Shown: positions 1-64,000 of the stretch, in pieces
How the letters are laid out: the number at the start of each line of letters is the position of its first letter
Numbering within the stretch: the stretch's first letter is position 1
Assembly (NCBI RefSeq): GCF_003254465.1
Contig: NZ_QDFI01000012.1
Coordinates: 1-64,000, forward strand
DNA length: 64,000 nt
Direction of reading: 5' to 3'
Origin: Meridianimarinicoccus zhengii
Lineage (GTDB): Bacteria; Pseudomonadota; Alphaproteobacteria; Rhodobacterales; Rhodobacteraceae
Notes under the pieces: generated by a model
What the model saw: the letters and a program-made list of their open reading frames with translations, nothing else
What the model was told of the DNA's origin: nothing
Database searches by the model: none
Translations under genes and position numbers: made by a program

Positions 1-130
1 GCTGAAAACTGTCGCGGCAATCGTCAGAGCGGCCAGCCAGAAGTTTGTTCAGCCTGAACTACCGCGGGCCGACGGCAAGTGCCGAAATCCCAGGCATGCC
101 GATTTGGCCCGGCCTTTCAGGGGCCGCCCG

Positions 131-1186
131 TCAAGGCAGGGACAGGAAGGGCATGAGACGGCGGGTAAAGACCTCTGCCCCATGTGCGTTGAGATGCCGA
201 TTGTCAGCGAACCAGTCCAGGCGCTTTCCGTCAACGTCCCTGTCCCACACCGCCGATCGCGGGATCACCAGAGCACCCGCATTCCCGAGCGCTTCGATTG
301 CTCGGTCAAGTGCGAAGTCTCTGTCAATAATCGAAGACAGGCCGGCCGCACGTGTCGCGTTGTCCAACGCGTCTTCATAGGGCGGGACGAAAGGCGCCCC
401 CGCAATCACGATCAGTTCGACCTTCGACCCGGACGCCAGGACCGCGATCCGCTGCAAGGCAGCAATCGAACGATCCAGAATTTCAGGATCTTGATCGACT
501 GCCACCTTGACCAGACGCATGATGAAATCCGTCACTTGTTGAATCTCCTCGACTCCGGCTGGATCAGGAAGTTGCGGAAATTCGAACTGCGCCCAGGGCG
601 ACCGTCCCGGCGGATCAAGGACGTTCATTACAGCCGCATGAAACGCTCTTGAATTGGACGAAAGGGGTATCTTGCGAGGGGGGAGGAAGTTGGCTTCCAT
701 CCATCCCCAGATGTCGCCGTCTATCAGGGCAAATGGAGAGCTGCTTGTCGTGAGTATGTAGGCCGCATCGCGGGGCGCCGGGTTGACCGCCTTGAAATCC
801 TGCCGTGCACCGTTGTCCTGATAGAGCTGGTTCGCATCAAGTACCATGAATACGTATTCCGGAGAACCACCACGACGCAAGAACTGCTCAAAGATCTCCG
901 CGGCCTCGAAAAGATCAGCCGCCGGGAGCCACAAGGGGACATGCGTGAGCCCGAGCAGGCCAAAATCGATATCGACGTTGTAGGATGCCCCGATCGTGAC
1001 AGCGGACACATCGAGGCGATCCGCCGATTGGATAGAATTAAGTCTGTTGGGCATGATGGGGAACACGGTGTCCCGATAAAACCAAATCAGCGACTTGAGT
1101 GCCGCAAGCAGGACCACCGCGAACAGGATCGTGCGGAACGGCGAGAACGACCTGGCGGCTTCAGAACTGAAAATAGACAAAGGCAT
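131..1186 (-). CDS. SGNH-like O-acetylation partner protein, membrane-anchored
   Basis: This 351-residue protein has one N-terminal membrane segment (about residues 15-37) and then an extracytoplasmic domain. Near the C-terminus it has a D-N-R-H-L-N-xx-G block, and residues 65-70 read TIGASYN, both resembling the block I and catalytic Asp/His parts of SGNH/GDSL-type acyl transferases. The partner role is inferred from context: it follows an MBOAT acyltransferase gene and overlaps it by 26 bases, an arrangement seen for AlgI with AlgJ/AlgX-like proteins, where the membrane protein passes acetyl groups outward and the partner places them on a polysaccharide. The polysaccharide is unknown. Base composition is less GC-rich than most of the window. 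The call as partner is fairly safe; the exact family is less so. Confidence 0.6.
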   Translation of the reverse strand: MPLSIFSSEAARSFSPFRTILFAVVLLAALKSLIWFYRDTVFPIMPNRLNSIQSADRLDVSAVTIGASYNVDIDFGLLGLTHVPLWLPAADLFEAAEIFEQFLRRGGSPEYVFMVLDANQLYQDNGARQDFKAVNPAPRDAAYILTTSSSPFALIDGDIWGWMEANFLPPRKIPLSSNSRAFHAAVMNVLDPPGRSPWAQFEFPQLPDPAGVEEIQQVTDFIMRLVKVAVDQDPEILDRSIAALQRIAVLASGSKVELIVIAGAPFVPPYEDALDNATRAAGLSSIIDRDFALDRAIEALGNAGALVIPRSAVWDRDVDGKRLDWFADNRHLNAHGAEVFTRRLMPFLSLP

Positions 1187-2567
1187 CGCTCTCTCCCTTT
1201 TCGTTCGAAAACGCGACTATGAACAGAATTAGTCCAAGATAGAGCAGCCAACGCCACACAACAGATGGGGGAACCTCGTCCAGCAAAGTGGGCCTCAGTC
1301 GGTGACCGAACCATAGCAGGGTCCCAAGAAACGCAGAAAAAAGCTCGGGCTTGTGACGAATTTCATCGGAGAGGATGTCATCAAGGCTTAACTGCAAGAG
1401 TTGCCCATATACGTTCAAAGCATGCGAAACCGATGGAGAAAGAAAGAGCGTTCCGAAAATCGCGCCGAGAAAAAGGGTTCGACCAATCCGCACCAGTCTC
1501 CAGAAATCTCCGGATGGCAGGGTCCAACCGTTCCGTGCACACAGGGTTTCGATTACAATGGTCAGGCCGTGCAGGAAGCCGAAGAGGATGAATGTGATAT
1601 TGGCGCCATGCCAAAGCCCCACTATGATGAAAGTAAATAATATCAGACCGTATCGGCCCGCCCGGGACGACACAAGATTTGCAAGCGGTGCATGGAGATA
1701 GTCGAAAATCCACTTTGTCAGCGTCAAGTGCCAGCGCTGCCAGAAGTCGCGAATGGTCGTCGCAGTCATTGGAGACCGGAAATTATGGGACAGCTCTATG
1801 CCAATTAGGCGGGAGGAACCGCGCGCAAGATCCGTATAGCCAGAAAAATCGGCATAGATATAGAAGATCGACAACGCAGCGGCGATGATGAGACTGATCG
1901 CATTCGCACTCGGGTCGCCTTCATACACCTCGGCAAAAAATGGTGTCAGACCGGCCACGATTACAAGTTTCTTCACAAGTCCGGATAGGATCAGCAGGCA
2001 ACCACTTCGGAATCTCGTCCAGTCGAACGGGCGTTGTGCGCGAAGCTGGGGCAACAGATCCCGAGCCCGTTCGATAGGTCCGGCGATCAGCTGCGGAAAA
2101 TAGGCAACGTAAAGGAAAAAGTAACCCGGATGTCGTTCCGGGAGCTGCTTTCCCCGGAAAACATCGATCGTATAACCCATTGACTGAAGGGTGAAAAAGG
2201 ATATCCCGATTGGCAGTATGAACTGGTCTGCCGTGGTCACGAAGCCACCACTGGTCAGATAGCCAAGGCCATCCTGAAATAGGATGCGATACTTGAAATA
2301 TCCCAGCAGAATGAGATTTGTGGCGATACTTGTCGTCAACAGTCCGACGCGGAGAGCCTTGCGTCTTGTGTAAAACAGAGAAAGCCCGCTCACATAGTCG
2401 ACGGTTCCGGACACAAGTAGGAGCCAGACCAGACCGAACTGGGACGTCGCATAAAAGATATAGCTTGCGGAGACCAGAACGATCCAGCGGGTCCATACCG
2501 GCAGCAAGAGATACGACAGGAAGACGACACAAAGCAGGATGGCATATTCATATGTGTGAAACAGCAT
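1161..2567 (-). CDS. MBOAT family O-acyltransferase (AlgI-like)
   Basis: This 468-residue polytopic membrane protein matches the MBOAT/AlgI family in length and motifs. The core block D-F-W-Q-R-W-H-L-T-L-T-K-W-I lies in the middle of the protein, and the conserved membrane histidine is in G-L-W-H-G-A just after it. Proteins of this family move acyl groups, usually acetyl, from a cytoplasmic donor across the membrane for attachment to exopolysaccharide or peptidoglycan. It is the first gene of a two-gene minus-strand unit with the SGNH-like gene at 131-1186. No glycosyltransferases or other polysaccharide genes are in view, so the acceptor cannot be named. The local sequence has more A/T than the RND and xdh genes, consistent with separate ancestry. 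Confidence 0.85.
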   Translation of the reverse strand: MLFHTYEYAILLCVVFLSYLLLPVWTRWIVLVSASYIFYATSQFGLVWLLLVSGTVDYVSGLSLFYTRRKALRVGLLTTSIATNLILLGYFKYRILFQDGLGYLTSGGFVTTADQFILPIGISFFTLQSMGYTIDVFRGKQLPERHPGYFFLYVAYFPQLIAGPIERARDLLPQLRAQRPFDWTRFRSGCLLILSGLVKKLVIVAGLTPFFAEVYEGDPSANAISLIIAAALSIFYIYADFSGYTDLARGSSRLIGIELSHNFRSPMTATTIRDFWQRWHLTLTKWIFDYLHAPLANLVSSRAGRYGLILFTFIIVGLWHGANITFILFGFLHGLTIVIETLCARNGWTLPSGDFWRLVRIGRTLFLGAIFGTLFLSPSVSHALNVYGQLLQLSLDDILSDEIRHKPELFSAFLGTLLWFGHRLRPTLLDEVPPSVVWRWLLYLGLILFIVAFSNEKGESDAFVYFQF

Positions 2568-3191
2568 GCGGCGCCCCTGACTGAAAATTCCTCTTCAACA
2601 AAGGACAGCCATCCTCCGGGATGCGCGAAGTCATGCCAATTTTTTGCGAAGGTGAATACGGCATTAGGTACGGTCAGTGGAAGTCATACAAGACGGTTCG
2701 CGTGCGCGAACGTTGACCGTCGTGTGCCATCACAAACGGGCATTCACAACTCCATCTATGCGGGATCTATCCTGCGCGGCGTACGCGACGATATCTCCCG
2801 AGTGCACCATAATGGCCTGAGGCCATGTCTCGCAACGTCCATTCCGCAGGCAACGTTCCGAACATTCTGGCGCGTTTCCGCGAACCACCGCCACTTCTGA
2901 ACAGTGCAACGCCGGGTGCGCTGTAGCTGGACAGCGAGCCTGAGCGCAAGCATCCTGTCCGAAGCATCTATCTCCTGGTCCAAAAAGCTGCCGATCGCGT
3001 CTCTGCTGAATCCACCACCCACGACGAATGACCTGGCTAAGCGTGACACAGGTCAACTTGCCGCTCGGCTTCTCGTTTCACCGGGTTTAGGGCCAGACGG
3101 TCCCCATGGATTCGATCCGTGGACATAACCTGGTTTCGGAACGAAGCACTGACGCGTCCAGCATCGGGAACCCGGATTCCTTTGGTCAACG
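2568..3191. other. 624-base non-coding gap
   Basis: No open frame here has convincing protein features. Several frames stay open for 60-115 codons on both strands, but their translations are Arg/Ser/Cys-rich and match no family I know. The stretch separates the start of the MBOAT gene from the end of the RND pump gene, so it should hold the promoter of the MBOAT unit near 2570-2700 and the 3' end of the efflux transcript near 3150. The composition is mixed, and it may be a decayed gene remnant, but I cannot identify one. Confidence 0.5.
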
Positions 3192-3216
3192 CTAGGAGAG
3201 CGAGTCCCGATGCTGG
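3158..3216. repeat. 12-bp perfect inverted repeat flanking the RND stop codon
   Basis: CCAGCATCGGGA at 3158-3169 recurs as its exact reverse complement at 3205-3216, with 35 bases between. The second arm is inside the last codons of the RND gene and the first lies beyond its stop. In the efflux mRNA this could fold into a long 3' hairpin that ends or stabilises the transcript. No T-run follows, so a classical intrinsic terminator is not shown. Confidence 0.45.
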
Positions 3217-6200
3217 CGTTCTTCACCCGCGGTGGCGTCCGCGGTGCGATCCTCTCCGGCGCGCCGGAACATCCGGGTGACGATCACGAAGAAAAGCGGC
3301 ACGAAGACGATGCCAAGCACGGTCGCCGAGATCGTACCGCCCAGTACGCCTGCCCCGATGGCGGTGCGCCCGCCGGCGCCCGCGCCGCTGCTCAGCACCA
3401 GCGGAAGCACGCCCAGCGAGAACGCCATCGACGTCATCACGATGGGCCGGAAGCGCTGGCGCGCGGCCTCCACCACGGCGTGGATGACGCGCTCGCCCTG
3501 CTCGTGGCGGTCGCGCGCGAACTCGACGATCAGGATCGCGTTCTTGCCGGTCAGGCCGATCACGGTCAGCAGGCCTACCTGGAAGAAGACCCCGTTCTCG
3601 AACCCGCCCAGCCACGCGCCGATCAAAGCGCCGAGCACGCCGATGGGCATGGCGAACATCACCGCGAAGGGGATCGACCAGCTTTCGTAGAGTGCCGCGA
3701 GCGACAGGAATACCGCCGCCAGCGACAGCGCATAGAGCAGCGGCGCCTGGTTGCCGGACTGCCGTTCTTCCAACGACAGGCCCGTCCACGCAATGTTGTA
3801 ACCGCCGCCAAGATCGGCAACGAGCCGCTCCATTTCTGCCATCGCCTCCCCGGTGGAGACGCCGGGCGCAGGCGAGCCCTGGATCTGGATCGCAGGAATG
3901 CCGTTGTATCGGTAAAGGCCCTGCGCGCCGTAATCCCACGACCCGGTGGCGAAGTTCGAGAACGGCACGAGCCCGCCCGAGGCGTTGCGCACCCGCCATT
4001 TCTCGATGTCGGACGGGGTCGCTCGTGCCCCGGCCGCACCCTGCACGTACACGCGCTTGATGCGGCCCTGGTCGAGGAAGTCGTTGACATAGGCACCGGC
4101 CCAGGCGACGCGCAGCAGGTCGCCCACGTCGGTCGGCGTCACGCCCATCGCGCCGGCCTTGCGCCAGTCGATGTCCAGGTTGAATTGCGCCGCATCTTCC
4201 AGCCCGCTGGGCCGGGCCGAGGCGATCAGCGCGCTTCGCGACGCGGCCCCCAGAAGCTGGTTGCGCGCCGCCACGAGTTCCTCGTGGCTTTGCCCTCCAC
4301 GTGCCTGAAGGTAAAAGTCGAAGCCCGAGACATTGCCAAGCTCGATCACCGAAGGCGGCACGATCGGGAACACCATGGCGTCGCGGATCTGGCTGAATGC
4401 GCCAAAGGCGCGACCGGCGAGCGCCTGCACACTTTCGTCCGGCTCGGTGCGTTCCGACCAGTCCTTCAGCTGCACGAAGGCCAGGCCCATGTTCTGGCCC
4501 TGCCCCGCGAAACTGAATCCGACGACACCGAACATGCTGTCGACGACGCCGTCTTCCTGCGAAAGGTAATAGGCTTCCACCTCTTCCAGCACATCGAGCG
4601 TGCGCTGTGCGGTCGCGCCGGTCGGCGCCTGGATCAGGGTGAAGAGGATTCCCTGGTCCTCTTCCGGCAGAAAACCTGTCGGCGTGCGCGCGAACAGCAA
4701 CGCCATCCCCGCGGCCAGCAGCAGGTAGACCACGCCGACGCGGACGGGGCGGTTGACGCTCCACCGCACGGTGGCGGCATAGCCCGCCAGAACCGCGCCG
4801 AAGCCGTGGTTGAACCATCCGAAGGGCCCGCGGCGGGCGGCGTGGACCTTGGGCTGGAGGATCGAGGCGCACAGCGCCGGGGTCAGGGTGATCGCCACGA
4901 CCACCGACAGCGCCATTGCCGACACGATGGTGATCGCGAATTGCTGGTAGATCACGCCGGTTGATCCGGGAAAGAACGCCATCGGCACGAACACCGCCGA
5001 CAGCACCAGCGCGATGCCGACCAGCGCGCCGGTGATCTGGCCCATCGACTTGTGGGTCGCCTCGCGGGGGCCAAGCCCCTCTTCCTCCATGATCCTCTCG
5101 ACGTTCTCGACCACCACGATGGCGTCGTCCACCAGCAGGCCGATCGCCAGCACCATGGCCAGCATGGTCAGCGTGTTGATGGTGAACCCGGCCGCTGCCA
5201 GCACCCCGAACGTGCCCAGAAGGACCACGGGCACGGCAAGGGTCGGGATCAGCGTGGCGCGCAGATTCTGCAGGAACAGCAGCATCACCAGGAACACGAG
5301 CCCGATCGCTTCGAACAGGGTCTTCACGACCTCCTTGATCGAGATCTCGATGAACGGTGTGGTGTCGTAGGGGATGACGTAATCGACGCCATCGGGGAAG
5401 AAGCGGGCGAAATCCGCCATCCGGGCCTTGACCCGGTCCGCGGTGTCCAGCGCATTGGCGCCGGGGGCGAGGCTGATCGCCATGCCCGACGCCGGGTCGC
5501 CGTTGAACCGTGATATCGTGGCGTAATTGTCCGCCCCGATCTCGACCTCCGCCACGTCGTCGAGCAGCACGAGCCCGCCATCGGTTTCCGCACGCAGCAC
5601 GATCTGGCGGAAATCCTCGGGCGTTCTCAGCAGCGACTGCGCGGTGATCGTCGCGTTGAGTTGCTGGCCCTCCAGGGTCGGGCGCGCACCGAAAGCGCCG
5701 GCGGAAATCTGGGCGTTCTGCGCGGACACGGCGGCGACGACGTCCGACGGTGTCAACTCGAATGCCGCAAGCCGGGACGGATCGAGCCAGATGCGCATCG
5801 CGTACTGGGCGCCGAAGACCTGCACCGAGCCCACGCCCTCGATGCGGCTCAACTCGTCCACGAGATTGGTGACCATGTAGTCGGACAGGTCCACCTGCTC
5901 CAGCGCGCCGTCGGTGGAAATCAGGCCGATCACCATCAGGAAGCCGGCCGACGATTTCTCGACCGTCACGCCCTGGCGTTCCACGACGTCGGGCAGCAGC
6001 GGCAGCGCCTGGCTGAGCTTGTTCTGGACCTGCACCTGCGCGATGTCGATATCGGTGCCGGTCTCGAAGTTTAGCGTGATCTGCGCGCCGCCTGCCGACG
6101 TGGATTGCGACGAGAAGTAGCGCAGCCCGTCGATGCCGGTCATCTGCTGCTCGATCACCTGCGTGACGGTGTTGGCCACCGTGTCGGCCGATGCGCCGGG

Positions 6201-6347
6201 ATACGACGCGCTGACCGACACCGAGGGAGGCGCGATCTGGGGGTACTGTGCCACCGGAAGCGTGCGGATCGCCAGAAGCCCGATGCCCATGATCAGGATC
6301 GAGATCACCCACGCGAAGACCGGGCGGTCGATGAAGAAACCTGCCAT
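3192..6347 (-). CDS. RND efflux pump, HAE-1 (AcrB/MexB) type inner-membrane transporter
   Basis: At 1051 residues this has the length of AcrB-type proton-driven drug pumps. The N-terminus ([14 protein letters not shown]) is typical. The proton-relay pair Asp-Asp lies in [13 protein letters not shown] around residue 405, and the partner Lys is in [12 protein letters not shown] near residue 940. Two large periplasmic loops sit between the membrane blocks. It acts in the inner membrane, exporting hydrophobic compounds through an adaptor and an outer-membrane channel. The adaptor gene is 12 bases upstream on the same strand, so they form one operon. No TolC/OprM-type channel gene follows, so a channel encoded elsewhere is probably used. 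Substrates cannot be told from sequence. Confidence 0.95.
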
Positions 6348-6359
6348 CGTCTCGCCTCT

Positions 6360-7508
6360 CTACTGCGCCGTCGCCGACGTGTTGCCGGATGCCGCGCGCG
6401 GCTGCGCGGCAACGGTCGCGCCGGGAGAGGTCTTCTGGAACCCGGCCACCATGACGCGTTCCCCGTCCGACAGGCCCTCCGATACGACCCAGTCGCTGCC
6501 GCGATCCTGCAGGACGGTCAGGCGGCGTTCGACCACCGTGTCATTTTCGTCCACCACCCATGCCACGGGCCGACCCCGGCGGTCGCGCTGCACCGCTTCC
6601 TGCGGGACGAGGAAGGCATCCTCGACCACCTCGACCGGCAGTTGCACCTGCACGTACATGCCGGGCAACAGCAGCGTCGCGGGGTTGTCGAACTGCATCC
6701 GCAGGGTCACGACGCCGGTCTGCGGGTCGACATTCGGCTCGGCCGCGGTGAGCGTCCCGGTTTCCCCGAAGTCCGAACCGTCGGCAAGCGTCAGGCGCAC
6801 CGTCTGGTCGCCGCCGGCAAGCTCCGCCTCGGCCTCGCCGCGCTGCCAGCGCAGCAGGTCGGCGGCCGATTGATTCACGTCTACGTAAACGGGATCGATG
6901 TCGCGGATCACGGCGAGCGGCTGGTCCTGACTGGCGGTCACGAGCGCGCCGGCGCTGGTCTGCGCCAGGCCGATGCGGCCTGACAGGCGCGCGCGGATCG
7001 TCGTGCGCGAGAGTTCGATCTCGGCGGTCTTCAGCTGCGCGCGCGCCACCTCCAGCGCGGCGGCGGCGGAGTCGCGGGCCGCGATCGCGTCGTCATAGGC
7101 CTGTTCGCTGGCGACGTTCCGCGCCTGCAATGCGTTGATCCGTTCCGCCTCGCGCTCCGCGGCGTCGAGTTGCACCTGCGCCTGCGTGACACCCGCGCGG
7201 GCCTGCGCCACGGCGGCCTCGTAGCTTGCCGGATCGATCGTGAACAGCGGATCGCCTGCCGACACCTCCGCGCCCTCGCGGAACAGGCGTTCGGTGATGA
7301 TGCCGTTCACCTGCGGCCGCACCTCCGCCTCGGCCGAGGCCGCGACACGACCCGGCAGCGTGCTGGTCAGCGTAACATCCTGTGCCGCGACGCTGACGAC
7401 GGTGACCGGCGTGGGCTGGCCGGATTGTTGCGCGTGGGCCGGCGCCAGCCCCAGCGCGAAGACGACGAAGACGGGTACAAGGACAGTCTTTGGACGGAAT
7501 CGGAACAT
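6360..7508 (-). CDS. RND periplasmic adaptor (AcrA/MexA-type membrane fusion protein)
   Basis: This 382-residue protein starts with a signal sequence of about 27 residues ending A-P-A-H-A. The lipoyl/barrel-sandwich halves (V-R-P-Q-V-N-G-I-I near residues 65-73, and the matching S-G-R-I-G later) flank a long alpha-helical hairpin rich in Ala, Glu and Arg. There is no lipobox cysteine, so unlike AcrA it seems not to be lipid-anchored. It links the inner-membrane pump to an outer-membrane channel. I chose the ATG at 7508 because the signal peptide begins there; in-frame starts at 7532 and 7559 would add non-hydrophobic residues and run into the palindrome at 7530-7549. It is co-transcribed with the pump and divergent from the TetR gene. 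Confidence 0.92.
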   Translation of the reverse strand: MFRFRPKTVLVPVFVVFALGLAPAHAQQSGQPTPVTVVSVAAQDVTLTSTLPGRVAASAEAEVRPQVNGIITERLFREGAEVSAGDPLFTIDPASYEAAVAQARAGVTQAQVQLDAAEREAERINALQARNVASEQAYDDAIAARDSAAAALEVARAQLKTAEIELSRTTIRARLSGRIGLAQTSAGALVTASQDQPLAVIRDIDPVYVDVNQSAADLLRWQRGEAEAELAGGDQTVRLTLADGSDFGETGTLTAAEPNVDPQTGVVTLRMQFDNPATLLLPGMYVQVQLPVEVVEDAFLVPQEAVQRDRRGRPVAWVVDENDTVVERRLTVLQDRGSDWVVSEGLSDGERVMVAGFQKTSPGATVAAQPRAASGNTSATAQ

Positions 7509-7529
7509 GGCGGGCCCAGGGGCAGGGGT

Positions 7530-7549
7530 CATTGGTGGGCGCACCAATG
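7530..7549. promoter_or_regulatory. 20-bp palindrome, probable TetR operator
   Basis: CATTGGTG and CACCAATG form perfect 8-bp arms around the 4-base centre GGCG. The site lies 22 bases before the adaptor start codon and about 85 bases before the TetR start codon, in the shared divergent promoter region. Size and symmetry fit a TetR-dimer site. Binding is inferred from position and was not tested. Confidence 0.6.
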
Positions 7550-7633
7550 CCGATTGCAAAACTCTGCCGTTTCCTTATTGGCCGCCGGATGGTAACGCAA
7601 GCGCCGGATCGAGTGGCGTCTCGGGGGATTGCG

Positions 7634-8299
7634 ATGAACAGTACGCCGCCGCGGCGCAGTGCGGCCTGCGCAGGACTGACGCCAGGGCCCGGCCGCCCCG
7701 TTGCCTTGCCGCCCGAGACGCGGCGCACACGAATTTTCGAGGCACTCGAAGCGGTCTATACCGATACGGGTCTCGACGGCGCGAGCATGGACGCCATCGC
7801 GCGACGGGCGGGCATGTCCAAACGCACGCTCTATGCAATGTTTTCCGGGCGTGACGACCTGCTGCACGCGTATCTCGACCGGGTCGGCGGCGGCTTCGTG
7901 CGCCGTCTCGATGCGTCGGAACGGTGCCTGCCGTTGGCCGAACGGCTGAACTGCTTGCTGACGCCGCGTGCCCAGCCTGCCGGTTATGGCCTTCCGGTGG
8001 AGATCCTGCGTGCGATCATCGCCCAGGTGCCAACCCGGCCGGAAATCGGACGCGATCTCGTCATGCGGCTCGCCGCCGCAAATCGTCGTGTGGTGACCGA
8101 AGAACTGGATCGCGCGGTTGCCGACGGCGCTTTGACGCGTATCGACACGTCCGCGGCCGCCGATCTGCTGCTCGATATGGTGCGCCCGTGGCCGGTCGAA
8201 TGTCTGCTCGACCCAACCTGCATCCCAGACGCGGACGGCCTATCGGCGCGCCGTGCGCTGGCCGTGTCGGTCTTCCTGGGAGGGGTTAGCGCAAATTAG
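7634..8299 (+). CDS. TetR family repressor of the adjacent RND operon
   Basis: This 221-residue protein has a TetR-type helix-turn-helix around residues 35-80: I-F-E-A-L-E-A-V-Y leads to A-S-M-D-A-I-A-R-R-A-G-M-S-K-R-T-L-Y-A-M-F. An all-helical ligand-binding domain follows. It is divergent from the efflux adaptor, the usual arrangement for local repressors such as AcrR, and probably releases the promoter when a pump substrate binds. The chosen ATG at 7634 has a G-rich stretch seven bases upstream; the frame stays open further upstream only from a TTG inside the adaptor gene. Ligand unknown. Confidence 0.85.
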   Translation: MNSTPPRRSAACAGLTPGPGRPVALPPETRRTRIFEALEAVYTDTGLDGASMDAIARRAGMSKRTLYAMFSGRDDLLHAYLDRVGGGFVRRLDASERCLPLAERLNCLLTPRAQPAGYGLPVEILRAIIAQVPTRPEIGRDLVMRLAAANRRVVTEELDRAVADGALTRIDTSAAADLLLDMVRPWPVECLLDPTCIPDADGLSARRALAVSVFLGGVSAN

Positions 8300-8433
8300 C
8301 CGGCTGCGCGCACCCGGAGAAAGTACCGGCACCCACAAGACCGCAACGTAGCGGCTTTGGGCTTTGGGCTTTCAGCCGGGACCAGCAGCTTAAGAAAGGC
8401 TGTGCGCCACCCGGATCTGACGCGCGAGAAGTC

Positions 8434-9771
8434 TCAAGGGCGCGGCGTGCACGGCTCCGACCCGTTGCGATCCGCTGAGCCGGGAAATTGCGGCAGGCCA
8501 CCGACATAGACCTGCGCGATGGCGCGGTCGTCGCCCATCATCTGCAGGATGAACAGCTCTTCCGCCAGTGTCGTCGCGCGTTCGGACCGGAGCGCCATCG
8601 CCGCGGTCGCACAGGCGTCGAGCACCACGATGTCGGCCTCGGTCCCTTCATCGAGCGTTCCGATACGGTCCTCGAGGCCCAGAACCACGGCATTTCCGCG
8701 CGTGATCCAGTGGAACGCCCGCAGCGGGTGCATGGACTGGTTCTGAAGCTGCAAGACCTTGTACCCTTCGTTCAGCGTCTGAAGCATGGAATAGCTGGTC
8801 CCCGCCCCGACATCCGTCGCGATGCCGTTGGTGATGCCGCGCCCGCGCAAACCGGCATCGTCGAACAGGCCACTGCCAAGAAAGAGGTTCGAGGTCGGGC
8901 AGAACACCGGATGCGATCCGGTTTCGGCCAGCGCGTCGATCTCGCGGGGGGCGAGGTGGATCGCATGCCCTAGCAGCGTCCGCGGGCCAAGCAGCCCGTG
9001 GCCCTCGTAGATATCGAGATAGTCGCGCGCATCCGGATAGAGTTCCGCAGTATAGGCGATTTCCGCGTGGTTTTCGGACAGGTGGGTCTGCACGTGGCAA
9101 TCGGGATGCTCCGCGACGAGCGCGCGGGTCATTTCCATCTGGTCGGGGCTGGAGGTGATCGCGAAACGCGGCGTGATGACGTAGCCGTTTCGGCCCTTCC
9201 CGTGCCAGCGCGCGATGAGGGCCTTGCTGTCGTCATACCCGGATCGCGGCGTGTCGCGCAGCCCGTCGGGCGCGTTGCGGTCCATCAGGACCTTGCCGCC
9301 CAGCATCCGCATCCGGCGACGCGTCGCCTCGGCGAAGAACGCGTCGACGCTTGCGCCGTGGACGGAACAATAGGCGACAGCCGTCGTCGTGCCATGCGCG
9401 ACCAGCTGGTCAAGAAACGCCGCCGCCATCCGCGCGCAGTGATCCGCGTCCGCGAAGCGGGTTTCCTCGGGGAAGGTGTAATTGTTGAGCCAGTCCAGAA
9501 GCTGCGCGCCCCAGGACGCGATGACCTGCACCTGCGGAAAATGGATATGCGTATCGATGAACCCGGCCATCATCAGGTGCGGACGATGGTCCACGCACAA
9601 GGCATCGGGCGCGTGCGGCGCGATATCGGGGAACGCGCCGGACCGGACGATCAGGCCGTCCCGCAGCAGAAGCGCCCCGTCCTCGATATAGGTGTAAGCG
9701 TCGGTGTCATTTCCGTCCGCCGGTTCGCGGTGAAACGTCAGCAACCGGCCGCGCAGCAGGGTTTCGGTCAT
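8434..9771 (-). CDS. guaD: guanine deaminase
   Basis: This 445-residue amidohydrolase converts guanine to xanthine and ammonia in the cytoplasm. The zinc-site motif D-T-H-I-H-F-P-Q is at residues 73-80, where H75 and H77 are the HxH ligands. The guanine-deaminase signature P-R-F-A-I-T-S-S follows in mid-protein, further ligands are in H-L-S-E-N and L-L-G-H-A, and the Asp is in A-T-D-V-G-A-G-T-S. Length is normal for bacterial GuaD. It is the last gene of a minus-strand purine operon, 68 bases after the NCS2 permease, so its product xanthine feeds directly into the xanthine dehydrogenase encoded upstream. The start ATG at 9771 gives the standard N-terminus. Confidence in function is high. Confidence 0.93.
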   Translation of the reverse strand: MTETLLRGRLLTFHREPADGNDTDAYTYIEDGALLLRDGLIVRSGAFPDIAPHAPDALCVDHRPHLMMAGFIDTHIHFPQVQVIASWGAQLLDWLNNYTFPEETRFADADHCARMAAAFLDQLVAHGTTTAVAYCSVHGASVDAFFAEATRRRMRMLGGKVLMDRNAPDGLRDTPRSGYDDSKALIARWHGKGRNGYVITPRFAITSSPDQMEMTRALVAEHPDCHVQTHLSENHAEIAYTAELYPDARDYLDIYEGHGLLGPRTLLGHAIHLAPREIDALAETGSHPVFCPTSNLFLGSGLFDDAGLRGRGITNGIATDVGAGTSYSMLQTLNEGYKVLQLQNQSMHPLRAFHWITRGNAVVLGLEDRIGTLDEGTEADIVVLDACATAAMALRSERATTLAEELFILQMMGDDRAIAQVYVGGLPQFPGSADRNGSEPCTPRP

Positions 9772-9839
9772 GCAGACCTCTGGATTGCGGGTTTCGGATC
9801 AATCCGGGGCAACCGGGCGGCCGCCCCGGGGTGCAGGGT

Positions 9840-11441
9840 TCAGGCCCGGGGTGCCGGCATGCCGTCATCCAGGAAATCGGGTTCGTCCGGCACGATGATC
9901 CGGTTTTCCAGGTCCTCCTTGGGCGCAACACGCGGGTAGAGATACAGGAAACCGCCGACGATCAGGTAGCCGATGGTGATCCCGTCCAGTTGCGGCATCT
10001 GCAGCGTGAAGGAATGGATGATCCCCACCGACGACATCGCCGCCGCCGCGATGGCAAAGGCACCGGCCATGCGGAAGCGCCCGTCGATCACGTCGGCAAC
10101 GATGGCGCCCCAGACAAGCCCGGTGATGATCGCCCCCTGGCTGAGCGCCAGGTGCCCCTCGTAATGCGCGCCTTCCATCAGGAGCGCCGCCGTCAGACCG
10201 TCGTCGCCCAGCGACGGAAGCCCTTCGACCCCGGTGCTGCGCAGCGCATTCATCAGCGATCCCCACTTGACCATGAGAAAGGCCGAGATGTGCGGCAGGA
10301 TCGCGAAGGACACGGCGGCCATGTGCATCGGCTTCACCGCCCACGCGGTGTTCGTGATCAGGCTGACCGACACGAAGACCAGCACCGGCGCCGCCGCGGC
10401 GATCGGGATCAACCCGGCGAGGAACGACAGGAAGCCGAAGAACGCCGCTACCGCGATAACCAGCGCCACGCCGACGATGTAGCCCGCATGGGCATCGAGA
10501 CGCTTGTAGGCGGGGTGGCCGATATAGACCGTCGTCGGAAAGGGCGACCCGAAAAGCGCCCCGATCATCGTGCCCGCGCCGTCCGTGACCTGACACAGGC
10601 CGACCGGATAGGCATCGCCCGCGGCCTCGGCGGATTCGACGTTGTTCATCGTTTCGATGAAGTTGTAGATCTGCACCGGGATCAGAACGAGAAACAGCTC
10701 GGGATTGGCGAACAGGTACTGGATGCCGACGACCAGATCACCGAAATACGGTACCGGCGGGTAGAAGCCGATCCCGCTGGTGTCCAGCGACGCCTTCCCG
10801 AGCACGATGGCGATCAGCGTGCCCGCACCGATGGCAACGAGCCCGGCCGGAACGTTGCCCGGCAGGCGGAACCGCCCGATCAGGCCCCAGAGAATGAACA
10901 GGAGCGACGTGAAGCCGATGATCGGGTTCTCGAAAATCTCGGCCAGCGGCACCGACCCGATGAAGACCAGCGCGATGCCGCACAGCGTGCCCAGCATCCC
11001 CGCCCGCGGCGTGATGCGCTTGAGAAAAGGACCGACCAGCGCGCCGAGCGCCGCGACGATACCCCCCATGAAGCCCGCGCCGATGCCCACCTGCCAGGCC
11101 AGCAGCGGATCGTCGGTCGCCCAGTAGATCGGCCCGATGACCCCGAACAGGTAGACGAACATCACCGGCGTCGAGATGCCATACGGCAGCGCGGTGACAT
11201 CGCGCCCATGTTTCTGCGCGGCCCATTTCGCAAGCCAGGTATAAACCGCGACACCGGCCAGAATGGCGATGGCGGCACCGGGAACGATCCGCCCGAAGAC
11301 GATGTCGGCCGGCATCTGGAAGACGAACTGGCAGACCCCCGACAGGATCAGCAGGTTGACGAGGTTGTCGGTGAACAGCGCCCAGAAAGCGCTGAAATCG
11401 CTGCGTGCGAACAGCTTGTAGTGATAGGTCCTCCCGTCCAT
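9840..11441 (-). CDS. NCS2-family purine/xanthine permease
   Basis: This 533-residue hydrophobic protein has at least twelve membrane spans and NCS2/AzgA-like features: a start with F-A-R-S-D-F-S-A-F-W near residue 11, G-R-D-V-T-A-L-P-Y-G-I-S around residues 80-90, and F-I-E-T-M-N-N-V-E-S-A-E in the second half. NCS2 proteins import purines or uracil with protons. Its position between xdhC and guaD points to uptake of xanthine, hypoxanthine or guanine. The start codon at 11441 is preceded by a strong AGAGGAGGAG ribosome-binding site, in the 45-base gap after xdhC. It may equally belong to a divergent subgroup whose substrate has not been determined. Confidence 0.78.
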   Translation of the reverse strand: MDGRTYHYKLFARSDFSAFWALFTDNLVNLLILSGVCQFVFQMPADIVFGRIVPGAAIAILAGVAVYTWLAKWAAQKHGRDVTALPYGISTPVMFVYLFGVIGPIYWATDDPLLAWQVGIGAGFMGGIVAALGALVGPFLKRITPRAGMLGTLCGIALVFIGSVPLAEIFENPIIGFTSLLFILWGLIGRFRLPGNVPAGLVAIGAGTLIAIVLGKASLDTSGIGFYPPVPYFGDLVVGIQYLFANPELFLVLIPVQIYNFIETMNNVESAEAAGDAYPVGLCQVTDGAGTMIGALFGSPFPTTVYIGHPAYKRLDAHAGYIVGVALVIAVAAFFGFLSFLAGLIPIAAAAPVLVFVSVSLITNTAWAVKPMHMAAVSFAILPHISAFLMVKWGSLMNALRSTGVEGLPSLGDDGLTAALLMEGAHYEGHLALSQGAIITGLVWGAIVADVIDGRFRMAGAFAIAAAAMSSVGIIHSFTLQMPQLDGITIGYLIVGGFLYLYPRVAPKEDLENRIIVPDEPDFLDDGMPAPRA

Positions 11442-11486
11442 GACGGACTCCTCCTCTGATGTGACCGATCCGCCGGCTGACAGATG

Positions 11487-12368
11487 TCAGGCCGACAGTC
11501 CCTCCCGGTCGGTTGGTTTGCCCCTTGCGGGCGGTCGATGTGCCTTGCGCGGTGCGGATGCGGCAGCGGTTGCGGTCAGCGTGGCGACCACCTCGGCCAC
11601 CACGAACGCCGCGATGACGTCGGGCCGCTTGTCGTCGCTTCCACCCGCCCCGATGGGGCAGGTCAGGTCGTCGATGCCCAGCCCGTCGCACTGTGTATTG
11701 ACCCAGTTGCGGAATTTGGCGCGCTTGGTGGCCGACCCGATCATGCCGACATAGGCGGCATCCCCGCGTTCCAGCGCGGCCGAGGTCAGCAGGAAATCCA
11801 GCGCATGGTCATAGGTCAGCACGACGAAGGCGCTGCCCGCCGGGGCGCTCCAGATGTCGATCTCGGGAATGGCGCTGAGACGGGTTTCGACCGCAGCATC
11901 GCACAGCGCGATTTCCGCCGCACGCGTATCCACAAGGATACAGCGCACGGGCAGATGTTGCAGCAGCCGGGCCAGCGCCCGTCCGACATGCCCGGCCCCC
12001 ATGACGTATACATGGGGCCTGTCGTTGTCCTGCGCGTCCATTCGCTGGCGGGCCGCAGCCTTGTCGGACCCGCGCATCCGCGACAGCGACAGTTCCACGC
12101 GGCCACCGCAGCATTGCCCGATCTCGGGGCCAAGCGGCACGTCCATGTCCCGGTACAGCGCCCCGTCGCGCAGCATGTCGCGGGCGGCCTGCACCGCCAT
12201 GTGTTCAAGCTGCCCGCCGCCGATCGTGCCGAACAGACCGGTCGCCGAGACGTACATCTCGGCACCCGCGTCACGCGGCGACGAGCCACGCACGCGGGTC
12301 AGGGTCACGTGGATCGCGGCGTCGCTTGTCTCGAAGAACCGCGCCAGACCTGTGAGGGAGGGGTTCAT
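11487..12368 (-). CDS. xdhC: xanthine dehydrogenase accessory protein XdhC
   Basis: This 293-residue protein helps to load sulfurated molybdenum cofactor into xanthine dehydrogenase. The N-terminal part has the family block R-G-S-S-P-R-D-A-G-A-E-M and the G-T-I-G-G-G-Q-L-E-H motif near residues 46-55. The C-terminal part has a Rossmann-like V-M-G-A-G-H-V-G-R-A-L-A and the closing G-M-I-G-S-x-T-K-R-A-K-F block. I take the ATG at 12368, which follows the xdhB stop by four bases and has GGTGAGGCG just before it. An in-frame ATG at 12398 would overlap xdhB by 26 bases. The C-terminal tail is Arg/Lys/Pro-rich. Confidence 0.92.
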   Translation of the reverse strand: MNPSLTGLARFFETSDAAIHVTLTRVRGSSPRDAGAEMYVSATGLFGTIGGGQLEHMAVQAARDMLRDGALYRDMDVPLGPEIGQCCGGRVELSLSRMRGSDKAAARQRMDAQDNDRPHVYVMGAGHVGRALARLLQHLPVRCILVDTRAAEIALCDAAVETRLSAIPEIDIWSAPAGSAFVVLTYDHALDFLLTSAALERGDAAYVGMIGSATKRAKFRNWVNTQCDGLGIDDLTCPIGAGGSDDKRPDVIAAFVVAEVVATLTATAAASAPRKAHRPPARGKPTDREGLSA

Positions 12369-12372
12369 CGCC

Positions 12373-14691
12373 TCACCCCCCATTCCGGAGACGGGCAACC
12401 GCCATCAGGACACGTTCGGGCGTCGCGGGTGCGTCGAGCCGCGGACATTCCCGGTAGTCCGCCACGGACGCCACCGCCATTGACAGCGCCTCGAACACCG
12501 AAATGCCCAGCATGAATGGCGGTTCGCCCACGGCCTTGGACCGCTTGATCGTCAGTTCGCGGTTTTCCGACCAGTCGGCGAGGTTCACGTTGAAGACACG
12601 CGGCCGATCCGACGCGAGCGGGATCTTGTAGGTCGACGGCGCATGGGTGCGCAGCCGCCCGGCATCGTCCCACCACAGTTCCTCGGTGGTGAGCCATCCC
12701 ATGCCCTGGATGAACGCCCCTTCCACCTGCCCCTTGTCGAGCGCCGGGTTCAGCGACCGGCCGACATCGTGCAGGATATCGGTGCGTTCGACCCGGTATT
12801 CGCCGGTCAGCGTGTCGATGGTCACCTCGGAACAGGCCGCGCCATAGGCGTAGTAATAGAACGGCCGCCCCTGCCCCCGCGCCCGTTCCCAGTGGATCTT
12901 GGGGGTCTTGTAGAATCCGGCCGCCGATAACTGGACCCGTGCGAGATAGGCCTTCTTGATGAAGGCATCGAAGGTCAGTGCCTCGTCGCCGACATGCACC
13001 CGGTTGGCGGCAAAGCGCACCCGTTCCGGCGCCACGCCCCAGTGATCCGCGGCAAAGGCGATCAGGCGCGACTTGATCTGTTCGACTGCATCCAGCGCCG
13101 CCATGCCGTTGAGGTCGGTGCCGCTCGACGCGGCGGTGGCCGAGGTGTTGGGCACCTTCTCGGTCGTGGTCTTGGTGATCTTGATCCGCTCGAAATCCAC
13201 CTGGAACGCTTCGGCCACCACCTGCGCCACCTTGGTGTTCAGGCCCTGCCCCATCTCGGTGCCGCCGTGATTGAGATGGATGGACCCGTCATTGTAGACA
13301 TGCACCAGCGCCCCGGCCTGATTGTACCATGTCGCGGTGAACGAGATGCCGAACTTGACCGGCGTCAGCGCGATACCCTTCTTCAGCACCGGCGAGGTGT
13401 CGTTGAACGCGACGATGTCATTGCGGCGCTGCCGGTAAGCGGCGCCCTCTTCCAGCTCCATCACCAGGCGATCGAGGATATTGTCCTCGACCGCCTGATG
13501 ATAGGGCGTCAGCGTCCGGCCTTCACCGCTATAGAAATTGGCCTTGCGCACATCCAGCGGGTCCTGACCGGTCGCATAGGCGATCTCCTCGATGATCCGT
13601 TCGGCCGCGATCACACCCTGCGGGCCACCGAAGCCGCGAAAGGCGGTGTTGGACACGGTGTTCGTCTTCATCGGGCGGCTGGTCAGGCGCACATGCGGAT
13701 AGAAATAGGCGTTGTCGGCGTGAAAAAGCGCGCGGTCGGTGACCGGGCCGGACAGGTCGGCGGAATACCCGCAGCGTGCCGCGAACGTCCCGCCCACAGC
13801 CTCGATCCGGCCCGCGTCGTCGAAGGCGACATCGTAGTCGATCACGAAATCATGGCGCTTGCCGGTCGCGGTCATGTCCTGATCGCGGTCGGGACGGATC
13901 TTGACGGCGCGGTTCCATTTCTTCGCGGCCATCGCGGCGACGGCGCAAAAGAGGTTCATCTGGCTTTCCTTGCCGCCGAACCCGCCGCCCATGCGCCGCA
14001 CGTTCACCACCACGGCATTCGACGGCACGCCAAGGACATGGGCCACCATGTGCTGCGCTTCGGACGGGTGCTGGGTCGAGCAATGCACGACGATGTCGTC
14101 ATCCTCCCCCGGCATGGCAAAGGCGATCTGCCCTTCCAGATACATGTGATCCTGACCGCCCACGGTCATGCGCCCGGTGATCCGGTTCCGGGCCCCGGAC
14201 AGGGCCGTGTCCACATCGCCGCGTTCCAGCTTGAGCGGGGCGGTCACATGCGGATACCCGGCCTCCTGCGCGGCGATGGGGTCGAGCGCATGGGGCAGCA
14301 CATCGCAGTCGATCCGCGCCAGTTCCGCCGCGCGCCGCGCGGCATCGCGGGTTTCGGCCACCACGGCAAACAGCGGCTGGCCGTGAAATTCGATCCTGTC
14401 GGTCGGAAAGACCGGCTCATCGTTCTGGCCCGTGGGGCTGATGTCGTTCACGCCCGGCACGTCGTCTGCCGTCAGAACGCCGACGACGCCCGGAAAGGCC
14501 AGCACGTCCGTCAGATCGATGCCGTTCAGCCTCGCGTGCGCCACGGTCGACACGCCGAGATAGGCGTGCAGCGTGCCTTCGGGCTGGCCGATGTCGTCGG
14601 TGTAGTCCGCCCTGCCCGTCACATGCTTGATGGCGCTGTCGTGGATGCGGTCGGTATGCGCCGCGCCGGAAACGAAGTGCGTATCTTTCAT
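12373..14691 (-). CDS. xdhB: xanthine dehydrogenase large (molybdenum) subunit
   Basis: This 772-residue subunit holds the molybdopterin site that oxidises hypoxanthine to xanthine and xanthine to urate. Visible hallmarks are G-G-G-F-G-G-K-E (cofactor contact), F-R-G-F-G-G-P-Q-G, G-G-T-E-M-G-Q-G-L-N-T-K, and the C-terminal K-A-V-G-E-P-P-F-M-L-G block that carries the catalytic Glu. Length fits bacterial XdhB. The ATG at 14691 starts M-K-D-T-H-F-V and has a purine-rich site (AAAGGGCGAG) before it; a TTG at 14724 would overlap xdhA. It is the second gene of the xdhABC unit, and its partner XdhA supplies FeS and FAD. Confidence 0.96.
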   Translation of the reverse strand: MKDTHFVSGAAHTDRIHDSAIKHVTGRADYTDDIGQPEGTLHAYLGVSTVAHARLNGIDLTDVLAFPGVVGVLTADDVPGVNDISPTGQNDEPVFPTDRIEFHGQPLFAVVAETRDAARRAAELARIDCDVLPHALDPIAAQEAGYPHVTAPLKLERGDVDTALSGARNRITGRMTVGGQDHMYLEGQIAFAMPGEDDDIVVHCSTQHPSEAQHMVAHVLGVPSNAVVVNVRRMGGGFGGKESQMNLFCAVAAMAAKKWNRAVKIRPDRDQDMTATGKRHDFVIDYDVAFDDAGRIEAVGGTFAARCGYSADLSGPVTDRALFHADNAYFYPHVRLTSRPMKTNTVSNTAFRGFGGPQGVIAAERIIEEIAYATGQDPLDVRKANFYSGEGRTLTPYHQAVEDNILDRLVMELEEGAAYRQRRNDIVAFNDTSPVLKKGIALTPVKFGISFTATWYNQAGALVHVYNDGSIHLNHGGTEMGQGLNTKVAQVVAEAFQVDFERIKITKTTTEKVPNTSATAASSGTDLNGMAALDAVEQIKSRLIAFAADHWGVAPERVRFAANRVHVGDEALTFDAFIKKAYLARVQLSAAGFYKTPKIHWERARGQGRPFYYYAYGAACSEVTIDTLTGEYRVERTDILHDVGRSLNPALDKGQVEGAFIQGMGWLTTEELWWDDAGRLRTHAPSTYKIPLASDRPRVFNVNLADWSENRELTIKRSKAVGEPPFMLGISVFEALSMAVASVADYRECPRLDAPATPERVLMAVARLRNGG

Positions 14692-14710
14692 GGTCTCGCC
14701 CTTTCCAGTT

Positions 14711-16174
14711 TCACGCGGTTTCAAGCCGAACGGGCGCGGCGGTCGCCGTGTCCTGTTCCAGGTAGAAACGGCGCAGCAGGTTCTGCGCGCTCAGCATCCG
14801 GTACGCCGCCGACGCCCGCCAATCGCTGAGCGGTCTGAAATCCTGCTCCAGCGCCTTTGCGGCGGCGTCGAACGCGGCCTGCGACCAGACCTGTCCCTGC
14901 AACGCCTGTTCGGCTGCCGTGGCACGCTTGGGCGTGGCTGCCATGCCACCGAACGCGATCCGGCTGCGGGTGATGCGCCCTTCCGCGACGGTGACCTGGA
15001 TCCCGACCGCAACCGACGAGATATCTTCGTCCCGGCGCTTGGAGATCTTGTAGGCGGCGTTGCGGTCGTTCTGCGACGGGATCGGGATGCGGATCGTTTC
15101 GACGAACTCGCCGGCGGCGCGATCCTGCTTGCCGTACTCGATGAAGAAATCCTCCAGCGCGACCGTCCGGCGCACATCGCCGCGCCGCAGGACGATCTCG
15201 GCCTCGAGCGCAATCAGCACGGGCGGCGTGTCGCCGATGGGCGATCCGTTGGCGATGTTGCCGCCCACAGTACCCATGTTCCGCACCTGCCAGCCCGCGA
15301 TACGATCCCAGTAGCCCGTCAGGTGCGGCAGGTGTTCGGAAAGGGCGTCCTGGCAGTCGGTATAGCTCGCACCGGCGCCGATGGTCAGGACGTCCCCCTC
15401 CATGGCGATGGTCTTCAGCCTGTCGAGATGCCCGGTGAAGATGGCCGGGCCGATGTTGCGCAGGAACTTCGTCACCCACAGGCCGACATCGGTGGCCCCG
15501 GCGACGATGGTCGCGTCCGGATACGTCAGAAGGCACGCGGCCAGGTCATCGACGCTGGCGGGAAGAATGCTCAGGTTGTCCGCCGGGCCGGACACCACCC
15601 TCGCGTCGCTTTGCAACCGCTTGAGCCGCGCTGTCATGGCCGCCCGCTCGGTATTCAGATGGTCCGCGGCTGGCGTGCCGTAGCGGCTGACCGCGACCGC
15701 CGCGCGAACGATTGGCTCATAGCCGGTACAACGGCACAGGTTGCCCTGCAGCGCGGTTTCGACCTGCGCCGCGGTCGGTTCCGGTGTCTGCATCCACAGC
15801 GCGTAGAGCGACATGACGAAGCCCGGCGTGCAGAACCCGCACTGGCTGCCGTGATGGTCGATCATCGCCTGCTGCACCGGGTGCAGCCGCCCGTCCGGGC
15901 CGCTCAGATGCTCGACGGTCACAACATGGCATCCATCCACCGAGGCGAGGAAGCGGATGCAGGCATTGACCGGCGCATAGACAAGTCCATCCCCCGTCAG
16001 CCGCCCCACGAGAACCGTGCAGGCGCCGCAATCCCCCTCGGCGCAGCCTTCCTTGGTTCCGGTCAAGCGGCGGTTCAGCCGCAGGAAATCCAGCAGCGTC
16101 TGGCTGGCGGCGACGTCGGGGACGGATACGTCCGTGCCGTTGAGGATGAATCGGATCTCGGTGCGATATGTCAT
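14711..16174 (-). CDS. xdhA: xanthine dehydrogenase small (FeS/FAD) subunit
   Basis: This 487-residue subunit has the plant-type 2Fe-2S ligands in G-C-A-E-G-D-C-G-A-C-T-V-L (about residues 43-55). The second cluster follows with C-G-F-C-T-P-G and C-R-C-T-G-Y-E-P. An FAD-binding domain comes next, with N-M-G-T-V-G-G-N-I-A-N-G-S-P-I-G-D. It passes electrons from the XdhB molybdenum site to NAD+. The ATG at 16174 is preceded by a clear GGGAGGG ribosome-binding site; an upstream in-frame ATG at 16273 would add an unlikely extension and cover the putative regulator site. It is the first gene of the purine operon, divergent from a LysR-type gene. Confidence 0.96.
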   Translation of the reverse strand: MTYRTEIRFILNGTDVSVPDVAASQTLLDFLRLNRRLTGTKEGCAEGDCGACTVLVGRLTGDGLVYAPVNACIRFLASVDGCHVVTVEHLSGPDGRLHPVQQAMIDHHGSQCGFCTPGFVMSLYALWMQTPEPTAAQVETALQGNLCRCTGYEPIVRAAVAVSRYGTPAADHLNTERAAMTARLKRLQSDARVVSGPADNLSILPASVDDLAACLLTYPDATIVAGATDVGLWVTKFLRNIGPAIFTGHLDRLKTIAMEGDVLTIGAGASYTDCQDALSEHLPHLTGYWDRIAGWQVRNMGTVGGNIANGSPIGDTPPVLIALEAEIVLRRGDVRRTVALEDFFIEYGKQDRAAGEFVETIRIPIPSQNDRNAAYKISKRRDEDISSVAVGIQVTVAEGRITRSRIAFGGMAATPKRATAAEQALQGQVWSQAAFDAAAKALEQDFRPLSDWRASAAYRMLSAQNLLRRFYLEQDTATAAPVRLETA

Positions 16175-16225
16175 GGTGCCCTCCCGTGGTCCCGGAGCGC
16201 AGCGCCGGGCACCAGTTGACCCTAG

Positions 16226-16252
16226 GGCGATTGTTTGAGTCGAAAAATCGCC
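16226..16252. promoter_or_regulatory. Inverted repeat in the xdhA/LysR divergent promoter
   Basis: GGCGATT (16226-16232) and AATCGCC (16246-16252) are perfect 7-bp arms separated by 13 bases, and T-N11-A pairs typical of LysR sites are present inside (T32/A44, T31/A43 of the 16200 block). It lies 52 bases before xdhA and 89 bases before the LysR gene, where a LysR activator would bind to control both. Confidence 0.55.
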
Positions 16253-16340
16253 GTAACCGGCAAATACTTTCAACAGATCATTGAAAAACGCTCATCGCTG
16301 CCGCACTCTCAGGGTGTCCCCGAACGGCACGAGGAACCCC

Positions 16341-17243
16341 ATGTCCTATATCGAAAGCCTTCGGGTGTTCGTCCGTGTGCTGGAACTTGGCAGCATCACC
16401 TCCGGTGGCCGCGATCTGCGGCTTACACCTGCCGTGGCAAGCAAACGGCTGAAGGAGTTGGAGAAACGCTTGGGCGTGCGGCTGTTCAACCGCACCACCC
16501 GGTCGATGACACCGACCGAGGCCGGCACCGTCTTCTATGAGGAGGCCAAGGCCGTCCTGTTGGCGCTGGAAAACGCCGAGGCGCGCGTGGCCAGCTTTTC
16601 TGCCACGCCAAGGGGGGCTATCCGCGTCACCGCGCCGTTGGGCGTCGGGCGCCGGGTCGTCGCGCCGTTGGTGCCGGGTTTCTCGGACAAGTATCCCGAA
16701 ACCGAGATCCGCATGCGCCTGTCCGACCGCAAGGTGGACATTCTCGCTGACGGGCTCGACATCGCGTTCTTCATCGGCGCGCCGAGCGATTCAAACATGA
16801 AGCTGCGCAAGATCGCCGATTGCCAGCGGGTGCTCTGCGCCGCCCCGTCCTACCTGTCGCAGTTCGGAACCCCGCGAACCCCCGAGGACTTGCTGCATGG
16901 CGGGCATAATTGCCTTTTGCTGCGCTATCCGCGCTCGCCCGAGTATTTCTGGACCGTGCAGACCGACATGGGGCCGCAAAAGCTGGAGGTTCGCGGCAAG
17001 TACGACGCTGATGACGGCGATGTCCTGACCGACTGGGCGCTTGCGGGGCGCGGCATCGTCAACAAGCCGCGGTTCGACGTGCGCGACCATCTTGCATCGG
17101 GCCGTCTCGTGGAAGTGCTGCCGGACACGCCGCCCACGCCGACCATTTTCGGATGCCTTTATCCCCACAAGAAACTGCAGGATCCGAAGATCCGGCTTTT
17201 CGTCGAACACATCTCGCGATCGAGCAAGGGCATGTTCGCCTGA
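16341..17243 (+). CDS. LysR family regulator, probably of the xdh operon
   Basis: This 300-residue protein has a LysR winged helix in the first 65 residues: F-V-R-V-L-E-L-G-S-I-T-S-G-G, then T-P-A-V-A-S-K-R-L-K-E-L-E, then L-F-N-R-T-T-R-S-M-T-P-T-E-A-G. A type-2 periplasmic-binding-like effector domain follows. Many LysR genes sit divergent from their target, so purine-operon control is inferred from position and from the inverted repeat in between. The ATG at 16341 gives the standard M-S-Y-I-E-S start; an upstream in-frame ATG at 16281 would add 20 residues with no helix-turn-helix content. The C-terminal half is most like the CrgA/aromatic subgroup in style, so an effector other than a purine is possible. 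Confidence 0.85.
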   Translation: MSYIESLRVFVRVLELGSITSGGRDLRLTPAVASKRLKELEKRLGVRLFNRTTRSMTPTEAGTVFYEEAKAVLLALENAEARVASFSATPRGAIRVTAPLGVGRRVVAPLVPGFSDKYPETEIRMRLSDRKVDILADGLDIAFFIGAPSDSNMKLRKIADCQRVLCAAPSYLSQFGTPRTPEDLLHGGHNCLLLRYPRSPEYFWTVQTDMGPQKLEVRGKYDADDGDVLTDWALAGRGIVNKPRFDVRDHLASGRLVEVLPDTPPTPTIFGCLYPHKKLQDPKIRLFVEHISRSSKGMFA

Positions 17244-17296
17244 CCGAGCGAACTGCAGCTGGCCTGTCCGGCGGCCACCCTACGGGCGAAGCCGCA

Positions 17297-17321
17297 GTCG
17301 GGCGGTCAAGGGTCGCCCGAC
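17297..17321. terminator. Hairpin between convergent LysR and kinase genes
   Basis: GTCGGGCG (17297-17304) pairs perfectly with CGCCCGAC (17314-17321) over a 9-base loop in the 87-base gap between two converging genes. It has no T-run on either side, so it is at most a weak or factor-assisted two-way terminator. Confidence 0.4.
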
Positions 17322-17330
17322 GCGGTCGCG

Positions 17331-18248
17331 TCAACGCGGCGTATCCGTTCGACCCGACATGATCCGGGCAAGCCGGTCGGCATCCGGGAACGAAGGGACC
17401 GTGCCGAAGCCCCGAACGGTATGGGCGGCGGCAAGGGTGGCATTGGTCAGGGCGTTCTCGTCGATATCCGTGCCGCGCCGCAATGCCGAACCGACGGCCA
17501 CGGCCTCGAAACAGTCGCCCGCGCCGGTCACGTCCACGACATCGACAGGCCGGGCGGGCACATGCACGGTGCCGTCGCGACTGCCAAGCATCGCCCCCCC
17601 GGCGCCCAAGGTAAGGATGACCTGCTCCGCCCCAGACGCCCGCAACGCGGCTATGGCGGCCTTTCCGGACAAACCTGTCAGCCCGTGGGCTTCGGTTTCG
17701 TTGACAAAGAGCGCGGCCAGACCGGGGATGACCCTGGCAAACGCAGGGTCGAAAGGTGACGGGTTCAGAATGACCCGTGCCCCCCGCGCGCGCGCCGCCG
17801 CCACGATGTCGACGGTGACGTCAATGTCGAGATTGCCCTGAAGCAGAAGGGCATCGCCCGCCTGCATGTCCCCGACATGCGCGGCAACGTCATCGAATGT
17901 CAGGCTTCGGGCGCAGGCATTCGTGGTGACGATCACGTTCTCGCCGTTGTCCTGCGCAAGGATGATCGAGCGGTCGCTGGGGATGTCGTCGCGTTCGACC
18001 AGCGCCGTATCGACCGGTTCGCCTGACAGGGCAGCCCGGATCGCAGCGCCTTGCCAGTCCGTACCGACGGCCGCGACGAAGCGCGTGGGCACGCCCGTCC
18101 GCGACAGCGCGATGGCCTGGTTCGCCCCCTTGCCGCCCAGTCCGGCATGGCGCGCCTGCCCCAGGACCGACTCGCCCGCCGATGGCAGGGTCCGCACCCG
18201 GAGCACCTCGTCGATGGCGGCGTTCCCGAAGACGAATGCTCGGCGCAT
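17331..18248 (-). CDS. PfkB-family carbohydrate/nucleoside kinase (ribokinase-like)
   Basis: This 305-residue cytoplasmic kinase has the two PfkB signatures: G-G-K-G-A-N-Q-A at residues 38-45 and D-V-T-G-A-G-D-C-F ending near 247, with D245 as the likely catalytic base. F-V-N-E-T-E lies near 181-186. Ribokinase itself is the closest well-known relative, but PfkB members also phosphorylate nucleosides and other sugars. It diverges from the LacI-led transport operon across a promoter region that carries TAAA-N4-TTTA operators, so the regulator probably controls both. The substrate is therefore likely the imported ligand or a cleavage product of it. The symbol rbsK is not assigned because the neighbouring catabolic genes are not those of ribose. 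Confidence 0.85.
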   Translation of the reverse strand: MRRAFVFGNAAIDEVLRVRTLPSAGESVLGQARHAGLGGKGANQAIALSRTGVPTRFVAAVGTDWQGAAIRAALSGEPVDTALVERDDIPSDRSIILAQDNGENVIVTTNACARSLTFDDVAAHVGDMQAGDALLLQGNLDIDVTVDIVAAARARGARVILNPSPFDPAFARVIPGLAALFVNETEAHGLTGLSGKAAIAALRASGAEQVILTLGAGGAMLGSRDGTVHVPARPVDVVDVTGAGDCFEAVAVGSALRRGTDIDENALTNATLAAAHTVRGFGTVPSFPDADRLARIMSGRTDTPR

Positions 18249-18346
18249 CTGTTGCGTCCTTTCCTGTCAACGCGGCGGTTCGGACCATGCCGCTGCCTGA
18301 ATTTCGGGCAATAGCCCCCGATCTGGCAGTCCGGTCGACACATGGC

Positions 18347-18398
18347 TTGACCGACCTGCGCCGCTGCTTTAGTAAAGCGGTTTAGTAAATGCGTTTAC
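18347..18398 (+). promoter_or_regulatory. Promoter with two overlapping LacI-type operators
   Basis: A -35-like TTGACC (18347-18352) is followed after 17 bases by TAGTAA (18370-18375), a weak -10. Over and just after the -10 are two tandem palindromic units, TAAA-GCGG-TTTA (18373-18384) and TAAA-TGCG-TTTA (18386-18397); the second extends to GTAAA/TTTAC. The two centres are 13 bases apart. The LacI gene starts 30 bases downstream, which suggests autoregulation and control of the divergent kinase. Confidence 0.6.
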
Positions 18399-18427
18399 CT
18401 AAGCATCGTGCACTTGGGAAGGGGCGA

Positions 18428-19489
18428 ATGCCGGCAAGCCTGAAAGATGTCGCCCGAAAGGCGGGGCTGTCTCCGGCAACCGTGTCGCGGCACATGAACG
18501 GCACGCTCGAACTGCCCCCTGAAACGCGGGCGCGGATCGAACGCGCGGTGCGGCAACTCGGCTACCGGCCCAACCCCCACGCGCGGCGGCTGAGCCTCGG
18601 GCGGTCGGACACGATCACCCTGATCGTGCCGGACATCGCGAACCCGTTCTTCGCGACCCTCGCCGCGTCGGTCGAACGCACGGCATCGGAACGGGGGATG
18701 ATCGTGCAATTGCACGCCACCTCGAACGTGGAGGCGCGCGAGATCGCGCTGCTTGAACTCGCCACCGACAACCGTGCCGATGGCGTCGTGTTCTGCACCA
18801 ATCGCAGGCCCAGTCCCGATGTTGCCACGGCGATGGCCGCCCTGCCCCGTGTCGTCGTCGTGGACGAAGCGGTTCCCGGCGCGCGCGCCCCGCAGATCTA
18901 TGCGGACAACGCGCAGGGCGGTTACCTTGCGGGCCATCACCTCGCAGGATGGGGACACCGGCGCGTCGCCTATATGGGCGGCGGACAGGCGCTCATGTCC
19001 ACACGGCAGCGCGCGGAGGGGCTGGAACGCGGCCTGCGCGACGGCAGCGGCGGCGAGACGGTCGCCGTCAGGGTCATGTCAGGGCAGCACGATGTCGCGT
19101 CCGGACGCGCGCTTGCCACAGATCTGCTCGACGGGCGCGACAACGCGACGGCGATCTTCGTCGGCTCGGACGAAATCGCCATCGGCGTGATCGAAACCCT
19201 GCGCGCGCGGAACGTGCGCATCCCGCGCGACATGTCGCTCGTCAGTTTCGACGGGGCACGCGCGCTGCACCTTTACGACCCGCCGATCACGGCGGTGCGC
19301 CAGCCCGCGCAAAGACTGGGTGCGCGGGCGGTCGAGCTGCTGCTCGACGGCGACTGGAAGGATCAGGCCCTGCCGGACCTGGTCGAATACCTGCCGGTGG
19401 ACCTGATCGAACGCGCGTCCGTCGCGGCGCCGAACACGACAAGAAACGACCAACCAGAACCAGACCGACAGAGGAGTGTGACACCATGA
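18428..19489 (+). CDS. LacI family repressor
   Basis: This 353-residue regulator begins M-P-A-S-L-K-D-V-A-R-K-A-G-L-S, then P-A-T-V-S-R-H-M-N-G, a textbook LacI helix-turn-helix and hinge (L-G-Y-R-P-N-P-H-A-R). A periplasmic-binding-like sugar sensor domain follows, with I-V-P-D-I-A-N-P-F-F and D-G-V-V-F-C-T. The ATG at 18428 is chosen because GAAGGGGCGA lies just before it and the N-terminus is normal. The in-frame ATG at 18389 lies inside the palindromic operator and would add 13 basic residues. Its stop overlaps the next start (ATGA), so the regulator is the first gene of the transport operon it presumably represses. Confidence 0.9.
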   Translation: MPASLKDVARKAGLSPATVSRHMNGTLELPPETRARIERAVRQLGYRPNPHARRLSLGRSDTITLIVPDIANPFFATLAASVERTASERGMIVQLHATSNVEAREIALLELATDNRADGVVFCTNRRPSPDVATAMAALPRVVVVDEAVPGARAPQIYADNAQGGYLAGHHLAGWGHRRVAYMGGGQALMSTRQRAEGLERGLRDGSGGETVAVRVMSGQHDVASGRALATDLLDGRDNATAIFVGSDEIAIGVIETLRARNVRIPRDMSLVSFDGARALHLYDPPITAVRQPAQRLGARAVELLLDGDWKDQALPDLVEYLPVDLIERASVAAPNTTRNDQPEPDRQRSVTP

Positions 19490-20418
19490 AGACCGGACTG
19501 AAATCCGCCTTGCTCGCAACGGCGGCGACACTTGGGCTGACCGCGGGCGCGGCCGGGGCCGAGACCTTTGCGCTTGTGCAGATCAACCAGCAGGCGCTGT
19601 TCTTCAACCAGATGAACGCGGGCGCCACCGCCGCTGCCGAAGCGGCGGGCGACGAGCTGGTGATCTTCAATGCCAACAACGACCCGGCGGCACAGAACAG
19701 CGCGATCGAGACCTATATCGCGCAGGGCGTGGACGGGATCGTCGTGGTCGCCATCGACGTGAACGGGATCATGCCCGCCGTCCAGCAGGCCGCGGACGCC
19801 GGAATTCCCGTCGTCGCAGTGGACGCGGTGTTGCCCGACGGCCCCCATGCAGCGCAGGTCGGCGTGGACAATGTCGAAGCGGGCGGCATGATCGGCGACT
19901 ATTTCGTCGACTACGTGGCCAGTGACATGGGTGGCACGGCGACGCTGGGGATCGTCGGCGCGCTCAACTCCGCCATCCAGAATATCCGGCAGGACGGGTT
20001 CGAGGCCAGCATCGAAGGGGTGGACGGCATCACCGTCGCGGGCATCGTGGACGGCCAGAACGTGCAGGACGTGGCGCTTGGCGCGGCCGAGAACCTGATC
20101 ACGGCCAACCCGAACCTGAACGCGATCTATGCGACGGGCGAACCCGCGCTTCTCGGCGCCATCGCCGCCGTGGAAAGCCAGGGGCGCACCGGCGACATCA
20201 AGGTGTTCGGCTGGGATCTGACCGCGCAGGCGATCCGCGGCATCGACGCGGGCTACGTGGAGGCGGTGATCCAGCAGGACCCGGCCGAAATGGGCGCGAC
20301 CGCCGTGCGCATCCTGGACGATCTCGTCGGCGGCGGCAGCACGGAGGCGGTGGTCTCCGTTCCCGTGACCATCGTCACGACCGAGAATGTCGACGACTTC
20401 CGGAGCATCTTCGAGTGA
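19486..20418 (+). CDS. Ribose-type ABC transporter substrate-binding protein
   Basis: This 310-residue protein has a signal peptide ending G-A-A-G-A before E-T-F-A-L (about residue 25). The mature part has the RbsB-like layout: Q-M-N-A-G-A-T-A-A-A-E-A-A-G, then A-Q-N-S-A-I-E-T-Y-I-A-Q-G-V-D-G-I-V-V near residues 67-86, and Y-A-T-G-E-P-A-L-L-G-A near the end. It acts in the periplasm and delivers a sugar-like ligand to the permease at 21227. GAGGAG lies 9 bases before the ATG. The ligand is not known; family members bind pentoses, hexoses, inositols and autoinducer-2. It is the most direct handle for finding the substrate of this operon. Confidence 0.9.
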   Translation: MKTGLKSALLATAATLGLTAGAAGAETFALVQINQQALFFNQMNAGATAAAEAAGDELVIFNANNDPAAQNSAIETYIAQGVDGIVVVAIDVNGIMPAVQQAADAGIPVVAVDAVLPDGPHAAQVGVDNVEAGGMIGDYFVDYVASDMGGTATLGIVGALNSAIQNIRQDGFEASIEGVDGITVAGIVDGQNVQDVALGAAENLITANPNLNAIYATGEPALLGAIAAVESQGRTGDIKVFGWDLTAQAIRGIDAGYVEAVIQQDPAEMGATAVRILDDLVGGGSTEAVVSVPVTIVTTENVDDFRSIFE

Positions 20419-21230
20419 TGTCCACGCAATCGCAGCACGGCGCGATTGCCGGGCCGGGGGGCGTCATGCCCTCCGGTTCCGAGTCCGCGCCAGGCATGAC
20501 ACCGCGCATCAGCTTGCGCGGCATCCGCATGAGCTTCGGATCGATCGAGGCACTGCGCGGTGTCGATCTTGACGTGTATCCCGGCGAATGCGTGGGGCTG
20601 ATCGGCGACAACGCGGCGGGCAAGTCGACCCTGACGAAGATCATTTCCGGCACCTACGTCCCCGATGCAGGCACCATCGCGGTGGACGGCGAAGAGGTGC
20701 GTTTCGCCAACCCCGCCGATGCCCGCGCCCGCCACATCGAGATGGTGTTCCAGGACCTCAGCCTGTGCGACCATATCGACGTGATGGGCAACCTTTTTCT
20801 CGGCCGCGAGGTCGCGCGCTGGTCGTTCCTCGACCGTGCGACGATGAAGACCCGCGCCCGCGCCATGCTCGACGATCTCGACATCCGCATCCCGCGCCTG
20901 AACGCCCGCGTCGAAAAGCTGTCCGGCGGCCAGCGGCAGGCCATCGCCATTGCGCGCGCGGCGTCGTTCGATCCGCGGGTTCTCATCATGGACGAACCCA
21001 CATCCGCGCTCGCCGTGGCAGAGGTGGAGGCGGTGCTGCGCCTGATCAACACCCTGAAAGCGCGCGGTGTCGCCGTGATCCTCATCACCCACCGCCTTCA
21101 GGACCTGTTCGAGGTCTGCGACCGCATCGCCGTCATGTACGAAGGCACCAAGGTCGCCGAGCGCGCCATCGCCAAGACCAGCCTCGAGGATCTCGTGAAG
21201 CTGATCGTCGGCAAGGGGGAGGCGATATGA
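20418..21230 (+). CDS. ABC transporter ATP-binding protein (single-domain, sugar type)
   Basis: This 270-residue ATPase has Walker A G-D-N-A-A-G-K-S-T, signature L-S-G-G-Q-R-Q and Walker B V-L-I-M-D-E-P-T, then the T-S-A-L-A-V tail. Unlike RbsA it has only one ATPase domain, as in FrcA-like transporters, so it should act as a homodimer. The first 28 residues before P-R-I-S-L-R-G are a low-complexity lead. The ATG at 20418 shares its A with the previous stop codon; a GTG three bases earlier is also possible. It powers import through the permease that follows with an ATGA overlap. Confidence 0.93.
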   Translation: MSTQSQHGAIAGPGGVMPSGSESAPGMTPRISLRGIRMSFGSIEALRGVDLDVYPGECVGLIGDNAAGKSTLTKIISGTYVPDAGTIAVDGEEVRFANPADARARHIEMVFQDLSLCDHIDVMGNLFLGREVARWSFLDRATMKTRARAMLDDLDIRIPRLNARVEKLSGGQRQAIAIARAASFDPRVLIMDEPTSALAVAEVEAVLRLINTLKARGVAVILITHRLQDLFEVCDRIAVMYEGTKVAERAIAKTSLEDLVKLIVGKGEAI

Positions 21231-22240
21231 GCGTCCAGTACACCGAGCGCGGACAGGGATCCGCCATCGCCGATTTCCTGTCGGAGCATGCGCAGGTACT
21301 GTCCATCGCGGGCTTCTTCATCGTCTGCGTCGTGTTCTTTTCCGTCATGGCCAGCGCCTTCCTGACGCCGGTGAACCTGCTCAACATCTTGCGGCAGGCG
21401 GCGCCGATCCTGGTCGTCGCGGTGGCCATGACCTTCGTCATCATCACCGCGGGGATCGACCTGTCGGTCGGCTCGCAGGTGGCGCTCATCAACGCGGTGG
21501 CGGCAATCGCCCTGTCGGGCGGCTGGCTTCCCTGGCCGTTCGTGGTTCTGGCGATGCTGGCACTTGGCGCGCTGATCGGGCTGTTCCAGGGATGGTTCGT
21601 GGCGTATCAAGGCATTCCCGCCTTCATCGTCACGCTGGCGGGGCTGTCGATCCTGCGGGGCTTTGCGCTTTACCTGACACAGGGCTATTCCATCCCGATC
21701 CCCGACCTGCCGGGCTTTCTGTTTATCGGGCGCGGGCAGATCGGCGGCATTCCGTTCCCGGTGATCGTGTCGGTGGCCATCGCCGTACTTGGCACCGTCG
21801 TCCTGTCGCGCACCGTGTATGGCCGCCGCGTCGTCGCCACCGGCTCCAACACCGAGGCCGCGCGCCGCGCCGGGATGCCGGCGCGCGGGACCATCGCGTC
21901 GGTCTACATGCTGACGGGCATCGCCAGCGCCGTCGCGGGGCTTCTGATCGCGGCACGGCTCGGGTCCGGGTCCTCCAATGCCGCCGTGGGGTTCGAATTA
22001 CAGGTGATCGCGGCGGTGGTGCTGGGGGGCACGTCGCTGTTCGGCGGGCGGGGCACGATCCTCGGCACGCTGCTGGGGGCGCTGACCATCGCTGTCATCG
22101 GGAACGGCCTGATCCTCATGCATATCTCGCCCTTCTTCACGCAAATCGTCACCGGCACGATCATCCTGATCGCCATCTGGCTCAACACGCGGATCTTCAC
22201 CGCCAATTTCCGCTTCGGCGGCAAGCGCAGGAAGGGCTGA
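21227..22240 (+). CDS. Ribose-type ABC transporter permease
   Basis: This 337-residue membrane protein of the RbsC family has about nine or ten hydrophobic spans. The conserved blocks are V-I-I-T-A-G-I-D-L-S-V-G-S (around residues 75-87) and A-A-V-V-L-G-G-T-S-L-F-G-G-R-G-T near residues 265-280, the family's ATPase-contact and pore motifs. It overlaps the ATPase gene by ATGA and is followed two bases after its stop by the BtpA-like gene, so transporter and catabolic genes are one transcript. The C-terminus is basic (F-G-G-K-R-R-K-G). The assignment to the ribose/AraH class is firm; the sugar is unknown. Confidence 0.94.
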   Translation: MSVQYTERGQGSAIADFLSEHAQVLSIAGFFIVCVVFFSVMASAFLTPVNLLNILRQAAPILVVAVAMTFVIITAGIDLSVGSQVALINAVAAIALSGGWLPWPFVVLAMLALGALIGLFQGWFVAYQGIPAFIVTLAGLSILRGFALYLTQGYSIPIPDLPGFLFIGRGQIGGIPFPVIVSVAIAVLGTVVLSRTVYGRRVVATGSNTEAARRAGMPARGTIASVYMLTGIASAVAGLLIAARLGSGSSNAAVGFELQVIAAVVLGGTSLFGGRGTILGTLLGALTIAVIGNGLILMHISPFFTQIVTGTIILIAIWLNTRIFTANFRFGGKRRKG

Positions 22241-22242
22241 CC

Positions 22243-23088
22243 ATGGCGCAGATATCCGACCGCCCACAGAACGCCATCCGCGAGATTTTCGGGCGCGACA
22301 AGGCGCTGATCGGGATGATCCATTGCCCGCCCTTCCCCGGCGCGCCGCGCTATCGCGGCACGTCGCGGGACGACATCCTGTCCTTCTGCCTGCGCGATGC
22401 CGAACGGCTTGTCACGGGCGGGATGCACGGGCTGATCGTGGAAAACCACGGTGATATCCCGTTCTCCAAGCCTGACGATATCGGGCCGGAAACCTCGGCT
22501 TTCATGTCGGTCGTCGCCGACCGGATCGGGCGGGAATTCGGCGTGCCCATGGGGATCAACGTGCTGGCCAACGCGCCGATCCCGGCCTTCGCCATCGCCG
22601 CAGCGTCCGGCGCGGCCTTCATCCGCGTGAACCAGTGGGCCAACGCCTATGTCGCCAACGAGGGTTTCATGGAAGGCCGCGCCGCCGAGGCCCTGCGCTA
22701 CCGCGCCCAGTTGCGGGCCGAGGGCATCCGGGTGTTCGCCGACAGCCATGTGAAGCACGGCAGCCACGCGATCACCGCCGACCGCAGCGTGACCGAACTG
22801 ACCCGCGATCTGGCGTTCTTCGACGCGGACGCGGTGATCGCCACCGGCCAGCGCACGGGCGATAGCGCGGCGCTGGACGAGATCGACACGGTGTGCGCGG
22901 CAACCCATCTGCCCGTGCTCGTGGGCTCGGGCGTGACACCCGACAACATCGTGCCGATCCTCGAACGGGTGGATGCGGTGATCGTCGCCTCGTCGCTCAA
23001 GGAAGGCGGCGTCTGGTGGAACCCGGTGGAGGCCGCCCGTGTGAGCGCCTTCGTGAAGGCCGCGCAACCCGCGTTGGAGCAGCCATGA
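22243..23088 (+). CDS. BtpA/SgcQ family protein
   Basis: This 281-residue TIM-barrel-like protein has the BtpA family signature near the N-terminus, A-L-I-G-M-I-H-C-P-P-F-P-G (residues 21-33). Later come H-G-L-I-V-E-N-H-G-D-I-P-F, P-M-G-I-N-V-L-A-N and V-F-A-D-S-H-V-K-H-G. Members include SgcQ of the E. coli sgc locus and BtpA, once linked to photosystem I stability; they have been described as nucleosidase-like, but the reaction here is unknown. In this operon it follows the sugar-type permease directly and overlaps the TenA-like gene (ATGA), so it probably acts on the imported compound or its phosphate. A lyase or glycosidase role is inference only. Confidence 0.85.
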   Translation: MAQISDRPQNAIREIFGRDKALIGMIHCPPFPGAPRYRGTSRDDILSFCLRDAERLVTGGMHGLIVENHGDIPFSKPDDIGPETSAFMSVVADRIGREFGVPMGINVLANAPIPAFAIAAASGAAFIRVNQWANAYVANEGFMEGRAAEALRYRAQLRAEGIRVFADSHVKHGSHAITADRSVTELTRDLAFFDADAVIATGQRTGDSAALDEIDTVCAATHLPVLVGSGVTPDNIVPILERVDAVIVASSLKEGGVWWNPVEAARVSAFVKAAQPALEQP

Positions 23089-23735
23089 CCCGGATATCCG
23101 ACCGGATCCTGGCCGACAACGACGCGGTTCTGTCCCGGATGCTGGACCATCCCTTCGTGCGGCAGATCGCGGCGGGCACACTGCCCGTGCAGGGCTGGCA
23201 CCGCTATCTCGTCTACGAGGGCGCCTTCGTGGACACGGCGGTTTCGATCTTCGCCTATGCGACCGCCAAGGCACCCGACCTGCACAGCAAGCGCTGGCTG
23301 ATCGGGGTTCAGGATGCGCTGGTGCGCGACCAGATCCCCTATTTCGAGGACAGCTTCGCCACGCTGGGGATCGACCGCCACATAGCGATCCCACCATCGG
23401 TGCGCGCCTTCGACGACGGGATGCTCGCCATCGCGCGGGACGGCGATTTCGCAGATATCGTCACGGCGATGTTCGCCGCCGAGTGGATGTACTGGACATG
23501 GTGCAGCCGGGCCGCGGCCCATCCCATCGCGGACCCGCATATCCGCCGCTGGATCGACCTGCACGCGGATGACGGCTTCGCGGCGCAGGCACGGTGGCTG
23601 AAAGACACCATCGACCGGGTGGCAGCGCCCGCCGATCTGGCCCGCTTGAGCTCGATCTTCGGGCGGGTGACCGAACTGGAAATCGCCTTTCACGATGCGC
23701 CGCTGATCGGCATGACGGAGCCCTCCGATGCATGA
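23085..23735 (+). CDS. TenA family protein, Glu-type (TenA_E-like)
   Basis: This 216-residue all-helical protein is in the TenA/thiaminase II family, which hydrolyses amino-pyrimidines in thiamine salvage. By eye alignment, the position of the catalytic Cys (Cys135 in Bacillus TenA) is Glu here, in T-A-M-F-A-A-E-W-M-Y-W at E133, and the usual Q-D-Y is replaced by V-Y-E-G-A-F (E45). This places it nearer the TenA_E subgroup, which lacks the Cys. A conserved-type acidic residue remains near the end (E197/E199 in T-E-L-E-I-A-F). It overlaps BtpA upstream (ATGA) and the phosphotriesterase-like gene downstream by 8 bases. Activity on a thiamine breakdown product or a related C-N bonded compound is possible but unproven. 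Confidence 0.8.
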   Translation: MTRISDRILADNDAVLSRMLDHPFVRQIAAGTLPVQGWHRYLVYEGAFVDTAVSIFAYATAKAPDLHSKRWLIGVQDALVRDQIPYFEDSFATLGIDRHIAIPPSVRAFDDGMLAIARDGDFADIVTAMFAAEWMYWTWCSRAAAHPIADPHIRRWIDLHADDGFAAQARWLKDTIDRVAAPADLARLSSIFGRVTELEIAFHDAPLIGMTEPSDA

Positions 23736-24795
23736 CACCCCCAGCCCGACCGTCGCCACCGTGACCGGCCCGGTGCCGCGCGTCGCCCTTGGCGTCACGC
23801 TGATGCACGAGCATATCCTGAACGACTGCACCTGCTGGTGGCGCGGGCGGGACCCGGATTTCGCGTCGCCCATACGCGACCTGCCGGTCAGCGCGTCGAT
23901 CCTGTCGCAACTCAAGCATGACCCTTTCGCCAGCCGCGACAATTGCGGGCTGGACGACGAAGCGATGGCCGTGGCCGAACTGCTGAAGTTCCGGGCCGAA
24001 GGCGGTGGCACCGTGCTCGACCCAACGTGCCGCGGCATCGGCCGGTCGCCCGAAGCGCTGGTGCGGATCGCGCAGGCGACCGGGCTGAACATCGTGATGG
24101 GGTCGGGGTACTACCTGCACTCGTCCCACCCGCCGGAACTGGCCGCCATGACGGCCGAGGACATCGCGGCTGAACTGGTCCACGAACACCGCCGCGGGGT
24201 CGGGCCGGAGCATGTGCCCATCGGCATCATCGGCGAGATCGGCGTGAGCGCCGATTTCACGTCCGAAGAACGCAAGAGCCTGCGCGGCGCGGCCATCGCG
24301 GCGCTGGACACGGGCCTGCCGCTGATGATTCACCTGCCGGGCTGGGAACGGCTCGCGCATGACGTTCTGGACGCGGTCGCCGGCGAGGGACAGCCGCTCG
24401 ACCGGGTAATCCTGTGCCACATGAACCCGTCCTGGGACGATGGCGATTACCAGCGGTCGCTGGCCGACCGGGGTGCCTTCCTTGAATACGACATGATCGG
24501 GATGGACTACTGGTACGACGACCAGCAGGTGCAATGCCCGTCCGACGCCGATTGTGCTGCGGCCATCGCGGCGCTGGCGCGCGGCGGGTATCTCGACCGT
24601 TTGCTGCTGTCGCAGGACGTGTTCCTGAAGATGATGCTGACCGCGTTCGGCGGCAACGGCTACGCCCATGTGCAGCGCCACTTCCTGCCCCGGCTTCTGC
24701 GGGCCGGGCTGAGCGAGGCCGATCTCGACCGGCTCATGATCGCCAATCCCGCCGCCGCCCTGTGCGCCTATACAACACCGGAGACGACACCATGA
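23728..24795 (+). CDS. Phosphotriesterase-homology amidohydrolase
   Basis: This 355-residue TIM-barrel hydrolase keeps a full set of metal ligands: H27 and H29 (M-H-E-H-I), E170 (G-I-I-G-E-I-G), H202 (M-I-H-L), H231 (L-C-H-M) and D297 (L-S-Q-D). A bridging Glu in place of the carboxylated Lys is typical of Php-type proteins rather than true phosphotriesterases. Relatives act on lactones or N-acyl or phosphate esters. Here it sits between the TenA-like and GATase-like genes of the LacI operon, so it probably opens a ring or removes an ester or amide group from a pathway intermediate. Unlike organophosphate hydrolases it has no signal peptide and should be cytoplasmic. Confidence 0.88.
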   Translation: MHDTPSPTVATVTGPVPRVALGVTLMHEHILNDCTCWWRGRDPDFASPIRDLPVSASILSQLKHDPFASRDNCGLDDEAMAVAELLKFRAEGGGTVLDPTCRGIGRSPEALVRIAQATGLNIVMGSGYYLHSSHPPELAAMTAEDIAAELVHEHRRGVGPEHVPIGIIGEIGVSADFTSEERKSLRGAAIAALDTGLPLMIHLPGWERLAHDVLDAVAGEGQPLDRVILCHMNPSWDDGDYQRSLADRGAFLEYDMIGMDYWYDDQQVQCPSDADCAAAIAALARGGYLDRLLLSQDVFLKMMLTAFGGNGYAHVQRHFLPRLLRAGLSEADLDRLMIANPAAALCAYTTPETTP

Positions 24796-25556
24796 CGAAA
24801 CTGCTTCTCGTGGGCGAAAGCTGGGTCAGCGCCGCGACCCATTACAAGGGCTTCGACCAGTTCGGCAGCACGACCTTCCACACCGGCGCGGACCGCTTCG
24901 TCGAAGGCATGGCCCGTGCGGGCATCGACGTGACCTACATGAAGGCCCACGAGGCGGCGGAGGCATTCCCCTATACCGCCGAAGACCTGTCCGCGTGGGA
25001 CGTGGTGATGCTGTCGGATATCGGGGCGAACACGCTGCTGCTGCCGCCAGCGGTCTGGCTGCGCGGAGAGCGTGTACCCAACCGGCTGAAAGCGATCGAG
25101 GCTTACGTGCGCGGCGGCGGCGGGCTAATCATGGTCGGCGGCTACCTGACCTTTCAGGGCATCGACGGGCGCGGGCGCTGGCACCGCACCCCGGTCGAAT
25201 CCGCGCTGCCCGTGACCTGCCTGCCCGTGGACGACCGGGTCGAATTGCCCGAGGGCGCGGTGCCCGAGGTGGTGACACCCGGCCATCCGATCCTGTCCGG
25301 CGTCCCGTCCGACTGGCCCTACCTGCTGGGCGTGAACGAGATCGTGCCGAAGGCCGAGGGCGCGGAGGTCGTGCTGCGCCTGCCCGCGGATCAAGGCGGC
25401 CTGCCGCTGCTCGTCACGGGTCAGCACGGCGCGGGCCGGTCGGTCGCATGGGCGTCCGACATGAGCGAACACTGGCTGCCGAAACCGTTCCTCGACTGGC
25501 CGGGCTATGACGCGCTGTTTGCCAACATGGTCCGCTGGGCCGCCGACGGGACCTGA
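24792..25556 (+). CDS. GATase-like protein (DUF1355/PF07090-type)
   Basis: This 254-residue protein resembles the putative glutamine-amidotransferase-like family PF07090. Features are the start K-L-L-L-V-G-E-S-W-V, W-D-V-V-M-L-S-D-I-G-A-N-T around residues 68-81, a Gly-rich nucleophile-elbow region G-G-G-L-I-M-V-G-G-Y-L-T-F-Q-G near 115-130, and a C-terminal A-W-A-S-D-M-S-E-H-W. I see no Cys in the elbow position, so classical glutaminase chemistry is doubtful. It is the last gene of the LacI-led operon and overlaps the previous gene by ATGA. Function unknown; a structural or carbohydrate-modifying role, as in ThuA-like proteins, is an alternative. Confidence 0.65.
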   Translation: MTKLLLVGESWVSAATHYKGFDQFGSTTFHTGADRFVEGMARAGIDVTYMKAHEAAEAFPYTAEDLSAWDVVMLSDIGANTLLLPPAVWLRGERVPNRLKAIEAYVRGGGGLIMVGGYLTFQGIDGRGRWHRTPVESALPVTCLPVDDRVELPEGAVPEVVTPGHPILSGVPSDWPYLLGVNEIVPKAEGAEVVLRLPADQGGLPLLVTGQHGAGRSVAWASDMSEHWLPKPFLDWPGYDALFANMVRWAADGT

Positions 25557-25630
25557 TCCCCGCGGCCGGCAGGGGGGGACACAGAGCGCCGCTTTTCTGA
25601 GCGACCGCACGAATAAAAGGCATTACCTGC

Positions 25631-25726
25631 GTGTCATCGGCGGTGCCGGTGACGGCGGCACTGGACACAGGGCACGGCGCTGGTAATGTCACAGGACACA
25701 TGGCTTGAAGAGCCAAAGGCAACCGC
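25631..25726 (+). promoter_or_regulatory. Structured leader upstream of amiC
   Basis: Upstream of the terminator are several nested hairpins: GTGTC (25631-25635) with GACAC (25664-25668) enclosing GTGCCG/CGGCAC (25643-25648 and 25656-25661), then TGTC/GACA (25687-25690 and 25695-25698), then TGGCT/AGCCA (25701-25705 and 25711-25715). Such a row of stem-loops before a terminator suggests an RNA leader that AmiR-like ANTAR proteins could bind. A clean A1/G4 hexaloop pair was not found. Confidence 0.45.
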
Positions 25727-25768
25727 GCCCCGTCCGACCTCCCCGCAGGAGGTCACGGGGCTTTTTTT
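25727..25768 (+). terminator. Intrinsic terminator (attenuator) directly before amiC
   Basis: A strong hairpin has its outer stem GCCCCGT (25727-25733) pairing with ACGGGGC (25755-25761) and its inner stem GACCTCC (25736-25742) pairing with GGAGGTC (25748-25754). It is followed by seven T residues (25762-25768). It stands 17 bases before the amiC start codon and after the end of the previous operon, at a point where a terminator would switch amiC-amiR and everything downstream unless antitermination occurs. Confidence 0.8.
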
Positions 25769-25785
25769 ATGGACCCGTCCCGGCG

Positions 25786-26919
25786 ATGACCTTGCGACTT
25801 GGCCTCATGTTCTCGACGACCGGCAGTTACGCGGCGCTCGGGCAAAGCGCGCTGGCGGGTGCGCTCGGCGCGATCGAGGCGCTTGGACAGCGCCATGGCC
25901 ATGTCATCGCACCCGTGGTGGCGGATCCGGGCGGGGACATCGCCGCCTATGACCGGATCGCGCGGGGCCTGCTGGAAAGCGGCGTGCGCCATATCGTCGG
26001 CGCGATCACGTCGTCTAGCCGGAAGGAGCTGATCCCCCTGCTGGAACGCTATGGCGGCCTGCTGTGGTATCCCTGCCCCTATGAAGGGTTCGAAAGCAAC
26101 GATCACGTCGTCTATCTGGGTGCCTCGCCCAATCATCATGTCGTGCCCGTCGCCGACTGGATCGCGGCGCAGGGGCTGCGGCAGGTCTATCTTGTCGGGT
26201 CAAACTATGTCTGGGGCTGGGAAACGCTGCGGCTGGCGCGCGAATGTCTCGTGGCACGCGGGCTCGACATCGTGGGCGAAAGATTCGTGCCGCTTGGTGC
26301 GGTGACGCCGGACCACATCATCGATGAAATCGCGGAACAGCGGGCGGATTGCGTCGTGGACAGCCTGATCGGGCCCTCCAATGTCAGCCTGCTGCGCGGG
26401 CTCGACGCCCGCAGGACATCGGGCGCCGACCCCGTGCAGGTCGTGAGCTTCAATCAGACCGAGGCGGATCTGGACGACATCGGGACCGCGGCGAACGGGT
26501 TACTGGCGGCGGGCAGCTTCTTCGAACCCGACGCCGGTGACGATCTCCGTACCGCGGCCCGGCGCCATGCGCCGAACGGGCGGGTGTCGTCATTCATGGC
26601 CACGTCCCACGCCGCCGTGGAAATCCTGTTCGCAGCCGCGCAGCAGGCCGGGACGGACGATCCCGCAGCCGTGTTCCGGGCGGCGACCGCGGCGCCGGTC
26701 CCCACCGTCATGGGCGATATCGCCATCGATCCGGTTCTGCGGCACGCGATGCTGACCCCGAAACTGTCCATCGCCGAACAGGGCCGGTTCAGGATCGTGC
26801 AGCGCGCCGACGGCCCGATCCCTGCCGACCCTTACATGACCGGCCAGCCGCCAACCCCCACCCGCGCCAGCCCCGACCCGTGGCCCAACCCGAGGCCCAA
26901 TCTGAGGATCGTCTCATGA
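25786..26919 (+). CDS. amiC: AmiC-like ligand sensor (amide/urea-type binding protein fold)
   Basis: This 377-residue protein has the AmiC/UrtA type-1 periplasmic-binding fold (L-G-L-M-F-S-T-T-G-S-Y-A at the start, G-A-I-T-S-S-S-R-K near residues 70-78, S-N-Y-V-W-G-W-E near 146-153) but no signal peptide. It should therefore stay in the cytoplasm, like Pseudomonas AmiC, which holds the antiterminator AmiR inactive until an amide binds. The amiR-like gene follows with an ATGA overlap, and an intrinsic terminator stands just before this gene. The ATG at 25786 begins the fold directly; an upstream in-frame TTG at 25705 would translate through the terminator. The C-terminal 40 residues are Pro-rich. 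The ligand may not be an aliphatic amide. Confidence 0.85.
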   Translation: MTLRLGLMFSTTGSYAALGQSALAGALGAIEALGQRHGHVIAPVVADPGGDIAAYDRIARGLLESGVRHIVGAITSSSRKELIPLLERYGGLLWYPCPYEGFESNDHVVYLGASPNHHVVPVADWIAAQGLRQVYLVGSNYVWGWETLRLARECLVARGLDIVGERFVPLGAVTPDHIIDEIAEQRADCVVDSLIGPSNVSLLRGLDARRTSGADPVQVVSFNQTEADLDDIGTAANGLLAAGSFFEPDAGDDLRTAARRHAPNGRVSSFMATSHAAVEILFAAAQQAGTDDPAAVFRAATAAPVPTVMGDIAIDPVLRHAMLTPKLSIAEQGRFRIVQRADGPIPADPYMTGQPPTPTRASPDPWPNPRPNLRIVS

Positions 26920-27506
26920 GAAGCGCGCCGATACACAATTTCCGCGGAAACACAGCGATCGTCCTCGTGCGCTCGCCCGAGATCGGTGCGCGGATCAAGG
27001 ACCGCTGCGACCGGCTGGGCGTAAAATCGCATGTCCGGAGCACGGATCTGGACAGCGACACGGCTGCCATCGCGGATATCCTCGTGATCGACATCGATAC
27101 CGCCGACGATGCCATGCTGCCATGGCCGCGCGGGGCAGCGCCGGTGCCGGTGATCGGGCTGATCGGGTCGGAAAGCCCCGGGCGGCTGGCCTGGGCGCTG
27201 GCACAGGAGATCGACGCCTTCCTGCCGGTCGCCGGACTTGGCAACCTGTTCTCGGCTATGGTGATCGCGCACGAGATTTTTGCCCGGAAGGCGGATCGCG
27301 CGGCCCGCGATGCGGAACAGGCCCGCCGCCGCGGCGGGCGGCTCGACGTGATCCGCGCCGTGCTGTCGCTGATGCAGGACGGGCGGGACGAGGCGCTCGC
27401 GCTGAAACAGTTGCGCGCCATGGCCATGGTCGAACAGATCAGCCTCGAAGAGGCCGCCGTGAAGTTGCTGCACGACCGGGGACTCGCCGGGGGCAAGCGG
27501 GCATGA
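26916..27506 (+). CDS. amiR: AmiR-like ANTAR antiterminator
   Basis: This 196-residue protein has a degenerate response-regulator-like N-terminal half (V-R-S-P-E-I-G-A-R, then I-L-V-I-D-I-D-T) without the usual phosphoacceptor set. A coiled-coil linker rich in Arg and Ala follows, then a C-terminal ANTAR domain from about residue 140 (R-A-V-L-S-L-M-Q-D-G through S-L-E-E-A-A-V-K-L-L). ANTAR proteins bind nascent RNA and prevent terminator formation. Its overlap with amiC, and a terminator just upstream of the pair, fit the AmiC/AmiR scheme, with the downstream transporter and formamidase genes as targets. The start at 26916 is set by the ATGA overlap. Confidence 0.85.
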   Translation: MRSAPIHNFRGNTAIVLVRSPEIGARIKDRCDRLGVKSHVRSTDLDSDTAAIADILVIDIDTADDAMLPWPRGAAPVPVIGLIGSESPGRLAWALAQEIDAFLPVAGLGNLFSAMVIAHEIFARKADRAARDAEQARRRGGRLDVIRAVLSLMQDGRDEALALKQLRAMAMVEQISLEEAAVKLLHDRGLAGGKRA

Positions 27507-28399
27507 GCGTGGCTGAGGCCTTTCGCCCGCGGCAGCGGGGGCGCGTGCGCGCGGTCCTGCTGGAACTGCTGCGGCGGCCCCGTGCGGCCTTCGGGCTTGC
27601 CGTGATCGCGCTTATGGTCGTCTGCGCGGTGTTCGCGCCCTGGATCATGCCGCACGACCCCTTCGCGCAAAGCTTCGACGGGCTCGATCTGATGGGCGGG
27701 CCGCTGCCGCCGGGCGGCGCCTACCCGCTGGGCACCGATCTTCTGGGCCGGGATCTCGCGTCGCGCCTGATCCTCGGCACGCGCACGTCGCTCATCATCG
27801 GGGTGGTGGCGAACGGCACGGCGGTGATCCTCGGCGCAGGCGTCGGCATCGCGGCGGGGTATTTCGGCGGCTGGACCGCGGCGATCCTGATGCGCTTCAC
27901 CGACCTGATGATGGCCTTCCCGGCGCTGCTGCTGGCGATCGTGCTGGCGGCAATCTTCCAGCCCAGCCTGATGATCGTCGCGCTGGTGATCGCCATGGTC
28001 AACTGGGTGCAAATGAGCCGCGTGATCTATACCGAAACCCGCAGTCTGGCCGAGCGGGAATTCATCCAGGTCCAGCGCGCCATCGGCTCGTCCCCCCTGC
28101 GCATTCTCGGCAAGCACATCCTGCCGCATCTTCTGTCGTCGATCATCGTGTTCGGCACGCTTGGCATTTCCACCACCGTCCTGCTGGAGGCGACACTGAG
28201 CTTCCTTGGCGTGGGCGTGCAGCCGCCGATGCCGAGCTGGGGCAACATCATCTTCGAGAACCAGACCTATTTCTCCACCGCGCCGTGGCTGGTGTTCTTT
28301 CCGGGCCTGCTGATCGTGCTGCTGGCGCTGGCTTTCAACCTTGTGGGCGACGCGCTGCGCGATGTCCTCGACCCGACGCTGAAGGGACGCCACGGATGA
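27503..28399 (+). CDS. Dpp/Opp-type ABC transporter permease (DppC-like)
   Basis: This 298-residue membrane protein has an N-terminal cytoplasmic stretch, one span near residues 30-50, then the D-P-F-A-Q and Y-P-L-G-T-D-L-L-G-R-D motif typical of DppC/OppC. Four or five more spans carry the E-A-A-like loop E-F-I-Q-V-Q-R-A-I-G-S-S. It pairs with the DppB-like protein encoded next (ATGA overlap). It imports peptides, nickel-type chelates or other small compounds; the presence of a formamidase suggests an amide-containing ligand. Confidence 0.92.
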   Translation: MSVAEAFRPRQRGRVRAVLLELLRRPRAAFGLAVIALMVVCAVFAPWIMPHDPFAQSFDGLDLMGGPLPPGGAYPLGTDLLGRDLASRLILGTRTSLIIGVVANGTAVILGAGVGIAAGYFGGWTAAILMRFTDLMMAFPALLLAIVLAAIFQPSLMIVALVIAMVNWVQMSRVIYTETRSLAEREFIQVQRAIGSSPLRILGKHILPHLLSSIIVFGTLGISTTVLLEATLSFLGVGVQPPMPSWGNIIFENQTYFSTAPWLVFFPGLLIVLLALAFNLVGDALRDVLDPTLKGRHG

Positions 28400-29316
28400 G
28401 CGGCTATCTGGTCCGGCGCCTGGTCGAAAGCGCGCTGATCCTGCTGGGGATCACCTTCGTCACCTTCGTGCTGCTCTACCTGCTGCCGGCCGATCCCGCG
28501 CGCCAGATCGCCGGACGGTCGGCCACGGCGGAAACCGTCGCCAGTATCCGCGACCAGCTCGGGCTGAACGATCCGCTCCTGCTGCAGTATGTCCGCTATC
28601 TCGGGAACCTGCTCCAGGGCGACATGGGCCGGTCCTATCTTCAGCGGGCGGAGGTGGCCGACCTGATCGCGTCGCGCCTGCCCGCGTCGCTGCTGCTGAT
28701 GGTGTCCGCCATCGTGACCGAACTGATCCTCGGTCTCACCATCGGCGTCATCGCCGCCCTGCGCCGCAACCGTCCCGCGGATCACGGGTTGATGATCTTC
28801 AGCTTCGTGTCGATCTCGGCCCCGCAATTCGTGATCGGCATCCTGCTGCTCTATGTCTTCGCCGTGCAGCTGGGGTGGTTCCCCATCGGCGGCTACGGCA
28901 CCTTCGCGCACCTCGTGCTGCCGTCGATCACGCTCGGGTTTCTTGGCGCGGGCTGGTACAGCCGCATGATGCGGTCGTCCATGATCGACGTGCTGGGGCA
29001 GGATTTCGTGCGCACGGCCCGCGCCAAGGGCCTGTCGAAGCTGCGCATCATCACCCGACACGTGATGCCCAACGCGATCCTGCCGATCATCGCCATGATC
29101 GGCATCGACATCGGGCTGTTCATGTCGGGCATCGTCGTCGTCGAATCCGTCTTCGGCTGGCCCGGGATCGGCCAGCTTGCGTGGCAGGCGATCCAGCGCG
29201 TGGATATTCCCGTCATCATGGGCGTCACGCTGGTGTCGGCCACGGCCATCGTGCTCGGCAACCTGATCGCCGATCTCGTGGCACCGCTCATCGATCCCCG
29301 CATCAAGACCAAATGA
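28396..29316 (+). CDS. Dpp/Opp-type ABC transporter permease (DppB-like)
   Basis: This 306-residue membrane protein starts M-S-G-Y-L-V-R-R-L-V-E, as DppB/OppB do, and has six predicted spans. The coupling loop is D-F-V-R-T-A-R-A-K-G-L-S near residues 205-216, followed by the R-H-V-M-P-N-A and G-I-G-Q-L blocks. The C-terminus L-I-D-P-R-I-K is normal for the family. It overlaps DppC by ATGA and is followed after 23 bases by the binding-protein gene, whose GAGGAG site lies in the gap. Together with DppC it forms the channel of the amiCR-linked transporter. Confidence 0.93.
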   Translation: MSGYLVRRLVESALILLGITFVTFVLLYLLPADPARQIAGRSATAETVASIRDQLGLNDPLLLQYVRYLGNLLQGDMGRSYLQRAEVADLIASRLPASLLLMVSAIVTELILGLTIGVIAALRRNRPADHGLMIFSFVSISAPQFVIGILLLYVFAVQLGWFPIGGYGTFAHLVLPSITLGFLGAGWYSRMMRSSMIDVLGQDFVRTARAKGLSKLRIITRHVMPNAILPIIAMIGIDIGLFMSGIVVVESVFGWPGIGQLAWQAIQRVDIPVIMGVTLVSATAIVLGNLIADLVAPLIDPRIKTK

Positions 29317-29339
29317 AAACCGACAGAGGAGAAAGACAC

Positions 29340-30977
29340 ATGAAAAGCATGATGATGACCCGATTGATGGCCGGTGTCGCCGGTCTGGCGCTCGCCGCAG
29401 GCGGTGCGCTTGCGCAAGTGGACGAGGACGCGCCGCAGGGCGGCGAGATGGTCGTGACCTACCAGGACGACGTGGCCACGCTCGACCCCGCGATCGGGTA
29501 TGACTGGCAGAACTGGTCGATGATCAAGTCGCTGTTCGACGGGCTGATGGGCTATGAGCCTGGCACGACGACGCTGCGCAACGAACTGGCGGCCAGCCAC
29601 GAGATTTCCGAAGATGGCATGGTGCATACCTTCGTGCTGAAGGACGGCATCATGTTCCACAACGGCCGCGAGATTACGGCGGAGGATGTGAAATACTCGC
29701 TCGAGCGCGTGACCAACCCCGAAACGCGCAGCCCGGGCGCCGGCTTCTTCGGCATGATCGCGGGCTTCGATGAATGGAACGCGGGCGAAGGTGAGGGGCT
29801 GAGCGGCGTCGAGGTGATCGACGACAAGACCGTGCAGATCACCCTGTCCCGGCCCGACGCGACGTTCAGCCATGTCATGGCGCTCAACTTCGCGTCCATC
29901 GTGCCGCGCGAGGCGGTCGAAGCCTCGGGCGAGGATTTCGGGCGTGAACCCGTCGGCTCCGGCGCATTCCGGCTGGCGGAATGGGTACCCGGCCAGCGGC
30001 TCGTGTTCGAACGGTTCGAGGATTATCACCGTGCGGGCGTGCCCAAGCTGGATCAGGTGACCTTCAACATCGGGCTGGACCCGACCGTGGCCCTGCTGCG
30101 GCTGCAAAGCGGCGAAGCGGACGTGCCGGGCGACGGCATCCCGCCCGCGCAGTTCCTGCAGGTCATGAACGACCCCGCACAGGCGGAGAACGTGGTCGAA
30201 GGCGGCCAGCTTCACACCGGCTACATCACGCTCAACACGCAGATGGCGCCGTTCGACAACGTGGAGGTGCGTCGCGCCGTGAACATGGCGATCAACAAGG
30301 ACCGGATCGTCCAGATGATCAACGGGCGCGCCGTGCCCGCCAACCAGCCGCTGCCGCCCACGATGCCCGGCTATGCCCCCGACTATGAAGGCTATGCCTA
30401 CGATCCCGAAGCGGCGCGCGAGATGCTGGCCGAGGCGGGCTTCCCCGACGGGTTCACCACCGAGCTTTACGTGATGAACGTTGACCCGAACCCGCGCATC
30501 GCGCAGGCCATCCAGCAGGACCTGGCGGAGATCGGCATCACCGCCGATATCCGGAGCCTTGCGCAATCCAACGTCATCGCGGCGGGCGGCGAGGCCGACC
30601 AGGCGCCGATGATCTGGTCGGGCGGCATGGCCTGGATCGCGGATTTCCCCGATCCGTCGAACTTCTACGGGCCCATCCTCGGCTGCGCGGGCGCGGTGCC
30701 CGGTGGCTGGAACTGGTCGTGGTATTGCAACGAGGAGCTCGATGCGCGGGCGGCGGAGGCCGATGCCATGGCCGACCCGGCCATGGCCGAGGAACGCGAG
30801 GCCGCGTGGCGGTCGATCTATGTGGACATCATGGCCGACGCGCCCTGGGTGCCGGTGTTCAACGAACAGCGGTTCACGCTGGTGTCCGACAACATGGCCG
30901 GCGACGACAGCCTGTTCGTGGACCCGGTGCACATCCCGGTCAACTACGACTACATCTACTCGGCCACGGCGGAATGA
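29340..30977 (+). CDS. Dpp/Opp-type ABC transporter substrate-binding protein
   Basis: This 545-residue family-5 solute-binding protein has a signal peptide ending G-G-A-L-A before Q-V-D (about residue 25). The mature protein has T-L-D-P-A-I-G-Y-D-W near its start, the family block G-R-E-I-T-A-E-D-V-K-Y-S-L-E-R, and V-R-R-A-V-N-M-A-I-N-K in the middle. It acts in the periplasm. A strong AGAGGAGAAA lies before the ATG at 29340. It belongs to the amiC-amiR operon, so its ligand is likely the amide or peptide that AmiC senses or a precursor of it. Ligand type cannot be read from sequence. Confidence 0.93.
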   Translation: MKSMMMTRLMAGVAGLALAAGGALAQVDEDAPQGGEMVVTYQDDVATLDPAIGYDWQNWSMIKSLFDGLMGYEPGTTTLRNELAASHEISEDGMVHTFVLKDGIMFHNGREITAEDVKYSLERVTNPETRSPGAGFFGMIAGFDEWNAGEGEGLSGVEVIDDKTVQITLSRPDATFSHVMALNFASIVPREAVEASGEDFGREPVGSGAFRLAEWVPGQRLVFERFEDYHRAGVPKLDQVTFNIGLDPTVALLRLQSGEADVPGDGIPPAQFLQVMNDPAQAENVVEGGQLHTGYITLNTQMAPFDNVEVRRAVNMAINKDRIVQMINGRAVPANQPLPPTMPGYAPDYEGYAYDPEAAREMLAEAGFPDGFTTELYVMNVDPNPRIAQAIQQDLAEIGITADIRSLAQSNVIAAGGEADQAPMIWSGGMAWIADFPDPSNFYGPILGCAGAVPGGWNWSWYCNEELDARAAEADAMADPAMAEEREAAWRSIYVDIMADAPWVPVFNEQRFTLVSDNMAGDDSLFVDPVHIPVNYDYIYSATAE

Positions 30978-30980
30978 ACG

Positions 30981-31922
30981 ATGTGCAAGGCTTGTGACTA
31001 TACCATTCACGGCCGCCATCACCACGGGTGGGATCATTCGATCCCGCCCGCACAGGTGGTGGCACCCGGCAGCCGTGTCTATTTCCACTGTCTCGACAGT
31101 TCCGGCGGGCAGTTTACCCGCGACAGCACGACGGCGGATGTCCCGAACCTCGATTTCGGCAAGATCAACCCCGTGACCGGGCCGGTCTATGTGGACGGGG
31201 CCGAGCCGGGCGACATCCTGAAGATCACACTGGAACAGTTCCACCCGTCCGGCTTCGGCTGGACGGCGAACATTCCCGGCTTCGGGCTGCTTGCCGACCA
31301 GTTCAAGGAACCGCATCTGAAGGTGTGGGACTACGATCCCGACACGCTGGCGCCGTCGCTGTTCTCGGACATCGCGAAGGTGCCGCTGAAGCCCTTTGCC
31401 GGGACCATCGGGCTTGCCCCGGCCGAACCCGGCCTGCATTCCGTTGTGCCGCCACGACGTATGGGCGGCAATCTCGATATCCGTGATCTGGCCGCGGGGT
31501 CGGTCCTTTACCTGCCGGTGGAGGTCGAGGGCGCGCTGTTCTCGGTCGGGGACACGCACGCGGCGCAGGGCGACGGCGAGGTCTGCGGAACCGCCATCGA
31601 AAGCCCGATGGATGTCGAGATCACGCTGGATCTCATCAAGCAGGAGCCACTCGCCTTTCCGCGGTTCTCGACGCCGGGACCGGTCACGCGGCATCTCGAC
31701 GCCAAAGGCTACGAGGCCACGACCGGCATCGGGCCGGACATGATGGAAGGCGCCCGCGCCGCGGTGTCGGGCATGATCGACCTGCTGGGCAAGCAGCACG
31801 GCCTGTCGGCGGAGGATGCGTATCTGCTCTGCTCGGTCGCGGGAGATCTGCGCATCTCGGAAATCGTGGACATGCCCAACTGGGTGGTGTCGTTCTATTT
31901 CCCGCGGGTCGTATTCGAATGA
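30981..31922 (+). CDS. Acetamidase/formamidase family protein
   Basis: This 313-residue protein belongs to the FmdA/AmdA family, which hydrolyses formamide or short amides to an acid and ammonia. Visible blocks are D-P-like P-V-Y-V-D-G-A-E-P-G-D-I-L near residues 68-80, P-G-L-H-S-V-V-P-P-R-R-M-G-G-N-L-D near 152-169, and the metal-binding-like V-G-D-T-H-A-A-Q-G-D-G-E-V near 190-202. It begins with M-C-K-A-C-D-Y. The gene starts 3 bases after the binding-protein gene and overlaps the ATPase gene (ATGA), so it should process the imported compound. It is shorter than the roughly 400-residue FmdA of Methylophilus, so the substrate may differ. Confidence 0.88.
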   Translation: MCKACDYTIHGRHHHGWDHSIPPAQVVAPGSRVYFHCLDSSGGQFTRDSTTADVPNLDFGKINPVTGPVYVDGAEPGDILKITLEQFHPSGFGWTANIPGFGLLADQFKEPHLKVWDYDPDTLAPSLFSDIAKVPLKPFAGTIGLAPAEPGLHSVVPPRRMGGNLDIRDLAAGSVLYLPVEVEGALFSVGDTHAAQGDGEVCGTAIESPMDVEITLDLIKQEPLAFPRFSTPGPVTRHLDAKGYEATTGIGPDMMEGARAAVSGMIDLLGKQHGLSAEDAYLLCSVAGDLRISEIVDMPNWVVSFYFPRVVFE

Positions 31923-33685
31923 CGCGAGACAATGACAGCGGACGGGGCGACGACGCGCGCCCCGTCCTGTCGGTGCGCGACCTGACGGTGCAGGTCGCGA
32001 CCGGCGCGGGCGGCAAGACCGTTCTCGACCACCTGTCCTTCGATCTGCATCGGGGCGAAACGGTCGCCCTGGCCGGTGAAAGCGGATCGGGAAAGTCCAT
32101 GACCGCCCTTGCGATCATGGGGCTGTTGCCGCGCCCCATGGCGCGGATCACCGAAGGCACCATCCGGCTGGGCGACCGCAACATCGCGGGGTTGTCGGAC
32201 CGGGCGTATCGCGCCATCCGCGCGCGGCGGATCTCCATGATCTTCCAGGAACCGATGACTTCGCTGAACCCGCTGATGACCGTCGAGCGGCAGTTGTGCG
32301 AGGTACTGCTGGAACATGACATGTGCACCCGCGACGCGGCCCCGGCGCGAGCGTTGAAGCTGCTGCGCGACCTGCGCCTGACCGACCCCGAGCGGCGGCT
32401 GAAACAGTACCCGCACGAATTGTCCGGCGGCATGCGGCAGCGCGTGATGATCGCCATCGCGCTGGCCTGCGAGCCCGAGATCCTCATTGCGGACGAACCG
32501 ACCACCGCGCTCGATGTCACCGTCCAGGCCGAGATCCTCGACCTGATCCGGCTGTTGCAGAAGGAACGTGGCACCGCCGTCCTCATGATCACCCATGACA
32601 TGGGCGTGGTGGCGGAAATGGCCGATCGGGCCATCGTCATGCGCGCGGGCCAGCCGGTGGAGGCGTCCTCGGTCGAACGCCTGTTCAGCGCACCCAGTTC
32701 CGAATACGCCAAGGGACTGCTCGCCGCGGTGCCCCGGCTTGGCGCCGCGCCTCCCCGCCCCCCGCGCAGCCCGGGGCAAAAGGTCGTCGAGGTTTCGGAC
32801 CTGAGCGTGCGCTTCGACGTGAAAGGCGGCATCCTGAACCGGCCCGTCGCGCGGCTGCACGCCGTCGAGGGCGTGTCCTTCGATATCCGGGTGGGGGAAA
32901 CGCTTGCGCTGGTGGGCGAATCCGGGTCCGGCAAGTCTACCATCGGCAAGGCTCTGCTGGGCCTCGTGCCGTGGGAGGGCGCGGTGCGGATCGACGGCAG
33001 GCACACGAAGGGTCTGTCGCGCCGATCCATGCGGCCCGTGCTGCGCGACATCCAGATGGTGTTCCAGGATCCCGGCGCATCGCTGGATTCGCGGATGACG
33101 GTGGGCGAGCAGGTCGTGGAACCCCTACGCGTCCATGGGCTGGCCAGCGGGTCGGAACTGACGGACCGCGCGGAATTCCTGTTCCGCCGGGTGGGCCTGT
33201 CCGCCGACATGCTAGGGCGCTTTCCGCACGAATTTTCCGGCGGGCAGCGCCAGCGGGTCTGCATCGCCCGCGCGCTCAGCCTGTCGCCGAAGGTGATCGT
33301 CGCCGACGAAAGCGTCTCGGCACTGGATGTTTCGGTGCAGGCACAGGTTCTCGATCTTCTGCAGGAATTGCAGGACGAGGACGGGCTGTCCTATCTCTTC
33401 ATCACCCATGACATGGCCGTGGTGGACCAGGTAGCCGACCGCATCATGGTGATGCGCCTCGGTCAGGTCATGGAAGAGGGGCCGCGCGACGCCGTCCTGC
33501 GCGACCCGCGTCATCCCTATACCCGCAGGCTTCTGGCGGCGGTTCCGGTGCCCGATCCGACACGGCTGCGCCAGCCGCAGCCCCCGGCGCCGGAATCGCA
33601 AAGCCCGATGCTGCCGCTTGGGGCAGTCTTTCCGCGCGTACGTCTGGAACAGGTGTCGGGCGAACATCGCGTCGCCGTCGCCTGA
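31919..33685 (+). CDS. Fused double ATP-binding protein of Dpp/Opp transporter (DppD-DppF fusion)
   Basis: This 588-residue protein has two complete ATPase domains in tandem. The first has Walker A G-E-S-G-S-G-K-S near residue 54 and signature L-S-G-G-M-R-Q-R. The second has Walker [10 protein letters not shown] near residue 335 and signature F-S-G-G-Q-R-Q-R. Each has its own Walker B (A-D-E-P-T-T-A-L and A-D-E-S-V-S-A-L). The second lacks the usual Pro in that motif (D-E-S). The fusion replaces separate DppD and DppF proteins, as in GsiA/YejF. It powers the permeases encoded at 27503-29316 and closes this operon. No Cys-rich C-terminal FeS motif is evident. Confidence 0.92.
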   Translation: MTRDNDSGRGDDARPVLSVRDLTVQVATGAGGKTVLDHLSFDLHRGETVALAGESGSGKSMTALAIMGLLPRPMARITEGTIRLGDRNIAGLSDRAYRAIRARRISMIFQEPMTSLNPLMTVERQLCEVLLEHDMCTRDAAPARALKLLRDLRLTDPERRLKQYPHELSGGMRQRVMIAIALACEPEILIADEPTTALDVTVQAEILDLIRLLQKERGTAVLMITHDMGVVAEMADRAIVMRAGQPVEASSVERLFSAPSSEYAKGLLAAVPRLGAAPPRPPRSPGQKVVEVSDLSVRFDVKGGILNRPVARLHAVEGVSFDIRVGETLALVGESGSGKSTIGKALLGLVPWEGAVRIDGRHTKGLSRRSMRPVLRDIQMVFQDPGASLDSRMTVGEQVVEPLRVHGLASGSELTDRAEFLFRRVGLSADMLGRFPHEFSGGQRQRVCIARALSLSPKVIVADESVSALDVSVQAQVLDLLQELQDEDGLSYLFITHDMAVVDQVADRIMVMRLGQVMEEGPRDAVLRDPRHPYTRRLLAAVPVPDPTRLRQPQPPAPESQSPMLPLGAVFPRVRLEQVSGEHRVAVA

Positions 33686-33997
33686 CGCAGGTTCCCGCAC
33701 CACACGGCAACGCGATGGCACGCGGCTACCGGTGAAAGCCGTGAACGCCCTTTGCGCAGCCAAGGCCGCAAATCCTGCGACCCGGTTGACCACGGCACGC
33801 GCTGCCGCGGGGCGCTGGATAGGGCGCGGCCTGCCCTGTCCAGATGTCCGATTGGCCGGTCAGCGGTGTCCCGGTACAACCATTGACCCACGGCCGAAGC
33901 CGAAAGCTGGCAAGCCGCAGCACGGCGGAGGGGGGACAGGTCCACGCAACCCCGCCAAACCGCCACAAGACGGCGCGCCTGCGACGATCGTGCGGGT
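33686..33997. other. Intergenic region after the amiCR operon
   Basis: Between the double-ATPase stop and the regulatory sites of the GntR gene there are 312 bases with no credible gene. Short open frames are present but have no domain-like features. I see no T-run terminator for the upstream operon here. Confidence 0.5.
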
Positions 33998-34053
33998 ATG
34001 ACTGATCTGTCATCTGTTGACCTCAAATGCGCAAACGACCATATGATCGATCA
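33998..34053 (+). promoter_or_regulatory. Promoter and palindromes of the GntR gene
   Basis: A TTGACC -35 (34017-34022) is followed by TATGAT (34042-34047) with a long 19-base spacer. Upstream is the near-perfect palindrome ATGAC-TGATCT-GTCAT (33998-34013), and over the -10 is the perfect palindrome TGATCGATCA (34044-34053). FadR-type regulators often control their own promoters through such sites. TGACTGAT at 33999-34006 is shared with the promoter of the transporter set at 36824-38407. Confidence 0.5.
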
Positions 34054-34081
34054 ATTCGTTTCATGCTCGACAGGTGTGCCG

Positions 34082-34807
34082 ATGAACTCTGAACCCCCTG
34101 CCGAATCCTCTCTGGCGCAACGGCGGACCAGGAATTCGGCGGTCGGGTACGTGCTTGACTGCATCAAGAAGGCCATCGTCCGCCGGGAACTCAAGCCCGG
34201 CGACATGCTGCCGTCTGAGACGGAACTCAGCGCGCAGCTCGGTGTCGGAAAGACCTCGATCCGCGAGGCGCTCAAGATGCTGCAGGCCGTGGGCGCCGTC
34301 GATATCCGGCACGGCCTTGGAACGGTGATCCGGAACGAACCCGGACCCGACATGCTGACGCCGCTGGTCTTTCAGTTGCTTCTGAAGGATGGCACGTCCG
34401 CCGAGCTTCTGGAGTTCCGCAAGCTGCTTGAGCCGAATTACACGGTTCTGGCCCAGGAAAAGGCGACCGAGGCCGACATCGCTGCGCTTGGGCGCTTGGT
34501 CGAGCGGCTTGAAAAGCGGATCGCCGAAGGCACGCAGACGGTGGAGGACGATCTCGGGTTCCATCGCGCGATCCTCCAGGCGACCCGTAATCCCTACATG
34601 ATCACGATGGGCAGCACGATCCTGGAACTGTTCCGAAGCTCCATCGAGAAATCGATCCGCGAAATTCCGAACGTCGCCGCATCCGATCACAGGGCGATCT
34701 ATGTCGCGTTCAAGTCGCGCGACCCGGCCCTGCTGCGCGCAGCCATCGAGAAAAGCTACGAGGGCTGGTCGCGCAGCCTGAACGCCCAGGACCGCGAGCA
34801 GACCTAG
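34082..34807 (+). CDS. FadR-subfamily GntR transcription regulator
   Basis: This 241-residue protein has a GntR winged helix (C-I-K-K-A-I-V-R-R-E-L-K-P-G-D-M-L-P-S-E-T-E-L, then G-V-G-K-T-S-I-R-E-A-L-K) in the first 80 residues. An all-helical FCD effector domain follows, with D-L-G-F-H-R-A-I-L-Q-A near residue 155. FCD regulators respond to small acids, sugars or lipids. The gene ends 2 bases before the convergent ATPase gene of the adjacent transporter set, and both promoters carry TGACTGAT, so control of that set is likely. The ATG at 34082 lies downstream of the probable promoter; ATGs at 33998 and 34043 fall inside the palindromes. Confidence 0.85.
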   Translation: MNSEPPAESSLAQRRTRNSAVGYVLDCIKKAIVRRELKPGDMLPSETELSAQLGVGKTSIREALKMLQAVGAVDIRHGLGTVIRNEPGPDMLTPLVFQLLLKDGTSAELLEFRKLLEPNYTVLAQEKATEADIAALGRLVERLEKRIAEGTQTVEDDLGFHRAILQATRNPYMITMGSTILELFRSSIEKSIREIPNVAASDHRAIYVAFKSRDPALLRAAIEKSYEGWSRSLNAQDREQT

Positions 34808-34809
34808 GT

Positions 34810-35820
34810 TCAGCGCCGAATACAGGCCTTGAAGTGACCCGGCGCCACTTGTTCGAGCGGTGGAACCACCTTGGCGCATTCGTCCGTGGCAATCGGGCAG
34901 CGGGTCCGGAACACGCAGCCGGACGGGGGGTTCATCGGGCTGGGAATGTCACCCTGAAGCGGGGCCCTGTTGCGCCGGGCGCGCGGGTCCGGGACCGGCA
35001 CGGACGCGAGCAGAGCCTCGGTATACGGATGGCGCGGACTGGAATACAGGGCATCGACAGGTGCGATTTCCATGATCCGGCCGAGATACATAACGATCAC
35101 GCGGTCGCTGATGTGCTTCACCACCGCCAGATCATGGGCGATGAACAGCATCGTCAGCGACAGGCGCGACCGCAGATCGTCAAGCAGGTTGACGATCTGG
35201 GCCTGCACGGAAACATCGAGTGCGGACACCGGTTCGTCGCCGACGATGAAGCGCGGCTCGACCGCAAGCGCACGCGCGATCCCGATGCGCTGGCGCTGCC
35301 CGCCGGAAAACTCGTGCGGGTAACGACGCATGTGTTCGGGCCGCAAACCGACCGCAAGCAGCAGTTCGCCGATCCGGTCAGCGCGGGCACTACCGGGCGC
35401 AAGGCCGTGCGTGCCAAGCGCTTCGCCGATGATTCGACCGACATTCATGCGCGGGTTCAGGCTGCCATAGGGATCCTGAAATATGATCTGCATCTGCTTG
35501 CGATAGGGACGCATCGCGGCGGTCTCGAGCGGCACGAGATCGACCCCGTCAAAGAAGATCTCGCCCGATGTCGGCTGCTTCAACCGAAGGATGGTGCGCC
35601 CGACCGTCGTCTTTCCAGATCCGGATTCGCCGACGAGGCCAACGACCTCGCCGGTGCCGATCGTGAAACTCACGTCGTCCACCGCCTTGACGCCGATCGC
35701 ACGACCGGGCGGAACGCCGCGCTGCAGCGGGAAGTACCGCCGCAGGTTCCGGATATCGAGCAGCGGTTTGCCCATGGTCGGCGCACGTGTTTCGGCGGTC
35801 GCGGGATCGACATGGATCAT
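34810..35820 (-). CDS. Dpp/Opp-type ATP-binding protein (DppF-like)
   Basis: This 336-residue ATPase has Walker [10 protein letters not shown], signature F-S-G-G-Q-R-Q-R and Walker [11 protein letters not shown]. The oligopeptide C-terminal extension includes the Cys pair region C-V-F-R-T-R-C-P and a final C-I-R-R, a feature of Dpp/Opp ATPases. It overlaps the DppD-like gene by one base (TGATG). It should pair with DppD to drive import. No permease genes are present in this set, so it must use permeases from another locus, perhaps those at 27503-29316. Confidence 0.92.
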
Positions 35821-36827
35821 CAGCCTGCCTCCTTGCGGACGATGTCACCCCAGCGATGGCATCGGACCATATGGCCACCGCCCGTGTCTTCGAGGACGGG
35901 CATCTGGCGCCGGCAGGCGTCCATGGCGTAGCCGCAGCGCGGCTCGAAGGCGCAGCCGAGCGGGCGCATCAGGGCGTTGGGGACATTGCCGGGAATGGTG
36001 CGCAGCTTGCCCGAAGCCGGGCCAGCCGTGTCGACACGCGGGACGGAATCCAGAAGCCCCATCGTGTAGGGCATGAGCGGCTTCACGAACAGGTCGTCCA
36101 CCGTCGCCTCTTCGACCGTGCGTCCGGCATACATCACGACCACACGATCCGCCATTTCCGCGATCACGCCAAGATCATGGGTTATGAACAGGATCGACAT
36201 TCCGATGTCGCGCTGCAACTGGCGCATCAGGTCGAGGATCTGCGCCTGTATCGTCACGTCGAGCGCGGTCGTCGGCTCGTCGGCGATCAGCAGCCGGGGC
36301 TTGCAGGCGAGCGCCATGGCGATCATCACCCTTTGGCGCATGCCCCCAGACATCTCGTGGGGGTAATTCCGGGCCCGGCGGGCCGGCTCGGGGATGCCGA
36401 CCAGTTCGAGCATCTCTACGGCGCGCCGGTCGGCTGCCTTTCGGTCAAGCCGCTGGTGCAGCCGCACCACTTCGGCGATCTGCCGCCCGACCGTGTGCAC
36501 CGGGTTCAGGCTCGACATCGGTTCCTGGTAGATCATCGCGATGGCGTTTCCGCGGATCCGGCGCATCTCAGGGTCGGACATGCCAAGCAGGTCCATCCCG
36601 CCGAACCGGATGGCCCCGCCGGGCGCCATCGCGCCTGATGTCCCCAGCAGGCGCATGATCGCAAGGCTGGTCACGGACTTGCCGGAGCCGGATTCCCCGA
36701 CAACCCCCAGCGTCTCGCCCTCGTCTATGTGGAAGCTGACCCCGTCTACGGCCCGCACGACGCCTTCGTCCGTCCGGAAATGAACCTTCAGGTCATCGAC
36801 ATCGAGAAGAACATTCCCCGCAATCAT
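35820..36827 (-). CDS. Dpp/Opp-type ATP-binding protein (DppD-like)
   Basis: This 335-residue ATPase has Walker [11 protein letters not shown]-loop region [13 protein letters not shown], signature M-S-G-G-M-R-Q-R and Walker [11 protein letters not shown]. The C-terminus has the C-A-F-E-P-R-C-G and A-C-R-R cysteine pattern of oligopeptide ATPases. Its start overlaps the binding-protein stop (ATGA) and its stop overlaps the DppF start. It forms a heterodimer with DppF in related systems. The lack of DppB/DppC genes next to it is unusual. Confidence 0.92.
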
Positions 36828-38407
36828 GATCGCGCCCCGGTGCCGCTGGCAGACGCGCCGTCGGACATGCGGATCGACCAGAAATCCTCGTTGTGGCCCC
36901 CCGGATAGGGCCGGAAATGCGCCACGCGGTCGCTGACCGCGACATGGCGCGGCATTTGCCAGAACGGCACGCTGATCGCCTCGTCATGGGTGATCGCCTG
37001 CAGCGCATGACCAAGGTCGCGTTGGCGATCCGGATCGGTGGTCTGTTGCAGCTTGCGGTACAGCCGCACGAACCGGTCGGCCGCCGGGCCGGTCCAGTTG
37101 GTGGAATTGGCCTCCCTTTCAGGGTGGATCGGCCAGAGATCTGTTTCGGCGGTCATCTCCACCCCGGCATGGCCATGCCCGTGCAGGCCGCCAAGGGTTC
37201 CCGCGACCTGCCCGGGCAAATACTCCGTCGCCCAATCGCGTTCGCGCACGGCCTCCACCGCTATGCCGACCGCTTCGAGATAGGGCACGACCGCGGTGGC
37301 CAGCGCGCCGCAGGCGGGTGCCGCGCTCCAGTCTATCGTCAGCGCGAAGCCGTCGGCATGGCCCGCATCGCGCAGCAACGCCCGGCTGCGGTCCGGATCA
37401 TGGTTGTATGGCCGGAGCGACGGGTTCGCGTTCGGAGGATTGACGAGGCTGGCAATCCGAACCCCCTGCCCGCCCGTCAGCGTCTGCCGCAAGGCTTCGA
37501 CATCGATCGCGTGATTGATCGCCTGCCGCACCCGCCGGTCCGATAGTGCCGGATGCGCCGCCTGGTTGATCATGAACGAAAGCCGCGTCGTGCTGGGCGA
37601 CGTCACCACGCGCAGGTTCGGGGCCTCTTCGAACACGCGGACCATTTCCGACGGGATCGGCGCGATATCCACCGTGCCCTGCAAGAGTTCCGCAACCAGA
37701 GTCGACGGTTCGGGAATGACCCGCAGGATGAGCCGGTCGAAGTTCGGCGCCGGATAGCCGCGCGGGTCCTTGAACGCGTCGTTGACCTCGAGGATCAACC
37801 GGTTGTCCGGCTCGTGCGACACGAAGCGGAACGGACCGGCGCCCACCGGATCAAAAGCCGTTTCCGAAATTCTCTCCCATGGCGGCGCGTCGGCATAGTG
37901 GCCCGGTTCGACCACGTAGCCATCGGCGCGCAGCAAGCGGGCGGGAAAGATGGCAATCGGCTCGGTCGTGTGCACATCAACCGTAAGGTCATCCACGATC
38001 TCGACCGACTCGATGGGTGCGCTTTTCATGTAGCGGCCCGAGGGAAAATCGGCTTGCCGGATCCGATCGAACGAGAACTTGACCGCTTCCGCGTTCAGCG
38101 GGGCGCCGTTGTGAAAGCTCATCCCCTCCCGAAGCTTTATACGCCAGATGTTCGGGTCGACAGGATCGATCGCCTCGGCCAGAAAGGGCTTGTATCCCAC
38201 TTCGCCGGTCTTGCCGTCGAAGTTGAAAGTCAACGCTCCGAAGATCGCGAGCGTCGAGGTATGATCGGAGAATCCCTGAACCTGTGTCGGTTCAAGCGTC
38301 GCAACATCGTTCGGCGTCGCGTAGACAACATCGACAGTGGATTGCGCATGTGCGCCGCCCATGGTCGCCACGAAGGCAGCCACTGCAGCAAGCGGACGAA
38401 TGACCAT
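36824..38407 (-). CDS. Dpp/Opp-type substrate-binding protein, orphan from permeases
   Basis: This 527-residue family-5 solute-binding protein has a signal peptide (M-V-I-R-P-L-A through G-G-A-H-A, about 21 residues). The mature domain has T-L-E-P-T-Q-V-Q, the block [14 protein letters not shown] and [11 protein letters not shown]. The ATG at 38407 follows a G-rich ribosome-binding site (AAAGGGGGGGAG). An ATG at 38491 would add 28 non-signal residues and lies in the palindromes upstream. It is the first gene of the minus-strand set with two ATPases and no permeases. The ligand is unknown. Confidence 0.92.
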
Positions 38408-38470
38408 AGTTCTCCCCCCCTTTGGCCCAATTTCGCCGCCGCGACTCTCTGGTTGCGTTTGGCGAAAAGC

Positions 38471-38503
38471 ATGAGTGCAAGCTTCACTCATCAGTTGACT
38501 GAT
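38471..38503. promoter_or_regulatory. Two adjoining palindromes upstream of the binding-protein gene
   Basis: ATGAGTG (38471-38477) pairs with CACTCAT (38485-38491) around a 7-base centre. Overlapping its end is ATCAGT-TG-ACTGAT (38490-38503). The second includes TGACTGAT, also found before the GntR gene. Read on the minus strand they lie about 65-95 bases before the start codon, just past a possible -35 TTGACG (38527-38522). They look like regulator sites, with the nearby GntR protein as the natural candidate. Confidence 0.55.
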
Positions 38504-39057
38504 ATCACCTGTCTCGACGTTGCGTCAAGATGTATCAAGTTCGCATCGCGGATGGATCGTCGTGGCAGCTGGTCGCCAGCCCGCGCAGGTCACGCCCTTC
38601 TTGACCGCCGATGAATATCGGACGCGCCGACCCTGAATTGGGCCGCGCCCGGCAAGCCTCATGGAAACCGGAGCAGGATCAAGAATGAACGCCCCTATCG
38701 GCGCGGCTCGATCGACCAATACACCACGGCGTCAATTTATCCTGCCAGTACCGGACATTCCGGACTTTCATGGCATCCGATGTCGCACTCCGGCTGTCGA
38801 CGGGCGGTCTGCGGGATACCCGACGGCTGAAAGAGAGGAAGCCGCCCACATCGCACTGCGGATAAGCGGGCACGCCGCCGCGCTTGTCCAACTTGGCACG
38901 GCGGCGACAAGGCGAAATCGCCAGGCGCGGAGCCGCCCGTTTCGCCATGCGAGGCGAGCGCCGACACGCGCCTGCGCCCGGCATAATTGCCCCAGCCCCG
39001 AGGCTGCACCCCCTGCCGCATCCCGCCAACCTGTCCGCGCATTCCGGGCCGGAACCA
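38504..39057. other. Intergenic region before the toxin-antitoxin pair
   Basis: This region has 554 bases with no recognised gene. Frames of 60-140 codons are open on both strands, but the products are Arg/Ala/Pro-rich, lack any domain, and overlap one another. The left end near 38504-38560 holds the likely promoter of the minus-strand binding-protein gene. I see nothing else. Confidence 0.5.
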
Positions 39058-39086
39058 TGGACACCGGCCCTGGATGACGGTACGAT
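39058..39086 (+). promoter_or_regulatory. Probable promoter of the parDE-like pair
   Basis: TGGACA (39058-39063) and TACGAT (39081-39086) are separated by exactly 17 bases, with 4-5 matches each to sigma-70 consensus. The antitoxin start is 25 bases further on, behind AAGGGAGAA. GTACGATAC around the -10 is itself nearly symmetric and could serve as an antitoxin site. Confidence 0.45.
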
Positions 39087-39110
39087 ACTGGAGCACCAAG
39101 GGAGAACGCC

Positions 39111-39398
39111 ATGGGGGTTCACAAGCAGTCCGTCAGCTTCACGGAAGCCGCTTTTGCATACGCGAAGGAACTGGTCGACCGCGGCGACTACCCGAATGTC
39201 AGCGCCGCCGTCTCCGGCGAACTGGCCCGTGCCCGTGTCGCCCGCGAGCGGGAACAGACGCTGCTCGAGACCGAGGTGCGGCGACGCCTGCAAGTCCCCG
39301 TCGATCAGTGGGAGCCCGTGACCGATGTCGACGCGTTCACGGCGGACGCGCGGGCATTTCTGGCCGCAAGACATGCCGGCAAACCATCCCGGACATGA
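39111..39398 (+). CDS. ParD-like antitoxin
   Basis: This 95-residue protein has a short ribbon-helix-helix N-terminus: K-Q-S-V-S-F-T-E-A-A-F-A-Y-A-K-E-L-V, then Y-P-N-V-S-A-A-V-S-G-E-L. A charged, flexible C-terminal part would wrap the toxin. Such antitoxins bind their own promoter and neutralise a ParE partner. The following gene overlaps by ATGA and is ParE-like, so the pair is one operon. Length is normal for ParD. No other regulator is nearby. Confidence 0.8.
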   Translation: MGVHKQSVSFTEAAFAYAKELVDRGDYPNVSAAVSGELARARVAREREQTLLETEVRRRLQVPVDQWEPVTDVDAFTADARAFLAARHAGKPSRT

Positions 39399-39733
39399 TC
39401 CGGATCGAGCGGCACCCGCTCGTCCGGCGTGACCTGCGGGAGCTGGCGCGTCACGTGGCGGATGTATCCGGCGATCCGGGTGCCGCGGAACGTCGGCTCG
39501 ACCAGGTCGACGCACTTGTCGCGGACATCCTGGCGAACCCGACCCTTGGCACGGGCCTGAGCGCGAACCTGCCGGGCTGGCGGGTGCGTCATGGCGGTGT
39601 GGACCGTAGGATCACGATCGTCTTCCGGCTCACGGGGGCCGGGGACTGCCTCCAAATCGCGCTGGTCGCTTTCGGCGGCCAGAACTGGGTCGACATGGCA
39701 CCGGATCGATCCGACACCTTCGCGAAGGGCTGA
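39395..39733 (+). CDS. ParE-like toxin (RelE/ParE superfamily)
   Basis: This 112-residue basic protein has the RelE/ParE layout: I-E-R-H-P-L-V-R-R-D-L-R-E-L-A, a long helix, then L-P-G-W-R-V-R-H-G-G-V-D-R-R-I-T-I-V-F-R-L and a short terminal strand. ParE toxins block DNA gyrase, whereas RelE-type members cut mRNA; sequence alone does not decide between these. The start overlaps the antitoxin stop by ATGA. The product appears intact. It may serve as a stabilising element next to the T6SS locus. Confidence 0.75.
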   Translation: MIRIERHPLVRRDLRELARHVADVSGDPGAAERRLDQVDALVADILANPTLGTGLSANLPGWRVRHGGVDRRITIVFRLTGAGDCLQIALVAFGGQNWVDMAPDRSDTFAKG

Positions 39734-39893
39734 CCGAACGGCGGTCTGTGCGCGGCGGGGATGTGCATGAAGCCCACTCCGCGACCGTCTTGCGGGTGCC
39801 GCGTCACGCGCGGCCAGGGCATCCCGCGCCACGGGATGCGAAAGCCGCTGCCGCGCGCCACCTCCGCATAGCATGCATCGCCGCCCGACCGTG

Positions 39894-40172
39894 TCAGCAG
39901 CGGCCGACCCCGTCCGACTTGCCGGCGCTGACCACGGTACCGCCGCCATCGGTCACGATGCGGGTGAAACAGCTGTCCACGCCGTCTTCGCGCGCGGCGG
40001 CGCGCCAGATGTATTCCGTCTGCCCGTCGGCGAGCACATTCGCTTCGTCCGGCGGGCCGAGATCCGCGAAGACGGCGGTCAGCGGCGCGCCGGCATACTG
40101 CGCGTCGAGCGCATCCTGCGACGCACAGGCGAGTAGAAGAAAGAACGGTGCAATCAGGACTGCAATTCTCAT
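39894..40172 (-). CDS. Small putative lipoprotein
   Basis: This 92-residue protein has a hydrophobic N-terminus and lipobox L-L-A-C (Cys16), so it should be a lipid-anchored periplasmic or outer-membrane protein. The mature part has L-T-A-V-F-A-D-L-G-P-P-D-E-A-N and D-G-Q-T-E-Y-I-W-R, a pattern that recalls the SmpA/BamE-like fold in small lipoproteins. It ends in a Cys, and another Cys lies in S-C-F-T. It points away from the T6SS operon, whose first gene starts 290 bases away. It is too short and unlike TssJ to be called that. Function unknown. Confidence 0.6.
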   Translation of the reverse strand: MRIAVLIAPFFLLLACASQDALDAQYAGAPLTAVFADLGPPDEANVLADGQTEYIWRAAAREDGVDSCFTRIVTDGGGTVVSAGKSDGVGRC

Positions 40173-40461
40173 GGTTGGGCCCCGGGATTTTCAGGGCGGC
40201 CACGACGTGCGGCGGCCCGGGGCTTTACCCTGCCCGACCGGGACCGAGCCGACAAGCGCCATGCGCGAAGCCCGGCCGTAGAAAAAACTTCTCAAATGTG
40301 CGCTTCGATACAGAGCAAACGGCCCGGTTCCGGCGATCACCGTGCTTGACGGAACGGAAAAAAAGACGCTGGATACCCTTGGAGTATGGATTGCAGGAAT
40401 TGCGTCATGTCCCTGCGAAATGCATCAAGGTTTCGCAACTGCTGCGCCAGGGAGACCTAAG

Positions 40462-41478
40462 TTGCCGCTGAACCTTGTTGACCACGGCGCCCCAGCGCCG
40501 AGCGGCGAAGACCTGGAATACGAGAAGGTCTTCACCGATCTTCTTCTGGCCGCCCGGCCGGAAGAGGAACGGCAGGTCGGCAACGCGGTACAGGCGGGCG
40601 CAGAGCCAGATGCCAAGAAGATCGCCGACCATGCAGAGGCCGTGCTGGCGCAAAGCCACGACCTGCGCGCCGCGGTGCTTTTCGGGTACGCCGCCGCACG
40701 GCTGCGCGGCCTGCCCGGTCTGGCCGAGGCGACCGGGTACATCCGCGGCTGCCTCGAACAGTTCTGGGACACCTGCCACCCGCAGCTCGATGCGGATGAC
40801 GACAACGACCCGACGATGCGCATAAATGCGGTCCTGGGACTTGTGGAACCGGCGACGGTGCTGCGGGCCGTCCGCGGCGCACCGCTGACCGAAAGCCCCG
40901 CCTTCGGGCGGATGTCGCTGACCGACATCGCCATCGCAGAAGGCGAGATGTCCGCGCCCGAGGGTATGGACAACCCGCCCGACGCCGCGCGCGTAAGCGC
41001 GGCGTTCCGGGATACGCCCGAAGACGCGTTGCGGGCCACGCTGGATGCCGCGCGCGCCGCCCTCGCGGATGTCGAGGCCATCGACGCCGTCTTCAACGAA
41101 CGCACGCCGGGCCAAGGGCCGGAACTCGCGCCGCTCGTCAAGCTGCTGCGCCGCGCGACGACACGGCTGTCCGAAGTGATCGGCGACCCCGAACCCGCGC
41201 CGGAGGAGGACACAGTGGACGACACCGAAGACGCCCCGGCGGCGGCAAGACCGGCGCGTGCGGGCGGGGTGGGCGAGATCGCCTCGTCGCGCGACGTGGA
41301 GCAGGCGATCGACCGGATCATCAAGTACTACCGCGAGCATGAACCCTCCAGCCCGGTGCCGATGATCCTTGCACGGGCCAAGCGGCTGGTCGGGGCGGAT
41401 TTCATGACCATCGTGGCAGACATGGCTCCGGGCGGGCAGGATACCGTGCGGATGATCAGTGGAACCGAAGACGGATAA
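40462..41478 (+). CDS. tssA: T6SS TssA (ImpA-type N-terminal domain)
   Basis: TssA organises baseplate and sheath assembly of the type VI secretion system. The protein has the ImpA N-terminal block P-A-P-S-G-E-D-L-E-Y-E-K-V-F near its start and L-E-Q-F-W-D-T-C-H-P-Q-L-D-A-D-D-D-N-D-P-T-M-R near residue 100, then a short C-terminal domain (R-D-V-E-Q-A-I-D-R-I-I-K-Y-Y). I take a TTG at 40462, giving 338 residues, because AGGGAGAC lies 7-8 bases before it and the conserved domain begins at once. An ATG at 40420 or a GTG at 40342 would add 14 or 40 residues with no family match. The 289 bases upstream hold the likely main T6SS promoter (TTGACG near 40346 is a candidate -35). It is the first gene of the cluster. 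Confidence 0.85.
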   Translation: MPLNLVDHGAPAPSGEDLEYEKVFTDLLLAARPEEERQVGNAVQAGAEPDAKKIADHAEAVLAQSHDLRAAVLFGYAAARLRGLPGLAEATGYIRGCLEQFWDTCHPQLDADDDNDPTMRINAVLGLVEPATVLRAVRGAPLTESPAFGRMSLTDIAIAEGEMSAPEGMDNPPDAARVSAAFRDTPEDALRATLDAARAALADVEAIDAVFNERTPGQGPELAPLVKLLRRATTRLSEVIGDPEPAPEEDTVDDTEDAPAAARPARAGGVGEIASSRDVEQAIDRIIKYYREHEPSSPVPMILARAKRLVGADFMTIVADMAPGGQDTVRMISGTEDG

Positions 41479-41540
41479 CGCGCCGGGCACGGGCAGGTCT
41501 ACGCCCCGCCGGACAAGCAAACACAGACGGGAGAACGGAC

Positions 41541-42056
41541 ATGTCCAGCTCACAGAAATTCATCGCGCGCAACCGCGCGCCGCGCGTGCAGATCGAATAC
41601 GACGTCGAGCTTTACGGTGCCGAGAAGAAGGTGCAGCTGCCCTTCGTCATGGGCGTGATGTCGGATCTGGCCGGCAAGTCCGAGGTGCCCCAGCCCGGCA
41701 TCGCGGACCGCAAGTTCCTTGAAATCGACGTGGACAATTTCGACGACCGCATGAAGGCGATGAAGCCGCGCGTGGCCTTCACCGTGCCCAACACCCTGAC
41801 CGGCGAGGGCAACATGTCCGTGGACATCACCTTCGAGAGCATGGACGATTTTTCCCCCGCCGCGATCGCACGCAAGGTCGAGCCGCTCAAGGCGCTTCTG
41901 GACGCGCGCAACGAGCTGTCGAACCTGATGACCTACATGGACGGCAAGCCGGGCGCCGAGGATCTTCTGACCGAGGCGCTGGCCAATCCCGAGCTTCTAA
42001 AATCGCTGGCGGCCGCCCCGGCGCCGTCCGAAGACAACGACACGCAGGAGGCGTGA
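41541..42056 (+). CDS. tssB: T6SS contractile sheath small subunit TssB
   Basis: This 171-residue protein is the VipA/ImpB partner of TssC in the contractile sheath. It starts S-S-S-Q-K-F-I-A-R-N-R-A-P-R-V-Q-I-E-Y-D-V-E and has P-F-V-M-G-V-M-S-D-L-A-G, the usual family start. M-S-V-D-I-T-F-E-S-M-D-D-F-S-P lies in mid-sequence. The helix near the C-terminus (P-L-K-A-L-L-D-A-R-N-E-L) binds TssC. The gene ends 2 bases before the tssC start codon, with the tssC ribosome-binding site inside it. Confidence 0.96.
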   Translation: MSSSQKFIARNRAPRVQIEYDVELYGAEKKVQLPFVMGVMSDLAGKSEVPQPGIADRKFLEIDVDNFDDRMKAMKPRVAFTVPNTLTGEGNMSVDITFESMDDFSPAAIARKVEPLKALLDARNELSNLMTYMDGKPGAEDLLTEALANPELLKSLAAAPAPSEDNDTQEA

Positions 42057-42058
42057 GC

Positions 42059-43552
42059 ATGGCTGAAGAAGCAACACAATCCGCCGAAGCCGGTGGCGCA
42101 ACCGAGGTCCAGGAATCCGACTTCGCCAGCCTGCTGCAAAAGGAATTCCGCCCCCGCACGGACGAGGCGAAAAGCGCCGTCGAGGGCGCGGTCAAGACCC
42201 TGGCCGCGCAGGCACTGGAAAACACCGGGCTGATCTCGGACGATGTGCTCAACTCCATCTCGGCCATCATCGCCGAGATCGACCGCAAGCTGAGCGACCA
42301 GATCAACAAGATCCTGCACCACGACGATTTCCAGCAGATCGAAGGGGCATGGCGCGGCCTGCATCACCTGGTGAACAACACCGAAACCGACGAGATGCTC
42401 AAGATCCGGGTCATGAACATCTCGAAGAAGGACCTGCACAAGACCCTCAAGAAGTTCAAGGGCACGGCCTGGGACCAGTCGCCGATCTTCAAGAAGCTCT
42501 ACGAAGAGGAATACGGCCAGTTCGGGGGCGAACCCTATGGCTGCCTTGTCGGGGATTATCATTTCAACCACAGCCCACCCGACGTGGAGTTGCTGGGCGA
42601 GATGGCCAAGATCGCGGCCGCGGCGCATGCGCCTTTCATCACCGGCGCCGACCCGTCGCTGATGAATTTCGACAGCTGGCAGGAACTGTCCAACCCGCGC
42701 GACTTGACCAAGATCACCCAGACGCCGGAATACGCCGCGTGGCGCAGCCTGCGCGACAGCGAGGACAGCAAGTATATCGGCCTTGCCATGCCGCGTTTCC
42801 TCGGCCGCCAGCCCTATGGCGCCAAGGGCGATCCGGTGGACGAATTCGCCTTCGAGGAAGACACCGGCAACGCGGAATCCGAGAACTTCACATGGGTGAA
42901 CGCGGCCTATGGCATGGCCACGAACATCAACCGGTCGTTCAAGGAATACGGCTGGTGTTCGCGCATTCGCGGCGTGGAATCGGGCGGCACGGTGGCGAAC
43001 CTGCCCACCCACACCTTCCCGACCGACGATGGCGGGCTGGACATGAAATGCCCGACCGAGATCGGCATTTCCGACCGGCGCGAGGCAGAACTGGCCAAGG
43101 CCGGGCTGATGCCGCTGGTGCACCGCAAGAACACCGACATGGCGGCCTTCATCGGCGCGCAGTCGCTGCACAAGCCGGCCGAATACGACGATCCGGACGC
43201 GACGGCCAACGCCAACCTCGCGGCGCGGCTGCCGTATCTTTTCGCGACGACGCGGTTCGCCCACTACCTGAAATGCATGGTTCGCGACAAGGTCGGCAGC
43301 TACAAGAGCCGCGACGACATGCAGCGCTGGCTGAAGAAGTGGATCGACCAGTATGTCGATTATTCCGCCGCGCATTCCTCGGAAGCCGAAAAGGCCCGCA
43401 AGCCCCTGGCCGCCGCCGACGTGGTGATCGAGGAAGACCCCGAGAACCCGGGCTACTACAAGTCCCGGTTCTTCCTGAAACCGCACTACCAGCTCGAAGG
43501 GCTGTCGGTGTCGCTGAGGCTCGTTTCGAAGCTTCCGTCGGAAAAATCCTGA
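42059..43552 (+). CDS. tssC: T6SS contractile sheath large subunit TssC
   Basis: This 497-residue protein is the VipB/ImpC main sheath component. Hallmarks are G-A-W-R-G-L-H-H-L-V-N-N-T-E near residue 97, D-Y-x-F-like G-D-Y-H-F-N-H-S, S-W-Q-E-L-S-N-P-R-D-L, and the C-terminal D-P-E-N-P-G-Y-Y-K-S-R-F-F-L-K-P-H-Y-Q-L-E-G-L. With TssB it makes the sheath that contracts to push the Hcp tube. The ATG at 42059 lies 7 bases after AGGAGG; a GTG two codons upstream is possible. ClpV encoded downstream recycles contracted sheath. Confidence 0.97.
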   Translation: MAEEATQSAEAGGATEVQESDFASLLQKEFRPRTDEAKSAVEGAVKTLAAQALENTGLISDDVLNSISAIIAEIDRKLSDQINKILHHDDFQQIEGAWRGLHHLVNNTETDEMLKIRVMNISKKDLHKTLKKFKGTAWDQSPIFKKLYEEEYGQFGGEPYGCLVGDYHFNHSPPDVELLGEMAKIAAAAHAPFITGADPSLMNFDSWQELSNPRDLTKITQTPEYAAWRSLRDSEDSKYIGLAMPRFLGRQPYGAKGDPVDEFAFEEDTGNAESENFTWVNAAYGMATNINRSFKEYGWCSRIRGVESGGTVANLPTHTFPTDDGGLDMKCPTEIGISDRREAELAKAGLMPLVHRKNTDMAAFIGAQSLHKPAEYDDPDATANANLAARLPYLFATTRFAHYLKCMVRDKVGSYKSRDDMQRWLKKWIDQYVDYSAAHSSEAEKARKPLAAADVVIEEDPENPGYYKSRFFLKPHYQLEGLSVSLRLVSKLPSEKS

Positions 43553-43636
43553 CCGCCTGTCGGGCGGTCCGCGACCGCCGCCCGGCATATCACCCCACCG
43601 TTCACGCAATGACTGACTGACAAAGGAGATACCGAC

Positions 43637-44128
43637 ATGGCACTCGACATGTTTCTCATCATCGAAGGCGAAATCGCGGGCGAGACCCAGGATGACAAGT
43701 ACAGCGGCGAAGGCGGCATCGATCTGCTGGCCTGGTCCTGGGGCATGAGCCAGGCCGGTTCGTTCCACGTGGGTGGCGGCGGCGGCGCAGGCAAGGCAAA
43801 CTTCCAGGACATTTCCTGCACCAAGTGGATCGACAAGTCGTCGCCGGTGCTGATGCTGTACTGCGCGAATGGCGACCACTTCCCGTCTGCCAAGATCGTC
43901 GTGCGCAAGGCGGGCAAGAAGCCGCTGGAATACCTGACCATCACCATGAAGAAGGTCCTCATCACCTCGGTCTCGACCGGCGGATCGGGGGGCGAGGACA
44001 AGCTTACCGAGAACATCTCGCTCAACTTCGCCGAGGTGCATGTCGACTACATCGAACAGACCGCGACGGGCGAAGAGGGCGAGAAGCCGAGCTTCAAGTG
44101 GGACATCGCGAAGAACGTTCCTTCCTGA
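43637..44128 (+). CDS. hcp: T6SS tube protein Hcp (TssD)
   Basis: This 163-residue protein forms hexameric rings that stack into the inner tube and are secreted. It starts A-L-D-M-F-L-I-I-E-G-E-I-A-G-E-T and has L-L-A-W-S-W-G-M-S-Q near residue 35, with a Gly-rich loop (H-V-G-G-G-G-G-A-G) that usually lines the surface. There is no added effector domain. A strong AAAGGAG site precedes the ATG. A hairpin with a T-run follows 15 bases after the stop, so Hcp mRNA may be made in excess of the later genes. Confidence 0.96.
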   Translation: MALDMFLIIEGEIAGETQDDKYSGEGGIDLLAWSWGMSQAGSFHVGGGGGAGKANFQDISCTKWIDKSSPVLMLYCANGDHFPSAKIVVRKAGKKPLEYLTITMKKVLITSVSTGGSGGEDKLTENISLNFAEVHVDYIEQTATGEEGEKPSFKWDIAKNVPS

Positions 44129-44142
44129 TCTGCTGATGCGAC

Positions 44143-44177
44143 GGCCTGCCGCGCTGCGTGCGGCGGGCCTTTTTCTT
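44143..44177 (+). terminator. Intrinsic terminator after hcp
   Basis: GGCCTGCCGC (44143-44152) pairs with GCGGCGGGCC (44160-44169), including one G-U pair, over a 7-base loop, and TTTTTCTT follows (44170-44177). It lies inside the T6SS cluster, so read-through or a further promoter must serve the genes after it. Partial termination would boost hcp relative to them. Confidence 0.75.
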
Positions 44178-44199
44178 CCCATGTTGACGGAGTGCGCCC

Positions 44200-45027
44200 G
44201 TGCCCGATGATCCGGTGGAACTGCTGAAGGCCAGCGATGTCGACGGCGCGCTGAAGGCGCTGCAGGACAAGGTCCGCGCGGACCCGTCGAACGCGGCGCT
44301 GCGCATCTTCCTGTTCCAGCTTCTGTGCGTGATGGGCGACTGGAAGCGTGCGGTCACGCAACTGAAACTGTCAGCCGAGCTTGATGCGCTGGCCGTGCCC
44401 ATGGCGCAAACCTACCGCGAGGCGATCATCTGCGAAGTGTTCCGCGAGAAGGTCTTCGCGGGCGAGAAGGCGCCGCTGATCTTCGGCGAGCCGCAGCAAT
44501 GGGTCGCCGACCTGATCGAGGCGCTCAAGGCGCTCGCGGCGGGCAACCCACAGGCGGCGGCAGAGATGCGCGCGAAGGCGTTCGACGCGGCCCCGGCCAC
44601 CCCCGGCACGGCGGACGGGCAGCGGTTCGACTGGATCGCCGACGCGGACATGCGCCTTGGCCCGGTGCTGGAGATCATCGTGAACGGGCGCTATTTCTGG
44701 ATGCCGTTCAATGCCATCGAGGTGCTGAAGATCGACCCGCCCGCCGACCTGCGCGACGCGGTCTGGACGGCGGCGACACTGAAGCTGGCCAATGGCGGCG
44801 AATGCGTGGGCCTGATCCCGACGCGCTATCCCGGCAGTGCCGCGGACCCGGACGGCGCGGTGCGCCTGTCGCGCGCGACGCACTGGGCCGACGCGGGGGC
44901 AGACACTTTCATCGGCACCGGTCAGCGGCTTCTGACCACGGATGCGGGCGACGTGGCGCTGATGGACCTGCGCAGCGTCGAGATGGACCCGGCACCTGCC
45001 GTGGAAGCGACGGCCGGGGATGGCTGA
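44200..45027 (+). CDS. tagJ: T6SS accessory protein TagJ/ImpE
   Basis: This 275-residue protein resembles ImpE/TagJ, a TPR-like accessory protein that binds the N-terminal part of the sheath protein TssB and affects sheath recycling by ClpV. It begins L-L-K-A-S-D-V-D-G-A-L-K-A-L-Q-D-K-V-R-A-D-P, and L-F-Q-L-L-C-V-M-G-D-W-K-R-A-V-T-Q-L follows near residue 48. R-Y-F-W-M-P-F-N-A-I near residues 165-175 fits the family's second domain. A GTG at 44200 is the start. The gene overlaps tssE by 8 bases. Confidence 0.88.
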   Translation: MPDDPVELLKASDVDGALKALQDKVRADPSNAALRIFLFQLLCVMGDWKRAVTQLKLSAELDALAVPMAQTYREAIICEVFREKVFAGEKAPLIFGEPQQWVADLIEALKALAAGNPQAAAEMRAKAFDAAPATPGTADGQRFDWIADADMRLGPVLEIIVNGRYFWMPFNAIEVLKIDPPADLRDAVWTAATLKLANGGECVGLIPTRYPGSAADPDGAVRLSRATHWADAGADTFIGTGQRLLTTDAGDVALMDLRSVEMDPAPAVEATAGDG

Positions 45028-45517
45028 CCGGACGATCACCGAACGGCTGCAGCCCGCGCTGCTGGATCGCCTGACCGACCTTGCCCCGCACAGCGCGACG
45101 GAAGCGCGCGACAGCCGGGTGATCGACCTGAACCGCCTGCGCGACATCATCCGGCGCGACCTGTCATGGCTGCTGAACACCAACAACCTCGACACCGTGA
45201 TCGACGCAGAGATGTTTCCTCACGCGGCGAATTCCGTGCTGAACTATGGCGTGCGCGAGGTCGCGGGCGATTTCTCCACTGAGGAGCGGGCGAAGCGCAT
45301 CCACGAGTCGATCCGCGCCGCCATCGAACGGTTCGAGCCGCGAATCCGTGAAGGCACCGTCGAGATCGTGGAACGCAAGTCCGAGGAAGGGCGGCGCGGC
45401 ACCGTCGTGTTCGACATCGCCGCCGAGATGTGGGCGCAACCCTACCCGATCGAGCTTTACCTACGCTCGGAAGTGGACGTGACGACGGGCGAGCTGCGCC
45501 TCGAAGAAGGGTCCTGA
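45020..45517 (+). CDS. tssE: T6SS baseplate protein TssE (gp25-like)
   Basis: This 165-residue protein is the gp25-like baseplate component that starts sheath polymerisation. It has L-L-D-R-L-T-D near the start, R-D-L-S-W-L-L-N-T-N-N (about residues 46-56) and the family strand E-x-R-x-like N-Y-G-V-R-E-V-A-G near 75-84. The later block F-E-P-R-I-R-E-G-T-V-E-I is the usual gp25 end. The start overlaps tagJ by 8 bases, and tssF follows 6 bases after the stop. Confidence 0.92.
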   Translation: MADRTITERLQPALLDRLTDLAPHSATEARDSRVIDLNRLRDIIRRDLSWLLNTNNLDTVIDAEMFPHAANSVLNYGVREVAGDFSTEERAKRIHESIRAAIERFEPRIREGTVEIVERKSEEGRRGTVVFDIAAEMWAQPYPIELYLRSEVDVTTGELRLEEGS

Positions 45518-45523
45518 CGGGCG

Positions 45524-47398
45524 ATGGATACGCGACTTCTGCGCCACTACGAGACCGAACTGGCCTTCCTGCGCGAGATGGGCGCGGAATTCGCAGAGTC
45601 GTTTCCAAAGATCGCCGGGCGGCTGGGCATGGACGGGGTGGAGGTGTTGGACCCCTACGTCGAACGGCTGCTGGAGGGCGTGGCCTTCCTGTCGGCACGG
45701 GTCCAGCTGGAACTGGAACTGCAATACCCCGCGCTGACCAGCCAGCTTCTGGAGATCGTCTACCCCCATTTCCTCGGGCCGACGCCGTCCATGATGGTCG
45801 CGCAGCTTGTGCCGGACATGGACAACGCGGCGCTGGAGGCGGGCTATACCGTGCCGCGCGGCACGCAGTTGCGCACGCGGCTGGTGGAAGGCACGCAGAC
45901 CGCCTGCATCTTCCGCACCGCGCAGGACACGCAGCTCTGGCCCATCGAGATCGCCGAGGCGGAGTATATCGACGGGCGCGGCGAACTGGTGGCCGCGGGT
46001 GTCGTCGGTATGGCCGAGGCACGGGCCGCCATCCGCCTGCGCTTGCGCCGCGCGCACGGCCAGCCGATCGGCGAGCTGCCGTTGGACCGGCTGACGCTGT
46101 TCCTGGGCGGCGAAAGCGCGCGTGGCTGGCAACTGGCCGAACTGCTGTGCGCCGGATCGAGCGGCGTGGTCGCGCGCTCCACGGACCGGCGGGCCGACTG
46201 GGTCCTGCCGCTGGCCCCCCCCATCGCCCCGCGCGGCTTCGAACCCGAGGAGGCGCTGCTGCCCACGCCGCGCCGGTCCTTCGACGGCTACCGCCTGTTG
46301 CAGGAATACTTCGCCATGCCCGAGCGGTTCCATTTCGCCGAGATCGGCGGGCTGGCGCCTGCGCTGGCGCGTGCCGAAGGCCCGGAGATGGACCTGTATA
46401 TCCTTTTGCGTGACGGCGCGCCCGGCATCGCCGCGGGCATCGCGCCGGGGGCGTTCCGGTTGCATTGCGTGCCCGCCGTCAACCTGTTCGAAAAGCGCTG
46501 CGACCGCGTGCACCTGCGCGTGGCCGATCACGAACACCATGTCGTCGTGGACCGCACCGCGCCGTTGGATTACGAGGTACACAGCGTCAGCAGCGTGACG
46601 GGCATCAGCGGCGATGGATCGCCCGACCAGCCCTTCCGCCCGTTCTATTCCGCCGATGAATTCACCGCCGCAAGCGGCGGGGCGAGCGCCTATTACACCC
46701 AGCGGCGGCGGATGCGCCAGCGCACCCAGAAGGAGCGTCTGAAGAACGCACGCACCAATTACCTCGGGTCGGAACTGTTCCTGTCGCTGGTCGATCCGGC
46801 GCAGGCACCCTATTCCGCAGCACTCTCGCAGCTTGCGGTGACCGCGACGGTGACCAACCGCGACCTGCCGTTGCTGCTGCCCGGAGGCGGTCGCAACCTG
46901 TTCTACCTGCCCGATGGCGGCCCGATCGCAGAGGTGCGCACGCCGGTTGCCCCGACCCGTCCGCGGCCCAGCCCGGCGCAGGGCGACACGGCCTGGAAGC
47001 TGATCAGCCACCTGAGCCTGAACTACCTGTCCATCGCGGATACCGAGCACGGCACCGGTGCCGAGGCCCTGCGCGAATTGATCGGGCTCTATGCCCCCGA
47101 AGGCGACCGCGTGGTGCAGCGCCATCTGGAAGGGATCACGGGCGTGACCAGCCGCCCCATCGTGCGCTGGATGAAGGACGACGCGTTGTCGACCGCCGTG
47201 CGGGGTCTCGAAATCACCCTGCTCTGCGACGAGGATTTCTTCGAAGGCAGCGGCGCCTATGTGCTCGCCGCCGTGCTGGAGCGATACCTGCGCCGGCATG
47301 TCACGATCAACAGTTTCACCGAAACGGTCCTGAAGACCCAGCAACGGGGGGAGATCGCCCGATGGCGGCCGCAAGCGGGCCTCGGGCGGATGATCTGA
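45524..47398 (+). CDS. tssF: T6SS baseplate protein TssF
   Basis: This 624-residue protein is the ImpG/VasA baseplate component. The family N-terminus is plain: L-L-R-H-Y-E-T-E-L-A-F-L-R-E-M-G-A-E-F, then F-P-K-I-A-G-R-L-G, and D-P-Y-V-E-R-L-L-E-G-V-A-F-L. Near the C-terminus, L-L-C-D-E-D-F-F-E-G-S-G-A-Y-V-L resembles the usual F-x-G-x-G-x-F/Y-L close of TssF. It forms the wedge with TssG and TssE. The tssG start lies 36 bases inside the end of this gene, so the two are translationally coupled. Confidence 0.94.
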   Translation: MDTRLLRHYETELAFLREMGAEFAESFPKIAGRLGMDGVEVLDPYVERLLEGVAFLSARVQLELELQYPALTSQLLEIVYPHFLGPTPSMMVAQLVPDMDNAALEAGYTVPRGTQLRTRLVEGTQTACIFRTAQDTQLWPIEIAEAEYIDGRGELVAAGVVGMAEARAAIRLRLRRAHGQPIGELPLDRLTLFLGGESARGWQLAELLCAGSSGVVARSTDRRADWVLPLAPPIAPRGFEPEEALLPTPRRSFDGYRLLQEYFAMPERFHFAEIGGLAPALARAEGPEMDLYILLRDGAPGIAAGIAPGAFRLHCVPAVNLFEKRCDRVHLRVADHEHHVVVDRTAPLDYEVHSVSSVTGISGDGSPDQPFRPFYSADEFTAASGGASAYYTQRRRMRQRTQKERLKNARTNYLGSELFLSLVDPAQAPYSAALSQLAVTATVTNRDLPLLLPGGGRNLFYLPDGGPIAEVRTPVAPTRPRPSPAQGDTAWKLISHLSLNYLSIADTEHGTGAEALRELIGLYAPEGDRVVQRHLEGITGVTSRPIVRWMKDDALSTAVRGLEITLLCDEDFFEGSGAYVLAAVLERYLRRHVTINSFTETVLKTQQRGEIARWRPQAGLGRMI

Positions 47399-48447
47399 GC
47401 CATTACGACCGGCTCTGTCAGACGCCCGAGCGCTATCACGTCTATCTTGCCCTGCGGGTGCTGGAAGCGCATTTCAAGGACCGGCCCCGCCTTGGCGAGT
47501 CGCGCCTGCCGCGCGAAGACGCCGTACGTCTTGGGCAGGAGGCGACGCTGGCCTTCCAGCGCGGCACCATCTCGGCGTTCCGCCCGCCCGACGGCACGCG
47601 CCCCGGGCGGCTGACCAACCTGTTCTTCGGGCTGTTCGGCCCGCACGGCCCGCTGCCGCAGCATCTGACCGAATACGCGCGCGAACGGCACCGCAGTTCG
47701 AACGACCGGACTTTCGTGGCCTTCGCGGACATGCTCACGCATCGGCATATGGCGCTGCTCTACCGGGCCTGGGCCTCCGGCCAGCCCACGGCGAGCTTCG
47801 ACCGCGGCAGCGGCGGGGGCATGGAACGGCGCATCGCCGCGCTGACCGGCCACCGCGGCGTCGCGCTGCAGAACCGCGACGCGATGCCGGACATGGCCAA
47901 GCGCCATTTCGCGGGCCGCCTGTCCCAAGGCGTGAAGACCGCCGGGGGGCTGGCCGCGATGCTGTCGGCCTTCTTCTCGGTTCCGGTGAAGGTGGAGGAG
48001 TTCGTCAGCTCGTGGCTTGAACTGGAACCCGGCGACCGCTGGCAGCTTGGCGCGCGCGCCGGGCTGGGCCAGGACACCGTGCTGGGCAGCCGCGTGCCGT
48101 CGCGCAGCGCCAAGTTCCGCATCCGCATCGGCCCGCTGTCGGGCGACGCCTATCGCCGCCTTCTGCCCGGCGAGCCGTCGCTGGCACGGGTGGCGGCGGT
48201 GGTGCGCAACGCAGTGGGCGACGCGCTTGACTGGGATCTCAACCTCGTGCTGCGCGCCGCGGACGTGCCCGCTGCACAGCTCGGCGCAGATACCCGGCTG
48301 GGGCAGACAAGCTGGCTGGGCACGCGCCCGGGCGGTGGCGATGCGGACGATCTGTTCCTGACGCAGCAGGACCATTTCGACGCGGATCGAACCGAGGACA
48401 AGACCGGGCCCTGTGCGGGACGGATGCAAGGGAGCATGGACCAATGA
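47362..48447 (+). CDS. tssG: T6SS baseplate protein TssG
   Basis: This 361-residue protein is the ImpH/VasB wedge component that joins TssF and TssK. Features are F-R-P-P-D-G-T-like text near residues 72-80, F-F-G-L-F-G-P-H-G-P-L-P-Q-H-L-T-E near 89-105, and the later V-P-V-K-V-E-E-F-V-S-S-W. The start overlaps tssF by 37 bases and the stop overlaps the tssH start (ATGA). Length is close to the family norm. No anomalies seen. Confidence 0.93.
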   Translation: MAAASGPRADDLSHYDRLCQTPERYHVYLALRVLEAHFKDRPRLGESRLPREDAVRLGQEATLAFQRGTISAFRPPDGTRPGRLTNLFFGLFGPHGPLPQHLTEYARERHRSSNDRTFVAFADMLTHRHMALLYRAWASGQPTASFDRGSGGGMERRIAALTGHRGVALQNRDAMPDMAKRHFAGRLSQGVKTAGGLAAMLSAFFSVPVKVEEFVSSWLELEPGDRWQLGARAGLGQDTVLGSRVPSRSAKFRIRIGPLSGDAYRRLLPGEPSLARVAAVVRNAVGDALDWDLNLVLRAADVPAAQLGADTRLGQTSWLGTRPGGGDADDLFLTQQDHFDADRTEDKTGPCAGRMQGSMDQ

Positions 48448-51155
48448 CGGAAATCAGCCGCGTCGCGCTGTTCGGAAAACTCAACCGCACCGGGTACCAG
48501 GCCGTCGAAGGGGCGACGGTGTTCTGCAAGATGCGCGGCAACCCCTATGTGGAAATCGTGCACTGGCTGGCACAGATCCTCCAGGGTCAGGGCAATGATG
48601 TCACGCTGATCATGCGCCACTACGACCTCGATCCCGGCAAGGTGTCGGCCGACATGACCCGCGCGCTGGACGCCCTGCCGCGCGGTGCGAGCACGATCAG
48701 CGACCTGTCCTCGCATCTGGAAGACGCGATGGAACGGGCTTGGGTGTTCGGGTCGCTGATGTACTCGGCCAATGCCGTGCGCACGGGGCATCTTGTTCTG
48801 GGCATGCTCAAGACACCGGGACTGAAGAACATCTTCACCGGCATCTCGTCCGAGTTCGGGCGCATCAAGACCGACGATCTGGCCGAGAATTTCCACACCA
48901 TCACCGATGGATCGGTGGAAGACGGCCTCGGCCCGCAGGACGGGTCCCGCACCGGGGGCGGTGCCGCCGCGCCGGGCGAAACATCGAACGCCATGGCCGG
49001 CCAGCAGGGCAAGCAGGAGGCGCTGAAACAGTTCTGCACCGACCTGACCCAGCAGGCCCGCGACGGCAAGATCGACCCGATCGTCGGGCGAGACGAGGAA
49101 ATCCGCCAGATCGTAGACGTGCTGATGCGGCGGCGCCAGAACAACCCGATCCTGACCGGTGAGGCCGGGGTGGGCAAGACCGCCGTGGTCGAGGGCTTCG
49201 CGCTGCGCATCGCGCGCGGTGACGTGCCCCCGGCCCTGCAGGAGGCGCGGCTGCTCGCGCTCGACGTGGGCTTGTTGCAGGCCGGCGCGTCGATGAAGGG
49301 CGAATTCGAGAACCGCCTGCGCAGCGTCATCGACGAGGTGCAGGCCAGCACCGTGCCCATCGTGATGTTCATCGACGAGACGCACACGCTGGTCGGCGCG
49401 GGTGGGGCCGCGGGCACGGGTGACGCCGCGAACCTGCTGAAACCGGCACTGGCGCGCGGCACGCTGCGCACCATCGGGGCCACGACCTTCGCCGAATACA
49501 AGAAATACATCGAAAAGGACCCGGCCCTGACCCGGCGATTCCAGGTCATCCAGGTGGACGAACCGGACGTGCCGCGCGCGATCCGGATGATGCGCGGCAT
49601 CGCGTCGATGCTGGAACACCACCACAAGGTGCAGGTTCTGGACGAAGGGATCGAGGCAGCGGTGAAGCTGAGCGCGCGCTACATCCCCGCACGGCAATTG
49701 CCGGACAAGTCGGTCAGCGTGCTCGACACGGCCTGCGCGCGGGTGGCGATCAGCCAGCATGCCGTGCCCGCCGAGGTGGATGACAGCCGCAAGCGGATCG
49801 ATGCGCTGACGACCGAGCTGGAGATCATCGCGCGGGATGAATCCGCGGGCTACGACGTGGAGGCACGGCGGGCCGCGATCTCGGACCTGAAGGGGCAGGA
49901 GGAAGAGCGGCTCGCCAAGCTGACCGAACGCTGGGAGGCGGAGAAGGCCGTCGTGGAGTCGATCCTCGACTTGCGCGCGCAATTGCGTGCGGCAGGGGCT
50001 GCGGTGGACAACGCCGATCCGGAGGCCGCCGCGGTGGAGGCTCCGGAAGGAACCGAACCTGTGGATACCGCCTCACTTCTGGCGGAACTGCGCGCGAAGA
50101 ACGTCGAACTGGCCGAGATGCAGGGCGAAAGCCCGCTGATCCTGCCCATCGTCGATGCGCAGGCCGTGGCCAGCGTCATCGGCGACTGGACGGGCATCCC
50201 CGTGGGCCGGATGCTGCGGGACGAAATTGCGACCGTGCTGGATCTGGAAACCCATCTCGCCAAGCGCGTGATCGGGCAGGACCACGCCATGAAGATGATC
50301 GCCAAGCGCATCCAGACCAACCGCGCGGGGCTCGACAACCCCGACAAGCCGGTGGGCGTGTTCATGCTGGCGGGCACCTCTGGCGTCGGCAAGACCGAGA
50401 CCGCGCTGGCGCTCGCCGAGGTGCTGTATGGCGGGGAGCACAACGTCATAACCATCAACATGTCCGAGTACCAGGAGGCGCACACGGTGAGCAGCCTGAA
50501 GGGCGCACCGCCCGGATACGTGGGTTACGGCGAGGGCGGCGTTCTGACGGAAGCGGTGCGGCGCAAGCCCTATTCCGTGGTGCTGCTGGACGAGGTCGAA
50601 AAGGCCCATCCCGACGTGCACGAGCTGTTCTTCCAGGTGTTCGACAAGGGCGTGATGGAGGATGGCGAAGGCCGCCGGATCGATTTCCGCAACACGCTGA
50701 TCCTGCTGACCTCGAACGCGGGGTCCGACCTGATCATGGACATGTGCGCCGACCCGGACCTGATGCCCGAACCGGATGGCATCGCCAAGGCGCTGCGCGA
50801 TCCGCTGCTGAAGATCTTCCCCGCTGCACTGCTGGGCCGGCTGGTGACGATCCCCTACTACCCGCTGTCGCCCGACATGATCGGCGAGATCACCAAGCTG
50901 CAGCTCAACCGCATCAAGAAGCGCGTGAGCGCGGCCCATGGCGTGCCGTTCAGCTATTCGGACGCGGTGGTCGACACCATCGTGTCACGGTGCCAGGAGC
51001 TGGAATCCGGCGGCCGGATGATCGACGCCATCGTGACCAACACGATGCTGCCCGACATCTCCGCCGAGTTCCTGAAACGGATGATGGAAGGCGAAACGGT
51101 GGAGCGGGTCGCCATCGACGTGACCGACGGGGAGTTCACCTATGCGTTCGACTGA
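48444..51155 (+). CDS. tssH: T6SS sheath-recycling ATPase TssH (ClpV)
   Basis: This 903-residue AAA+ chaperone disassembles contracted sheath. It has an N-domain (about residues 1-160) for TssC binding. The first ATPase domain has Walker A G-E-A-G-V-G-K-T near residue 238, and the second has Walker A G-T-S-G-V-G-K-T near residue 642 and Walker B V-V-L-L-D-E-V-E-K near 707. The middle helical arm is rich in Glu and Arg. The overlap with tssG couples its translation. It is the ClpV subgroup rather than ClpB, judging by the T6SS context and the N-domain style. Confidence 0.96.
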   Translation: MTEISRVALFGKLNRTGYQAVEGATVFCKMRGNPYVEIVHWLAQILQGQGNDVTLIMRHYDLDPGKVSADMTRALDALPRGASTISDLSSHLEDAMERAWVFGSLMYSANAVRTGHLVLGMLKTPGLKNIFTGISSEFGRIKTDDLAENFHTITDGSVEDGLGPQDGSRTGGGAAAPGETSNAMAGQQGKQEALKQFCTDLTQQARDGKIDPIVGRDEEIRQIVDVLMRRRQNNPILTGEAGVGKTAVVEGFALRIARGDVPPALQEARLLALDVGLLQAGASMKGEFENRLRSVIDEVQASTVPIVMFIDETHTLVGAGGAAGTGDAANLLKPALARGTLRTIGATTFAEYKKYIEKDPALTRRFQVIQVDEPDVPRAIRMMRGIASMLEHHHKVQVLDEGIEAAVKLSARYIPARQLPDKSVSVLDTACARVAISQHAVPAEVDDSRKRIDALTTELEIIARDESAGYDVEARRAAISDLKGQEEERLAKLTERWEAEKAVVESILDLRAQLRAAGAAVDNADPEAAAVEAPEGTEPVDTASLLAELRAKNVELAEMQGESPLILPIVDAQAVASVIGDWTGIPVGRMLRDEIATVLDLETHLAKRVIGQDHAMKMIAKRIQTNRAGLDNPDKPVGVFMLAGTSGVGKTETALALAEVLYGGEHNVITINMSEYQEAHTVSSLKGAPPGYVGYGEGGVLTEAVRRKPYSVVLLDEVEKAHPDVHELFFQVFDKGVMEDGEGRRIDFRNTLILLTSNAGSDLIMDMCADPDLMPEPDGIAKALRDPLLKIFPAALLGRLVTIPYYPLSPDMIGEITKLQLNRIKKRVSAAHGVPFSYSDAVVDTIVSRCQELESGGRMIDAIVTNTMLPDISAEFLKRMMEGETVERVAIDVTDGEFTYAFD

Positions 51156-51252
51156 CGGCGCGCGGGTGCGGCAGGCAGGGCGATCATCCGTTGGGGCCGC
51201 CGCACGGGTGCGTTAAGGTGACGCCGGGGGACCGGACAGAGGGGGCAGGAAC

Positions 51253-53397
51253 ATGGCCGACAGCAAGGTGGACCCGATGAAATACCCCATCCGGATGGAG
51301 GGCGACTACCCGGACGAAGGGCTGTTCCTGGTCGGCGCGGTGGTGGAGGAAGGGCTCAGTCGCCTGACCCACATCACCGCGGAATTCGTCTGCGCCAATC
51401 GCGGGCTCGACCTGAAATCGGTGCTCGGCACGAAGATGCGCGTCGTCATGGACCCGCCTGTCGGCCCCAAGCGTGTCTTCCCCGGCACCTGCGTGTCGGT
51501 GGAATACCTCGGCTCCGACACCGGCCCCGCGCATTTCTGCGCCGAGATCCGGCCGTGGCTGTGGTTCCTGACCCGGTCCAAGGAATGCCGCATCTTCCAG
51601 GAGATGAGCGTACCGGACATCGTGCAGCAGATCCTCGGCGATTACGGCTTTTCCAGCGATCTGGACCAGCGCCTGTCGCAGACCCACGACGCGCGCGGCT
51701 ATGTCGTGCAGTACCGCGAGACGGATTACGATTTCATCTGCCGCCTGATGGAGGAGGAGGGGATCTATTTCTACTTCGTCACCGATGGCGACCGCGAGAA
51801 GATGGTGCTGGCCGACGATGTCGGCGCCCACGACCCGGTGGAGGGCGAGACAGCCATCGAATACATCGCGCGCGAGTCCGGGCAGACCCGCCAGCAGCCG
51901 CACATCTTCGACTGGCGTAGCGGGGAGCGGGCCACAAGCGGGAAGGTCACGCTGGACGATTACGATTTCGAACGCCCCAAGGCGGACCTGACATCCGTCA
52001 GCGCGATCCCCAAGGGCGGGCACGCGCACAAGGACCGGGAGGTCTACGACTACCCCGGGCACCACCGCGACACGGGCGTCGGCGAGCGTAACGCCCGCGT
52101 GCGGATGGAGGCAGAGGCCGTGCGCCATCAGACCGCCCACGGCATGGCCAATGTCACCAATCTGGGCGTCGGGCGAACCTTCACCCTGAAGAACCACCCG
52201 CGCAAGCCCGACAACATCAGCCGCATGATCACCGGCGCGGTGCACAAGCTGCAACTCGTGGGCACCGATCTGCCACCGCCCAGCCTGCGCGGCACGCTGC
52301 ACGGCCAGCTTGCAGAACTGGCGGAGGGCGACGATCCCTACCAGGTCGCGTTCGAAACGATCCCCGCGAGCGCCCAGTACCGCGCTCCGCTGCGCACCCC
52401 CTGGCCGGAAATCGCTGGCGTGCATACTGCCATCGTCGTCGGACCCAGCGGCGAGGAAATCCACACCGACAAATACGGGCGCATCAAGGTCAGGTTCCAC
52501 TGGGACAGGCTGGGCAAGAACGACGACACGGCGTCGTGCTGGGTGCGCACCATGATGCCCTGGACCGGCAAGGCCTGGGGCATGATCGCCGTTCCACGCA
52601 TCGGCCAGGAGGTGGTGATCCATTTCGAGGAGGGCGATCCCGACCGCCCCATGGCGATCGGGATGCTGTACAATGCCGACACGATGCCCCCTTACGCCCT
52701 GCCCGCCAACCAGACGCAATCGGGGATCAAGACCAACACCTCCAAGGACGGCGGCGGCTTCAACGAACTGATGTTCGAGGACAAGAAGGACAAGGAACTC
52801 GTCCGCTTCCAGTCCGAGCGGGACTACGAACAGATCGTCAAGAACAACGCCACGATCAGCGTCGGGCTGGACCACAAGGACAAGGGCGACATGGAACTGA
52901 CCGTGCATCGCCACCTGACGGAAACCGTCAAGACCGGCGATCACACGTTCAAGGTGGCCGCAGGCAGCCAGAAGATCGACGTGAAGAAGGACAAGACCGA
53001 AACGGTGGAAGGCAAGAGCGACCTGACCGTGACCGGCAACGTGACCGAAACGGTCAAGCAGGGCAATGTGGCCCGCAACGTGAACACGGGCAACGTGACC
53101 GAGACGATCAAGATGGGGAACGTGGCCCGCACGCTCAACATGGGCAACGTCACCGAGACGCTGAAGCTGGGCAACTACACGCTGGAGGCGAAAGTCGGCA
53201 AGATCGAGGAATCCGCGCTGCAGGGCATCACGCTGAAATGTGGCGGTTCGTCGATCAAGATCGATCCGATGGGGGTGACGATCAAGGGCCCGATGGTCAA
53301 GATCCAGGCGGACGCGATGTTGCAGGTGAAGGGGACGATGACCCAGGTGCAGGCGCAGATGCTGATCCTGAAGGGCAGCCTCACGATGATCAACTAG
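51253..53397 (+). CDS. vgrG: T6SS spike protein VgrG (TssI)
   Basis: This 714-residue VgrG forms the trimeric spike tip that carries effectors. It has the gp27-like part (residues 1-380, with Q-Y-R-E-T-D-Y-D-F-I-C-R-L-M-E-E-E-G) and the gp5-like OB fold, with D-K-Y-G-R-I-K-V-R-F-H-W-D and W-V-R-T-M-M-P-W. From about residue 480 a beta-helix needle follows that ends with short repeats (residues 595-639, listed separately) and a Lys/Gly-rich tip. There is no fused toxin domain at the C-terminus. The gene stands 97 bases after tssH with its own G-rich site, and is followed by DUF6931-like and PAAR genes. Confidence 0.94.
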   Translation: MADSKVDPMKYPIRMEGDYPDEGLFLVGAVVEEGLSRLTHITAEFVCANRGLDLKSVLGTKMRVVMDPPVGPKRVFPGTCVSVEYLGSDTGPAHFCAEIRPWLWFLTRSKECRIFQEMSVPDIVQQILGDYGFSSDLDQRLSQTHDARGYVVQYRETDYDFICRLMEEEGIYFYFVTDGDREKMVLADDVGAHDPVEGETAIEYIARESGQTRQQPHIFDWRSGERATSGKVTLDDYDFERPKADLTSVSAIPKGGHAHKDREVYDYPGHHRDTGVGERNARVRMEAEAVRHQTAHGMANVTNLGVGRTFTLKNHPRKPDNISRMITGAVHKLQLVGTDLPPPSLRGTLHGQLAELAEGDDPYQVAFETIPASAQYRAPLRTPWPEIAGVHTAIVVGPSGEEIHTDKYGRIKVRFHWDRLGKNDDTASCWVRTMMPWTGKAWGMIAVPRIGQEVVIHFEEGDPDRPMAIGMLYNADTMPPYALPANQTQSGIKTNTSKDGGGFNELMFEDKKDKELVRFQSERDYEQIVKNNATISVGLDHKDKGDMELTVHRHLTETVKTGDHTFKVAAGSQKIDVKKDKTETVEGKSDLTVTGNVTETVKQGNVARNVNTGNVTETIKMGNVARTLNMGNVTETLKLGNYTLEAKVGKIEESALQGITLKCGGSSIKIDPMGVTIKGPMVKIQADAMLQVKGTMTQVQAQMLILKGSLTMIN
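53035..53169 (+). repeat. Five 9-residue repeats in the VgrG needle
   Basis: Codons 595-639 of vgrG encode five tandem nonapeptides that start G-N-V: alternating G-N-V-T-E-T-(V/I/L)-K-x and G-N-V-A-R-(N/T)-(V/L)-N-x. The 27-base period is exact. The pattern fits rungs of the gp5-like beta-helix that carries the spike tip. Copy number may vary between strains and change needle length. Confidence 0.85.
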
Positions 53398-53407
53398 GGG
53401 CGTGAAC

Positions 53408-54022
53408 ATGTCGGACCGGTTCGAAGGCTTGAAGAAACTTCCACGCGCGCCCGCGTTGCGCCAGCTTGCGCTCGCCAACCTGAAGCTCGACACGGTGCTG
53501 GCCGCGCCTGCCTCGGCGCCGGTGGATGCTGTTCTGGCGGAACTTGATGCGTCGGGCGCCTATCTGGACATGCTGCGCGTCCTGGCCGCGGCGCTGCCGG
53601 TGCGCGAAGGCATCTGGTGGGCCTGCCTTGCGGGCGAGGATATCGCGCCCGACCCGAAGTCGCCGCCGCCACCTCTCGCCGCAGCGCAGGCCTGGGTTCT
53701 GAAACCGGGCGATGCCACCCGCGACAAGGCCCGGCAGGCAGCGGAACTGGCCGAGCCGGACGACGACACCGTGCTGTGCGCAACCGCCGTCGCCATGCAT
53801 GACGGCAAGCTGGGCAGCGGCGATCTGGCCGCATATGACGCGCCGCCGGGCACCGCGGCGATGGCGATCCTGGGCATGAACCTCTTGTCGCTGGGCAGCG
53901 TCGAGGCCGAAGCGTTCGAAGACCGCAAGACCCGCCTGATCGACCGGGCGCTGGACATCGCGCGCGGCGGCAACGGGCGGCTGGGCACCGCACCCGCCGC
54001 CGTGGGGGAGGCTGCGCCATGA
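53408..54022 (+). CDS. DUF6931-like T6SS-associated protein
   Basis: This 204-residue protein of unknown function looks like the DUF6931 family, which occurs next to vgrG in alphaproteobacterial T6SS loci. The sequence is Ala-rich and mostly helical. It begins R-F-E-G-L-K-K-L-P-R-A-P-A-L-R-Q-L and has W-W-A-C-L-A-G-E-D-I-A-P near residues 68-80, with a Pro-rich stretch after it. It has no signal peptide and no membrane span. Position between vgrG and PAAR, overlapping PAAR by ATGA, suggests a role in spike loading or as an adaptor; a secreted effector is an alternative. A GTG two codons upstream is also a possible start. Confidence 0.6.
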   Translation: MSDRFEGLKKLPRAPALRQLALANLKLDTVLAAPASAPVDAVLAELDASGAYLDMLRVLAAALPVREGIWWACLAGEDIAPDPKSPPPPLAAAQAWVLKPGDATRDKARQAAELAEPDDDTVLCATAVAMHDGKLGSGDLAAYDAPPGTAAMAILGMNLLSLGSVEAEAFEDRKTRLIDRALDIARGGNGRLGTAPAAVGEAAP

Positions 54023-54309
54023 TGCCCTGCGCCCGCATTCTCGACCCGCATGTCTGCCCGATGGTCACGGGGGTCGTGCCCCATGTGGGCGGACCGGTCG
54101 GGCCGCCCGGCGTGCCCACGACGCTGGTCTGCATGATGCCCGCCGCCCCGCTGGGCAACATGGCGATCTGCGTCGGCCCGCCCGACACGATCATCAAGGG
54201 GTCGGCCACAGTCCTGACCGGCAAGCGTCCGCAGGCCCGGCTGACCGACAACTGCGCCCATGGCGGGCTGATCGTCATGGGCGCTCCGACGGTTCTGGTG
54301 GGTGGTTAA
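54019..54309 (+). CDS. PAAR-domain spike tip protein
   Basis: This 96-residue protein has the PAAR pattern: D-P-H-V-C-P near the start, G-P-P-G-V-P-T-T-L-V in the first half, P-D-T-I-I-K-G-S-A-T-V-L, then D-N-C-A-H-G-G-L-I-V-M-G-A-P-T-V-L. Conserved His and Cys residues would bind the zinc that sharpens the cone. It caps the VgrG trimer. There is no toxin extension; the domain is almost the whole protein. It overlaps both neighbours (ATGA upstream, TAATG downstream), so it is made together with DUF6931 and TagH. Confidence 0.9.
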   Translation: MMPCARILDPHVCPMVTGVVPHVGGPVGPPGVPTTLVCMMPAAPLGNMAICVGPPDTIIKGSATVLTGKRPQARLTDNCAHGGLIVMGAPTVLVGG

Positions 54310-55727
54310 TGGCGGTGACGGTGCATTTCCAGTCCACGGGCATGGTGCCGGGCGACGGGCGTCCGGTGCGCATGGTCGGCGGATCCATGACAATCGGGCG
54401 CAGCCCCGACAACGATCTCGTGCTGCCTGACCCGGAGAAATCCATCTCCAAACGCCATTGCGCGATCGAGGTCAGCCACGGCGCAGTCACCGCCATCGAC
54501 ATGTCCACCAACGGCACGTTCCTGAACTATGCCAAGGTGCCGGTGGGCGAGGTGCCCGCGCCGCTGAACGATGGCGACGTGCTGACCATCGGCCCCTATG
54601 AACTGCTCGTCGAGATCACGGAGGACGCCGCGGCCGGTGCCGGGCGCGGACCGGCGGCGGCGCAGGCAGCGGCCTATCCGGGGACCGAGGACATTCTCGG
54701 CGGATCGGACGATGGCGGCGATTTTCTCGACGATCTGCTGGGCGAGGGCGCGGCCCCGAAAGGACCATCCAGCGTGCAGCGCCCCGATGACGCCGATGCG
54801 GATGGCCTTCTGCCGCCGTTGGGTGAGGACGCGGATGACCTGCTGGGCCCCGCGCCCGCGGCGGATCAGTATTCCGGGGCCAGCCAGGGGGATCATTCCT
54901 CGGCGGCACAGGATCATTTCAGCCCTTCGGGCGTGACGCAGGACATAATCCCCGAGGATTGGGACCCAGACGACCTGCTGGGCGACGAGCCGCTGACCCC
55001 GCCCGGCACTGCCCCGGCAGCCGAGCCGGATGCAGCGCCCATTCCCGACGACCCCTTCGCGGAGGTACCATCGGAAACCGTGCCACCGCGCAAGGTTCCG
55101 CCCGTCGATCCGGCACCGCCGCCGGCCACGGACCCGGCACCCAGCCATGATGCCGCGGCGAGGGCTTTTCTGAAGACCGCAGGGGCGGAACGGCTGAACG
55201 TGCCCGACGCGGATCTGGTGCCGACCCTGTCACGCATGGGCCACGTGATGCGTATTCTCGTGAAGGGACTGCGCGAGGTCCTGATGACCCGCACCTCGAT
55301 CAAGTCGGAATTCCGCATCCAGCAGACGGTGATCGGCGTGGGCGGGAACAACCCGTTGAAATTCTCGGTCAGTCCCGAACAGGCGATCGAGGCGATGGTG
55401 CGGCCGCCGGAGACCGGGTATCTCGACCCGGTGGACGCGGCCGAGCAGGCCCTGCAGGACATCAAGGCGCACGAGATCGCGATGATGACCGGCATGGAAG
55501 CCGCGCTCAAGGACGTGCTGCGCCAATTGTCGCCCGCGGAGCTGGAAAAGAAGATGCAGACCGGCGGCGGGATCGGCGGGCTTCTGAAGGGACGCAAGGC
55601 GCGCTACTGGGAAGTTTATGAACAGATGTATGCCGAGATCGCGGACCGCGCCGAGAACGATTTCCACGAGATGTTCAGCCGCGAATTTGCCCGCGCCTAT
55701 CAGGCGCAACTGGAAAGGCTGAAATGA
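54309..55727 (+). CDS. tagH: T6SS FHA-domain protein TagH (ImpI-like)
   Basis: This 472-residue protein has an N-terminal FHA domain (residues 20-95: G-R-S-P-D-N-D-L-V-L-P-D, then S-I-S-K-R-H-C-A-I, then N-G-T-F-L-N-Y), which binds phosphothreonine. An acidic, Pro/Asp-rich linker spans about residues 105-280. The C-terminal helical domain ends with M-Q-T-G-G-G-I-G-G-L-L-K-G-R-K-A-R-Y-W-E, as in TagH/ImpI proteins. FHA proteins of this type are switched by a kinase/phosphatase pair that activates the T6SS. The PppA gene downstream provides the phosphatase. Confidence 0.9.
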   Translation: MAVTVHFQSTGMVPGDGRPVRMVGGSMTIGRSPDNDLVLPDPEKSISKRHCAIEVSHGAVTAIDMSTNGTFLNYAKVPVGEVPAPLNDGDVLTIGPYELLVEITEDAAAGAGRGPAAAQAAAYPGTEDILGGSDDGGDFLDDLLGEGAAPKGPSSVQRPDDADADGLLPPLGEDADDLLGPAPAADQYSGASQGDHSSAAQDHFSPSGVTQDIIPEDWDPDDLLGDEPLTPPGTAPAAEPDAAPIPDDPFAEVPSETVPPRKVPPVDPAPPPATDPAPSHDAAARAFLKTAGAERLNVPDADLVPTLSRMGHVMRILVKGLREVLMTRTSIKSEFRIQQTVIGVGGNNPLKFSVSPEQAIEAMVRPPETGYLDPVDAAEQALQDIKAHEIAMMTGMEAALKDVLRQLSPAELEKKMQTGGGIGGLLKGRKARYWEVYEQMYAEIADRAENDFHEMFSREFARAYQAQLERLK

Positions 55728-55749
55728 CAATGCCGAGCGAGGACGCCTG

Positions 55750-57090
55750 ATGTCGTGGGAAAGCAAGGTTCTGTGGACCGAGGGCATGTTTCTCCAGCCC
55801 CACCATTTCCAGCAGTCCGACCGGTATCACGAGGCGCTGGTTAGCGGGCTGGCGGCCCGGATCGCGCCCTATGCCTGGGGCCTTTCGGCGATCGAGATCG
55901 ACACCGAGCTTTTGAAGGTCGGGCAGTTCAGCCTTCGCACGGTTTCCGGTCTCACGCCCGACGGGGCGGTGTTCCGCGTTCCGGGTTTCGACGACCATCC
56001 CCCCGCGCTGGACGTGCCGTCGGGCGTGAAGGATTGCGTCGTCTACCTGACCGTGCCGCAGCGGCGCCAGGGCGCGCTGGATGTGGACATGACCGGGTCG
56101 GAACTGTCCGCAGCACGGCTGCGCCCGGCCGAGATGGATATCGCCGACAGCACCGGACGCGGGCGCAAGGAAACGCGGCTCGCGGTCGGCAAGATGCGGC
56201 TGCAATTCGCGCTGGAGGTGGACGACCTTGCCGACAAGCTGTCGATCCCCATTGCCCGTATCATCGAGGTCCGCGCCGACCAGGAGGTCGTGCTGGACAG
56301 CGCTTTCGTGCCCTCGTGCCTCGACATTCGGGCGGCACCGCCGCTCAAGGGGTTCGTCGATGAACTGACCGGGCTTCTGGCGCACCGCATGACCGCGCTG
56401 TCGGGGCGGCTGACCGCCGGCGCGGGGGCAAAGGGCAGCGCCGAGATCCAGGATCTTCTGCTCTTGATGACGATCAACCGGACGCTGCCGGTGCTGCGGC
56501 AGATGGCGGAGCAGGACAACCTGCATCCGCTGGTCCTGTTCCGCGACTGCGTGTCCCTCGCAGGGGAATTGTCGAGCCTGCTGTCCCACGAGAAGCGGCC
56601 CAACACCTATCCCGCCTACCAGCATCACGACCTGACGGCCACCTTCCATCCGGTCATCCGCGATCTGCGGACATACCTGTCGGCGGTTCTGGAACAGACC
56701 GCGGTGTCGATCCCGATCGAGGAACGCAAGTTCGGCATCTGGGCCGGGCGGCTGGCCGACCGCAAGCTGATCGGCAACGCGAGTTTCGTGCTGGCGGTGT
56801 CGGCGGACATCCCGGCCGAACGGGTGCGGCGGCATTTCGCGGGCCAGGCCAAGATCGGCCCGGTGGAGGAAATCCGCCAACTGGTCAACTCCGCCCTGCC
56901 GGGGATCGGGGTGTCGGCGCTGCCGGTCGCCCCGCGACAGATCCCCTACAATTCCGGATCGGTGTATTTCGAACTGGACGGGTCGAGCCCCTACTGGGGC
57001 AAGATGACGACCTCGGGCGGGATCGCGGTGCATGTATCGGGCGAGTATCCGGGGCTGAGCCTGGAATTGTGGGCGATCCGGCGAAACTGA
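55750..57090 (+). CDS. tssK: T6SS baseplate-membrane linker TssK
   Basis: This 446-residue protein is the ImpJ/VasE trimer that ties the baseplate to TssL and TssM. The hallmark start W-E-S-K-V-L-W-T-E-G-M-F-L-Q-P-H-H-F-Q-Q is present at residues 3-22. The C-terminal head contains I-P-Y-N-S-G-S-V-Y-F-E-L-D, then S-G-G-I-A-V-H-V-S-G-E-Y-P. The gene lies 22 bases after tagH and 19 bases before tssL. Length is normal. Confidence 0.96.
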   Translation: MSWESKVLWTEGMFLQPHHFQQSDRYHEALVSGLAARIAPYAWGLSAIEIDTELLKVGQFSLRTVSGLTPDGAVFRVPGFDDHPPALDVPSGVKDCVVYLTVPQRRQGALDVDMTGSELSAARLRPAEMDIADSTGRGRKETRLAVGKMRLQFALEVDDLADKLSIPIARIIEVRADQEVVLDSAFVPSCLDIRAAPPLKGFVDELTGLLAHRMTALSGRLTAGAGAKGSAEIQDLLLLMTINRTLPVLRQMAEQDNLHPLVLFRDCVSLAGELSSLLSHEKRPNTYPAYQHHDLTATFHPVIRDLRTYLSAVLEQTAVSIPIEERKFGIWAGRLADRKLIGNASFVLAVSADIPAERVRRHFAGQAKIGPVEEIRQLVNSALPGIGVSALPVAPRQIPYNSGSVYFELDGSSPYWGKMTTSGGIAVHVSGEYPGLSLELWAIRRN

Positions 57091-57109
57091 ACGAAGGGGG
57101 CGCAGGTCC

Positions 57110-58507
57110 ATGTCGAACAATGACCCGTTTGCCGAACCCGAGGATGGCGAAAAGACCGTGATCCGGCCCAATCCGGGCGGGCGGCGACCCGCGGGCGTGG
57201 CCAGCCCGGCACCCGCGCCGGCCGCACCCGGTCCCCAGGCGGGAACGGCCGCCCAGGCGCCGGAGCCGGCCCCGGCCGGATCACAAGCGCAAGGCGGCGC
57301 CACCGATATCGCCAGCGGCGCCACGGGGATGAACCCGCTCAACGCCGCCGCGGCGACGCTTTTTTCGCTGGTCAGCCGTATCCGCAACCGCGCACAGCAT
57401 CCCGACCCGGACGCGCTGCGCCGCTCCGTCGTGGCCGAGATCCGCGCCTTCGAAAGCCGGGCCACGCAGGCGGGCACCGACGAGCGGTCGGTCAAGGTCG
57501 CCCGCTATGCCATCTGCGCGACACTGGACGACGTGGTGCTGAACACGCCCTGGGGCGGGGCGTCGTCCTGGTCCACGCAGTCCATGGTCGGCACGTTCCA
57601 CCGCGAAACCGTGGGCGGTGACAGGTTCTACGACCTGCTCGCGCGGCTGGAAAAGGATCCGGCCGCCAATATCGACCTGCTGGAATTCCTGTTCATGTGC
57701 CTGTCGCTGGGCTTCGAGGGGCGGCTGCGCGTCGAACAGGGCGGGCGCGACAAGCACGCGCAGGTGCGCGCAGGCCTCGCGTCGATCATCCGCGCCCATC
57801 GCGGCGCGGCGGAACAGGACCTGTCGCCGCACTGGCAGGGCGTGAACCGCCCGCACCGCCCGCTGTCGATCTGGCGGCCGGTCTGGATCGCCATTGCCGC
57901 CGTCGCGGCGCTGCTGGGGACCGGGTTCGTCGGGCTCAGCTTCGCGCTGTCGTCGCAGACATCGGACCTGACCGACCGGCTGGCAGGTCTTGACCGGCCC
58001 GGCCCGGTGGAGCTGGAACGCCGCGCGCCGCCCGTGATCCCGGTTGAGACCCCGCAGGCCCGTGCGCAAATCGACCGGGTGTCGGATTTCCTCGAGGTCG
58101 AGATCGCGGAAGGGCTGGTCAACGTCTTCCAGAACGCCAACACGATCACCGTGCGGCTTGCAGGGGCAGGGATGTTCGCGTCCGGATCGGACGTGCTGAA
58201 GGATCGGTTCGAGGTGCCTCTTACCCGCGTCGCAGACGCTCTCGACGACACGGATGGCCCGGTCATCGTCGCCGGGCATTCGGACAACGTGCCGATCCGG
58301 TCGGCTCGCTTTCCCAACAATCTCGCGCTGTCGCTGGCGCGGGCGGAATCGGTCAAGGCGTTCATTGCCGGGCATCTCGACGATCCATCCCGGCTGAAGG
58401 CCGAGGGGCGGGCGGACCGCGAACCTATCGCATCGAACGACACTGCCGAGGGCCGCGCCGCGAACCGGCGTATCGAGATCGTTCTGGTCAGGAAGGACGT
58501 GCCGTGA
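57110..58507 (+). CDS. tssL: T6SS membrane protein TssL with C-terminal OmpA-like domain
   Basis: This 465-residue inner-membrane protein has a long Pro/Ala-rich N-terminus (residues 15-75), then a cytoplasmic DotU domain with P-L-N-A-A-A-A-T-L-F-S-L-V-S-R-I, and one transmembrane span near residues 258-282. A periplasmic OmpA-like domain follows with V-I-V-A-G-H-S-D-N-V-P near residues 382-394 and R-A-A-N-R-R-I-E-I-V-L at the end. The OmpA part should hold peptidoglycan, helping anchor the machine in this extended TssL type. Its stop overlaps the tssM start codon (TGATG). Confidence 0.93.
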   Translation: MSNNDPFAEPEDGEKTVIRPNPGGRRPAGVASPAPAPAAPGPQAGTAAQAPEPAPAGSQAQGGATDIASGATGMNPLNAAAATLFSLVSRIRNRAQHPDPDALRRSVVAEIRAFESRATQAGTDERSVKVARYAICATLDDVVLNTPWGGASSWSTQSMVGTFHRETVGGDRFYDLLARLEKDPAANIDLLEFLFMCLSLGFEGRLRVEQGGRDKHAQVRAGLASIIRAHRGAAEQDLSPHWQGVNRPHRPLSIWRPVWIAIAAVAALLGTGFVGLSFALSSQTSDLTDRLAGLDRPGPVELERRAPPVIPVETPQARAQIDRVSDFLEVEIAEGLVNVFQNANTITVRLAGAGMFASGSDVLKDRFEVPLTRVADALDDTDGPVIVAGHSDNVPIRSARFPNNLALSLARAESVKAFIAGHLDDPSRLKAEGRADREPIASNDTAEGRAANRRIEIVLVRKDVP

Positions 58508-61500
58508 TGGGCAAGCTGTTGCGGGCGCTGGGATCGTCCATCGGCATCACGGTGATCGTGGCGCTGTCGCTGTCGCTGTGCATCTGGTTCCTGGGCGGTT
58601 TCCTCGGGATCGGCGATGCACGCCCGCTGCAAGGCGTCGCCGGGCGGCTGGTCGGGCTCGGCATCCTGTGGATTCTCGCGCTGGTCGTGATCCTGATCCT
58701 GCTGCTGACGGCGCGCAAACGCGACGCGGCCATGACCGAAGAGATCGTCACAGCCACCGACGCCACCACCGCCGAGAACGCCGCCGTACGCGCCGAACTG
58801 GACGAGATGCGCGGCAAGCTGCGCACGGCGCTGGGGTCGCTGCGGCGGTCGCGCTTCGGGCGCGGGCATCTCTATGAACTGCCGTGGTATGTCATCATCG
58901 GCCCGCCCGGCGCGGGCAAGACCACCGCGATCGTCAATTCCGGCCTGCAATTCCCGCTGGCCGAGGAGATGGGCAAATCCGCCATCGGCGGCGTCGGCGG
59001 CACGCGCAATTGCGACTGGTGGTTCACCGACAGTGCCGTGCTGGTGGACACCGCCGGGCGCTACACAACCCATGAAAGCGACAGCACGGCGGACAACGCC
59101 GCGTGGCTGGGCTTTCTCGGCATCCTCAAGAAATACCGCAAGCGCCAGCCGATAAACGGTGCCATCGTCGCCGTAAGCCTGTCGGACCTGTCGATGCAGG
59201 ACGAACGCACGCGCGAAAGCCACGCCGCCGCGATCCGCCGCCGCCTGACCGAACTGCGCGAAAAACTGGGCGTGCGCTTCCCGGTCTACGTTCTGTTCAC
59301 CAAGGCCGACCTGATGGCGGGCTTCATCGAATTCTTCGATCCGCTGGGCAAGGAGGCCCGCGGCCAGGTCTGGGGTTTCACGCTGCCGCTGGCGGCAGGC
59401 AACGACAGTGGCAGCCCGCTGACGCGGTTCGATGCCGAATACGGCGCGCTTCTGGACCGGCTGAACGCCCAGTCGCTCGACCGGATGCAGGCCGAAACCG
59501 ACGCGGGCAAGCGCAGCCTGATCGCGGGCTTCCCGGCGCAGGTCGCCTCGCTCCGGGCGGTGGCGCGGGATTTTCTGGGCGCGCTGGTGCAGGACAACCG
59601 GTTCGAACACGCGCCCATGTTGCGCGGGGTCTACTTCACCTCGGGCACGCAGGAAGGATCGCCCATCGACCGGCTGATGATGGGCATGGCGCGGACCTTC
59701 GGGATCGGACGGCAGGCGCTTGGCAGCGGCAGCGGGTCGGGCAGGTCCTATTTCCTGACGCGGCTCTTCACCGACGTGATGTTCCCGGAATCGGGGCTCG
59801 TGTCCGCCGACGACCGGGTGGAACGGCGGTATCGCTGGACCCGGCGCGCGGCCTTCGCGGCGACTCTGCTGGCCGCTGTCGGCATGGGCGCGGTCTGGAC
59901 CCGCAGCTACATCGGCAACACCGCGCTGATCGAGGCAGCGGACACACAGGCGACGCAATATGCCGAGGCCGCCGCCCAGCTTCCGGACGGCCCGGTCAGC
60001 GACACCGACCTGCCCGCCATCGTACCTGCACTGAACATCCTGCGCGACATGCCGGTGAACCCGGCCGCAGGCACGTCCGAACGCCAGGCCGGTCTGGGCT
60101 GGGGGCTCTACCAGGGCGCGGTGATCGGCAATCAGGCCGCGCAGGCCTATCGCGCCGGGCTGAACGAGCACCTGCTGCCGCGCCTGCTGCTGCGTCTGGA
60201 AGAACAGATGCAGAGCAACATCAACAATCCCGACCTGCTCTATGAGGCGCTCAAGGTTTACCTGATGCTCGGGCTGATCGGGCCGATGAACGCGGATCTG
60301 GTTACCGAATGGATGACGGTGGACTGGCTGCTGGCCTATCCCGGCCCCCAGCGCGCCGGGCTGCGCGACGACCTGTCTAGCCATCTTGCCGCCATGCTGG
60401 ACCAGCCGATGGACGCGATCACGCTGAACGACGATCTCGTGAAGCAGGTACAGGGCGTGCTGGCGCGCATGCCGCAGGCGCAGCGGGTCTATAACGGGAT
60501 CATCAACAGCCAGGCCGCGACGCAACTGCCGCAATGGCGGCTGACCGATGTGGGCGGCCCGTCGCTGTCGCGCGCCTTCGTGAGGTCCACATCCGCGCCG
60601 CTGACCGAAGGCATTCCCGGCATCTACACCTATGACGGCTTCAACCAGGTGTTTCTGGCCGAGGCGCTTGGCGTGGCCGAGCGAATCCAGCGCGATGCGT
60701 GGGTGCTGGGCGAACAGAACGCCGCCGACCAGAGCGAGGCGGCGCTGGCCGCACTCAGCCGCGATGTGCTGGGCCTCTATTACAACGATTTCGTGGCACA
60801 ATACGACAAGCTGCTGGCGGAGCTGGACATCGTGCCGCTGCGCTCGCTCAGCCACGCGGTGGAGGTCACGAACGTGCTGGCCGGTCCGACCTCGCCTATC
60901 GTGAACGTGCTGACCGCCGTGGCCAAGGAAACACGGCTGACCTATGTGCCCCCGCCCGCCGAAGACGCCGGGGGCGGGCCTACGGCCGAGCAGGCGGCCC
61001 TGACCGGGCGCATCGCCGGGCGGCTTGCAGGCGTGAACACCCGGCTCAACCCGCAGGCCCAGCGGCTGCTGGAGACGATGAACACCGGCACCGGCGCAGG
61101 CGGCGGGGAACCCGAACTGCCCGGCCAGTATGTCGAGGACCGCTTTTCGTGGCTGCACGACCTGGTCGCCAGCGAAGAGGGGCAGCCATCGCGGCTGGAC
61201 GGGCTGATGCAGTCGCTGACGCTGGTCTACCAGGAACTTAACAAGCTGAACTTCGCGGGCGACCCCGGCACGCCGGATCCGCAGGGTTCGGCGCTTGCGC
61301 AATTCCAGGCCGAGGCGGACCGGATCGGGGGTCCGCTGCAACGCTGGGCGCAGCAGATCGTGATCGGGTCGTCCGGGATCACCGCCGACACGACCCGCGC
61401 CGGGCTGAACGCCCAATGGCAGGCCGGCGTGCTGCCCATGTGCAAGCAGGCCACCACGAACGCCTATCCCTTCGACCGGCGCGCGGCAGCCGACATCGCG

Positions 61501-62100
61501 CTGGCGGATTTCACGCGGCTGTTTTCCCCCGGCGGGCTGATCGACGCGTTCTTTTCCCAGAACATTGCCGAGTATGTCGATACCCGCACCCGCCCCTGGA
61601 CGTGGAAGACGGTGGGCGGCGGGGATCTGGGTGTCTCGCAATCGGTACTGGAACAGTTCCAGCACGCCGCCGATATCCGCGACGCATTCTTCGCGACGGG
61701 CCCCTCGGCGGGGGTAAGCTTCCAGATCACGCCTTATTCGCTGGCCCCCGACGCCGAGGCGGTGATCCTCGAAATCGACGGCACCACGATTTCCTATCAA
61801 AGCTCGGGCGCCCAGCCGCGCCCCACGGCAGTCACATGGCCGGGCACAGTGGGTCTTGCGCGGCTGACATTCCTGCCGCCGAAGGCCGGGTCGGAAAGCA
61901 CGCTCAATCGCGACGGGCCGTGGGGCTGGTTCCGGCTGCTGGACGCGGCCGAGATCCGCGACACCAGCGTGTCCGACCGCAAGCGGATCATCTTCAGCGT
62001 GGGCGGCCGGCTCGCCATGTTCGAAATGCAGGCGGGTTCGGTGCTCAACCCGTTCGCGCTTCCGGCGCTCAGCGCGTTCCGCTGTCCCGAAACCTTCTGA
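58507..62100 (+). CDS. tssM: T6SS membrane protein TssM (IcmF-like)
   Basis: This 1197-residue inner-membrane protein spans the periplasm and forms the channel with TssL. It has two N-terminal spans (about residues 10-30 and 45-68) and a cytoplasmic NTPase-like domain with intact Walker A G-P-P-G-A-G-K-T-T near residue 134. A third span follows near residues 440-462, then a long periplasmic part with D-P-like D-G-P-W-G-W-F-R-L-L-D near the C-terminus. No TssJ lipoprotein gene is seen in the window. The ATG shares its A with the tssL stop; a GTG three bases earlier is also possible. Confidence 0.95.
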   Translation: MGKLLRALGSSIGITVIVALSLSLCIWFLGGFLGIGDARPLQGVAGRLVGLGILWILALVVILILLLTARKRDAAMTEEIVTATDATTAENAAVRAELDEMRGKLRTALGSLRRSRFGRGHLYELPWYVIIGPPGAGKTTAIVNSGLQFPLAEEMGKSAIGGVGGTRNCDWWFTDSAVLVDTAGRYTTHESDSTADNAAWLGFLGILKKYRKRQPINGAIVAVSLSDLSMQDERTRESHAAAIRRRLTELREKLGVRFPVYVLFTKADLMAGFIEFFDPLGKEARGQVWGFTLPLAAGNDSGSPLTRFDAEYGALLDRLNAQSLDRMQAETDAGKRSLIAGFPAQVASLRAVARDFLGALVQDNRFEHAPMLRGVYFTSGTQEGSPIDRLMMGMARTFGIGRQALGSGSGSGRSYFLTRLFTDVMFPESGLVSADDRVERRYRWTRRAAFAATLLAAVGMGAVWTRSYIGNTALIEAADTQATQYAEAAAQLPDGPVSDTDLPAIVPALNILRDMPVNPAAGTSERQAGLGWGLYQGAVIGNQAAQAYRAGLNEHLLPRLLLRLEEQMQSNINNPDLLYEALKVYLMLGLIGPMNADLVTEWMTVDWLLAYPGPQRAGLRDDLSSHLAAMLDQPMDAITLNDDLVKQVQGVLARMPQAQRVYNGIINSQAATQLPQWRLTDVGGPSLSRAFVRSTSAPLTEGIPGIYTYDGFNQVFLAEALGVAERIQRDAWVLGEQNAADQSEAALAALSRDVLGLYYNDFVAQYDKLLAELDIVPLRSLSHAVEVTNVLAGPTSPIVNVLTAVAKETRLTYVPPPAEDAGGGPTAEQAALTGRIAGRLAGVNTRLNPQAQRLLETMNTGTGAGGGEPELPGQYVEDRFSWLHDLVASEEGQPSRLDGLMQSLTLVYQELNKLNFAGDPGTPDPQGSALAQFQAEADRIGGPLQRWAQQIVIGSSGITADTTRAGLNAQWQAGVLPMCKQATTNAYPFDRRAAADIALADFTRLFSPGGLIDAFFSQNIAEYVDTRTRPWTWKTVGGGDLGVSQSVLEQFQHAADIRDAFFATGPSAGVSFQITPYSLAPDAEAVILEIDGTTISYQSSGAQPRPTAVTWPGTVGLARLTFLPPKAGSESTLNRDGPWGWFRLLDAAEIRDTSVSDRKRIIFSVGGRLAMFEMQAGSVLNPFALPALSAFRCPETF

Positions 62101-62102
62101 CC

Positions 62103-62795
62103 ATGGGCGGCTTCGGAGCCTTCGGAAAGATGCCCGCGCTGGGGGATTTCTTCCGCTTCGACATCGATACCGCCTTCGTGTCCGCGTGGGACGGCTGGCT
62201 TCAGGCGGGGCTGCCGCAGGTGCGCGCCGATCTCGGGGCGCGCTGGACGGGCTGCTACACCACCGCGCCGATCTGGCGCTTCACGCTGACCGCGGGGCTT
62301 GCCGGGCCGCAGGGGGCGCAAGGCGTGGTGATGCCGTCGATCGACCGGGTCGGACGGCAGTTTCCGCTGACACTGGCAATGGCGCTGCCCGCCGGACGGT
62401 CCGCGATCCTTGCGCATCTGTCGGCCGCGCCCACCTTCGAGGCGCTGGAACTGGCCGCGCTGGATGCGCTCGGTGACGCGATGACCCGCGAGCGGCTGAT
62501 CGAGCGTGTCCGCGCGATCCGTCCACCGCCGTTGCCGCGCACGCCGCATTGCGCACAGGGGCCCGGCATCATGGCGGTGCGCCTGTCCGACGGCACCGAC
62601 CCCGGCCATGCCGCCGCCGCGCTGGCGGCACCGGGCGGGTTCCGCAGCCCGTCGGTCTGGAGCGCAGTTCTGGACGGCGACACCCGGCTGATGCTGGCCG
62701 AGGGACTGCCGGGCCGGCGGCGCCTGCGCGCGTTGTTCGACCTGGAGGCCGATATCTGGCGCGAAACGACGCGAAGCGAAGGAACGCCGACATGA
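62103..62795 (+). CDS. tagF: T6SS regulator TagF (ImpM)
   Basis: This 230-residue protein starts G-F-G-A-F-G-K-M-P-A-L-G-D-F-F-R, the usual TagF signature. It has R-Q-F-P-L-T-L-A near residues 82-89 and S-V-W-S-A-V-L-D-G late in the protein. TagF restrains T6SS assembly after translation in other bacteria, and in some it is fused to PppA; here it overlaps pppA by ATGA instead. It begins 2 bases after the tssM stop. The role as brake is inferred from family. Confidence 0.92.
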   Translation: MGGFGAFGKMPALGDFFRFDIDTAFVSAWDGWLQAGLPQVRADLGARWTGCYTTAPIWRFTLTAGLAGPQGAQGVVMPSIDRVGRQFPLTLAMALPAGRSAILAHLSAAPTFEALELAALDALGDAMTRERLIERVRAIRPPPLPRTPHCAQGPGIMAVRLSDGTDPGHAAAALAAPGGFRSPSVWSAVLDGDTRLMLAEGLPGRRRLRALFDLEADIWRETTRSEGTPT

Positions 62796-63505
62796 ACGGG
62801 ATCAGGTACAACGCGGTGACCCATGTCGGGCGCGTGCGCAAGATCAACGAGGACGCCATTCTCGCCCTGCCCGATCTTGGGGTCTGGGTTGTGGCCGACG
62901 GCATGGGCGGTCACGCCGCGGGGGATTTCGCCAGCCAGACCGTGGTGGAGGCCGTCGCGGGGCTGTCCGCCGATCTCGGCCCGGCGGACAGGATGCGCGG
63001 GCTGCGCGACGCGATCAACGGCGCGCATGCCACGATCCTTGAAGAAGCCGCACGCCATGGCGGGGTCACGATCGGCGCCGCGGTGGTCGCGCTGATGCTG
63101 GCGGACGGGCATTTCGTCGCCTTCTGGGCCGGTGACAGCCGCCTGTACCTGCTGCGCGACGGCGCGATCAAGATGCTGACAACGGACCATTCGGTCGTGG
63201 CCGAATTCGTCAAGTCCGGCCAGATGACGTGGGACGAGGCGGAATTCCATCCGCAGTCCAATGCGATCACGCAGGCAGTGGGTGTGGGCGATGCGCCGGG
63301 GCTGGAAAAGATCCGCGGCGAGACGCGGCCGGGCGACCGGTTCCTGTTGTGTTCGGACGGGCTGAACAAGCATGCCGGGTTCGAAACCCTCCGCGCGGCG
63401 CTTCAGGATACGCCCATCGAAACCGTGACCGACCGGCTGCTTCAGATCGCGCTCGATGGCGGCGGCAAGGACAACGTTTCGATCATCGTGGTGGATGTGC
63501 CGTAG
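62792..63505 (+). CDS. pppA: T6SS PP2C-type protein phosphatase PppA
   Basis: This 237-residue phosphatase has the PP2C motifs: V-G-R-V-R-K-I-N-E-D near residue 11, V-A-D-G-M-G-G-H-A-A-G-D at 32-43, F-W-A-G-D-S-R-L-Y near 109-117 and C-S-D-G-L-N, then G-G-G-K-D-N-V-S at the end. All metal-binding Asp residues appear present. It should remove phosphate from TagH and so reset the T6SS, opposing a PpkA-like kinase. No kinase gene is in the window. It ends the plus-strand T6SS gene row. Confidence 0.93.
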   Translation: MNGIRYNAVTHVGRVRKINEDAILALPDLGVWVVADGMGGHAAGDFASQTVVEAVAGLSADLGPADRMRGLRDAINGAHATILEEAARHGGVTIGAAVVALMLADGHFVAFWAGDSRLYLLRDGAIKMLTTDHSVVAEFVKSGQMTWDEAEFHPQSNAITQAVGVGDAPGLEKIRGETRPGDRFLLCSDGLNKHAGFETLRAALQDTPIETVTDRLLQIALDGGGKDNVSIIVVDVP

Positions 63506-63515
63506 GGCCTGTCGC

Positions 63516-63541
63516 GGCGATCCGTTGTCGCGGATCACGCC
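63516..63541. terminator. Hairpin between pppA and the convergent partial gene
   Basis: GGCG-ATCCG (63516-63524) pairs with CGGAT-(CA)-CGCC (63531-63541) over a 6-base loop with a 2-base bulge. There is no T-run, so it is only a candidate terminator for the T6SS transcript, lying 10 bases past its last stop codon. Confidence 0.35.
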
Positions 63542-63604
63542 ACAGCGGGTCATCACGGCACGCGGCAAGCGGCGGCGCAAACCGCTTTCGCGGGGCGCGG
63601 TCGA

Positions 63605-64000
63605 TCACGGCAGGCGGGTCGTCAGGATGCGCGTGTCCAGCGTGTCGATGACCCCGGTCTGCCGGGCCAGCGCATCGGCATAGCCCTGCGCGGATTCCGT
63701 GGTCGGGCGCATCCCGTCGATGAATTCCTCCTCCGCATGGATCACCACGATCTGGGTCTTGCCCAACGCGGTTTCGTCCACCACGAAGGCCAGCTTCTTG
63801 CCGCCCGACTCCGCCGCCTCCGCCAAGGTATGCGCCAGGCGCACGATCACCGGCCCCTCGCGCCCGTCGCGCAGCGCCGCCACGCCGTTTTCGGGCCGGT
63901 TCACGTTTGGCAGCAGGTGGAACACCTTGCCCGACACGTCCAGCGCGGACACGTACAGGAATCCCCCGGTCACGTCGTCCGGGATCACGAGGTCGATCAC
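63605..64000 (-). CDS. C-terminal part of a gene running off the right edge (DUF4384-like)
   Basis: Only 131 residues are visible; the gene enters from beyond base 64000, and a GTG exactly at the edge is unlikely to be the true start. The visible part has G-G-F-L-Y-V-S-A-L-D-V-S-G-K-V-F-H-L-L-P-N, which resembles the DUF4384 pattern (a beta-rich domain with L-Y-x-x-x-x-D-x-x-G-x-x-x-L-x-P-N). That domain is often found at the end of bacterial Ser/Thr kinases or caspase-like proteins. Given the FHA and PppA genes next door, a T6SS-linked kinase is a fair guess but not shown. It converges on pppA. Confidence 0.45.
   Translation of the reverse strand: MIDLVIPDDVTGGFLYVSALDVSGKVFHLLPNVNRPENGVAALRDGREGPVIVRLAHTLAEAAESGGKKLAFVVDETALGKTQIVVIHAEEEFIDGMRPTTESAQGYADALARQTGVIDTLDTRILTTRLP

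Follow-up and report, generated by a model that had tools for sequence, protein, structure and literature searches.

Introduction

The E. coli sgc operon, in which a BtpA/SgcQ protein accompanies sugar-phosphate-generating PTS transport, has to our knowledge no TenA, phosphotriesterase (PTE) or PF07090 protein. The rbs ribose operon resembles the locus described here, which lies in a 64,000-nucleotide stretch of Meridianimarinicoccus zhengii DNA (the window), in its CUT2 importer, ribokinase-like kinase and LacI-type regulator. However, the sugar-binding protein (SBP), kinase and regulator of the window miss the curated equivalog cut-offs for RbsB (110 vs 337 bits), ribokinase (198 vs 299.65 bits) and RbsR (203 vs 382 bits), and its operon has four extra enzymes. 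A third relative is uracil catabolism by URC1, URC4 and UPP (URC), where URC4 can hold the operon position of BtpA and TenA in one bacterial family. A metabolic-model paper assigns URC4 the conversion of ribosylurea to urea in the yeast uracil pathway (PMC7530994). In contrast to that pathway, URC1 and UPP were not found in the five URC4 operon regions, the window's own genome lacks the full set of URC1, URC4 and UPP, no URC4 having been found there, and the operon's substrate would be imported rather than derived from uracil.

The closest likeness is the Salmonella rikA-STM3548-STM3549-STM3550 cluster, which also joins a PfkB kinase, a PF07090 protein and a PTE homologue, and which its authors (2026) suggest may form a pathway "for an unknown substrate" (PMC13432705). 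RikA, a distant relative of the window kinase, phosphorylates ribose and accepts free ribose, and the cluster has a DMT transporter, with BtpA and TenA not mentioned in the accessible portion of that paper (PMC13432705). The reading frame of the cluster's kinase has a DeoR-like HTH, as does that of an E. coli plasmid copy that we found, whereas the window kinase is PfkB only, with 305 aa. We found no description of the present operon in the open-licence PMC literature except the RikA authors' remark on this smaller cluster.

Results

Organization of the locus

Pfam and NCBIfam profiles recovered, each in its place, all the families that an initial annotation of the sequence had named:

17331 to 18248, minus strand: PfkB-family (ribokinase-like) kinase, divergent, 305 aa (PF00294, E 5.9e-43; GAGD motif)
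18385 to 18398, no strand: palindromic LacI-type operator GTAAATGCGTTTAC, between the divergent genes (motif occurrence)
18428 to 19489, plus strand: LacI/GalR-family regulator, 353 aa (PF00356 and periplasmic-binding domains)
19486 to 20418, plus strand: CUT2-type SBP of an ABC importer (PF13407; best PDB relative 5hsg, E 1.1e-118)
20415 to 21230, plus strand: CUT2-type ABC ATPase, single domain (PF00005)
21227 to 22240, plus strand: CUT2-type permease (PF02653)
22243 to 23088, plus strand: BtpA/SgcQ-family protein, predicted phosphate-binding-type TIM barrel (PF03437, 223 bits)
23085 to 23735, plus strand: TenA-family protein without the thiaminase Cys (PF03070; best fold match 1rtw)
23728 to 24795, plus strand: COG1735-type PTE homologue (PF02126; best PDB relative 3k2g, E 1.1e-126)
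24792 to 25556, plus strand: GATase1_like PF07090 protein without a nucleophile Cys (352 bits; PDB relatives 2gk3 and 3soz)

The annotation had described six genes in one ATGA-coupled run. The tight co-oriented run is confirmed, but it comprises eight genes rather than six, since the reading frames for LacI and the SBP overlap. Five of its seven junctions are 4-base overlaps; the TenA-PTE junction is an 8-base overlap and the permease-BtpA junction a 2-base gap. The kinase had also been placed under the same operator as the run, and a single LacI-type operator is indeed shared by the divergent genes, GTAAATGCGTTTAC being present as one copy in the 4.6-Mb genome. In two rhizobial plasmid copies the PfkB gene lies downstream on the same strand; in the soil strain Rhizobium johnstonii 3841 the operon comprises RL_RS26925 to RL_RS26965.

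Guanine deaminase and xanthine dehydrogenase genes stand directly 5' of the operon in the window. Among 117 loci searched, two had matches to XdhA and seven to the adjacent LysR gene, and none to the guanine deaminase, permease, XdhC and XdhB of this upstream neighbourhood or to two downstream queries (UrtA/AmiC-like and a small frame). A purine link of the operon was rejected, since the upstream adjacency is not kept elsewhere.

Conservation of the gene set and operator

All nine genes are present in 40 of 79 loci anchored on the GATase-like gene; these are the best 79 of 467 relatives listed and therefore biased to near relatives, and the locus sets counted here may overlap in species. The operator motif GTAAANNNNTTTAC precedes lacI in 45 of the 67 loci compared, the window among them, its exact form being absent from 22, against a background of 11 copies in the remainder of 1.37 Mb. 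Complete sets in 40/79 loci and the operator before lacI in 45/67 together indicate linkage beyond chance. The gene set is conserved well beyond one strain, contrary to the condition under which the initial annotation would have been refuted, and the view of the locus as one conserved catabolic module, without an account in the literature searched, gains support. Many carriers are soil, plant-associated or marine bacteria. One genome of another family has both halves of the set unlinked (L215 and L245). Genome surveys with PF07090 returned mostly weak matches in proteins of ~700 aa, which were set aside; 28 regions were taken from strong matches, two of them fragmentary, with strong regions in 15 other genomes of 398 (phylum draw) and 12 of 149 (family draw).

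Importer and kinase

An alignment of the SBP with RbsB was read at fourteen ribose-contact positions. Six are kept (F15, F16, D89, R141, D215 and Q235) and eight differ (N13, N64, R90, S103, I132, F164, N190 and F214); the RbsB residue at these eight is not the commonest one and is replaced in the window protein and in all or nearly all of 55 alignment rows. Judged from these residues, plain ribose is an unlikely ligand. The PfkB kinase finds its best NCBIfam matches among ribokinase models.

BtpA, TenA, PTE and GATase-like proteins

BtpA passes the BtpA/SgcQ family cut-offs (TIGR00259, 210.8/153.4 bits; PF03437, 223/30 bits) and does not reach the photosystem I biogenesis equivalog NF045918 (191.5 of 400 bits). 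No sequence relative was found in the PDB at E up to 1. The AF2 model (pLDDT 80.8) has HisF, OMPDC, HPS and ThiE among its fold neighbours; the fold search returned only the general phosphate-barrel group, and assignment to a single enzyme was given up. The family at large is not tied to the operon: it exceeds the cut-off in 15 of 289 genomes (class draw), where, besides the window's own protein, one member is 51% identical and the others picked up by BLAST are 25-31% identical. Fourteen loci were considered for the context of distant BtpAs, six without a called BtpA reading frame being left out. In all seven called loci with 25-30% identity, a sugar-kinase gene of one family lies at most two genes away (FGGY in the four members scanned), and the eighth, with the 51% identical protein, has a PfkB kinase. 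No reaction of BtpA/SgcQ or PF07090 proteins was found in the open-licence PMC literature.

TenA passes the TenA/THI-4 superfamily Pfam profile (61.6 vs 22 bits) and misses the thiaminase II NCBIfam cut-off (53.4 of 130 bits). By-eye pairing from the alignment places Ala132, with Glu133 adjacent, at the position of the BsTenA catalytic Cys (Cys135). The fold is heme-oxygenase-like, matching the TenA homologue 1rtw (Z 28.6, 205 residues, rmsd 1.5), the thiaminase-homologue product complex 2gm8 (Z 28.3) and Arabidopsis At3g16990 (2f2g, Z 27.1). UndA and CADD also appear in the fold list (Z 22-23), which bears on a diiron-oxidase reading. Of the 64 regions with GATase-like, PTE and BtpA genes, 13 lack TenA, eight of these with an M20 gene and five without, and TenA therefore is not always needed.

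The PTE homologue matches PF02126 (188.8 bits) and, as annotated, has all the predicted metal ligands (H27, H29, E170, H202, H231 and D297), each with a conservation of 97% or more across 55 sequences; it is probably a binuclear-metal amide, ester or lactone hydrolase. The GATase-like protein passes PF07090 (352 vs 27 bits). Its lack of a nucleophile Cys was borne out, Tyr118 standing in a GGYxxF motif that we took, by eye, as the nucleophile elbow, so that the class I glutamine amidotransferase nucleophile is missing. Its sole Cys, C143, is kept in 80/80 close relatives and, as read from the alignment, in 5/9 diverse ones.

URC4 in place of BtpA and TenA

Five genomes from a single bacterial family have a version of the operon that ends in URC4 (DUF1688), placed directly after PfkB (L042, L285, L286, L287 and L289), and no BtpA or TenA was found in these five regions. 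The LacI, SBP, ATPase, permease, PTE and GATase-like genes are retained, with identical residues at 22 SBP, 13 PTE and 18 GATase-like positions (chosen mostly for conservation). Of 72 regions with GATase-like and PTE genes, 64 have BtpA, five URC4, none both and three neither; neither occurs in the L056 region or in genome G615, which carries the PTE and GATase-like genes. All URC4-type loci other than L042 came from a URC4 search, so that counting them gives no frequency. The control regions of the gene scan were URC4 and BtpA regions, some from operon-carrying genomes, and are not neutral. Elsewhere in the five genomes, a 49% identical BtpA is present in three, and TenA in one and absent from four.

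The operon URC4s form one group in the tree (100/96) and have 33 invariant polar columns in common with 28 canonical URC4s. Since the tree points to a single recruitment in one family, the replacement counts as one event. The survey covered 24 URC4 genomes, with 20 regions read. UPP was present in all 23, and URC1 in 22, of the other URC4 regions first read; URC4 is thus regularly accompanied by both, and its exact substrate may therefore be another intermediate. The gene replacement itself suggests that URC4 takes over the job of BtpA and TenA in the five genomes.

Recruited enzymes and other GATase-like clusters

Among the same best 79 of 467 relatives, a HyuC-type M20 gene is found in 22 loci and an ArgE/DapE-type M20 gene in 17. 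Amidase, CN-hydrolase (nitrilase family) and creatininase genes occur in one region each. Other GATase-like clusters are nucleoside-like: one combines NAMPT, a luciferase-type monooxygenase, HAD, PfkB and PRPP synthase, and others have cytidine deaminase beside the GATase-like gene.

Discussion

We tentatively favour an inducible role of the operon in the catabolism of an imported N-riboside that carries a ureide or amide as its aglycone, a reading to which we give somewhat less than even chances. Candidates would be compounds resembling ribosylurea, an acyl-ribosylurea or an opened pyrimidine. Judging from the protein families, the CUT2 importer would bring the compound into the cell. PfkB would phosphorylate its ribose, in line with the action of the distantly related RikA on ribose. 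BtpA, as a phosphate-binding TIM barrel, and TenA may act on the 5-phosphoriboside, the expected products being ribose 5-phosphate together with urea, ammonia or a carbamoyl compound. Fold and fixed residues suggest that the PTE homologue hydrolyses the aglycone at an amide, lactam or ester, a task probably shared by the GATase-like protein, and the HyuC-type M20 hydrolases beside many copies could finish off the aglycone. LacI would leave its single operator when ligand or product is present. It is plausible that all operon enzymes act on the imported ligand. The initial annotation had guessed at a phosphorylated N-glycoside or a thiamine-related compound; the former is still the best guess.

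An alternative that we consider unlikely is that the ligand is an Amadori compound, another ketose-amine or a sugar-amide, with an FrlD-like PfkB and with BtpA and TenA splitting the phosphorylated sugar-amine. On Ti plasmid pTiK224, a GATase-like gene does have neighbours that carry the annotations hydantoinase/oxoprolinase, SIS-domain protein and fructoselysine 6-kinase, and M20 and PTE-type amide hydrolases would suit sugar-amide conjugates equally well. However, none of the nine genes encodes an SIS-type deglycase, the best-scoring models for the kinase are those of ribokinase (198 bits, with 299.65 needed), and the URC4, cytidine deaminase and NAMPT/PRPP-synthase contexts favour ribosides. 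Still less probable is a narrower form of the N-riboside reading, in which the importer takes up a modified nucleoside that stems from damage to, or turnover of, RNA or DNA, such as a hydantoin, formamidopyrimidine or carbamoyl-type nucleoside. Such a source would fit the GATase-like genes that have creatininase or cytidine deaminase as a neighbour, and the 22 of 79 loci with HyuC-type M20 genes of the hydantoinase/carbamoylase family, but Pfam and NCBIfam recognised no base-specific enzyme among the operon genes.

We give slightly less credence again to a rare-pentose or sugar-lactone pathway, with the PTE homologue as lactonase, the kinase and BtpA as sugar-phosphate enzymes and TenA and the rest as accessory: the RbsB-like SBP, the FGGY-type kinases beside distant BtpAs and a weak score of the PTE homologue (42 of 630 bits) with a model for phospho-furanose lactonase point this way, but the recurrent C-N hydrolases and URC4 are left unexplained. 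Thiamin or aminopyrimidine salvage centred on TenA, to which its fold (2f2g, 2gm8) and the thiamine-related guess had pointed, is very improbable, given the missing catalytic Cys, the low thiaminase II score (53/130 bits), the lack of other thiamin genes among the nine, the absence of TenA from 13/64 regions and from 4/5 URC4-type genomes, and its replacement, together with BtpA, by URC4 in the five operons.

For the N-riboside reading, a short list of candidate compounds follows from the exchange of BtpA and TenA for URC4 and from the C-N hydrolases recruited: N-ribosyl ureas, hydantoins and amides. With a little more reserve than for the riboside itself, we propose that the operon represents an undescribed, widespread pathway for N-ribosyl ureides or amides taken up from the surroundings, in which BtpA and TenA may be the unrelated counterpart of URC4 on 5-phosphoribosylurea-like compounds and PF07090 proteins may be general N-riboside-breakdown enzymes, serving also in a ribosylate-open-recycle route with NAMPT, luciferase-type monooxygenase and PRPP synthase. 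If this is true, the operon would give rhizobia and marine Rhodobacterales a nitrogen and carbon source without an account in the literature found, and BtpA/SgcQ, PF07090 and this TenA group would gain their first substrates.

Organization and regulation of the operon

We read the nine genes, tentatively, as serving the breakdown of an imported N-riboside with a ureide or amide aglycone. They form two divergent arms, a PfkB kinase gene and a run encoding LacI, a CUT2-type binding protein, ATPase and permease, BtpA, TenA, a phosphotriesterase homologue (PTE) and a GATase-like protein (PF07090), flanked by other gene blocks.

Features of the window (Pfam and NCBIfam for both arms)
8434-16273: guanine-to-urate block adjoining the operon (guanine deaminase, putative purine permease, XdhC, XdhB, XdhA)
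17331-18248, minus strand: divergent PfkB kinase gene
18385-18398: palindromic LacI-type operator GTAAATGCGTTTAC, between the starts of the divergent PfkB and lacI arms
18428-25556, plus strand: co-oriented run of eight genes
25705-38491: after the operon, UrtA/AmiC-like binding protein, small downstream reading frame and dipeptide-type ABC genes
40342-55727: type VI secretion block (ImpA, VipA, VipB, ImpE, ClpV-like AAA protein, FHA protein)

The seven junctions of the run comprise five 4-base overlaps, one 8-base overlap and one 2-base gap. In the 4.6-Mb genome GTAAANNNNTTTAC matched once, at the operator between PfkB and lacI. Counting the window, 67 loci have a LacI relative; the motif lies 46 to 86 bases ahead of the extrapolated lacI start in 45 and was not found there in exact form in 22. 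Outside the lacI upstream regions, the motif occurs 11 times in the same 1.37 Mb, a density of about 0.002 per 270 bases. Because the operator is unique in the genome and recurs before lacI, a single LacI-type regulator very probably governs both arms.

Adjacency to the guanine-to-urate block is not conserved in the relatives' loci, and its putative purine permease (533 aa, no Pfam match) was judged as such by eye. Neither the UrtA/AmiC-like protein nor the small reading frame had a match in 117 loci, and the latter matched no Pfam or NCBIfam model.

Conservation of the gene set

The same set, in other gene orders, was found on three plasmids, two rhizobial and one from Paracoccus, and with extra genes of the C-N hydrolase family M20 in Pantoea. 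In Roseivivax, BtpA, TenA, kinases and importer lie together with the GATase-like gene 9 kb off, and in genome G515 the set is divided between two contigs. A scan anchored on the GATase-like gene, with one genome per species, gave 79 loci (the best of 467 relatives): all nine genes were present in 40, BtpA in 57, PTE in 55, TenA in 46 and PfkB in 59. Another 28 regions with strong GATase-like matches came from sampling the phylum and the family evenly, 13 of them with PTE too; among these 13, BtpA and a kinase each occurred in 11 and TenA in 6. For comparison, a set of 36 regions with URC4 or BtpA, not neutral in that some come from operon-carrying genomes, contained a kinase in three, TenA in two, an ArgE/DapE-type M20 in one and no PTE, GATase-like or HyuC-type gene.

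URC4 in place of BtpA and TenA

In Taklimakanibacter lacteus (L042) the order is LacI-SBP-ATPase-permease-PTE-GATase-PfkB, followed by a URC4 (DUF1688) gene overlapping the kinase gene. A metabolic-model paper credits the URC4 product with breaking ribosylurea down to urea (PMC7530994). In a class-wide sample (20 regions, from 24 genomes with a match) URC4 was accompanied by UPP in 20/20 and by URC1 in 19/20, and three plasmid copies have both. Within the family of the L042 genome, URC4 occurs in 10 of 69 genomes, five times in the canonical cluster and five times, L042 included, at the operon end. The operon-type proteins form one group in the tree (support 100/96) and have 33 invariant polar columns in common with 28 canonical ones. 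Residues checked in these five operons, chosen mostly because conserved, are identical to those of the window (22 in the binding protein, 13 in PTE, 18 in the GATase-like protein). TenA is missing genome-wide in four of the five genomes; elsewhere, all five encode a BtpA with 27-30% identity to that of the window, and three an additional one at 49%. Among 72 regions with GATase-like and PTE genes, 64 have BtpA, five URC4, three neither and none both. However, URC4 was recruited only once as far as the tree shows, which weighs against the N-riboside reading.

Enzymes and binding protein

BtpA is predicted to be a TIM barrel (pLDDT 80.8) with fold neighbours in the phosphate-binding group (HisF, OMPDC, ThiE and HPS among others; Z 17.7-20.1). 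Wherever the called BtpA shows 25-30% identity (seven of seven loci), a kinase gene lies no more than two genes away; these kinases belong to one family, assigned by Pfam to FGGY in the four that were scanned. At the eighth called locus (51% identity) the kinase is PfkB. Sugar-kinase genes beside such distant BtpAs support an action on a phosphorylated sugar. The window TenA has the TenA fold but carries Ala132 in place of the thiaminase Cys, and reaches 53 of 130 bits against the thiaminase II model.

In the binding-protein alignment, six of the fourteen positions that we take to be RbsB ribose contacts are kept in 55/55 rows, and the other eight hold different residues; the ligand seems likely to be ribose-like, with some difference.

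The PTE homologue, whose nearest PDB relative is 3k2g, retains six metal-type ligands, Glu170 included. Its mammalian relative PTER, with 3k2g likewise as top PDB fold match, is reported to be an N-acetyltaurine amidase (PMC11374699), so the fold can accommodate amide hydrolysis. On an E. coli plasmid (L006 3127-4150) the PTE homologue is split into two separated pieces and is probably broken. The GATase-like protein, nearest to PDB entries 2gk3 and 3soz, lacks Cys at the presumed elbow, and its E9, S10, D76, D223 and H227 are invariant. Loci L059 and L038 each have two PF07090 genes, which suggests paralogues for two ligands.

Companion genes and related clusters

A HyuC/allantoate-type M20 hydrolase occurs, with or without TenA, in 22 of the 79 loci (best of 467 relatives) and in 27 of 107 over both sets, 19 of these with TenA. 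Single regions add an amidase, a CN-hydrolase or a creatininase, and in the window's own family two regions pair a cytidine deaminase with the GATase-like gene. A second cluster type combines a LacI-PfkB fusion kinase (18 of the 79 best relatives) and an ArgE/DapE-type M20 (17) with a GATase-like gene and a different CUT2-type importer; it adjoins the first in L038, L052, L076 and, incompletely, L107. Another cluster (L237 3855-12233; L008 8339-18463), common to a same-family relative of the window's organism and Rhodococcus plasmid pN1, encodes NAMPT/NAPRTase, luciferase-type monooxygenase, aldehyde dehydrogenase, HAD, GATase-like, PfkB and PRPP synthase, the monooxygenase, dehydrogenase and HAD of pN1 being as annotated. 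Our literature search found no paper on this cluster, which may ribosylate a heterocycle, open its ring and recover the ribose. The common denominator of the companion genes is N-bound ribose and C-N hydrolysis.

The paper on the Salmonella kinase RikA presents a related four-gene cluster with its function stated as unknown, and reports that RikA phosphorylates free ribose, a point against the N-riboside reading (PMC13432705). The RikA-type kinase of the E. coli plasmid (L006 101-1315) has a DeoR-like HTH ahead of PfkB, whereas in the second cluster type the kinase is fused to a LacI HTH. That PfkB kinases occur joined to DNA-binding domains of two kinds speaks, in our view, for a genuine N-terminal part in RikA; the authors of the RikA paper mention a DeoR-like domain yet prefer a start at Met90 (PMC13432705).

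Proposed pathway

What we observed is gene presence, linkage, the operator, the residues and the gene replacement; from these we infer the substrate, step order and products as follows. The substrate would probably be imported, its amide or lactam hydrolysed by PTE and perhaps also the GATase-like protein, the product phosphorylated by PfkB and the resulting 5-phosphoriboside split by BtpA and TenA or by URC4. Against this stand the absence of TenA from 13 of 64 GATase-like, PTE and BtpA regions, eight of which have an M20 of either type; genome G615, with neither BtpA nor URC4; and other settings of the wider GATase-like family, such as a Ti plasmid with an annotated fructoselysine kinase and hydantoinase. 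Among open-licence papers, none turned up that describes the nine-gene operon, the exchange of BtpA and TenA for URC4, or a substrate. The operon is of a known sort, a sugar-type importer-kinase operon, and the pathway inside it is probably new.
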